From Actinomycetota bacterium (GTDB lineage Bacteria; Actinomycetota; Acidimicrobiia; Acidimicrobiales; Ilumatobacteraceae), in contig JAUSLQ010000141.1 of NCBI GenBank assembly GCA_030645675.1, positions 1 to 38,873 on the forward strand: 38,873 bases of DNA, given 5' to 3'. This document shows, one piece after another, positions 1-38,873 of this stretch. The first letter of the stretch is position 1. Every line of letters begins with the position of its first letter. The notes below the pieces were generated by a model that was not told the DNA's origin, did no database searches, and worked only from the letters and a program-made list of their open reading frames with translations. Made by a program: the position numbers and the translations under genes.

Positions 1-1
1 G

Positions 2-772
2 GCCACCATCGGCCTGGTCGACGACCTCATCAAGGTGCGCAGCCACCACAACCGGGGCGTGCTGTGGAAGCACAAGGGCTGGATCACCCTCGCAGTCGCG
101 GTGGGCATCGCCATCGTCCTCGTGGTCGCCACCGACATCGACACCCGCCTGTCGCTGACACGCGGCGACTTCCCCGGCTGGCAGCTGGGCAAGGTGGGGT
201 GGGTGCTGTGGGCAGCATCGTTGATCTTCGCCACCACCAACGCCGTCAACGTGACCGACGGCCTCGACGGCCTGGCCGGGGGTTCCGCACTGCTGGGCTT
301 CGTGGCTTTCACGGGCATCGCCTATTGGGGCTTCCGCAACCCCGAGATCTACGGCTCGATCGTGAACCCGTACGACCTCACCGTGTTCGCTGCCGCATTC
401 GCCGGAGCATGCGCAGGTTTCCTGTGGTTCAACGCGGCACCGGCCACGATCTTCATGGGCGACGTGGGCGCGCTCGCCCTGGGTGCCGCCCTGTCGCTGC
501 TGGCTCTCACCACCGACACCCAGCTGCTGCTGGCCTTGTTCTGCGGGCTGAACGTGATCGAGATCGGCTCGGTCGCGCTGCAGATGATCGTGTTCCGGGC
601 GTCGGGGCGGCGCAAGCGGTTGTTCCGGCTCTCTCCCATCCATCACCACTTCGAGCTGGTCGGCTGGGCGGAGACGAAGGTGATCATCCGTTTCTGGCTC
701 ATCGCCGGGCTGTGCGTGGGCGGCGGGCTGGCCGTCTACATCGCCGACTTCACCGACCAGGCCGCCCGCTGA
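2..772 (+). CDS. mraY: Phospho-N-acetylmuramoyl-pentapeptide transferase, 5'-truncated by window edge
   Basis: Frame 2 opens ATIGLVDDLIKV; motifs NAVNVTDGLDGLAGG, FMGDVGALALG and LSPIHHHFELVGWAETKVIIRFW are MraY hallmarks. Confidence 0.95.
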   Translation, partial: ATIGLVDDLIKVRSHHNRGVLWKHKGWITLAVAVGIAIVLVVATDIDTRLSLTRGDFPGWQLGKVGWVLWAASLIFATTNAVNVTDGLDGLAGGSALLGFVAFTGIAYWGFRNPEIYGSIVNPYDLTVFAAAFAGACAGFLWFNAAPATIFMGDVGALALGAALSLLALTTDTQLLLALFCGLNVIEIGSVALQMIVFRASGRRKRLFRLSPIHHHFELVGWAETKVIIRFWLIAGLCVGGGLAVYIADFTDQAAR

Positions 773-789
773 GCCCAGACTGGCAGCGT

Positions 790-829
790 GACCGCGTGAC
801 CGCGCGACCGCGCGACCGCGCGACCTCGC
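790..829. repeat. 8-bp tandem repeat (gaccgcgc-type, about 5 units)
   Basis: gaccgcgt gaccgcgc gaccgcgc gaccgcgc gacctcgc; GACCGCGTGAC (790-800) can pair with GTCACGCGGTC (831-841). Confidence 0.8.
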
Positions 830-850
830 AGTCACGCGGTCGGTGCTCGG

Positions 851-2002
851 TCACACGTCGAAGCCGAAGAGGTCCTTCGCGGTGGTGAACGTCATCTTCG
901 TGATCTCGTCCTCCGGGACACCGGCGAACTGCTTCTCCACCCATTCCTGCGAGTAGGGGAACGCGCCCTCGGGGTGCGGGTAGTCGTTGCCCCACATGAG
1001 GCAGTCGATCCCGGTGAGGTCGCGATTCCGGATCGCCAACGGGTCCCACATGAACGTGCACTTCGCCTGGCGCTTCAGGTAGTGGCTGGGCAGTTCCGGT
1101 AGCTGGTGGCCGGCGCGGGCGAACGCCCCGAAGCGGCCTTGGTAGTGGTGGTCGAGGAACTGCATGACCCCGGCCAGCCAGAAGGCGTAGCCCTCGGTCA
1201 TCACGACGGTCAGGTTCGGGTGGCGTTCGAACACTCCGCTCAACGTCAGCCAGGTGAGCGTTGCCCCCATGTCGACCGACAGCGTGTAGAAGCCCTCGAT
1301 GTGCTCGCCGTACCAGTTCGGTGCCGCCGGGTTGGCCTGCGCGAACTGCTTGGTGCGCTGGGCGGCGATGTGCATCGTGATCGGGATGCCCAGCCCGGCC
1401 GCAACCTCCCACACCGGCTCCCACTCGGGCAGGTAGTAGGGCAGGTCGTAGATGCCGTCCGGCAGCACCGCCGGGCGCAGGCCCAGTGCCGCCGCCCGTT
1501 CCAGCTCCTTCGCGCACGCCGCGGGGTCGAGGTACGGCAGGTTGATGCCCGGGGCGAAACGGTCGAAGTGACCGCGGTAGGTGTCGGCGAGCCAGTCGTT
1601 GGCGATCCGACACCATGCGATCTGCGCAGCCACCACATCTGGCCCACGCGCGTCGCCGAACTCGGGTGAGCCGATCAGCACGGCAGCGACCACACCCTCG
1701 CGTTCCATGTCGGCAAGACGGCCCTCGGGGTCGAACGCCGGGTAGTTGTCCTCGGCGAGCAGGATGCTCGCATGGAGGATCTTGGTGAGCATGCGGTCGT
1801 CGTCGACCTTGAACTCGTTGGGGATGCCGGCGTTCATCATCAGGTTCATCCGCGACTCGGGAATGACGAGGTACCTGCCGTCGGGCCGGTCCTCGACCAG
1901 GAACATCTGGCTGCTGACCTTGTCGCGGTACTTCTCGGGCAGTTCGTTCAGCAGCCACGGAGGAGGCGAGAGGTGGTTGTCGGTGGTGATCAGCGGGCGC
2001 AT
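851..2002 (-). CDS. Amidohydrolase family protein (Amidohydro_2-like)
   Basis: TDNHLSPP start and GNDYPHPEGAFPYSQEW metal-dependent hydrolase motif; ATG at 2002 preferred over the longer ORF start. Confidence 0.85.
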   Translation of the reverse strand: MRPLITTDNHLSPPPWLLNELPEKYRDKVSSQMFLVEDRPDGRYLVIPESRMNLMMNAGIPNEFKVDDDRMLTKILHASILLAEDNYPAFDPEGRLADMEREGVVAAVLIGSPEFGDARGPDVVAAQIAWCRIANDWLADTYRGHFDRFAPGINLPYLDPAACAKELERAAALGLRPAVLPDGIYDLPYYLPEWEPVWEVAAGLGIPITMHIAAQRTKQFAQANPAAPNWYGEHIEGFYTLSVDMGATLTWLTLSGVFERHPNLTVVMTEGYAFWLAGVMQFLDHHYQGRFGAFARAGHQLPELPSHYLKRQAKCTFMWDPLAIRNRDLTGIDCLMWGNDYPHPEGAFPYSQEWVEKQFAGVPEDEITKMTFTTAKDLFGFDV

Positions 2003-2016
2003 GGTGACTCCTTGGT

Positions 2017-2445
2017 TCAGCCGAGGCTCGTCTCGGGGGCGATGTACTCCTCGCACGCGGCGATGAGACCATCGACCACGGTGCAGATCTGCACGATGTG
2101 CGTCGGGCCCGGCTGACCGCCGAGTCCCTGCACGGTGGCTTGGACGACGAACCCCGTTGCCGTCGCCAGCGTGCGCACCTGCTCGAAGGAGGGCGGCGGC
2201 GCCGGCGCATCCGCAGCCGCGGCCGCCATCCGAGCGATGCTCTCCTCACGGGTCAGCCACATGTCGTCGTGGCTGTGCCACACGCGCATCGTCGGAGACG
2301 ACAGCTGGGCGAGGATCGCCCAATCCCCTGCCAACCCCTTCGCCCACTGCGCTGCGACCGTGTCGTTCAGGGCCATGTCGTTCAGGGCCATGTCGTTCAG
2401 GGCCGTGTCGTTCAGGGCCGTGTCGTTCAGGGCCGTGTCGTTCAC
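2017..2445 (-). CDS. SnoaL/NTF2-like small protein with N-terminal pentapeptide repeat (LNDTA/LNDMA)
   Basis: GTG start overlaps upstream stop (GTGA); WHSHDDMWLTREESI and VDGLIAACEEYIAPE resemble the SnoaL-like fold. The true start could be one of the internal ATGs in the repeat. Confidence 0.65.
   Translation of the reverse strand: MNDTALNDTALNDTALNDMALNDMALNDTVAAQWAKGLAGDWAILAQLSSPTMRVWHSHDDMWLTREESIARMAAAAADAPAPPPSFEQVRTLATATGFVVQATVQGLGGQPGPTHIVQICTVVDGLIAACEEYIAPETSLG
2362..2445. repeat. 15-bp tandem repeat at the 5' end of the SnoaL-like gene
   Basis: gtcgttcagggcc(at/gt) repeated five times in tandem plus a partial copy. Confidence 0.95.
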
Positions 2446-4514
2446 GCGACCACCACCCGCACGCGGGCCAGGTTCTCGACCAAGCGTGTCGTTGCGCTCG
2501 CATCACCGTCGCGGTGCGACCGCACTCGAGCCGTGGCGAAGAAGGTTCCTGCGCTCTCGTAGCGGTGTTCGATCGAGCGCTGGACCGCCGGCTCGGTGCC
2601 ATCCACCGGGATCTGCACGGGGTACGTGCCGCTCCCGTCGAGGTCCCACGCGACCGACACGATCGTGCCCGTGCCCGGCGGCACCGTTGCATCGACGGAG
2701 AGCGTGACCGCCTCGCCGGCGGCGACGTGGGCGACCACTCCCCCGTTCACCGACGCGTGCACGACCGGCTGGATGCCGCCGCGTTGGGTCGCGTCCGCAC
2801 TGAGGCTGATCTTGCCGTCGCGGTACTCGTAGGCGGTGCCGGCGGGCTTCACCCCGTTCTCGGTCCACGCGACGAGATCGGCCAGGCTCTGCTCGATGAT
2901 CCCCTGGAACTCGATCAGCCAGGTGTTGCTGGCGCGACCGGGCTTCGACGGCACCATCATCGCCGGGCCGTGCTCTGCGTTCTGCGTCCAGCGCAGGCAG
3001 AAGCGCTCTGCGGCACCTTCTGCCCCTTGGGCGGCCAGCACTGCTCCTTCGTAGATGATCCCCTGCGGCGGCCACAGCGACGCGTCGTGGGTGTGGTGCA
3101 GCCACATCAGCTTTCCCGGGTAGTGGCCCGAGTAGGAGACGCCCATCAGCGGCGACATGTACGGCGCTTCGTGCTGTGGGTACACCGGGCAGCCATCCAC
3201 GCGGAGGCTGTCGAACTGCAGGTCGTCCATCAGGTGATGGCGAGCGAAGTAGCAGAACGCAAGGAACGGCTTGTTGTTCACGTGCACCAGGTCGCCGGCC
3301 TGCACACCGGTGAACCGGTTGATGTTGGCTTCACCGAAGCCGTCGCAGAACAGCACGTCGCCGGCAACCGAGTTGGCGTAGAGCTGGCGGCCGGCCGAGG
3401 CCCCGGAGATCACCTTGACACCGGCACCGAGTCGATACCCCGCACCGATGCCCTTGATCTCCACCGCGAAGGGCACGGAGAAGTCGCCCGCAGACCCGGC
3501 CATGATCGCCACCAGCGTGCGCATCGTCTGGTATTCGGGCAGATCGAACTCCGGGCCGATGAGGTCTTGCGCCGTCAACACCCTGGTGACCGGCAGCTCG
3601 CTGTCGAGAAGATCGCCGATGACGCATTGTGGCGCGTCGTGGCCGATGTAGCCGGGCTGGGTCCAGAAGTTCGCGAAGTAGGCCGCGTCGTCTGCTTGCA
3701 GCATGTCGGCGATGGACGACCACAGCCAGATCTGGCCCATCGGTTCGGCGATCATGAACTCATCGCCACGCGGGAATCCCTGGCGGTACAGCGATGCGAG
3801 CTCCTCGCGCTCGTGGGTGGTCAGTCCCTCGAACGGGTTGCCCGAGCCACCCGGCGCCATTGCGTCGACGATCCGCTCGACGCGCGTGCCGAGCAGTCGC
3901 TGCACGTTGAACATCGAGGCGAACGACATCACCTGCGCGCCCTTGATCCGCTTCGTGCTCCCGAGTGGGGCCACGTCGCCTCCGCCCATGAACGGCATCG
4001 CGCCGTCCCACGCGTCGGGCGCGTTCTCCAGGCACAACGGCGAACGCCGACCGCCGCCGCTGCCACCCCAGACGTAGCTGTGGTGCGGCGCCGCGCCGTA
4101 GACCTGTGCGGCCACGTGCTTGCTGAACCGGGCGGCTTCAGCGCTGGCACGATGTCCGTACAAGGTCGGGTCATCGCCGGCGCGAGGGTCCACGTCGTCG
4201 CCGATGTGTCCCTGGTTGGACTCCACCATGTAGCCGCCGAGACGCGCACACATCGCCAGGCCACCGATGATCGCCTCCATCACCGGCGAACCGAAGCTCT
4301 CCTCGTGGCCTCCATGCCCGCCTTCGATCGGCTGGAACATTCGGCCCTGGTACCCGTCGCCGGTGGGAAAGTAGAACACGAACCGGGTGTCGGTGTCGGC
4401 GAAGCCGCCGTGCACGTACCGGTGCGGTACCGGCTCGGCACGCTCCTCGTCCTTGTCGATGTACGGAGCCCCGAAGAACGGGTCGACGGGCTGGTAGGAC
4501 GTGGTCTCCAACAT
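2442..4514 (-). CDS. Tannase/feruloyl-esterase-like alpha/beta hydrolase with C-terminal PKD-like domain
   Basis: HHSYVWGGSGGGRRSPLC nucleophile-elbow-like motif; C-terminal SVAWDLDGSGTYPV...IEHRYESAGTFFATARV PKD-like. Start MLETTSYQ overlaps the upstream stop (TGATG). Confidence 0.65.
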   Translation of the reverse strand: MLETTSYQPVDPFFGAPYIDKDEERAEPVPHRYVHGGFADTDTRFVFYFPTGDGYQGRMFQPIEGGHGGHEESFGSPVMEAIIGGLAMCARLGGYMVESNQGHIGDDVDPRAGDDPTLYGHRASAEAARFSKHVAAQVYGAAPHHSYVWGGSGGGRRSPLCLENAPDAWDGAMPFMGGGDVAPLGSTKRIKGAQVMSFASMFNVQRLLGTRVERIVDAMAPGGSGNPFEGLTTHEREELASLYRQGFPRGDEFMIAEPMGQIWLWSSIADMLQADDAAYFANFWTQPGYIGHDAPQCVIGDLLDSELPVTRVLTAQDLIGPEFDLPEYQTMRTLVAIMAGSAGDFSVPFAVEIKGIGAGYRLGAGVKVISGASAGRQLYANSVAGDVLFCDGFGEANINRFTGVQAGDLVHVNNKPFLAFCYFARHHLMDDLQFDSLRVDGCPVYPQHEAPYMSPLMGVSYSGHYPGKLMWLHHTHDASLWPPQGIIYEGAVLAAQGAEGAAERFCLRWTQNAEHGPAMMVPSKPGRASNTWLIEFQGIIEQSLADLVAWTENGVKPAGTAYEYRDGKISLSADATQRGGIQPVVHASVNGGVVAHVAAGEAVTLSVDATVPPGTGTIVSVAWDLDGSGTYPVQIPVDGTEPAVQRSIEHRYESAGTFFATARVRSHRDGDASATTRLVENLARVRVVVA

Positions 4515-5923
4515 CAGAGGTTGCCTTTCGGGCGTGAGCCGGCGAGCGCGGCGAGGTCGGTGTCGATCATCTCGGTGAGTGCGGCCGCGTCGGCCTGCTC
4601 GGGCGGGCGTAGGTACCCCGCCCGCGAGTGGAACTGGGCTGCCATCCTTGGGTCGACGGCGGGCGCGCCCAGCAGTTCGGCGGCGGTCGGCCCGATGCGG
4701 GCGGCTGCTTCGCGCAGCGGGCCCATCGGGAGTCGGTAGCACTCGGCTGCGTTCTCGCCGAGGATCCTGCGCAGTTCGGCTTCCGTGACGCCTTCGAACG
4801 CGTCGCGGATCCACTGCTGCGTGTTCGGCCAGGTGCCCTCGGGGTGCGGGTAGTCGGTGCCGAACATCAGCCGGTCGACGCCGATCTCGTGCCGCAACGC
4901 AACTTCGTGACGGCGGGTGGACGAAGGCGCGATGTACACGTTGTCTGCGAAGTACTCACGCGGCGACCGCGACATCTTCACCCCGGAGCGGGTGAGGTGG
5001 TCCTCGAGGATCGCGATGGTCGCCGGCACCCAATCGGCGCGTATCTCGGTGAACACGAGGTGCAGCTCGGGGTGCCGATCGAACACCCCGGCCAGCATCA
5101 ACTGCCACAGGATGCGTCGAGGAGCGGTGAGCGCCACGCGGAACGGATGCTCGGCCGGGAACTGGTCGATGCGGATCTCGGAGGTGTCGGGCGTGGACAG
5201 CGTCGACTGTGCCAGCACCGCATCGGTGCCGAAGTCCTTCACCATCGAGGCCATCATCGACAAGCCCTCGTTGCTGAAGCCGCCCTGCGGGAAACCGAAA
5301 CCGGCGTGCACGTTGATCGCCAGCCCGGCCTCGTCGCAGGTCGCCCAGAAGGCGTCGAAGTAGGGGTCGCCGAGGTCGGGCAGGGTCGGGTCGGCGATGT
5401 TGCCCGGTGCGAAGACGCCGACGAACCCGTGCTCGGCCACCCAGCGCAGCTCTGCCAGCGTCTCGTTCATGTCGAGGCACGGCCCGGGTTCGGCGATGCC
5501 GAACAGGCGGCCACCGGACTCGGCCATCACATCACTGAGATGACGGTGATATGCCTTCGCTCCGGCCGACCTCAGCTCTGGCGAGTGGGCCCTGTTCACA
5601 TGGCTGAAGAACGGCAGCACGCTCTCCTGGTGGCCGGCCAGCAGCACCTCGCCCGCGACTCCCTCGTGATCGAGCTCTGCGAGCCGCGGCCCCAGCTCCC
5701 AGGCACCGCGTTCTCCGCCGTTGCGGATGCGACCGTCGGCGTCGATGAGATCAAGCGTCTCCGCGGAGAAGCGGCGCTGCGTCAGCGAGCCCTCACGCCA
5801 GGCAACGTCCTCGGCGGTGAGCGCGTCGAGCTCGTCGCGGTACTGCGGCGCTATGTAGTCCCGGTACAACGCCGGCGGACCACCCCAGTGCCCGTCCGCG
5901 GAGATCAGGGTCAACCGATCCAT
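4514..5923 (-). CDS. Amidohydrolase family protein (Amidohydro_2-like)
   Basis: LISADGHWGGPPALY, FVGVFAPGNIADPTLPDLGDPYFDAFWATCDEAGLAINVHAG, LMFGTDYPHPEGTWPNTQQW. Confidence 0.88.
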   Translation of the reverse strand: MDRLTLISADGHWGGPPALYRDYIAPQYRDELDALTAEDVAWREGSLTQRRFSAETLDLIDADGRIRNGGERGAWELGPRLAELDHEGVAGEVLLAGHQESVLPFFSHVNRAHSPELRSAGAKAYHRHLSDVMAESGGRLFGIAEPGPCLDMNETLAELRWVAEHGFVGVFAPGNIADPTLPDLGDPYFDAFWATCDEAGLAINVHAGFGFPQGGFSNEGLSMMASMVKDFGTDAVLAQSTLSTPDTSEIRIDQFPAEHPFRVALTAPRRILWQLMLAGVFDRHPELHLVFTEIRADWVPATIAILEDHLTRSGVKMSRSPREYFADNVYIAPSSTRRHEVALRHEIGVDRLMFGTDYPHPEGTWPNTQQWIRDAFEGVTEAELRRILGENAAECYRLPMGPLREAAARIGPTAAELLGAPAVDPRMAAQFHSRAGYLRPPEQADAAALTEMIDTDLAALAGSRPKGNL

Positions 5924-6023
5924 GAACACCCCCATGGCCGCCCGAAGGTCGCGCGGCCAGAGGGATTATGAACCCTGTTCAGGCGATAGGTCAACAGCGT
6001 TCAAGACAATCCGTCCGGAACTC

Positions 6024-6860
6024 TCAGGACGGGGGCGGACCGGCGCCGCGTTCGTACATGCCACGGACTGCCTTGTCGCCCAAGCCGATCATCACCTTGC
6101 GCGGCAGCACCCTGCTCATGGCCGAGCCCATGAGCCGCACGAGCACTCCCCCGGGCCGCACGTTGAGCTTGCGACCCAGCCCGTTCAGCGCGGCATCCAC
6201 CACACCGCTCGGGGCACCCGGCTGCATCACCTTGGTCGGCTGCAGGCCTGCCGGCAGTGCGGCCGCGAAACCCGGCGTGGCGGTGGCGCCGGGCATCACC
6301 GCGGTGACATCGATGCCGTGCGGGGAGAGCTCGGCCCACAGGCCCTCGGCGAACACACGGTCGAACGCCTTCGTCGCCGCATAGGTGGCGATGTAGGAGG
6401 AGCCTGCGTCGGCCGAGCCGGAGGACATGATGATCACCCCGCCACGCTTGCGCTCGACCATCTTGCGCGTCAGCCCATCGGCGAGGATCACGACCGACGT
6501 GCAGTTGATGGCGATCTGCGCCTGTTTGCGCTCGATCGGCACGTCGAGCCATCGCCCCACGAGACCGATCCCTGCATTGGCCACCAACAGGCCGATCTCG
6601 AGATCGGCGACCGCGGCAACCGCGTCATGGACCTGGGCGGCATCGGAGAGATCCGTGACCAGGGTGCGCACCTCGGCGGACCCCGATGAACGCAACTGTT
6701 GCGCCGTCGTCTCCAATTGCTCCGCCAACACGTCGACGAGCACCAGTGGCATCCCCATCGAGTGCAGGCGTTGGGCGTAGGCGGCCCCAATTCCCTGTGC
6801 GGCACCGGTGACGAGCGCCCAGGGGCCGTAGTGCTGTGCGAAGTCGGTTCGAAGAGTCAT
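6024..6860 (-). CDS. Short-chain dehydrogenase/reductase
   Basis: WALVTGAAQGIGAAYAQRL Rossmann motif; NAGIG; SSYIATYAATKAF active-site YxxxK. Confidence 0.9.
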   Translation of the reverse strand: MTLRTDFAQHYGPWALVTGAAQGIGAAYAQRLHSMGMPLVLVDVLAEQLETTAQQLRSSGSAEVRTLVTDLSDAAQVHDAVAAVADLEIGLLVANAGIGLVGRWLDVPIERKQAQIAINCTSVVILADGLTRKMVERKRGGVIIMSSGSADAGSSYIATYAATKAFDRVFAEGLWAELSPHGIDVTAVMPGATATPGFAAALPAGLQPTKVMQPGAPSGVVDAALNGLGRKLNVRPGGVLVRLMGSAMSRVLPRKVMIGLGDKAVRGMYERGAGPPPS

Positions 6861-6979
6861 CTGGAGCATCCTTGCCGGAACAGCCCGAGCCGTCAACACT
6901 GTTCAATCAGTCGTTGATAGTGTGCGCGCCAGGGCCTCGGCCGGCGGCCGTGCCGGAGTCGAGCCGACGAGGAGGACCA

Positions 6980-8599
6980 ATGCAGATCGGCGACGAGGTT
7001 CCCGATTTCACGACACCATCCGATCTCAGCGTCGGCGCGTTCAGCGACGACGGCCCATGGGTCGTCGTGCCCGGCGAGATGGCGTGGCGGCGCGGGATCG
7101 ACGAGCTTCGCGAACGTGCCGCGGCGCAGGTGCCCGAAATGATCCGACCGCGGCGCCTCCCGCCGCTCCGCGGTGCTGCAGTGGCCCTCAAGCTGAGCGC
7201 GGCGATGGGCCCCTGGCTCGTCAGGAACCGCCGCCGCAAGGACGATCCCGCCGCGCAGGCCGAGCTCGCAGCGAAGCTGCGCCCGGCGTTCGAGTCGCTG
7301 GGCACGACGTTCATCAAGCTGGGCCAGCTCATCGCCTCGGCCGAGGGAATGCTGCCGGCTGCCCTGGTGACCGAGTTCAAGCTCTGCCGCGACCGCGTTC
7401 CGGCCGAGTCGATCGCCCACGTGCGCACGGTCATCGAGGAGGACCTCGGCCGAACGCTGGCGGAACTGTTCGCAGAGTTCGACCCGGTGCCGATCGCCGC
7501 CGCCTCGGTCGCACAGGTGCATGTCGCCAGGCTGCATTCCGGCGAGGAAGTCGTGGTCAAGGTCCAACGCCCGGGCATCGACCGCATCGTGCCGCGCGAC
7601 ATCGCCACGCTCGCATGGCTGGCCCCGATCATCGAGAAGCGCTCACCGCAGGCAGCGATGGCCAATCTCCCCGCCTACATCGAGCTGTTCGCCGAGACCA
7701 TCGTCGAGGAGCTCGACTTCCGGCTGGAGGCGCAGAACATGCTCGACATCGCCGCCGTGCTCGCCGCCACGGATCAACACGCGGTGATCGTGCCGCGGCC
7801 GCACCCGCAACTGGTCAGCCGGCGAGTGCTCGTCATGGAGCGCATGCACGGCTACGGAGTGGACGACGAGGCAGCCATGTCTGCGGCTGGCGTCGACCCG
7901 TCACCGGTGTACCGCGCCCTGATGGTGAGCTTCCTCGAGGGCGCCATGATCCACGGCGCCTTCCACGGCGACCTGCACGGCGGGAACATGATGGTGACCG
8001 AGGGCGGCCGGCCGGCGATCCTCGACTTCGGGATCACCGGTCGTTTCGCACCAGGCAAGCGCCAGGCCCTGCTGGGACTGATGATGACAGCTGCGTCGCA
8101 AGATGCACGCGCGATGCTCGGCTACTTCCGCGATCTCGGAGGGTTTCCTCCTGACGCAGACATGGAACGGCTTGCCGACGAGCTGGGCATCGAGGAACTG
8201 ATGGCACAGAACCCGAACGACGTGTCGCCGGAGGTGATGGCCGTCCAGATGCGCGAGACGACGAAGCGGCTCGTCGCCCACGGCGCCAAACTCCCCAAGG
8301 AGATGTTCCTCTTCATGAAGGGTTTGGTGTACCTCGGCGGGGCACTCACCAGCATCGCCCCCGACGTCGACATGTTCGGCGAGATGGCGCAGATCTATTC
8401 GCTGTTCACGACCGGTCATGTGGGCCACCTCGAGGCAGCCGGGCTGGACGTCGACGCCATGCCCGACGGTGGACAGGTCGCCGAGCTGATGCGCCAGCAG
8501 GTCGGCACCGACGCCGGATCGATGACGTACCTGCAGATGCAGCAGCTGCAGTCCGAACGGGCCGCCGAGCTCCGCGCGGCGATGAAGCGAATGGGCTGA
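6980..8599 (+). CDS. ABC1/AarF/UbiB family atypical kinase
   Basis: LGTTFIKLGQLIASAEGMLP, PVPIAAASVAQVHVARL, VVKVQRPGI, GAFHGDLHGGNMMV, ILDFGITGR; GAGGAGG ribosome-binding site upstream. Confidence 0.93.
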   Translation: MQIGDEVPDFTTPSDLSVGAFSDDGPWVVVPGEMAWRRGIDELRERAAAQVPEMIRPRRLPPLRGAAVALKLSAAMGPWLVRNRRRKDDPAAQAELAAKLRPAFESLGTTFIKLGQLIASAEGMLPAALVTEFKLCRDRVPAESIAHVRTVIEEDLGRTLAELFAEFDPVPIAAASVAQVHVARLHSGEEVVVKVQRPGIDRIVPRDIATLAWLAPIIEKRSPQAAMANLPAYIELFAETIVEELDFRLEAQNMLDIAAVLAATDQHAVIVPRPHPQLVSRRVLVMERMHGYGVDDEAAMSAAGVDPSPVYRALMVSFLEGAMIHGAFHGDLHGGNMMVTEGGRPAILDFGITGRFAPGKRQALLGLMMTAASQDARAMLGYFRDLGGFPPDADMERLADELGIEELMAQNPNDVSPEVMAVQMRETTKRLVAHGAKLPKEMFLFMKGLVYLGGALTSIAPDVDMFGEMAQIYSLFTTGHVGHLEAAGLDVDAMPDGGQVAELMRQQVGTDAGSMTYLQMQQLQSERAAELRAAMKRMG

Positions 8600-8729
8600 G
8601 CCGCCCGGCGATTCCCTCAGCCTTGCCGGCACGCTTCACTGCCCGGTCGAGGCAGTTACTACCAGCACCCTGTTGATCCGCGTGCTGCAGGATGGCAGCG
8701 GCCCAGCAGGCAACTACCGTGCATGCGAC

Positions 8730-9920
8730 ATGTCGTACCAGTTCGCCTCACGCACCAACGGCCTCCGCTCGTCTGCCATACGCGACCTGCTGAAGGTGAC
8801 CGAGATGGAGGACATGCTGTCGCTCGCCGGTGGCCTGCCCACCCCCGACAGCTTCCCGCTGCCGGATCTGCGCCGCGAGGCCGACCGGTTGCTCAGCGAG
8901 TACGGCCCGCGCGTCGTGCAGTACAGCGCCACCGACGGCGTCGTCGAGCTGCGCACCTGGATCGCCGAGCAGTACGCCGCCCAGCTGGGCCGGCCCATTG
9001 CGGTGGAGGGCCAGATCGTGGTCACCCACGGTTCACAGCAGGCCCTCGACCTGCTGGCCAAGGTGCTCATCGACCCGGGCGACGTTGTCGTGTCCGAGTC
9101 GCCCGCCTACCTGGGCGCAGTGCAGTCGATGGAGCTGTTCCAGCCACGCTTCGAGGTGATCCCCGGTGACCAGGACGGCATGCAGGTGGAACTGCTCGCC
9201 GAGCGCCTCGCCGCCGGCCTGCGGCCGAAGCTGGTGTACGTGGTGCCCAACTTCCACAACCCGTCGGGCGCCACCATGTCATTGCCCCGACGACAACAGC
9301 TCGCCGCGCTGGCCGACCAGTACGAGCTGCTGGTCGTGGAAGACGACCCGTATGGTGCCATCCGCTTCAGCGGCGAGCCGCTGCCGGCCGTCGCCAGCTT
9401 CACCGACCGGGTGGTGCACCTCAGCACGTTCTCCAAGATCGTCGCGCCAGGTTTCCGGGTCGGCTGGATGATCGGACCTGCAGAGGTGATGTCGTGGGTG
9501 GCCCGCGCCAAGCAGGCAGCCGACCTGCACACGTCGACCTTCGCCCAGCTCCTGCTCGTCAACGTCGTCCGCCAGCCGGGCTGGCTCGATGCGCAGAAGG
9601 CGCGCATCGTGCCGATGTACCGCGAGCGCTGCACAGCGCTGGCCGATGCGCTCGACGCCACGCTCGACGAGCGCATCACCTTCCACCGGCCGGACGGTGG
9701 CATGTTCCTGTGGACCGAGTTCGCCGACATCACCGACACGAAGGTGCTCCTCCAACGGGCTGTCGAGCAGGGCGTCGCGTTCGTGCCCGGCAGCGCGTTC
9801 ACCATCGACCAGCGCCCCGACGCGAAGGCACGGCTGTCGTACTCCACGCTCGCACCTGCCCAGCTGGAGGAAGCCGTGGCCCGCCTGGGGCGTGCCCTAG
9901 CACTGACCGGCCACCGCTGA
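8730..9920 (+). CDS. PLP-dependent aminotransferase (2-aminoadipate-transaminase/MocR-like class)
   Basis: ISLAGG-like LSLAGGLPTPDSFP, QYSATDGVVELR, VTHGSQQALDLLAK, HNPSGATMS, EDDPYGAIRF, LSTFSKIVAPGFRVGW. Confidence 0.93.
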   Translation: MSYQFASRTNGLRSSAIRDLLKVTEMEDMLSLAGGLPTPDSFPLPDLRREADRLLSEYGPRVVQYSATDGVVELRTWIAEQYAAQLGRPIAVEGQIVVTHGSQQALDLLAKVLIDPGDVVVSESPAYLGAVQSMELFQPRFEVIPGDQDGMQVELLAERLAAGLRPKLVYVVPNFHNPSGATMSLPRRQQLAALADQYELLVVEDDPYGAIRFSGEPLPAVASFTDRVVHLSTFSKIVAPGFRVGWMIGPAEVMSWVARAKQAADLHTSTFAQLLLVNVVRQPGWLDAQKARIVPMYRERCTALADALDATLDERITFHRPDGGMFLWTEFADITDTKVLLQRAVEQGVAFVPGSAFTIDQRPDAKARLSYSTLAPAQLEEAVARLGRALALTGHR

Positions 9921-10029
9921 GGCACTGACCTCGGCCTGACGAAGGCCTCTGCCCCCGCCCGTCGAAGTGGCGGACGATGACAGTGGAGCGCGCTGGCGCG
10001 TGCAACCGAAGAGCGTGAAGGAGATCGCC

Positions 10030-12231
10030 ATGCGAGTCCTCACCCACACGATCGAGAAGATCCAGCCGAGTAGCGGTTCGATGCCCGCGGACTTGTTCGA
10101 GCAGGTATTGGCAGGTCACGGGCTCACCCGGCGGCAGGTGTTCCAGCTGTGCGAACTGGCCGGCCTCGCCGCGGCGGCCACCGCGTGTGGCGGGGACGGC
10201 GACAGCGCGACGAGCAGCTCGGCAGCCACGTCCACCACGGCCGGGGCCACCACCTCCACGGTGCCTGCGACGTCGACCACCGCTGCCCCTCCCACCACAG
10301 AGGGTCAGATCGCCTCGACCCCACCCCCCACGCGAGCGATCTCCACCAAGTGGGCACCGTTCGACGACGCAGGCACCGAGGAGAGAGAAGCCGGCCTGTA
10401 CAGCTCGGCCACCGGCAGCGCCGACAAGTTCAGCGGCAACCTCGACGCCGACGCGTACGCCAAGGTGTCGAGCGGCGCCCAGGGCGCCGCCGCCAGCGCG
10501 GAAGCATGGGTGCGCTGGAGCTACACCCATCCGTCGAGCGCTCCGCTCGTGCGCGCCGCGCCGCAACTCGCGTTCACCACCGACACGGGCGAAGCGGCCA
10601 TTGCGTCCGACGCCGAGAACGGTGGAGGGTCGTACCTGGTCGTGTTGTTCAGCAGGGTGATCGACACCACCGACGGCACCGAGGTTCGGTTCCCCGTCAG
10701 GCGCGAGGGCGCCGCCCGGGTGCTGAACCTCGACCCACTCACCCAATCCCACGACTTCGAGCAGGCGTGCGGCGTGGTGTTCCAGCCGGGGCACGCCTAT
10801 CGCATCGACGCACTGCTGACCGTCCGCGCAGACGTCTTCAGCGCGGCTGGGGTGGAAGTGACCGCCTACCACGGCCCATCGGGAGGCGGAAACGGAGAGG
10901 CATCGAAGTCCTACTCGGCAACCGTGCAGAGCATCACGCTGGTGACGATGGAGCCGCCCTGGGTGCGCACGATGATCAAGTCGCTGTTCGAACCCGCTCG
11001 CGACACCTACGACAGCTACGAGGAGGCGCTCGCCGACGTCTCCGGGCGTGGCTACTTCGAGGCGGGGGCGCAGGTCGAGCTGGCCGCCGGTGGCAGCTTC
11101 CAGCCGGGCTTGTCGTCGATCACGATCACCGCGCTCGATGCGAAGATCGTCCAGCTGCGCAACTGCCCGTTGAGCTACGCGATCAACGCCGCCGGCGACA
11201 CCGCAGTGCTCACGCTGCCTCCGCCGGCACTGCTGCCACTGGAGGGCAAGACCTGGCGCTTCGTGGTGGTGCTCGACCCCGAGTACCTCACCGTTGCCGC
11301 TGGGCGCAGCGACATCGCCGTGCCGGTGTTCCGCCCATGGTTCGACATGATGCTCGACCTCGAGGTGGCGGCGCAGGCGCAGCGGGCGTCGCGGCCGGCC
11401 GGCGTCGGCCCCTCGGTCGACGCTGGGCCCGCCGCTGGAATCGAGCGCCGAGGAACCACCGTCAGCGCGCAGGAGTTCTTCAACCCCAGCCACTGGTGCC
11501 TGGCGCTTCCTGCCAGCCAGTTCCGCGCCCTCACGGCCACGGACGGACGCAGCACGATGCCCGAGTACGCGCAGCCGCTGCCCGTGCTGGTCTACACGCC
11601 GGCCGACGTCGCTGCCCCGGAGTGGAACGACAAGGCGCTGGCGGTCACCGTCGAGCCGATGCCCACCTGGGCGCCGCGCACCTGGCAGTTCAGCACCGAG
11701 CCGTGGGTCATCGTCACGATCCTCGATCTGTGGAACATCTTCTACTGGAGCTGCGCCCACCCCGTGGTAGCCGAGTTCGGAATGGAGCTGTGCGCCAACC
11801 CGGAGTTCGTGCAACTGTTGCAGCGGGTGGGCGAGTCGTCGGAGGACTACCGCCGGTACCTCGATGGCCTCTACTGGCTCACACCGGTGCCGGGTGTGGC
11901 GATCAAGCTCACCGACCTGCCCGAAACGCTGACCGCGGGCTTGACGTCGGGTGGGCCGCTGTACGTCAACGTCGCAGGCGTGCTGGTACCGCTCGTGGTG
12001 TTCCTCTCCCGACGGCTGCGCCGGTTCATCCGCCACGTCGTGGTGCTCGACACGCTGCAGACGGCCTGGGCGGCCGTACGTCCCCGCCAGCAGCACACGC
12101 TCACCCTGGCCGGCCATGTCTCCAACGGGACGCTGGACGACGACGACTTCGACCAGCACACCTACACCGTGCTGATGGACTACGTGCCTGCACTGCAACC
12201 GTGGTCGCTGCAGGAGCCGATCGCCCTGTGA
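10030..12231 (+). CDS. Exported (lipo)protein of unknown function, Ser/Thr-rich linker after N-terminus
   Basis: TRRQVFQLCELAGLAAAATACGGD suggests twin-Arg plus lipobox, followed by low-complexity TSTTAGATTSTVPATSTT; no recognised catalytic domain. Confidence 0.7.
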   Translation: MRVLTHTIEKIQPSSGSMPADLFEQVLAGHGLTRRQVFQLCELAGLAAAATACGGDGDSATSSSAATSTTAGATTSTVPATSTTAAPPTTEGQIASTPPPTRAISTKWAPFDDAGTEEREAGLYSSATGSADKFSGNLDADAYAKVSSGAQGAAASAEAWVRWSYTHPSSAPLVRAAPQLAFTTDTGEAAIASDAENGGGSYLVVLFSRVIDTTDGTEVRFPVRREGAARVLNLDPLTQSHDFEQACGVVFQPGHAYRIDALLTVRADVFSAAGVEVTAYHGPSGGGNGEASKSYSATVQSITLVTMEPPWVRTMIKSLFEPARDTYDSYEEALADVSGRGYFEAGAQVELAAGGSFQPGLSSITITALDAKIVQLRNCPLSYAINAAGDTAVLTLPPPALLPLEGKTWRFVVVLDPEYLTVAAGRSDIAVPVFRPWFDMMLDLEVAAQAQRASRPAGVGPSVDAGPAAGIERRGTTVSAQEFFNPSHWCLALPASQFRALTATDGRSTMPEYAQPLPVLVYTPADVAAPEWNDKALAVTVEPMPTWAPRTWQFSTEPWVIVTILDLWNIFYWSCAHPVVAEFGMELCANPEFVQLLQRVGESSEDYRRYLDGLYWLTPVPGVAIKLTDLPETLTAGLTSGGPLYVNVAGVLVPLVVFLSRRLRRFIRHVVVLDTLQTAWAAVRPRQQHTLTLAGHVSNGTLDDDDFDQHTYTVLMDYVPALQPWSLQEPIAL

Positions 12232-13847
12232 CCGGCCTGCGGGTGCCCATCGCTCTACGTCGGAGCCTCCCTCGCGTGTTCGGCCGGCGCAACCGGAACC
12301 GCTGGCCAACCGGCGGCATCGCCGCCGGTCTTGCCTCAGTCGTGTTGGTGGCCGCCTGTGCCGCAGCGGGCTCCACGCCCAGCGACGACGGCAGCGTCGC
12401 TGCCGGCAGCGTCGCTGCCGGCAAGGTTCCGCCGAGCGACAGCACGACCATCGAGACCGTGGCGTCGCCCGTGCGCCTGGTCTTCCTCGGTGACGTGATG
12501 TTGGGCCGACACGTCGCCGCAGTCGCCGAACTCGACCCCGGGAGCATCTTCGAGCATCTCCGTCCCACGCTGGTCGCCGCGGATCTGGCACTGGCGAACC
12601 TGGAGTCGCCGCTGACCAGCCGGGCGCACATCGGCTCTGGCATCGCCCTCGAAGCCGACCCGTCAGCGGCGCCACTGCTCGCGTCAGCCGGCATCGACAT
12701 CGTCGACCTGGCGAACAACCATGCGACCGACGCCGGCCCGGAGACTGTGCTCGACACGTTGGACGCAACCAGCGCAGCGGGAGTTCGCGCGGTGGGCGCC
12801 GGTGCCGACGACATCGCCGCTGCCGCCCCGTTGATCGTCGACGTCGACGGCGTCCGGGTCGGCATCGTCGCCTTCGACCTCGCTGGGGGCACGGCGGCCG
12901 GTGCCGAGAGCCCCGGGGTGAACGGATGGGACCCTGTTGCCGCCGAGCGGGCTGTGCGGGCGCTGCGCCTGGAGGCCGATGTCGTGATCGTCGGCCTGCA
13001 CGGCGGGGTGGAGTACCTGCCACAGCCCGACCCGGTGCTGCAGCGCGTTGCCGGTGAGCTGGCCATGTGGGGCGCTGACGTGGTGTGGGGGCACGGCGCT
13101 CACGTCGCCTACCCCACGACCACCACCGTGGGCGGCCGGCCGGCGGTGATAGCGCACGGCCTCGGCAACGCACTGTTCGACCAGCGGCTGCCCGGCACCT
13201 CTGAAGGCTTGGTGCTGGAGGTGCTGGTCGATGCCAATGGCGTCGTCGCACAGCGCACCGGCCGCGTGGCCATCGACGCCGGCCGAACCTCGTTCGCCGG
13301 TTGGGGCCTGCCCGCTGGCGATGCGGTCGCGTTGGCCAACGAGTGGTGGTCGCCCGTAAGGGTGATTGCCGAGCAGCCCGCACCGCCGTGCGCCGAGATG
13401 GACATCGACGCCATCTTCCGCCGGCTGCCCGCCGGAGCGACGGTGTTGAGCAGCGCCTGCGGGGACGTCACCGGCAGCGGCGGCAACGAACTGGTCGTGG
13501 CCTATCGCCGGCCGACGAGTGCCGAGACCCTGCAGCGTGCCTTTCCCGGGCGGCAATGGGCCGACTCGCAGGGACTCAGCGCCCACCTGGCGGTGATGTC
13601 GTCCGACGGCAGGATGCTGTGGGGTGCGGCGACGCTGCTCGACCCGGTCGGGCGCGTCACGGTGTGCTCGCACTCGGTGGCCGTCGAACTGACCACTCTC
13701 GACGATCCGGCCGTCACGGCAGTCGGGGCGTGGCGCTGGCGCGAGTTCGGCTTCGCCACCGCGCCGCAACTGCCGGGGCCGGCGTTGTTCAGCTGCGCCG
13801 ACGTGGACGGCGACGGGACGACGGAACCGTACGCCCACCGAACATGA
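12228..13847 (+). CDS. CapA-like (poly-gamma-glutamate synthesis) metallophosphatase, exported, with FG-GAP-like C-terminus
   Basis: LVFLGDVMLGRHV, LALANLESPLTS, IDIVDLANNHATDAG, VIVGLHGGVEYLPQPD, WGHGAHVAYP; C-terminal DVTGSGGNELVV and DVDGDGTTEPY; GTGA overlap with upstream gene. Confidence 0.85.
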   Translation: MTGLRVPIALRRSLPRVFGRRNRNRWPTGGIAAGLASVVLVAACAAAGSTPSDDGSVAAGSVAAGKVPPSDSTTIETVASPVRLVFLGDVMLGRHVAAVAELDPGSIFEHLRPTLVAADLALANLESPLTSRAHIGSGIALEADPSAAPLLASAGIDIVDLANNHATDAGPETVLDTLDATSAAGVRAVGAGADDIAAAAPLIVDVDGVRVGIVAFDLAGGTAAGAESPGVNGWDPVAAERAVRALRLEADVVIVGLHGGVEYLPQPDPVLQRVAGELAMWGADVVWGHGAHVAYPTTTTVGGRPAVIAHGLGNALFDQRLPGTSEGLVLEVLVDANGVVAQRTGRVAIDAGRTSFAGWGLPAGDAVALANEWWSPVRVIAEQPAPPCAEMDIDAIFRRLPAGATVLSSACGDVTGSGGNELVVAYRRPTSAETLQRAFPGRQWADSQGLSAHLAVMSSDGRMLWGAATLLDPVGRVTVCSHSVAVELTTLDDPAVTAVGAWRWREFGFATAPQLPGPALFSCADVDGDGTTEPYAHRT

Positions 13848-13858
13848 AAGGACCCACC

Positions 13859-16099
13859 ATGAGTCATCGAGCAGATCCCAGCCGCCGCCGCATCGCCGCC
13901 CTCGTCGCCTGCACCGTGCTGGCGGCATGCAGCAGTGGTGGCGTGAGCGGCCCCACGAGCACCGCAACACCCGACTCTGGCGCGGCGACCACGTCGACCA
14001 GTGCCGCCGCCTCGTCGACCACCACCACGACCGTCGCCACCGCTGCCCCGAACACGCTGACGCTGCGCAAGTTGGACCCGTTCGGCGCGTACACCTGGGT
14101 ACCCCCGCTGGCCGGCGACACACCCTACGCCGGGCCCGCAACGCCGCAATCGCTCGCCGACGTGTTGCTGGTGGACGCCCAACTGCCGCTGCTGGATGAC
14201 AGCGAGCTGGTTGCACTTCTGGAACAGAACGGCTTCGTCGTGCAGGCAGGCCGGCTCCAGTACTTCCACAACCTGTACAAGAGCGCCTCCTACGAGTACC
14301 TCCCCCAATTCGTGACCACCGATTCGATGTATCACACGTGGCACCTCGTCTTCGACAAGGTGTTGCGCGACATCGAGCAACAGCGGCTGCTGCCGATCCT
14401 GGAGCGGATGCTGAGCGCCGCCGTACCGGCCGCACGGGCCCAGCAAGAGCTCCTCGCGGGCACCGCACTCGCGGAGGACGCCGAGCGAGCGACCGCCTAC
14501 TACGAGGCGGCGGCAGAACTGCTCGGCCTCGGTCTGGGCACCACCTCGGACCGTGCCGCGCAGGAAGTCGCGCTGGCCACCGCCGCAGTGGGTGTGGAGC
14601 GGTCGCCGATCTCCGGGGTCGGCGAGTGCCTGTTCCCGGAGAAGTTCGACGGGTGCGTCGACTACAGCTTGTTCCTGCCTCGCGGCCACTACACCCGCAC
14701 CGCCGAGCTGCGGCGGTACTTCGCCGGCATGTCGCTGCTGGGCCAGGAGTTCTTCGGGCTCAGCGCGAGTGCCGACGCAGTCGTGCCAGGGCTCCTCGTC
14801 ACCCGAGTGCTCGTGACCAATCCGGCGCTGATGGCCGACTGGACGGCGCTCTACGAGCCGACCGCGTTCCTGGTCGGGCTCGCCGACGACGTCACGCCTG
14901 CCGAGGTGGCCACCGCCACCGACGCAGTGCTGCCGGGCTGGCGTGACGACCCGGCCGTGCTGGCGGGCGTCGACACCCGCGCTGTCGCCGACGCCGTGTT
15001 GGCTGCCCACCCCACCAGGATCGACCCTGAGCGCGCCGGCATCCGGTTGATGGGAGCGCGCTTCACGCTCGACGCGTTTGTGCTCGATCAGCTCGCATGG
15101 CCGAACGTCGGCACGGAGACCCATTCCCGGGTGGACCTGTCGGCGCTCGACGTCGCCGCTGCGCTGGGGTCCGAGCTCGCACGCGACACCCAGCTCGCCG
15201 ACGGGCAGGGCGCATTCGAGCACTACGAGAGCCAGTTGGCGGCGATGACCGAGCTCGTCGACAGCCGCCGGCCCGACGACTGGGCCGGCACCGTGTACGA
15301 CGCCTGGTTGGTCGCACTCGAATCTCAGCTGGCCGCACGCAACGCTGCCTACCCCGACTTCATGCAGACCCCCGCCTGGGCGGCAAAGTCGCTGCAGACC
15401 GCGCTTGCGTCGTACACAGAGCTGAAGCACGACACCATCCTCTACGCCAAGCAGGGCTCTGCCGGCGAGGGTGAAGGGCCGGAACCGCCGCCGTTCACCC
15501 CCCGCCACTGGGTGGAACCCGACCCGGTCGCGTTCGCACGGTTGGCCAGCGCCGCTTCGCTGCTGGGCGATGGCATGGCCTCGCGAGGGCTGCTGACCGA
15601 CACCGACATCACCACCATCGACGCGTTCGTCGAGCTGACGTCGTGGCTCGCCGGCATTGCGACGCGTGAGCTGGCGGGGCAGGTGGCCACTGACGAGGAG
15701 AACGCACGGTTGGGTTCCATCGGCTCGGAGCTGGAGTACCTCTGGTTCGCCTCCGCCGATGCCGATGCCGTGGAAGGTCAGCCCGTCGCGTCGTACGAGG
15801 ACAGCGACGCCGTCGTCGCCGACATCTACCGCTCGTCGTTCGCCTACCTCGAGCTGGGAACCGGCTTCGTCGACACCATCTACGTCATCGTCCCGATCGG
15901 CGACGGCCGATTCGAGCTCGCGGTCGGCGCCGTGTCGTCGTACTACGAGTTCCGGCGGCCCTCGACGGAGCTGCGCCTCACCGACGAGGAGTGGCGGGCG
16001 TTGTTGTCGCAGAGTGCTGCGCCCGTCGAGCGCCCCTCGTGGCAGAACGTCTTCCTCGTCGGAGCGCCCATTGCCGACGAGCCCGTACCGGCGCAGTGA
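13859..16099 (+). CDS. DUF3160-like lipoprotein
   Basis: Signal peptide with lipobox VLAACSSGG; FVTTDSMYHTWHLVFDKVLRDIE typical of DUF3160-type proteins. Confidence 0.8.
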   Translation: MSHRADPSRRRIAALVACTVLAACSSGGVSGPTSTATPDSGAATTSTSAAASSTTTTTVATAAPNTLTLRKLDPFGAYTWVPPLAGDTPYAGPATPQSLADVLLVDAQLPLLDDSELVALLEQNGFVVQAGRLQYFHNLYKSASYEYLPQFVTTDSMYHTWHLVFDKVLRDIEQQRLLPILERMLSAAVPAARAQQELLAGTALAEDAERATAYYEAAAELLGLGLGTTSDRAAQEVALATAAVGVERSPISGVGECLFPEKFDGCVDYSLFLPRGHYTRTAELRRYFAGMSLLGQEFFGLSASADAVVPGLLVTRVLVTNPALMADWTALYEPTAFLVGLADDVTPAEVATATDAVLPGWRDDPAVLAGVDTRAVADAVLAAHPTRIDPERAGIRLMGARFTLDAFVLDQLAWPNVGTETHSRVDLSALDVAAALGSELARDTQLADGQGAFEHYESQLAAMTELVDSRRPDDWAGTVYDAWLVALESQLAARNAAYPDFMQTPAWAAKSLQTALASYTELKHDTILYAKQGSAGEGEGPEPPPFTPRHWVEPDPVAFARLASAASLLGDGMASRGLLTDTDITTIDAFVELTSWLAGIATRELAGQVATDEENARLGSIGSELEYLWFASADADAVEGQPVASYEDSDAVVADIYRSSFAYLELGTGFVDTIYVIVPIGDGRFELAVGAVSSYYEFRRPSTELRLTDEEWRALLSQSAAPVERPSWQNVFLVGAPIADEPVPAQ

Positions 16100-16106
16100 C
16101 CCGCCG

Positions 16107-17546
16107 TCAGCGAGGGATGATCGTGCCCATGTTCATCACCCCGTTGGGGTCGTAGGCCCGCTTCAAGGCCTCCAGCATCGGGTAGGACGAGCCGTACTCG
16201 TCCTTCACCCACCGCGCGCGGGCCTTGCCGATGCCGTGGTGGTGCACGATCGAGCCGCCCAGCCGCAGCGTCTCCTCGCAGATGATCGCGATGATCGGGA
16301 AGTAGAACTCGTCGTTCTCGTCCTGCGGCTCGCAATCGATGTCGTAGAAGTAGTTGAAGTACATGTTGGTGCCGTTGATGTAGCTGTGCGACGAGTGCCC
16401 GCCCAACAGCGTGATGCCCCTGATCTCGGCTCGGATGCGGGGCAGCACGGCCTCGTAGATGTCGTTGATCGTGCTCCAGTCGGCGGAGATCTCCGTCGTG
16501 CGGTTCACGTTGCGCGTGGTGCGGATGCGTTCGTCTTCGCGGGCCACCTTGTCGGGGCCCCACACCAGGTCGTCGAACCACTCCTGGATCAACGCCGGCT
16601 CCACCGGTACGCAGCCGGGGTGGCGGGCCACGATCTCGCGAATGCCCTCGGCCGTCGCCGTGCTGATGCCGGCGTTGCCCTCGGTCATGAACAGCACGAT
16701 GCAGTCGTCGGGCGCGGCGACGTGGGAGAAGTGCAACTGCCCGTCCTCGAAGTCGTACAGGCGGGCGACGCTGGGCTTGTAACCGGCCACCATCACCTCG
16801 CGCAGCACCTCGAAGCCTTCCTTCATCTCCTTCAGCGTCCAGCCGAGGAAGATGTTGTTCTCCGGCGTGTAGGGGAACAGCTTCACCGTCACCTCGGTGA
16901 TGAAGCACAGCGCACCCTCGTTGCCGATCACGATGTGGCGGATGTCGGGGCCGGCGGCACGACGGGGCACGTTCTTGATGCGCGACACCTGGCCCCCCGG
17001 GAACACCACCTCGCAGCCCACCACCATGTCTTCGATGCCGCCGTAGAGCGTGGAGAACTGGCCGATGCTGCGGGTGGCAACCAGGCCTCCCATGCTCGCG
17101 ATCGGCTTCGACTGCGGCGAGTGGCCGGTGGTGAGGCCGTGCTCCCGCACCGCGTCTTCCAGCAACTGGAGCGGCACCCCGCACTGCGCCGTCGCCTGCA
17201 TGTTGTACGGGTCGACCTTGATGATGCGGTTCATCAACCCGCCGTCGAGCACGATCGAGTTCTCCACCGGTGTCTCCAACCCGCCCTCGGTCGCCGTCCC
17301 GCCGGTGCGCGAGACCACGTTCACCCCGTGCGCATCCGCGAACTCCAACACGGCCGCGGCCTCGGCGGTGCTGCTCACCATCGCCACCGCGGCGGGCAGC
17401 GGCATCGTGTACACCCCGAAGATGCTCTGCAGCTTGCGAAAGTTGTCGATGCTGCGCTGCTGCAACGTCTGCTCGTCGGTGACGACGCGCTCGTTGCCCA
17501 GGATCTGCTGCAGGTGTTCGACGATCTCGGCTCGGGTCAGCGGCAT
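16107..17546 (-). CDS. FAD-linked oxidase (PCMH-type; alkyl-DHAP synthase / GlcD-like)
   Basis: VVSRTGGTATEGG, HSPQSKPIASMGGLVATRSIGQFSTLYGGIEDMVVG, and C-terminal GGSIVHHHGIGKARARW. Confidence 0.85.
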   Translation of the reverse strand: MPLTRAEIVEHLQQILGNERVVTDEQTLQQRSIDNFRKLQSIFGVYTMPLPAAVAMVSSTAEAAAVLEFADAHGVNVVSRTGGTATEGGLETPVENSIVLDGGLMNRIIKVDPYNMQATAQCGVPLQLLEDAVREHGLTTGHSPQSKPIASMGGLVATRSIGQFSTLYGGIEDMVVGCEVVFPGGQVSRIKNVPRRAAGPDIRHIVIGNEGALCFITEVTVKLFPYTPENNIFLGWTLKEMKEGFEVLREVMVAGYKPSVARLYDFEDGQLHFSHVAAPDDCIVLFMTEGNAGISTATAEGIREIVARHPGCVPVEPALIQEWFDDLVWGPDKVAREDERIRTTRNVNRTTEISADWSTINDIYEAVLPRIRAEIRGITLLGGHSSHSYINGTNMYFNYFYDIDCEPQDENDEFYFPIIAIICEETLRLGGSIVHHHGIGKARARWVKDEYGSSYPMLEALKRAYDPNGVMNMGTIIPR

Positions 17547-17570
17547 GAGGGGCCTTTCTGGGGCGGGTGC

Positions 17571-19007
17571 TCAGTGGAAGATCGGGTACGCGCGCTCGAA
17601 CAGAGCGTCGGTGTGATCGCGGATGTCGTGGTACACGGTGGTGGCCATGCGCTCGTACACGGCGGTGTTGGCCGGGTCGGGCGCGAATGTCTCGCGGCCC
17701 TTCACCATCGCGGCAGCGGCGGCCTCGATGCCGGGGTGCACTCCTGCAGCTGATGCGGCGCAGATCGCCGCACCGAGCGCCGCTCCGCCCCCGTCGACGC
17801 TGCGCGACGCAGGAATGCCGAACACGTCGGCGAAGATGCTCATGAACAGCGGGCTGTTGCCGCCCCCGCCGGAAACCACGATCTCGTTCAGCGAGATGCC
17901 CAGCTCGGCACACATCGCCTGCACGTGGTGGTGCATCGTCAGCGCAATGGCCTCCATGATCGAGCGGTACACGTGGCCGCGTGAGTGGCGGGCGTCGAAG
18001 CCCAGCATGATGCCCTTGCGGAACGGCTTGTCGGTGGTGGCCAGCCAATCCAGCACGGTCATCAGGCCGTCGCTGCCGGCGGGCACCTGAGCGGCCTCGC
18101 GCTCGAGGTACGCCTCGCGGCCGAGACCCGACGACGCTGCCCGTTCGGCCACCTCCGGGCCGAGCAGATCGAGGAACCAGGTCAGCGTCCACATGCCGCG
18201 CCGCACACCGTTGCTCTCGTACAGGTACCGGTGGGGCATGCACGCGAAGTTCGTCCAGAACGCCGTCGACTGCTGGTGGTTCTCGTGCCCGTGCACCATC
18301 GCCGCGATGTAGGTGCCCAGCGACACCATCGCGGTCGTTTCGTCGAGCGAGCCGCAGCCCAACATCTCCACGGCCTTGTCGTTGGCCGTGGCCACCACCG
18401 GCACACCGGCAGGAAGGCCGGTTGCGGCCGCAGCCTCGTCGGTGAGCGGGCCGATCACGTCGCCGGGCAACAGCAGCTCGGGCAGCATGTCGCGAGTGAC
18501 GCCGAACTGCGCGTACAGCGACGGGTCGTCGCTCCACTGCCAGCTGTCGGTGTCGATCGGCCACTGCAGCAGGATGTTGTTGGCCGCGGTGTCGCGGAAC
18601 CGGCCGGTGAAGCGGTGGGCGAGATACCCCGAGGAGGTCGTGGCGTAGCGCACCGTCGGGTCTGCCGGCAGGTAGGGCTGGTACGCCCGGTCGTCCATCC
18701 AGCTGATCAGGGGCTCGGCCAGCGACCCGTCGCCGTGCAGGAACGCCTTGCAGCAGCGGATCGGGCACAGCCCGACGCCCACGATCTCGCCTGGTTCGCC
18801 GGCGAACCCGGCCATCGCCTGCCGGCTGGCGGCGGCGATGGCGTCCCACAGGTCGTCGCCGGGGTGCACTGCCACCCCGTGTTGCGGGCGGTCCATCGGC
18901 TGCAGCGGCTGCCGGCCGCGGGCAACCGCGTTGCCTGCAGCGTCGTACACGACCACCTTGGCGCTCTGTGTGCCGCAGTCGACACCGACGAGGTAGGGCC
19001 CGCTCAT
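17571..19007 (-). CDS. FGGY-family carbohydrate kinase
   Basis: YLVGVDCGTQSAKVVVYDAAG N-terminal ATPase motif; NEIVVSGGGGNSPLFMSIFADVFGIPASRS C-terminal FGGY motif. Confidence 0.92.
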   Translation of the reverse strand: MSGPYLVGVDCGTQSAKVVVYDAAGNAVARGRQPLQPMDRPQHGVAVHPGDDLWDAIAAASRQAMAGFAGEPGEIVGVGLCPIRCCKAFLHGDGSLAEPLISWMDDRAYQPYLPADPTVRYATTSSGYLAHRFTGRFRDTAANNILLQWPIDTDSWQWSDDPSLYAQFGVTRDMLPELLLPGDVIGPLTDEAAAATGLPAGVPVVATANDKAVEMLGCGSLDETTAMVSLGTYIAAMVHGHENHQQSTAFWTNFACMPHRYLYESNGVRRGMWTLTWFLDLLGPEVAERAASSGLGREAYLEREAAQVPAGSDGLMTVLDWLATTDKPFRKGIMLGFDARHSRGHVYRSIMEAIALTMHHHVQAMCAELGISLNEIVVSGGGGNSPLFMSIFADVFGIPASRSVDGGGAALGAAICAASAAGVHPGIEAAAAAMVKGRETFAPDPANTAVYERMATTVYHDIRDHTDALFERAYPIFH

Positions 19008-19030
19008 GGTGCTCGCACCCTGCGCCCGCG

Positions 19031-19822
19031 TCAGCGGACCAGGTACCCGCCGTCGACAGCGAGGACGTGGCCGTTGACGTAGTCCGAGGCGCGGCTGGCC
19101 AGGAACACGACCGCGCCCATCAGGTCGGCCGGCTCGCCCCACCGGCCGGCCGGGATGTGGTCGAGCACCCGCTGGTTGGTGATCGGATTGCCGCGGGTGT
19201 TGGCGGTGATGGCGGTGGCGTAGTAGCCGGGCGCGATGCCGTTCACCTGGATGTTGTGCTCGGCCAACTCGTCGCAATACGCCTTGGTGAGCCCGGCGAT
19301 GCCGTGCTTCGTGGCCGCGTACGCGGGCGACAGGCGACCACCGAGGAAGCTGAACATCGAGCAGATGTTGATGATCTTGCCGCAGCGCTGCGGCACCATG
19401 TGCTGCGCCACCTCGAAGCTCATCTCGAACGCTGCCGTCAGATTCACCTGGACGGTGGCGTCCCACTTCTCGCGGCCGAACTCCAACACCTCGTCCAGCG
19501 GGCAGATGCCGGCGCTGTTCACCAGGATGTCGACCGAGCCCAGACGCCGCACGCACTGATCGACCACCCGCTTGGGCGCGCCCGGCTGCGTGATGTCGGC
19601 CTGCAGGAACTCGTAACGCGCGCCCGCCGCTTCCACCATCGCTCGCGTGCCCCCGGCCTGGCCGGGGACGGCGTCGTCGGCCAGGCTGGGCACGAACACG
19701 TTGGCACCGCCTTTGGCCAGCGCGAGAGCGAACGCCTGCCCCAAGCCTGTGTTGCCACCCGTCACGATGGCGTTCTTGCCACCGAGCCCGAAGAAGTCGA
19801 TTGCGAAGTCGGTGATGTCCAT
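19031..19822 (-). CDS. SDR-family oxidoreductase (KduD/gluconate dehydrogenase-like)
   Basis: KNAIVTGGNTGLGQAFA, NSAGICPL, SPAYAATKHGIAGLTKA, VNGIAPGYYAT, YVNGHVLAVDGGYLVR. Confidence 0.92.
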   Translation of the reverse strand: MDITDFAIDFFGLGGKNAIVTGGNTGLGQAFALALAKGGANVFVPSLADDAVPGQAGGTRAMVEAAGARYEFLQADITQPGAPKRVVDQCVRRLGSVDILVNSAGICPLDEVLEFGREKWDATVQVNLTAAFEMSFEVAQHMVPQRCGKIINICSMFSFLGGRLSPAYAATKHGIAGLTKAYCDELAEHNIQVNGIAPGYYATAITANTRGNPITNQRVLDHIPAGRWGEPADLMGAVVFLASRASDYVNGHVLAVDGGYLVR

Positions 19823-20015
19823 CCGTTGTTCTCTCGTCGTCGCAGCGACCCCGCATGCTAGTGCGAGGTGGTTCGTAGACGGGACACTCGTACCGGAAAC
19901 GACAGGCCGCCGGCCGGGCACCCACCGGCGCGCAGCCCAGTGACGGGCGTCACCCACCGAGGTGGCACGATGACTCCACCGCAACCCCGATGGCGCGGCG
20001 ACGACTGGAGCACCG

Positions 20016-21245
20016 ATGGATCTCGACCCGATGCAGCTTCCGCCCGCGATCCGGGCAGGCCTCTACTCGCAGATGGAACTGCCCAAGACGGTGCCGCTCG
20101 CCTGCCCGCAGCAGCACTACATCGACCAGATCTCCGCCGGAGGGTTGCTGTGCCCGATGGATGGCGTGGCGTTCACGTTCAGCCGCGAACTGACCGATTT
20201 CGTGCTCCGCAGCCATGAGCTGTTCTCCTCGGCCAGCGACATGCCGCTGGGCAACGTGCGCCCGCTGATCCCGCTGAACATCGACCCGCCGCAGCACTCG
20301 AAGTACCGCAAGATCCTCGACCCGCTGTTCGCCCCGAAGGCGATGGATCGCATCGAGGACGACGTGCGGGCGCGGGCGAACAAGTTCATCGACGAGTTCA
20401 TCGATCGCGGCGAGGTCAACTTCAGCGAGGAGTTCGCCGAGAAGTTCCCCTCTGCCGTGTTCCTCGGTCTGATGGGGCTTCCGTGGGACCAGCTCGAGAC
20501 GCTGATGGGCCTGCGCGACGGCATCCTCCACCCCGAGCGGTTCGATCCGCAGGTGACGGTGGACCCGATGGCCCGGTTCACCGTCATGAACGAAACGGGG
20601 CAACGCATCTACGCGTACTTCAACGAGCAGCTCGATGCTCGCGAGGCCATCCCCACCGACGACATCCTCAACCACTTCATCACGGCCCAGGTCGACGGCG
20701 AGAGGATGAGCCGCAACGAGATCCTCGACCTCTGCTACCTGTTCCTGATCGCCGGGCTGGACACCGTCAGCGACTCGCTGACCTGCATGTTCGCCTACCT
20801 CGCCACCCACCCCGAACATCGCGCCCAGATCGTCGACGACCCCGCCATCATTCCCAGCGCGGTCGAAGAGCTGCTGCGCTGGGAGTCGCCGGTGCCGTAC
20901 GGGGTGCCACGCGTGGCCACCCGCGATGTGGTGCTGCCCAACGGCGCCACGATCACGGAAGGCACCGCCGTCACCGTCAGTTATGGCGGGGCCAACATCG
21001 ACCCCTCGGAGTACGCCGACTGGGACACCGTGCGCTTCGACCGCGACGCCAACCGCCACATCGCATTCGGAGGCGGCGTGCACCGCTGCCTCGGCTCGCA
21101 CCTCGCCCGCCGCGAACTGCGGATCGCACTGGGCGAGTGGCACAGCCGCATCCCCGTGTACGGCCTGAAGGCAGGCCACGAGCAGCTGGAGTTCCCGCCC
21201 GGGCTGCGCCACGTGAAAGACCTCACGCTGGCCTGGGACAGCTGA
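20016..21245 (+). CDS. Cytochrome P450
   Basis: LIAGLDTVSDSL I-helix, EELLRWESPVPYGVPRVATRDV, IAFGGGVHRCLGSHLARREL heme-Cys motif. Confidence 0.95.
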   Translation: MDLDPMQLPPAIRAGLYSQMELPKTVPLACPQQHYIDQISAGGLLCPMDGVAFTFSRELTDFVLRSHELFSSASDMPLGNVRPLIPLNIDPPQHSKYRKILDPLFAPKAMDRIEDDVRARANKFIDEFIDRGEVNFSEEFAEKFPSAVFLGLMGLPWDQLETLMGLRDGILHPERFDPQVTVDPMARFTVMNETGQRIYAYFNEQLDAREAIPTDDILNHFITAQVDGERMSRNEILDLCYLFLIAGLDTVSDSLTCMFAYLATHPEHRAQIVDDPAIIPSAVEELLRWESPVPYGVPRVATRDVVLPNGATITEGTAVTVSYGGANIDPSEYADWDTVRFDRDANRHIAFGGGVHRCLGSHLARRELRIALGEWHSRIPVYGLKAGHEQLEFPPGLRHVKDLTLAWDS

Positions 21246-21346
21246 CGTCGCCGGCGCCCCCTCCTCCGCGGTCCCCTCCGCGGCGGCCCCTTGCTCGGCA
21301 ACGCAGCCAGCGGTTTGGCCACTCGCTGATCGGGGTACCCCCGACC

Positions 21347-21676
21347 ATGGACATCATGATCGCGGACGACGCCACCCTCGCCCACTTCATCCGCCTCGCC
21401 GGCGGCAGCCACGCAGCGATCGCGGTCACCGGGCCGCTCGGCAGCGGCAGCGAGTCGGCGACAGAGAACGCTTACCTACTGGCCTTCGAGCGCCTCGGAG
21501 CGCTGGCCGAGCGGCTCTACGAGGAGGGCGCGTCTGCCCACCTGTTACGGGCGACCGGACTGTGGCTGACCCACGGCACCGTGCAGGGCCTGGTCGAGGC
21601 GATGCCGGACGACATCGCGGACATGATCGTGCACCGCAGCGACGAGGGCCTGGTCATCGGCGGGCCCGATACCTGA
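21347..21676 (+). CDS. Small hypothetical protein
   Basis: 110-codon ORF directly downstream of the P450, ended by a strong hairpin. Confidence 0.55.
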   Translation: MDIMIADDATLAHFIRLAGGSHAAIAVTGPLGSGSESATENAYLLAFERLGALAERLYEEGASAHLLRATGLWLTHGTVQGLVEAMPDDIADMIVHRSDEGLVIGGPDT

Positions 21677-21696
21677 GCCGGTGCCTCCCTGAGCAG

Positions 21697-21730
21697 GCGT
21701 CCCTGATCAGGAACACCTGATCAGGGACGC
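21697..21730. terminator. Bidirectional terminator-like hairpin between convergent genes
   Basis: GCGTCCCTGATCAGG-AACA-CCTGATCAGGGACGC: perfect 15-bp stem, 4-nt loop. Confidence 0.8.
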
Positions 21731-21746
21731 TGACCGGGGACGACGA

Positions 21747-22334
21747 TCAGGGGACGACCAGCACCGGGCGGCCGGCGGCGCGCAGCACGTCGTTGGTCAC
21801 CGAGCCCGCCAGCAGGCGCTGCAGCCAGCCACCGTTGCGATCGCCGACAACGATCACGTCGGCACCGTGCTCGTCGGCCAACGCGCAGATCGCCTCGGCA
21901 GTACTGCCGGTGGCACCCACCGGCTCGGCGTTGGGGATGCCCGCCGATTGCGCAACGGAGAGTGCCGTGGTCTCGGCACCCTCAGTGGCACGCTGGACAG
22001 GATCGTCCTGCGGACCGGTCCGCGCCACCCCTGCAGCGTCTCCCTCTACAGCGGGCGCCAGGGCCACCATCGTCGGCGCCATCGCGCCCCACATCATCGG
22101 ATCCGATCCCCAGGTCAATGGCTCCCGCGTGGCGACGTTGACGAGCACGTACCGCACGTCGGGCCCGAGCACCCGCAAGGCGGCGCGGGCAATGTCGACG
22201 GCCTCCGGCGTCTCGTCGACAGCGATCAGGGCACATCGTGCCGCACGCGGAGCCCCTTCACCGTTTGCGACGTCGGCGGCGCGCATCGCAGATGATCGGC
22301 TGGAACCCTCGACGAGCTCATTCGATTCGTTCAT
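21747..22334 (-). CDS. Universal stress protein (UspA family)
   Basis: ALIAVDETPEAVDIARAALRVLG ... DEHGADVIVVGDRNGGWLQRLLAGSVTNDVLRAAGRPVLVVP. Confidence 0.9.
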   Translation of the reverse strand: MNESNELVEGSSRSSAMRAADVANGEGAPRAARCALIAVDETPEAVDIARAALRVLGPDVRYVLVNVATREPLTWGSDPMMWGAMAPTMVALAPAVEGDAAGVARTGPQDDPVQRATEGAETTALSVAQSAGIPNAEPVGATGSTAEAICALADEHGADVIVVGDRNGGWLQRLLAGSVTNDVLRAAGRPVLVVP

Positions 22335-22603
22335 GTCGTGTACCTCCGACAGTTGCTACCCCGATCGGCAGGCATGTGAAACCTGCGCGGGAATCTTTGG
22401 TTTGAACTGCAGCAGGCCGGGTACAGATGCGTCGTGCCGACATCATCCGACCGCCCGCGCGGAGCGTCGGCACAACAGCGGTGCAACGGTCGCACGAATG
22501 CTCCCGCGTCGTGCCACACCCCCCCGGTGAGGTAGGCGTCCGACTCGTCGGGTCCCAGCCTCCATTGCACCTGCCCGCCGTCCCACCACGGCCCGGGCAC
22601 GAA

Positions 22604-22635
22604 CAAGGCCCAGGTCCTCTCGGACCTGGGCCTTG
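22604..22635. terminator. Hairpin, probably the original terminator of the tRNA-Ala gene on the minus strand
   Basis: CAAGGCCCAGGTCC-TCTC-GGACCTGGGCCTTG: 14-bp stem just beyond the displaced tRNA 3' end. Confidence 0.7.
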
Positions 22636-22644
22636 AGCGTTCGG

Positions 22645-22691
22645 GTGGAGCTGAGGGGAATCGAACCCCTGACCCCTTCCATGCCATGGAA
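22645..22691 (-). repeat. attL: 47-bp tRNA-Ala 3'-half fragment, direct repeat of 31370-31416
   Basis: gtggagctgaggggaatcgaacccctgaccccttccatgccatggaa is identical at both sites. Confidence 0.93.
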
Positions 22692-22790
22692 TCACCGTGC
22701 ATCCGTTCTCGTTCGCTGACATCCGTAGTGTGCCCCGTGAACAGGACGAATGCAAGAACCTAGTTCGCCCTCGTTCGCTGGGGTACGCTG

Positions 22791-22817
22791 GCTACTACTC
22801 GCCCTACTACTCGCTGG
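22791..22817 (+). repeat. Left subterminal direct repeat (candidate integrase arm site)
   Basis: gctactactcgccctactactcgctgg; 26/27 match to 31287-31313. Confidence 0.85.
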
Positions 22818-22840
22818 GGTGATCATGGAAGGGGTCAGCC

Positions 22841-24016
22841 ATGGCGAAGAAGCCACCAGCCGAACCGGGGCACCACCCCAAGGCGCGCGGCAACGGCACC
22901 GGCAGCGTGTACCAGGAGGGCGCCACGAAGCCCGTCGCCGAGCGCGGCCGGTGGGTCGCTCAGGTGAAGGTCGACGGCAAGTACCGGCGCACCTACCACC
23001 CCACAAAGACCGCCGCGAATAGGGCGCTCGATGAGATGCGCACCGAGGTCAACAAGGGCGCCGTCATCGTCGACGGCAACACCACGCTGGCGGATCTGCT
23101 CGACCGCTGGGAAGCCAAAGTGTTGCCAGCGAAGAACCTTTCGGTCCGCACGCTCGACACGTACCGATGGGCGTGCAGCATCCTGCGCGCCGACCTCGGT
23201 ACCACGCGGTTGCGTGGCCTGACCGCGGACGTGGTGGAGGAGACATTCGAACGGCGCGCCGACGCCGGCATGAGTCGCGCATCGCTGGTGAAGGTGCGCT
23301 CCGTGCTCGGCATGTCGCTGGAGTGGGCCGAGCGCCGCGGCAGCATCGGCCGCAACATCGCGCGCATCGTCGACCTACCCGCAGGGGCGCGCAGGGCCAC
23401 AGAGGGGCGCTCACTGACGGCAGAGCAGGCGCGGGCGATCCTGGCGGCCACAGAGCACCGTCTCCACGCACTCTGGACCGTCATGCTGTACCTCGGCCTC
23501 CGCCCCGGCGAGGCCACCGGCCTGACGTGGGCAGACGTCGACCTCGAGCAGGGCATCGTGCACGTTCGCCGATCGCTCAAACTGGAACGCGGCAGACTCG
23601 TCGTCGACGAGCGACTCAAGACCGACCGCAGCCGGCGCAGCCTGGAGATGCCCGCGCAGCTCGTCGCCACATTGCGGGCCCACCGAACAGAGCAGACGAA
23701 GGCCAGGCTCCGCGCTGGCGAACTGTGGGTGCCCGCGTACGATCTCGTGTTCACCACGGCGCTGGGCACCCCGCTGGGGCCACGCAACGTGCACCGCTCG
23801 CTCACGCAGCTCACGCAGCGACTCGGGCTCGGTCCGGTCCATCCGCACGAGCTGCGCCACTCTCAGGCCTCTCTGTTGAGCGCCGCGGGGGTGCCGATGG
23901 AGCGCATCGCGGACCAGCTCGGCCACGACGGTACCCGCATGGGGCTACTCGTCTACCGGCACGCAGTGAAGCCCACCGTCGACGCTGGCATGGTCATGGG
24001 TGAGGTGCTGTCCTAG
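22841..24016 (+). CDS. Tyrosine recombinase/integrase
   Basis: Catalytic pattern LGLRPGEATGLTWADVD, HPHELRHSQASLLSAAG, DQLGHDG..., VYRHAV; located beside attL. Confidence 0.95.
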   Translation: MAKKPPAEPGHHPKARGNGTGSVYQEGATKPVAERGRWVAQVKVDGKYRRTYHPTKTAANRALDEMRTEVNKGAVIVDGNTTLADLLDRWEAKVLPAKNLSVRTLDTYRWACSILRADLGTTRLRGLTADVVEETFERRADAGMSRASLVKVRSVLGMSLEWAERRGSIGRNIARIVDLPAGARRATEGRSLTAEQARAILAATEHRLHALWTVMLYLGLRPGEATGLTWADVDLEQGIVHVRRSLKLERGRLVVDERLKTDRSRRSLEMPAQLVATLRAHRTEQTKARLRAGELWVPAYDLVFTTALGTPLGPRNVHRSLTQLTQRLGLGPVHPHELRHSQASLLSAAGVPMERIADQLGHDGTRMGLLVYRHAVKPTVDAGMVMGEVLS

Positions 24017-24018
24017 TT

Positions 24019-25056
24019 TCAGGTCAGGCGAATCGGTGAGTCCACCACAGCTCCAGTCGAGCGATTCACCCCGGCCAATCGGCGTCGGGCGTCGCGGGTG
24101 GCTTGCCTAAACGCTCGCTCGTCCGCGTATGCGCTCTCGGGGTGGTCGCGATTCCAGGACGCCATCTGTGCGTGCGTGGAATCTGACGCTGACTCAAGGC
24201 TGTGAATCGCCAGTTCGACCCCCACCGTCGACGGTCGGCGAACAGTCTGCCCTCTTGCCTCCGCTCGACGAGCGACATACTCGCCAACGACCAGATCAAG
24301 CGGAACGTCTGCGTCAGCGGTGAGCGAGATCCGATCAGCCGGCCCGACGACTGAAACGAGATCATCTCCCCGATCCTCGATTCGCGTGCCGGCTGAGGAC
24401 CGCAGAAGCACTGTCCACGGCGTAGTACCGGCGAGCACGAAGCTGGTGCCATCGGAGGGATACCAGTGATATCGCCTCTCCAGCTTCTCGGCGAGTAGTG
24501 CCAGCTCAAGCAGAGGAGAGTCGAGAGCAGGTACCACGGAGCGCGGTTCTCCAGCACCTGACTCATAGCAAACGACCAGGTACTCAACAGACAGCACCTT
24601 GTCGTCCGGATTACAGCGGAATGGCTTGCGGCCGTCGCTGATGACCACCTTGCGCATAGCGGGCACGCCGGTCGGTTGCCCTTCTATCCACCCTGGGATC
24701 TCTGACGGCTGGAGGAGTTCGCCGCGGAGGAGGTGAGTCTCACGGAACTCGACAACTTCGCTAAGCCCACCTGCCTCTTCGGCTGCAAGAAGGGATCGAC
24801 CCCACGCCCATCTCCGCAGATCCTCCGAGGGTTCAACACTCCCTAACACGCGGGCGTCCGGAATCTGAGTACCGGTCCTCTTGCGGCGGGAACGGTCGAT
24901 CAGATCCGCCAGATCGTCGGGGTGCTGCGATTGCACCCAGTGCGTTCCTTCGTCAAGCAGTCCTTCCCACTCCCTGCGCGTCGAGCCCGGCTGACCCGAA
25001 GATCTCAGCCGGTCATCGACGGCGGTGCGGAGTGACGAGAGTCGAAGGTTCGTCAT
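24019..25056 (-). CDS. Hypothetical protein, element-encoded
   Basis: Coherent ORF from MTNLRLSSLRTAVDD; contains YHWYPSDGTSFVLAGTTPW and MASWNRDHPESAYADERAFRQATRDARRRLAG, which resemble an uncharacterised family I associate with actinobacterial mobile elements (memory, not searched). Confidence 0.75.
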   Translation of the reverse strand: MTNLRLSSLRTAVDDRLRSSGQPGSTRREWEGLLDEGTHWVQSQHPDDLADLIDRSRRKRTGTQIPDARVLGSVEPSEDLRRWAWGRSLLAAEEAGGLSEVVEFRETHLLRGELLQPSEIPGWIEGQPTGVPAMRKVVISDGRKPFRCNPDDKVLSVEYLVVCYESGAGEPRSVVPALDSPLLELALLAEKLERRYHWYPSDGTSFVLAGTTPWTVLLRSSAGTRIEDRGDDLVSVVGPADRISLTADADVPLDLVVGEYVARRAEARGQTVRRPSTVGVELAIHSLESASDSTHAQMASWNRDHPESAYADERAFRQATRDARRRLAGVNRSTGAVVDSPIRLT

Positions 25057-25068
25057 ACCCGCACAGTA

Positions 25069-25278
25069 GTGAACATGAGCGACACTCAGCAAACATCCGC
25101 AGTGGAACGACTGGCGTACTCACCGAGCGAGGCCTGCAGCGCGATCGGCGTGGGTCGGACATTCCTCTACTCCCTGCTCGACTCCGGACAGTTGGCGTCA
25201 ATCAGGGTTGGCAGGCGACGCCTGATCCCGCGGGAGGCATTGGATCGCCTCCTCGCCAGCGGTGGTGATGCCGCATGA
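25069..25278 (+). CDS. Helix-turn-helix (excisionase/MerR-type) DNA-binding protein
   Basis: YSPSEACSAIGVGRTFLYSLLDSGQLASIRVGRRRLIPREALDRLLAS is the typical HTH_17/excisionase pattern. Start GTG 25069 or ATG 25075. Confidence 0.9.
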   Translation: MNMSDTQQTSAVERLAYSPSEACSAIGVGRTFLYSLLDSGQLASIRVGRRRLIPREALDRLLASGGDAA

Positions 25279-25520
25279 GGCCCCCGGACGAGATACGCCG
25301 CCCCGGCGGGGGCGGCGCACTCAAGATCACTGGGCAGGTGGTCGGTGAGGCTGAGATTACCAGAGATGGTGCAAATGCCCCAACATGCCCGTTGGTCTGC
25401 GGCGGGCGCGAGGGCTGCACGTGGCAGTGTCCGATCAGCCTCAGCGATGCCCTGGCCGAGGTGCGCGACGGCCTTCAGGCTGCGGCCTCGGCGCCGATCC
25501 TGCGGTTGGTGAAGTCATGA
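25275..25520 (+). CDS. Small hypothetical protein with cysteine cluster
   Basis: ATGA overlap with the upstream gene; CPLVCGGREGCTWQC. Confidence 0.6.
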   Translation: MRPPDEIRRPGGGGALKITGQVVGEAEITRDGANAPTCPLVCGGREGCTWQCPISLSDALAEVRDGLQAAASAPILRLVKS

Positions 25521-25960
25521 TGCCGCCCGGGCCATGTTGGCGGTGCGGCGGCCCCGGCGCGCGTTCGGTGGGCATAAGGGCGTACTGCGGGGCTCATCTG
25601 GCGGAGCTGTTCGCCACGTTCGACCCTGCCCTATGGGCGACCAACGGCGTTGGCTTGCCCTGTGGCCGTCTGCGCCCCGAGTTGGGGTCAGCGGTGGAGG
25701 ATCTCGTTTGCGTGGCCTGTGGGGCCACCTGGGCCGGCCTGGCGGGCGAACGGTGCCAGTGGTGCCGCGCACACCGTGAACGGATCATCGCCCATCAGCG
25801 GGCGATGCTGCTCACTGTTCCTGAGGTGGCCGAGGGCGACGAGGTAGACCGCGTGCTGACCGCGTGGGGCGAACGGCTGCGCCTCGCGGTCGACGCCGGC
25901 ATCGTCACCCGCGACGAGGCGACGCGGGTGTGGCGTCGGGCGGTGTCCCTTGCCGCGTGA
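25517..25960 (+). CDS. Small zinc-ribbon-like protein
   Basis: ATGATG start overlaps upstream stop; CWRCGGPGARSVGIRAYCGAH and CVACGATWAGLAGERCQWCRAH Cys motifs. Confidence 0.65.
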   Translation: MMPPGPCWRCGGPGARSVGIRAYCGAHLAELFATFDPALWATNGVGLPCGRLRPELGSAVEDLVCVACGATWAGLAGERCQWCRAHRERIIAHQRAMLLTVPEVAEGDEVDRVLTAWGERLRLAVDAGIVTRDEATRVWRRAVSLAA

Positions 25961-26966
25961 CCTCAACTTCACCACCATCCCACCCGCGGCCAGACACCCC
26001 CGGCACGGACCGTCAGCACCGCCGACCGATGACGGGTACCAGTTGCTGCAGGTGGTCGACTGGGCAGAGGTGTTCACCCGCCCGCCGGTCGACGCGATCG
26101 TTGACGGCCTGCTGATCCCGGGGCGGTGGACCGCGCTCGTTGCGCCCGCCAAGGCCGGGAAGTCGACGCTGGCGCTACACATCGCGCACACCCTCGCTCG
26201 CGGCATAGACCCGTTCACAGGGGTCAGGCGTGCCCCGGTGACGGTGCTCTACATCGACGGCGAGATGGGCGAACTGGACGTGCACGAACGGGTCGTCGCG
26301 CTCGACCTGACCCCCACGGACCTCGTGCGCCTGCACTACACCGATCGACCCCCCAAGGGCGACACCGCACCGGGTGGCATCGCGGTGGAGTCCACCGTCC
26401 GCGCCCTCGGAGTCGAGGTGGTGATCCTCGACGGACTCAACGCACTGATCAGCGGCGCCGAGAACGACGACCTCCCTTGGCGCAACCTCTACGAACTGAC
26501 CATCGCCCCACTGAAGAGCGCCGGCTGCGCGGTGCTGTCCAGCGACAACACCGGCCACGTGGAAACACACCGCGGCCGAGGGTCAAGCGTGAAGCTCGAC
26601 AAGGCCGACGCGGTGACCGAGGTGAAACGCACCGACTCAGGCGTGAGGCTGCTGACACCCCGCCCGCGGTGCGCCGCGTACGCCCGCGAGATCGTGCTCG
26701 CGATCGACGGCGCCGAGGGCGACCGGCCGATCACCTACCGCCACGCGCTGCACTCATGGCCTGACGGCACACACACCGCGGTCGCGCTGCTCGACCGCCT
26801 CGGCGTGCCCCGCAACGCAGGCCGACCCGCCGCGCTCGCAGCCCTCAAGGCCGCGGGTGAAGGGGTCCGAACCGAGGTGCTCGCAGCCGCGATCAGGTAC
26901 CGAAAATCGGCGGGAACACCCCCGGGAACACCCCCTCCGGAACAGTTGGAGGGAACAGCCGAATGA
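25950..26966 (+). CDS. AAA-family ATPase, RepA-like (AAA_25)
   Basis: Walker A LVAPAKAGKSTLALHIAHTLARG; VLYIDGEMGE; Walker B VVILDGLNAL; TTG start overlapping upstream stop. Confidence 0.85.
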   Translation: MPRDLNFTTIPPAARHPRHGPSAPPTDDGYQLLQVVDWAEVFTRPPVDAIVDGLLIPGRWTALVAPAKAGKSTLALHIAHTLARGIDPFTGVRRAPVTVLYIDGEMGELDVHERVVALDLTPTDLVRLHYTDRPPKGDTAPGGIAVESTVRALGVEVVILDGLNALISGAENDDLPWRNLYELTIAPLKSAGCAVLSSDNTGHVETHRGRGSSVKLDKADAVTEVKRTDSGVRLLTPRPRCAAYAREIVLAIDGAEGDRPITYRHALHSWPDGTHTAVALLDRLGVPRNAGRPAALAALKAAGEGVRTEVLAAAIRYRKSAGTPPGTPPPEQLEGTAE

Positions 26967-27073
26967 ATACCCCCTCTGACCTGGCAGGGAACAGCTACGG
27001 GAACAGCGCGGAACAGCCGCCCCGGCCAACTGGGAACAGTTGGGGGTGTGTACGTAGTACACCCCCTGTTCCC
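26912..27073. repeat. Iteron-like array of GG(G)AACA(G), 8 direct copies plus 1 inverted
   Basis: Copies begin near 26912, 26924, 26939, 26951, 26987, 26999, 27010 and 27032; inverted CTGTTCCC at 27066-27073. Confidence 0.75.
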
Positions 27074-27208
27074 CAGGCCCGACCGCGCAGGCCGGGGGGT
27101 GGCCGGATTTCAGAGGCGACGCCACGAGTGAGCACGACGGCGCTCGGTGCCCGTTCTCTCTCTATTCGCTCTCAGGTTTCCGACCCACGACGTGGAGACG
27201 ACCTGTGA
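26963..27208 (+). CDS. Small hypothetical ORF overlapping the iteron-like array
   Basis: ATGA overlap with the ATPase stop and GTGA overlap with the next gene; composition shaped by the repeats, so coding status is uncertain. Confidence 0.35.
   Translation: MNTPSDLAGNSYGNSAEQPPRPTGNSWGCVRSTPPVPQARPRRPGGGRISEATPRVSTTALGARSLSIRSQVSDPRRGDDL
27032..27074. other. Large imperfect hairpin at end of iteron-like array
   Basis: GGGAACAGTTGGGGGTGTGTAC-GTA-GTACACCCCCTGTTCCCC; two interrupted stems. Confidence 0.8.
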
Positions 27209-27534
27209 AGCCGGCGCATCATCAGGGCCGGTTCGACGGCGACGCGCGGCGCGTGCGGCAGACGGCCAACAGCACCCCTCTGGCGGTCTGCTGGCGGTGT
27301 GGTCGCACGCTGCGCGAGCACCCTGCAGCGAAGTCGGGCAAGCCGCAGGTCTGGACGGCCGGCCACACGGTCGACGGCGACCCGAACGCGCGGCCCTGGC
27401 TGAACGTCACCCGCCAACCCCCGGCCGGTAGCTGGCTGGCCCCAGAGGCATCCGGGTGCAACTTCGCGGCCGGCGCTCGACGCACGAACGCGTGGCGCGG
27501 CAACCCGCATTCGCAGCAGTGGTTCAGCACGTGA
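27205..27534 (+). CDS. HNH-like / zinc-binding protein
   Basis: CWRCGRTLREHP...WTAGHTVDGDPNARPWLNV...PEASGCNFAAGAR resembles actinophage HNH proteins but diverged at key positions. Confidence 0.6.
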   Translation: MKPAHHQGRFDGDARRVRQTANSTPLAVCWRCGRTLREHPAAKSGKPQVWTAGHTVDGDPNARPWLNVTRQPPAGSWLAPEASGCNFAAGARRTNAWRGNPHSQQWFST

Positions 27535-27908
27535 TCGTCGTTGGTCCGGTCGATCCGTTGTTGGTCAGGCATCTGCAGCGGGCGTTGTCGTCGCACTTCC
27601 GCTGGTGCCGGGAGCAGGGGGTCGCGGTCCCGGCTGAGCTGCGCGGGTTGTTCGACGCGTTGGCCAGCGACGGCCAGCGACGGCCAACGGGTGCGCGGTC
27701 GGGCGAGTCGGGTGATGATGCGGCCATGTTGCTGGCACTCACCTACGACCAGGCCGCTGGCCGGCTGGGTGTGTCGTCGCGCACGGTCCGCCGGCTGGTC
27801 GCCGCCGGTTCGTTGCCGTCGGTGATGGTCGGTGGGCTGCCACGAGTGAGGGCGGCAGACCTTGCCGCCTATGTCGAAGGGATGGAGGTTCGGTGCGCCG
27901 GGAACTGA
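27531..27908 (+). CDS. Helix-turn-helix DNA-binding protein (excisionase-type domain)
   Basis: GTGA overlap; LTYDQAAGRLGVSSRTVRRLVAAGSLPSVMVGGLPRVRAADLAAYVE. Confidence 0.85.
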   Translation: MIVVGPVDPLLVRHLQRALSSHFRWCREQGVAVPAELRGLFDALASDGQRRPTGARSGESGDDAAMLLALTYDQAAGRLGVSSRTVRRLVAAGSLPSVMVGGLPRVRAADLAAYVEGMEVRCAGN

Positions 27909-28507
27909 AGCATTTCAAGTCGGTCGATCTGGGCGACAACGGTGAGGTTGGGGCGGTGTTCTCGACGTTCAACGTGGTCGACCTCGATGACGACATCGTG
28001 CTGGGCGGTGCGATGGCCAACGGCCAGCGAGTCGCGATCTCCGCGTGGGGTCACGGGTCGTGGGAACCGGGCTTGCCGCCGATCGGCATAGGCGTGGTCC
28101 GCGTCACTGCCGATGAGGCGGTGATGAAGGGTCGGTTCTTCCTCGACACCGCGGCCGGGCACGACACGTTCGTCGCGGTCAAGGAACTGCACAAGCACGG
28201 CCTTGGCGAGTGGTCGTACTCGCTGCACGATGTGACCTCGACCCGTCAGACGATCAACGGGCGCCCGGTGCGCGTGATCTCGTCGGTGACCATCGCGGAG
28301 GTATCGCCCGTGATGCGGGGCGCGTCGATGAACACGCGCACCCTGTCGGCCAAGGATCTGGCGGTGATCGACCAGGCCCGCGAGACGCTCGACGGGTTGA
28401 GCGCCGCCGACCGCGCCGAGCTGGAAGCGATCCGTAAGCGTTCCGACGCCGTGTATGCCGACCTGATGCGCGCGGAGTTCGCCAAGTTCCAGAGGAACAG
28501 CCGATGA
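27893..28507 (+). CDS. HK97-family phage prohead protease
   Basis: GEVGAVFSTFNVVDLDDDIV, AWGHGSWEPGLPPIGIGVVRV, GRFFLDTAAGHDTFVAVKELHKHGLGEWSYSL. Confidence 0.88.
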   Translation: MRRELKHFKSVDLGDNGEVGAVFSTFNVVDLDDDIVLGGAMANGQRVAISAWGHGSWEPGLPPIGIGVVRVTADEAVMKGRFFLDTAAGHDTFVAVKELHKHGLGEWSYSLHDVTSTRQTINGRPVRVISSVTIAEVSPVMRGASMNTRTLSAKDLAVIDQARETLDGLSAADRAELEAIRKRSDAVYADLMRAEFAKFQRNSR

Positions 28508-28788
28508 TCTGCTCGACCGCCGCCCCGCCCGCCGCGGCACTCGCCGCGGAGATCACGGTGCACCTGACCGCGCACGCCTACCAGCGGCCCGCGCCGCGGA
28601 TCATGTGGTGCACCCCTGAGACGCCCGCAGAGGCCGCCTACGTCGACTGCTGGGGCGTTCGCGACTGGCCGGCAGCCGATGTGCCGCTGGCGTCATTCGA
28701 CGCGCTGGGCCGGTTGTGGCTGCGTGCCGATCGCCTCGACGACCTGACCCCCGAACTCGTCGCCGGCCTCATCGCCGGCACCAACTGA
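28504..28788 (+). CDS. Hypothetical phage-like protein
   Basis: ATGA overlap with the prohead protease; coherent ORF. Confidence 0.6.
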   Translation: MICSTAAPPAAALAAEITVHLTAHAYQRPAPRIMWCTPETPAEAAYVDCWGVRDWPAADVPLASFDALGRLWLRADRLDDLTPELVAGLIAGTN

Positions 28789-28802
28789 AAGGACACCCCC
28801 CG

Positions 28803-28940
28803 ATGCTGCACGATCCCCCGAGCAACAAGGCCGTCCACCCGGCCCGCGGCAAAGACCGCCCGCGCACCAAGGACATCAAGCCCGCTCCCACCCCGACCAC
28901 GGACACCGAGCAGATCGAAGGCGGTAGCGATGCTGCGTAA
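28803..28940 (+). CDS. Short hypothetical protein
   Basis: Lys/Pro-rich 45-aa ORF overlapping the next start. Confidence 0.4.
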   Translation: MLHDPPSNKAVHPARGKDRPRTKDIKPAPTPTTDTEQIEGGSDAA

Positions 28941-29520
28941 GCCGGAGAACAAGGCCGCGGACACCCCCGAGGACGACACCCGCGACCGGGGCGCGGAGAT
29001 GTACCCCGCCGACGATGGTTGGCGACCCGTGTTCGACCGCTTCGGCCGCCGCTACGGCTTCTACCACGACAGCCACGGGCTCAAGGACGACCCCGACGTG
29101 CCCCGGTTCTTCCAACCATCACCCGACCCGATCAGCCTCGCGGTGTTCGCCTCCGATGAGGTGATCAAGGCGAAAGCCGCGGCCGACGCCGAGCGGCTCG
29201 AGGTTGAAGCGAAGCGGGCCGAGTGGGAACAGGCCATCGCACGCGAAGCAACCCTGAGCGTGTTCGTCCAGAGCGCACGGATGATCGAACGGCCACCGGG
29301 CAGCAGCAAGTACCTGTACCTGTTCCCGGACGGAACCGAGCTCACCCCGGACGACCTGCGTGCAAGGCGCCACAGGCTCAATGACGCCACCACCGACGCC
29401 TGGCGCGACTACGAGCGCGCCGAGGCCGAGTTCGCACGCATCAACGCCGACCACCACCAGGCAACCATGCGCGTCCGCGACCGACTCGTCGCCCAGCCGG
29501 CGGGCCGCAAGAGCCGCTGA
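28930..29520 (+). CDS. Hypothetical phage-like protein, charged/coiled-coil
   Basis: Coherent 196-aa ORF with Ala/Glu/Lys-rich helical segment. Confidence 0.65.
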   Translation: MLRKPENKAADTPEDDTRDRGAEMYPADDGWRPVFDRFGRRYGFYHDSHGLKDDPDVPRFFQPSPDPISLAVFASDEVIKAKAAADAERLEVEAKRAEWEQAIAREATLSVFVQSARMIERPPGSSKYLYLFPDGTELTPDDLRARRHRLNDATTDAWRDYERAEAEFARINADHHQATMRVRDRLVAQPAGRKSR

Positions 29521-29644
29521 GGGGCCCTACGCATCCGCAGGACTGGCGACACCTGGCAGTGTTCGCGGGAGCGACCCTGTCATCTTGAGCTGAAATCGGG
29601 GCCGCTGGACCGTCGAAACGTGGCGGAGACCGTAGTGTCCTCAC

Positions 29645-29878
29645 GTGCACTTCCCCTCTATGAAGGCCGGAGATCTGTTCGCGGTGCTTCAGCGTGCTCC
29701 CCTGCGGTACGAAGTCACGCGGACCTCCGGCAGCCACAGGCGGATGGAGTCCGCTGGGGGCTACCCGCCACTGACATTCGCTTTTCACGCGACGCAGACT
29801 CTTCCTCCAGGGCTCGTGCGAAAGGTGCTGGTCAAGGACGTTGGCCTCACCGTCGATGAGGCAAGGGCGCTACTCTGA
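29645..29878 (+). CDS. hicA: HicA-family toxin (mRNA interferase)
   Basis: MKAGDLFAVLQRAPLRYEVTRTSGSHRRMESAGGYPPLTFAFHATQTLPPGLVRKVLVKDVGLTVDEARALL: GSHR motif and C-terminal pattern. Start GTG 29645 or ATG 29660. Confidence 0.85.
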   Translation: MHFPSMKAGDLFAVLQRAPLRYEVTRTSGSHRRMESAGGYPPLTFAFHATQTLPPGLVRKVLVKDVGLTVDEARALL

Positions 29879-29945
29879 TCCCATCCGCGTGCGCTACCCT
29901 TTCGTAGCACGTGTGTGGTCGTCGAGGCAGGAGACCAGGTTCACC

Positions 29946-30257
29946 ATGACAGCGATTACGTATCATGCAGAGGTAGCTGACGGGGTTTTCTGCGTCTGGG
30001 CCGAGAGCGATGACATTCCCGGTTTTTCAGCGGCAGCAGACGGCCTAGAAGGGGCGCGGCAGCTCGTGTGGGAGTTTCTTGAGGCAGAAGGCCTGACGGA
30101 CTCCGTCATCGAGCGACTCAGTGACAAGACCGACGCCGGTCTACACCTCTGGTTCGTCGGCGGCGACGATGTCTTCCTGACGGCGATGTCGGCCCCGCGT
30201 CCCCCGCGTCAGCCAATCCGTTGCGAAGAGATTCACGTGTTGAGCAGTGCCGGCTGA
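29946..30257 (+). CDS. HicB-like antitoxin (DUF1902-like)
   Basis: ITYHAEVADGVFCVWAESDDIPGFSAAADGLEGARQLVWEFLEAEGL, directly downstream of hicA. Confidence 0.75.
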   Translation: MTAITYHAEVADGVFCVWAESDDIPGFSAAADGLEGARQLVWEFLEAEGLTDSVIERLSDKTDAGLHLWFVGGDDVFLTAMSAPRPPRQPIRCEEIHVLSSAG

Positions 30258-30675
30258 CGAGTCCGGCGTCCGCCTGCAAGCACTCCTGCTAGCTGACTAC
30301 GCGAACATCAGAGAAGGAATGCTGAACGTAGTGAGTTCGGGCGTGGCCCGAGTCACCGCCCATGCGTACCCGGCACACCTTCCGCTCTACGTAGCGATTC
30401 AGCTCTTCATCCCGGCTAGCGCCCTGAACAGGCTGCACTCCGGTTGCATGTCGGTGAAGTACAACGACGGGGAGTCCATCGGTAGGGCTGAGTTTGCAGT
30501 CAGCGCGTCCGGCGTTGATGACCTTCACCCTGGCGAGGCCGTCTACTTTCCCGCTGTCATACCCCTTCACCCCCTGCCGTTTCACCACACTGGGGAGATC
30601 GATGTCAACATCGATATCAACGGATCGCACAACGGCTCCGTGACGTTCTGGCTCGTCGACGGGGCATCTGAGTGA
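30247..30675 (+). CDS. DUF6941-like protein
   Basis: LQALLLADYANIREGMLNVVSSGVARVTAHAYPAHLPLYVAIQLFIP; GTG start overlaps the hicB-like gene by 11 nt. Confidence 0.65.
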   Translation: MPADESGVRLQALLLADYANIREGMLNVVSSGVARVTAHAYPAHLPLYVAIQLFIPASALNRLHSGCMSVKYNDGESIGRAEFAVSASGVDDLHPGEAVYFPAVIPLHPLPFHHTGEIDVNIDINGSHNGSVTFWLVDGASE

Positions 30676-30696
30676 GGTTGCCGATCGAACACTGAG

Positions 30697-30744
30697 GACG
30701 CGCAACGGCCCCGCCACCCGAAGGCAGCGGGGCCGTTGCGCGTC
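30697..30744. terminator. Bidirectional terminator-like hairpin
   Basis: GACGCGCAACGGCCCCGC-12 nt-GCGGGGCCGTTGCGCGTC: perfect 18-bp stem between convergent ORFs. Confidence 0.85.
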
Positions 30745-30955
30745 ACGCCACGGGCGTCGTTGGTCCTGTCGGTGGCCTCGGCCGGAACTCCAGCACCGTT
30801 GCCCCAATTGGGGAACCAATTGGTTCCATCCCGACCGAGCGCAGTGGCACCACCGGGCGCAGCGGTGCGAGCATCTCGTCAAGCGCGGCGTCCACCCGGC
30901 GAATCTCAGCCCTGATGCGCTCGCGTTCGATCGCTGCGTCATCCACGGTTGCCAC
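30743..30955 (-). CDS. Small hypothetical protein
   Basis: 70-aa ORF overlapping the upstream minus-strand ORF; stop codon inside the terminator stem. Confidence 0.55.
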   Translation of the reverse strand: MATVDDAAIERERIRAEIRRVDAALDEMLAPLRPVVPLRSVGMEPIGSPIGATVLEFRPRPPTGPTTPVA

Positions 30956-31241
30956 CCGCCTTGAACGTCAGCACGGTCGCGTCGCTCTCGACCTTGCAGA
31001 TGCCCCCTGCCACGTGCTGCGCCTCGATCCTGGCCAGAGTCTCGTTGGTCTTACGCATGGCGCGAATCGTGCGCTGGTGGTCGGTGAGGCCATCGGCCGC
31101 ACGTGCTGCACGCTGCTGCGCCTGGTGCTCGGCCCACCACTCGTCATCGGTCTGCCTCGTCGGCGCGATGGCGACGACCTCGGCCACGTGATCAGGTTCG
31201 ATCACGTGGGTTGGCGCCGGTTGAATCCTCTTCGTTGTCAT
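30939..31241 (-). CDS. Small hypothetical protein
   Basis: Start MTTKRIQPAPTHVIEP; upstream extension of the ORF into the tRNA is spurious. Confidence 0.6.
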   Translation of the reverse strand: MTTKRIQPAPTHVIEPDHVAEVVAIAPTRQTDDEWWAEHQAQQRAARAADGLTDHQRTIRAMRKTNETLARIEAQHVAGGICKVESDATVLTFKAGGNRG

Positions 31242-31286
31242 TGGGTTCCTCCTCGTGTTCTGGTTGGCCAGCAAGGAGAACAGGGA

Positions 31287-31313
31287 GCTACTACTCGGCC
31301 TACTACTCGCTGG
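31287..31313 (+). repeat. Right subterminal direct repeat (candidate integrase arm site)
   Basis: gctactactcggcctactactcgctgg; 26/27 match to 22791-22817. Confidence 0.85.
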
Positions 31314-31338
31314 CCGAGCTGATCCCATGACGCGAAAC

Positions 31339-31364
31339 AACCCCAGGTGTTGTGACCTGGGGTT
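31339..31364 (-). terminator. Element-supplied hairpin downstream of the rebuilt tRNA
   Basis: AACCCCAGGT-GTTGTG-ACCTGGGGTT just past the tRNA 3' end. Confidence 0.65.
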
Positions 31365-31370
31365 TGTTCG

Positions 31371-31443
31371 TGGAGCTGAGGGGAATCGAACCCCTGACCC
31401 CTTCCATGCCATGGAAGTGCTCTACCAACTGAGCTACAGCCCC
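31371..31443 (-). tRNA. tRNA-Ala(GGC), CCA not encoded
   Basis: GGGGCTGTAGCTCAGTTGGTAGAGCACTTCCATGGCATGGAAGGGGTCAGGGGTTCGATTCCCCTCAGCTCCA folds as a cloverleaf; loop ATGGCAT gives anticodon GGC. Confidence 0.95.
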
Positions 31444-31503
31444 GAACGAGTGCAGGACGATATCAGCGCGCCCCGCATCTCAAAACGTGCAGAGCGAAAC
31501 GGG

Positions 31504-32082
31504 TCACATCGTGCGGCGCGAACGCAGCTTCGAACGCAGCGGACCAACCGCCAGACGCATCACCGCGGTGATCAGCAGGGTGGAGATGGTGACCCTCACC
31601 TCCAGCGACAGCTCGGCGATTCGGGGTGCGACGAAGATGGACACCACGATGGCCACGGGGTACACCCAGGCCACGTCGGTGGCGATGCGGCCCCACAGCG
31701 GCCGGGCCGGCTCGGCTCGGTCGGGTAGTTGGAACCAGTTCTCCACGCCCACCGTGCGCTGCACGCGCTCGCCGGTCACGAACTCTCGCGAGCGTCCCAT
31801 CAGGGCCGCACGCTGCGGCGACCGCTCCCACTCGCGCAGGTGCAAGCCGTCGACGAAGCGAAACACGATCTGGTGTTCACCGCCATCCGGGCCCGGCTGC
31901 AGCACACCGGCGCCGAGGCAGCCGTGGAACTGGCGCAGGGTGGCCACCACTTCGTCGGCCCACTGCATGTACTGCGCCTCGAACCCCGGCGCGACCACGC
32001 GTGCCACCGTGACGGTGACCGGATCGGGAGCGATGCGGGGCAGTTGGGCGGTGTCGAAGGGACCGGAGAGGGCAAGTGACAT
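31504..32082 (-). CDS. Antibiotic-biosynthesis-monooxygenase-like protein with C-terminal membrane segments
   Basis: VARVVAPGFEAQYMQWADEVVATLRQFHGCLGAGVL...FVDGLHLREWERSPQR, then hydrophobic VAWVYPVAIVVSIFVAPRI. Confidence 0.7.
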   Translation of the reverse strand: MSLALSGPFDTAQLPRIAPDPVTVTVARVVAPGFEAQYMQWADEVVATLRQFHGCLGAGVLQPGPDGGEHQIVFRFVDGLHLREWERSPQRAALMGRSREFVTGERVQRTVGVENWFQLPDRAEPARPLWGRIATDVAWVYPVAIVVSIFVAPRIAELSLEVRVTISTLLITAVMRLAVGPLRSKLRSRRTM

Positions 32083-32192
32083 GACGCCATCCACGCTAGC
32101 GATGGGCCCGACGTCGCCATCGGTGACAGCGATCACATGCGCACGTACCTGCTCACACACCACAGCCTGGTACGGACGGAGCTGTAGCCCCG

Positions 32193-32561
32193 TCAGTCGG
32201 CCCAGGCCACCTTGGGCACGTCGCGGTAGAGGCGCTCGATCTCGTAGTACATGCGGATCTCTTCGGCGAACACGTGCACCACCACGTCGCCGTAGTCCAG
32301 CAGCACCCACTGCTGCTCGGCGGCACCCTCGGTGCGCAGCGGCGAGCGGCCCAGCAGCTCGCGAACGGCTTCTTCCACGGCATCCACCACCGCTTTCACC
32401 AGGCGGCGGTTGCCGGCGCTGGTGATGACGAAGTAGTCCGTGACCTGCAACAAGTCGCCGACCGCCAGCACCACAGTGTGCTCGGCCTTCTTCTCGTCGG
32501 CGGCCTGGGCGGCCACCTTGGCCAGGTCGAGCGCTGCCTGCGCTGCTGCGGTGAGGGTCAT
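32193..32561 (-). CDS. rsfS: Ribosome silencing factor RsfS (Iojap family)
   Basis: VLAVGDLLQVTDYFVITSAGNRRLVKAVVDAVEE...WVLLDYGDVVVHVFAEEIRMYYEIERLYRDVPKV. Confidence 0.95.
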   Translation of the reverse strand: MTLTAAAQAALDLAKVAAQAADEKKAEHTVVLAVGDLLQVTDYFVITSAGNRRLVKAVVDAVEEAVRELLGRSPLRTEGAAEQQWVLLDYGDVVVHVFAEEIRMYYEIERLYRDVPKVAWAD

Positions 32562-33766
32562 GCCGGCTCCGTGCTGGTGGTGGTGGGCAAGGTTTCTCCC
32601 TCGCCGGTGAGGAAATCGGTGCCGAGCTGCAACACCACGTCGATGCCTTCGGTGGGCATCTCCGGCTCGGCCAGCTCGAACAGCCCGAACAGCTCGTTGC
32701 TGGACTCGGCCTGGGCGGCGATCCGCGGGTCGGCGATGAGATAGATCGTGGCCTCTTGCACCGGGCCTTGCAGGTAGACCGACGACACGTTGGCGCCGAG
32801 GAACAGCAGAGCCTTGATCGCGAACTTCACCCGCGTCTCGTAGCCCGGCGGCGCTTCGATGCGGAACACGAGGCCGGGGGCAGGCGCCGACATCGATTTG
32901 GGGGCGATGGTGGCCAGCACCCAGATCGCCTCGGCACGATCGATGGACTCCACGTCGAGGCCCTCCGGCGCGGCAGAGTCGTCGATCGGGTCGGCCGGCA
33001 GCACCCGCGCATCCACCCGTCCGGCGAACAGCTTCGACACCAGGTCGGCCAGCGAGGCGACCGGAGCGTCGGCAGCGACGGCGCTGACCCCCTCGCCCAC
33101 GGCGGCGGCGACGGCCGCCCAGACGGCCTCCACGTTGGCTCGCCGCTGCCGATCGGTCTGGCCCTCGACGGTGGCCGTCAGCACCTGTACCGCCTGCGTG
33201 GCCGACAGCGTGTTCTCGCCGGCGTCGTACAACGACAGTTCCTTGCCGTCGAGCCTGCCCACCACTTCGGTGGCAAAGGTGGCCCGAATCGGCGAGACGG
33301 CCTGCAGCAGCGCCTCTGCCTCGGCGGGCGTTGCCACGGTGGCGACGTCGAGGGTGATCGACAAGGTGCTCTCCACCGCCAGCACCAGCGCATCGGCACC
33401 GCCCTCGGCGTACACGCCGGCCAGCGGGATGCGCTGCTCGCCGACGCCCAGCGTGGTATCGGCCGTGACCGGGACCGGCACGATGGTGCCACCGCGCTGC
33501 ACGCTGGCCTCGTCGGTCCCCTGGGTGGGTCGCAACACGAACAGGGCCAGGCTGGTCAGCCGGTTGTCGGCATCGACGATGCCCATCATCCCTACAGGAG
33601 TGGTCGGCAGTCCGACGAACTCCGCACCCACCTTGGTGGCGCCTTCGTAGTTGCGCAACGCAATGTACCCCGCGTAGCCCATGCCGCCCAGCACCAGCAG
33701 GGCGACCAGGTTGATCACCAGCATCACGGTGGTCCTCCGGCGGCGGGCGCTGCCCAGCGCGCTCAC
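32558..33766 (-). CDS. Membrane-anchored protein, possibly LCP/LytR-like
   Basis: N-terminal TM VMLVINLVALLVLGGMGYAGY; lies between nadD and rsfS where LCP genes often occur; family assignment is weak. Confidence 0.55.
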   Translation of the reverse strand: MSALGSARRRRTTVMLVINLVALLVLGGMGYAGYIALRNYEGATKVGAEFVGLPTTPVGMMGIVDADNRLTSLALFVLRPTQGTDEASVQRGGTIVPVPVTADTTLGVGEQRIPLAGVYAEGGADALVLAVESTLSITLDVATVATPAEAEALLQAVSPIRATFATEVVGRLDGKELSLYDAGENTLSATQAVQVLTATVEGQTDRQRRANVEAVWAAVAAAVGEGVSAVAADAPVASLADLVSKLFAGRVDARVLPADPIDDSAAPEGLDVESIDRAEAIWVLATIAPKSMSAPAPGLVFRIEAPPGYETRVKFAIKALLFLGANVSSVYLQGPVQEATIYLIADPRIAAQAESSNELFGLFELAEPEMPTEGIDVVLQLGTDFLTGEGETLPTTTSTEPA

Positions 33767-34344
33767 TCGGCCTCCTCGTACAGGTGGCGCTCCGTGATCG
33801 CGCCGAGCACCGGCTCGGTGACCAGGTAGTCCAGTGGGCGGCCGTCGCGGCAGCGGGCACGCAGATCGGTACTGGAGACCTCCAGCCGCGGTACCTCGAC
33901 CCGCAGCCACCGGAAGTCTCCCGGCAGTTCCACGGGCGCACCCGGTCGGTCGACCACCACCAGCGTGGAGCGTTGCGCGACCTCCTGGTAGCGATCCCAG
34001 GTCTCGAAGCGCGCAGCAGCGTCGTCGCCCATGATCGTGAACAGTGCTGAGTCGGGGAACCTGCGGGCCAAGAGCGCCAGGGTATCGGCCGTGTAGCTCG
34101 GCCCGCCGAGGTCGATCTCGTCGCTGCCTGCTTCCAGGCCGGGCACGTCGGCCACGGCCGCCTCCACCATCGCCAGCCGGTGCTGGGCGGCGGTGATCGG
34201 GCGGCTGCCAACCTTCTGCCACGGGACGTTCGCCACCATCAGCACGACCACGTCGAGCTGCAGAGCATGCCGCACGTTGACCGCCGTGACGAGGTGCCCC
34301 ACGTGGGGCGGGTCGAACGTGCCGCCGAACAAACCGATACGCAT
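33763..34344 (-). CDS. nadD: Nicotinate-nucleotide adenylyltransferase
   Basis: MRIGLFGGTFDPPHVGHLVTA, VPWQK, IMGDDAAARFETWDRY, VEVPRLEVSSTDLRAR. Confidence 0.95.
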   Translation of the reverse strand: MRIGLFGGTFDPPHVGHLVTAVNVRHALQLDVVVLMVANVPWQKVGSRPITAAQHRLAMVEAAVADVPGLEAGSDEIDLGGPSYTADTLALLARRFPDSALFTIMGDDAAARFETWDRYQEVAQRSTLVVVDRPGAPVELPGDFRWLRVEVPRLEVSSTDLRARCRDGRPLDYLVTEPVLGAITERHLYEEAE

Positions 34345-34513
34345 GGGCACGGCGGGCAAGTGTACGGCTCGCGTGCCGACGGCCACCGGCAGGGTGCGGG
34401 TTACGAGCGGTTCGTCAGGGATCCGGCAAGTTCGCTTCTGACAGGACAAGGCCGCGCCGATGTAGTACTGTTACCTGTCCCCTTGTTTGACCCCCCACTG
34501 ATCGGACATCCGG

Positions 34514-34536
34514 GTTCGCCGTCATCTACGGCGAAC
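34514..34536. promoter_or_regulatory. Hairpin in the leader region of the sigma factor gene
   Basis: GTTCGCCGT-CATCT-ACGGCGAAC, 9-bp stem, about 100 nt upstream of the start. Confidence 0.5.
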
Positions 34537-34637
34537 GCGTGTCCAACCTCGTAGCGAGGGTGCCGTCCGGCCATGTGCCGAATGACACACGCTTCCACGG
34601 AATCTGACGACGAACCAAGAAGTTGAGAAGAACTGCC

Positions 34638-35465
34638 ATGAACGACTCTATCGGTCTTTACCTGAACGACATCGGCAAGGTGTCACTGCTCAATGCGGAG
34701 GAGGAGCGCGAGCTCTCCCGCGTCATCGAGGCAGGCCGCGAAGCTGCCGACCGCCTCGAAAGCGGTGAGAAGGGCGCCGCCCTCAAGGGGGCCGTTGCGT
34801 CCGCCGCCGAGGCAAAGGATCGCTTCATTCGTGCGAACCTGCGCCTGGTGGTCTCCATCGCCCGCCGCTATCCCCTCCCCCAGGGCATGGACCTGCTGGA
34901 TCTCATCCAGGAGGGCAACCTTGGCCTCGAGCACGCGGTCGACAAGTTCGACTGGCGGCGTGGTTTCAAGTTCTCCACCTACGCCACCTTCTGGATCCGC
35001 CAGGCCATCGGCCGTGCACTCGACCAGAAGGCCAGCCTCATCCGCATCCCCGGCGATCGTTCGGCCAGCCTGCGTGCGGCCCTGCGCCAGGCCAGCGGCG
35101 ACGGCGAGACGCTGGACGTCGGCAATGCCGAGCTCCACCGCCTCACCACCCCGGTCAGCCTCGACAAGACCATCGGCGACGACGGCGACGCCACCCTCGG
35201 CGTCCTGATGGCCAACGGCGACGGCACCCCCGAAGATGCCGTGATGTCCATGGTCGACAACGAGCTGCTCGACGAGCTGCTCGGCACCCTCGACAAGCGT
35301 GCCCGGTACGCCGTCGAGGCCCGCTTCGGTCTGCTCGACGGCGAGCGCAAGAGCTTCCGCGAAGTCGGCGAGAACCTGGGCGTCACCGCCGAGGCCGCTC
35401 GTCGCCTCGTCAGCCGGGCGGTTGCCGGCCTGCGCGAAGACGCAGTCCGCATCCTCGCTGTCTGA
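34638..35465 (+). CDS. RNA polymerase sigma factor, sigma-70 family (RpoD/SigB-like)
   Basis: LYLNDIGKVSLLNAEEERELSRVIEAG, RFIRANLRLVVSIARRYPLPQGMDLLDLIQEGNLGLEHAVDKFDWRRGFKFSTYATFWIRQAIGRAL. Confidence 0.95.
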   Translation: MNDSIGLYLNDIGKVSLLNAEEERELSRVIEAGREAADRLESGEKGAALKGAVASAAEAKDRFIRANLRLVVSIARRYPLPQGMDLLDLIQEGNLGLEHAVDKFDWRRGFKFSTYATFWIRQAIGRALDQKASLIRIPGDRSASLRAALRQASGDGETLDVGNAELHRLTTPVSLDKTIGDDGDATLGVLMANGDGTPEDAVMSMVDNELLDELLGTLDKRARYAVEARFGLLDGERKSFREVGENLGVTAEAARRLVSRAVAGLREDAVRILAV

Positions 35466-35500
35466 TCTCTCGCGCTGATGCTCGGGTAATCTCCCCGCCC

Positions 35501-35944
35501 ATGGCGGTACCGGCTGTTCGACCAGTTCACATCAGCCGGGGCACCATTGCCTCGATGCTGTCCGCAGCTGCGGGCCTACTGCTGGCCGCCACGTTCCTGG
35601 TCAGATGGTTCTCTCGCGGGCCCGGCGCATCGTTCACCGGCCGCCAACTCGCGGCCGCACTGCAAACGGTGCCATCAGGACGGTGGGAACACGTCGGCGA
35701 CCTCGCTGCCGGCGTGATCTACGGAGTGCCTCTGTTGGGCTGCCTACTGTTCGCCACCTGCTCCCAACGCGGTGCCGCAGTGGCCGCAGGCCGTGGTGCG
35801 AGCGCCATCGCCCTGGTCGTCGTGGTCGGCGGGGCACTTCTGCGACAGCTTGTCCCGGTGGAACGCTGGAGCTACGGTATGGCCTTCACGGGAGTTGCGG
35901 CGGTACTCACGACGATGTCTGCATGGTTGGCGCTGCGAGACTGA
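35501..35944 (+). CDS. Small membrane protein, four predicted hydrophobic segments
   Basis: Hydrophobic blocks MLSAAAGLLLAATFLV, GVIYGVPLLGCLLFATC, ALVVVVGGALL, MAFTGVAAVLTTM. Confidence 0.65.
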   Translation: MAVPAVRPVHISRGTIASMLSAAAGLLLAATFLVRWFSRGPGASFTGRQLAAALQTVPSGRWEHVGDLAAGVIYGVPLLGCLLFATCSQRGAAVAAGRGASAIALVVVVGGALLRQLVPVERWSYGMAFTGVAAVLTTMSAWLALRD

Positions 35945-35989
35945 CGACCCGCGCAGGCGACCCGAGAGCGACACTGAGGAGCACACCAA

Positions 35990-38203
35990 GTGACCGACCA
36001 GCAACCCGCGTCACAGCTCCCGCCGCCATCGTTCACCCCGGCGACCACGCAGTGGGCTCCGCCGGCGACTGGTGCACCTACCGCCGCGCTCCCCGCAAAC
36101 GAGCAGCCCGTCGGCCTCGTTGCACCGCCCACGATCGCCATCGAGCCCGCCACGCTCGAGGCCCCAGGGGAGGGTGAGGCGCGGCCTGTGGCGAGGTCCA
36201 GGCGCCGCCCGCTCGCCATCGGGGCCGCAGTGCTGGGCCTCGGCGGTGCCGCAGCCATCGGTTGGCTGGCCTTGTCCGGCAGCGCCACCGAGGCCAAGGG
36301 CGCCTCGTCGTCGCCGGCGGCCATCACCGGCTTCGTCGCCGGGTTCAACCTCGAAGACCCGCTCGCGATGCTCAGCTTCATCGCCCCAGACGAAGCGCAA
36401 GGCGTCAGCGACGCGATCTCGACAACGCAGGACATCGGAAGTTCCACCGGGCTGTTCCGCACCGGCCCCGGTGGCGTCGACGCCACCATCGCGATCGACA
36501 ACGTCACCGTCGACGAGCTCGGTCCCAACGTGGCCCGCGTGTCGTTCGATGTCTCCGGCACCATCGCCCTCACCGGGCTGGCAGCCGACCTCCTGGGGAA
36601 CGGCGACGGCACACTCGACCGCAGCGGATTGTCACTGATCGTCATTCGCCAGGGTGGTGGGTGGTTCATCAGCCCGCTCCTGAGCGCCGGCGACTTGCTC
36701 ACGGACGAGCTCGACCTGCCCGGCGGCGACTTCAGCGAGGTGGGCAAGACGCGCTCGCAAGGATCGGCAACGACTGCCGAGAGCGCGATCGACGACCTGC
36801 TCGACGGCATCTCCGACCTTGACGCCGAGGCCGTGGCCGGCGCACTGTCCAGCGGCGAGGAGCGGTTCGTACGTGTCTTCGAGGACGCGATCGACGAGCT
36901 CGCCGCCGACGCGACCGACGAGCTCGCCGACAACGGCGCCAACTTCCGGTTCGACGATCTGCGCACCGAGCCGGTGGCGGGGGGCGCCATCTTCAGCGGC
37001 GTCACGCTGGAGATCCAGGACTACAACGGCACCCAAACCCTCGAGGCCGACGACGATTGCCTTCGCGACGGCGATGGTGACGGCCGCGTCTGCGTGTTCG
37101 AAGGCCTGGTGCCGGTCAGCGGAGGCTCCGATCAGCTGACCGTGTTCACCACCAACGAGAGCGGTGCGGTACGGGTGCAGTTGATCAAGACTGCCGCCGC
37201 CGCCTTCGAGCAGGTGCTCCGCCGTCTCGACCGCGACACTCTCTTGCAGGTCACCGACTCCGAGGTGCTCGCCGAGCCGGCGGCGACACTGACGTTCGGC
37301 GAGGCAGCCGAGTTCGAGCTCACCGGGCAACCGTTCGCGGTCTACGAAGTCGCCCTGCCCCCCGGCATCGAGGGCAACGACCTCTGGGCAGGCGAGGAAG
37401 ACATCTCCGACGACCTGTACGCGTACGACCAGTTGTACGCCGGCGACGGAACAGGCTGGCAGTACTACTACCCCGGCGACGACCTCCCCGACGGTGCGAC
37501 CACCCTGCGCGTCGTGGTCATCCCCGACTGCTCCGACTGGTCCAGCGGGGCGCTGTTCGCGAGATGTGGCGAGAGCGGCGAGGGCACCTTTGCCCTGGGC
37601 GTCGGCAGCACCACTCCGCGCGAGATCGCGTTCGCCGACGGGCAGACGGTGGAGCTCGCTCCGCTGGAGACCGCACTGGTGAGCTTCAGGGTCGACGACG
37701 AGATCGACGCGATCCTCGACTTCGCCGCCGCCAGCTGGTACCTGACAGCCGGTGAGTACTCCTACAACGACGACGGCTCGGTGCACCTCGTTCCCGGCGA
37801 GTACACGGCACGGTTGGCTGCCGGCTACAACGACGGCAGCCCGGTCTCGGTGCGGCTCGCCATCGAGGAGGTCGAGCCCGCTGTCGGGCCCGAGGACATC
37901 TCCGCCAGTTCGCCGTCCACCACGTTTGCCCTTTCCGGCAACGAGTACGTGGAGTTCGACGCCTACGCCGACACCGGGGACTCGGTGGTCATCACCGTCA
38001 CACCCCAGGACGGTCAGGACGTCGTACTCGTCGTCATGTCGTCGTCGGGGTCGATCTGCGGCGACGTCGACTCCGGCTACGGCGGGGTCAGCGAGTCGTG
38101 CGACTTCTCCGTCAACTCCGGTGGCAACTTCACTGTCTACGTGTACGGCTACTCCAGCTCGGATTCGTACGGTGCAGTGACTGTCTCGATCGACATCGGC
38201 TAG
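35990..38203 (+). CDS. Large exported/membrane-anchored protein with Ca-binding-like motif and C-terminal PPC-like domain
   Basis: Pro-rich N-terminus, [43 protein letters not shown]-terminal beta-rich [31 protein letters not shown]. Confidence 0.7.
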
Positions 38204-38306
38204 CTGCGAGCAGCGCCGGCGGCGCCTGGCCGGATCGCCCACGACCGGGTCGCGGCGTTTGCATTTCTCAGGGGTCGCCGCGACCTCGGCCGTTAGGCTG
38301 ACGACC

Positions 38307-38873
38307 GTGGCAAAAGCGTGGACTCCCTCTTCCTGGCAGGCCTTCCCTGTGCAGCAGCAACCCGAGTGGCCCGACCAGGCCGACCTCGAGCGGGCGTTGA
38401 AGCAGATCGCGTCCTATCCCCCGCTGGTGTTCGCCGGCGAGGCCCGCTCGTTGCAGAACTCGCTGGCGCAGGTGGCAGCGGGAAACGCCTTCCTGCTGCA
38501 GGCGGGCGACTGCGCGGAGAGCTTCGAGGAGTTCTCGGCGGTCAACATCCGGGAGAAGCTGCGCGTCATCCTCCAGATGTCGGTGGTGCTCACCTACTCG
38601 CTCGGCGTGCCGGTGGTGAAGGTGGGCCGCATCGCCGGCCAGTTCGCCAAGCCGCGCAGCAGCTCGTTCGAGACCATCGGCGACCTGCGGCTGCCCAGCT
38701 TCCGCGGGCACATCGTCAACGGCGATGCCGCCACCGAGGCCGCCCGCGTGCCCACCCCCGAGCGGCTGGTGCAGGCCTACAACCAGTCGGCCGCGACGCT
38801 GAACCTGCTGCGCGCGTTCACCAAGGGCGGCTTTGCCGACCTCACCCGCGTGCACGCCTGGACGCAGGAGTTC
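38307..38873 (+). CDS. 3-deoxy-7-phosphoheptulonate synthase, class II, 3'-truncated by window edge
   Basis: Open frame GTG 38307 to window end: [23 protein letters not shown]...[32 protein letters not shown]...[15 protein letters not shown]. Missing from the ORF track because it has no stop in the window. Confidence 0.95.

Follow-up and report, generated by a model that had tools for sequence, protein, structure and literature searches.

Gene content and boundaries of the element

The window, that is, the whole stretch of 38,873 nucleotides that was analysed, is contig C153 of an assembly of 4.09 Mb in 296 contigs that is about 80% complete. Repeat comparison within the window delimits an element of 8.7 kb between direct repeats 47 bp long, which carries the following features (coordinates; strand; description).

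22645–22691; no strand; attL, 47 bp repeating the 3′ end of tRNA-Ala (100% identity to 31370–31416)
22791–22817; no strand; left subterminal repeat of 27 bp, a pair of CTACTACTCG sites 12 bp apart that may be integrase arm sites
22841–24016; +; tyrosine integrase, 391 aa (PF00589, 4.7e-22; PHROG integrase, 1.6e-56)
24019–25092; −; orf357, no assigned function, probable cargo, divergent to HTH1 (G+C 62%)
25069–25278; +; HTH1, excisionase-family DNA-binding protein, probable Xis/RDF (TIGR01764, 1.2e-12; PF12728)
25275–25520; +; orf81, open reading frame overlapping its neighbours
25520–25960; +; orf146, 5′ of repA (35% match in viral contig L158, 1.6e-10)
25950–26966; +; RepA-like AAA ATPase, replicative helicase/loader type (AAA_25, PF13481, 1.6e-20)
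26963–27208; +; orf81b, start conserved in L024 (51% over 39 aa)
27205–27534; +; orf109, small Cys-containing protein (56% in L024; 33–47% in viral contigs)
27531–27908; +; HTH2, second excisionase-family protein, HTH_17 type (TIGR01764, 1.2e-13)
27893–28507; +; prohead (head maturation) protease, 204 aa (phrog_80, 4.4e-10; T4 gp21 fold predicted)
28504–28788; +; orf94, open reading frame
28803–28940; +; orf45, open reading frame
28930–29520; +; orf196, predicted alpha-hairpin coiled coil (structure model)
29645–29878; +; HicA-like toxin (PF07927, 5.1e-7)
29946–30257; +; putative HicB antitoxin, from position alone (no family match)
30247–30675; +; DUF6941 protein (PF22091, 1e-9)
30743–30955; −; orf70, open reading frame
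30939–31241; −; orf100, open reading frame
31287–31313; no strand; right subterminal repeat of 27 bp, two CTACTACTCG sites 12 bp apart
31331–31369; no strand; inverted repeat of terminator type within the element end (95% identity to G007 over 39 bp)
31370–31443; −; tRNA-Ala (GGC), intact; its 3′ 47 bp (31370–31416) form attR

The 47-bp repeats at tRNA-Ala were part of the original prediction and proved exact, with the right copy lying inside the tRNA-Ala (GGC) gene. The integrase, RepA-like ATPase and prohead protease that it named were all recovered by family or profile matches; the integrase has all of the R..HxxR..H..Y motifs and reads as intact, and the profile of the RepA family fits plasmid RepA (1g8y). 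Both predicted HTH genes are of the HTH_17/excisionase type, the second being best read as 27531–27908; of the predicted HicA/HicB pair, HicA is supported by its family match, while HicB is placed by position. Genes beyond those originally listed are orf357, orf146, orf109, orf94, orf45, orf196, the DUF6941 gene, orf70 and orf100. The L158 match of orf146 falls inside a longer frame that overlaps repA; searches of Pfam, PHROGs, NCBIfam and PADLOC placed orf357 in no family, and no relatives of orf196 were found.

From HTH1 to orf196, eleven co-directional open frames overlap or lie at most 15 bp apart and make up one operon. The G+C content of the HicA-DUF6941 block (61%) and of orf357 (62%) is lower than that of the core (69%) and of the host (68%), which is consistent with both being cargo.

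The element pairs an integrase with defined att sites. The window has four copies of CTACTACTCG, every one of them just inside one of the two element ends and in identical orientation (0.04 expected). A 23-bp pattern of this repeat, allowing at most 2 mismatches, occurs at two places in the 4.09-Mb assembly, both of them element ends, and at one place in G006 (another species of the same genus), beside a sister integrase; the tandem CTACTACTCG repeats are probably integrase arm sites. The right end of the element places beside the tRNA gene a hairpin of terminator type that resembles the sequence following tRNA-Ala in the relative G007.

The sister integrase of G006 (contig C132) is 76% identical to that of the element and occupies the same tRNA locus, with a shared chromosomal neighbourhood and a 96% copy of the att core; it is truncated by the contig end. 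No integrase, protease or capsid of this type was found in the tRNA-Ala region of eight other genomes of the genus, one of which (G004) ends early at a contig end. Integrase relatives in six other genomes belong to other islands, none with a protease in view; kinship of the integrase is therefore a poor guide to content. Elsewhere, a 43-bp tRNA-Ala-like sequence is triplicated in G002:C94 (L060).

Phage ancestry, missing genes and the orphan protease

The RepA family was found in 30 viral contigs, with TerL 1–5.5 kb downstream of repA; orf109 homologues lie between repA and TerL in 8 of these contigs, and upstream of TerL in L006. The order in phage relatives (repA-orf109-TerL-portal) and that in the element (repA-orf109-HTH2-protease) are colinear, and the element order can therefore be read as that of a phage minus TerL-portal, with everything from the capsid onward replaced. 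In IMG/VR, phages of the L006/L101 type share the protease (34–53% identical), and those of the L139/L150 type have repA and orf109 arranged as in the element, but all of these, unlike the element, have TerL-portal blocks, and the protease relatives also have the protease-capsid pair. Given this colinearity of repA-orf109-(TerL-portal)-protease with the gene order of complete phages, the element is a reduced phage by descent, and it is almost certainly a phage-derived integrative element. With protein identities of 33–56%, it is no recent deletion product of any phage compared, and recent deletion from a known phage was rejected, close DNA matches in the phage collection being limited to a 45-bp tRNA stretch. 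The same content within full-length phages had been named in advance as evidence for a simple deletion derivative: the colinear order was found, but not a near-identical parent. Decay of the element genes, the other finding that would have spoken against a satellite, was not seen; by appearance they are intact.

Searches of the element with Pfam, PHROGs and profiles built for TerL, portal and capsid turned up no gene for TerL, portal, capsid, tail or lysis, in agreement with the original reading, which had recognised no such gene. The element accordingly lacks the genes for a complete virion and the terminase, portal, capsid, tail and lysis functions of an intact, self-sufficient prophage; by homology, the RepA-like ATPase would give it a replication module of its own, as in satellites. 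No small-terminase gene, cos or pac site was identified in the element; no capsid-size redirector (Sid, CpmAB, TcaP), TerS or Rpp was recognised there, and no relaxase or mobilisation gene is present among its annotated frames. An HK97 capsid gene was found nowhere in its own assembly, at 80% completeness. A capsid concealed in orf94, orf45 or orf196 was considered and rejected, as none has a family match; the orf196 model, moreover, is an alpha-hairpin with weak prefoldin-like or coiled-coil matches and no capsid fold.

The protease is identified as a head maturation protease by PHROGs, with a Pfam S78 match (0.035) below the cut-off and no match to PDB by sequence. Its structure model, built from 26 aligned sequences with a pLDDT of 82.7, matches the three T4 gp21 chains best in PDB (probability 0.96–0.99, E 0.015–0.045; best chain 0.99 and 0.015). 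Of 37 near-invariant residues 33 are retained, including H54, S108 and E136, which we take to be catalytic because they are conserved and in view of what is known of HK97-type proteases. By predicted fold and putative catalytic His/Ser/Glu, the protein appears to be an intact S78-type head maturation protease. Almost all of its phage relatives are longer, the motif at its end is similar to theirs, and its terminal branch is the third-longest of 41; this long branch and the four changed near-invariant positions fit relaxed selection as well as adaptation.

In IMG/VR, loci with this protease family (44, some of them near-duplicates) have a portal gene upstream in every case and a major capsid gene downstream in 41; in the other three the contig stops no more than about 150 bp from the protease. 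The window was the sole match of the protease family among 199 relatives and among 397 genomes of the phylum, and 395 genomes of the class yielded one other (these sets overlap, and the counts are not additive): L062, an ordinary prophage-like locus with TerL, portal and capsid. A second element with this protease and without a capsid was found neither among the 44 viral loci nor among the 397 phylum genomes.

RepA-bearing cousins and known satellites

Two compact loci from the same bacterial family as the host share the replication module. L021 has 31-bp repeats that enclose 7.6 kb; in L022 the repeats are 51 bp long, lie at tRNA-Pro and enclose 8.6 kb. Both elements are complete and encode an integrase, an HTH protein, RepA and one HK97 capsid gene, with TerL and portal absent. 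They resemble the element in their att repeats, tyrosine integrase, HTH gene and single head gene, and their RepA proteins are 48% and 38% identical to its own; they differ in that the head gene is the HK97 major capsid rather than the protease, and their integrases are 27–40% identical. Other RepA relatives were found with a capsid gene (L023) or with TerL (L056), both on cut contigs, with TerL in L020, and with orf109, a SocA-type antitoxin and methylase-like cargo, without a head gene, in L024. The impression from these few loci is that one replication module may be combined with differing single head genes; the capsid-only and TerL-only cousins suggest that such pairing with varied head-morphogenesis genes occurs in this bacterial order. 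A larger island with restriction-modification-like genes (G266, L059) shows weak RepA similarity.

Candidate PICIs of Mycobacterium are defined by an integrase and a major capsid gene outside a full prophage and include phiRv1/2; they use tRNA sites and may contain helicases (PMC10654092). One of them, phiBN42_1, encodes an integrase, excisionase, primase, prohead protease and capsid (PMC3986857). Like these elements, the one described here is small (theirs are about 9–12 kb) and actinobacterial, with an integrase, an excisionase, a replication gene and an att site of the tRNA type often used by them, and it shares the prohead protease with some of them, such as phiBN42_1. Unlike them, it lacks a major capsid gene and so falls outside the candidate-PICI definition; the likeness to phiRv1/2 is one of layout, taken from descriptions. 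The original prediction of a phiRv-style satellite or reduced prophage is borne out by this precedent and by L021 and L022, whose layout matches that described for the mycobacterial candidates (PMC10654092), with the qualification that the phiRv kind has a capsid gene.

According to the summary in PMC10690885, the gene set of cf-PICIs includes capsid, portal, connectors and both subunits of the terminase; the element shares with them an integrated, satellite-like layout and a head maturation protease, but without a recognised capsid, portal, TerL, connector or TerS gene it does not belong to that group so described. With classical PICIs, P4 and PLE it shares an integrase, an excisionase-type regulator, a replication module, the lack of a virion structural set and a presumed helper; it differs from them in having no recognised Sid, CpmAB, TcaP, TerS or Rpp.

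Interpretation and rival explanations

The element is best read as a phage satellite, reduced and dependent on a helper, and as a protease-only form of the capsid-bearing candidate-PICI kind; it is probably a functional satellite rather than a remnant. The integrase and HTH excisionase would recombine attL and attR via the arm sites to release an 8.7-kb circle, an activity suggested by the sequence features; after induction, replication would be driven by the RepA-like ATPase, as its family implies; and, since the element has no TerL, portal, capsid or tail genes of its own, it would need a helper phage whose particles take up its DNA. The chance that these three steps hold jointly is put at somewhat better than even.

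The chief rival is a decaying or domesticated prophage, in which a phage with repA-orf109-TerL-portal-protease-capsid lost TerL-portal and the capsid-tail-lysis genes through deletion, and the protease is a leftover without a function in transmission. Colinearity with full phages, the long protease branch and the joint absence of capsid, TerL and portal would all be expected of it, and as the searches gave no second protease-only element it stays in play; it is nonetheless rather unlikely. Every gene of the element is open, and the operon is tightly overlapped over both presumed junctions; with its eleven frames open and overlapping or at most 15 bp apart, no ragged junction is seen at the presumed point of TerL-portal loss. 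The 47-bp repeats are still perfect, the integrase motifs and putative catalytic residues of the protease are retained, and elements of similar size with a related RepA occur more than once, their single head gene being another than the protease.

A defence or interference island, whose protease would mistime the head maturation of infecting phages, with the HicAB-like genes, DUF6941 and orf357 adding defence and transmission secondary, would account for a stand-alone, intact protease, a HicA-like toxin and cargo of lower G+C. It is improbable, as the element proteins gave no convincing PADLOC match, repA alone having a weak, partial one (mad8). Least probable is a plasmid-like integrative element whose phage genes are only borrowed and whose transfer takes some other route: the RepA profile fits plasmid RepA and the cousin L024 combines RepA and orf109 with cargo and no head gene, but relaxase and mobilisation genes are missing from the annotated frames, and repA has 0 matches in 72,556 plasmids against many in phages and viral contigs.

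If the element is a helper-dependent satellite, its protease might act in trans on the HK97-type head of the helper, cleaving capsid proteins or timing their maturation to the satellite's gain and the helper's cost, perhaps with orf196 as a partner in assembly; such action on helper heads is conceivable, though the chances are against it. Known satellites redirect their helpers via scaffolds, small terminases or whole capsids. A fuller version, a class of satellite without a capsid whose prohead protease seizes or sabotages helper head maturation in trans, with the coiled-coil orf196 as a possible assembly partner, is more doubtful still. A literature search, limited in extent and therefore weak evidence, found no description of a protease-only satellite and none of a satellite redirecting its helper through a protease. 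Were the idea true, a protease-only element would be a new lever for redirecting helpers. The hicA/hicB pair, DUF6941 and orf357, as lower-G+C cargo, may serve stability or defence. Together, the element and its cousins offer a testable natural series of phage shrinkage into satellites.

Loci encoding related RepA proteins

Three loci in other bacterial genomes encode a RepA of the same family as that of the window element:

L021:3182-10852, genome G001, complete 7.6-kb element between 31-bp repeats
L022:2363-11026, 8.6-kb element sited at tRNA-Pro
L056:1074-9605, integrase, RepA and TerL on a single contig

The L021 element is a candidate capsid-only satellite, and L056, in which no portal was detected up to the contig end, is possibly a TerL-only cousin of the window element. 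Neither TerL nor portal is present in the L022 element (2363-11026), which encodes an integrase, RepA and an HK97 capsid of 481 aa. The L021 gene set comprises an integrase, an HTH protein, RepA (extended at its N-terminus), a WhiB-like small protein and an HK97-type capsid (271 aa) that stands alone.

orf196 of the window element

No relatives of orf196 (window 28930-29520, + strand) were found in the collections searched; in its predicted structure, a long alpha-hairpin carries a beta hairpin on its tip.

Related and possible attachment sequences

L061:1-763, genome G006, truncated sister integrase (76% to the window integrase)
L060:2224-2302, 8316-8394 and 12545-12623, genome G002, three copies of a 43-bp tRNA-Ala 3'-like sequence

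The remainder of the element that carries the sister integrase was not located; L061 has the att core and arm repeat (subterminal, a putative integrase arm site) as in the window element, and the locus is also shared. The three copies in L060 are possibly scars of serial integration; they are spaced 6.1 and 4.2 kb apart, with conserved flanks.
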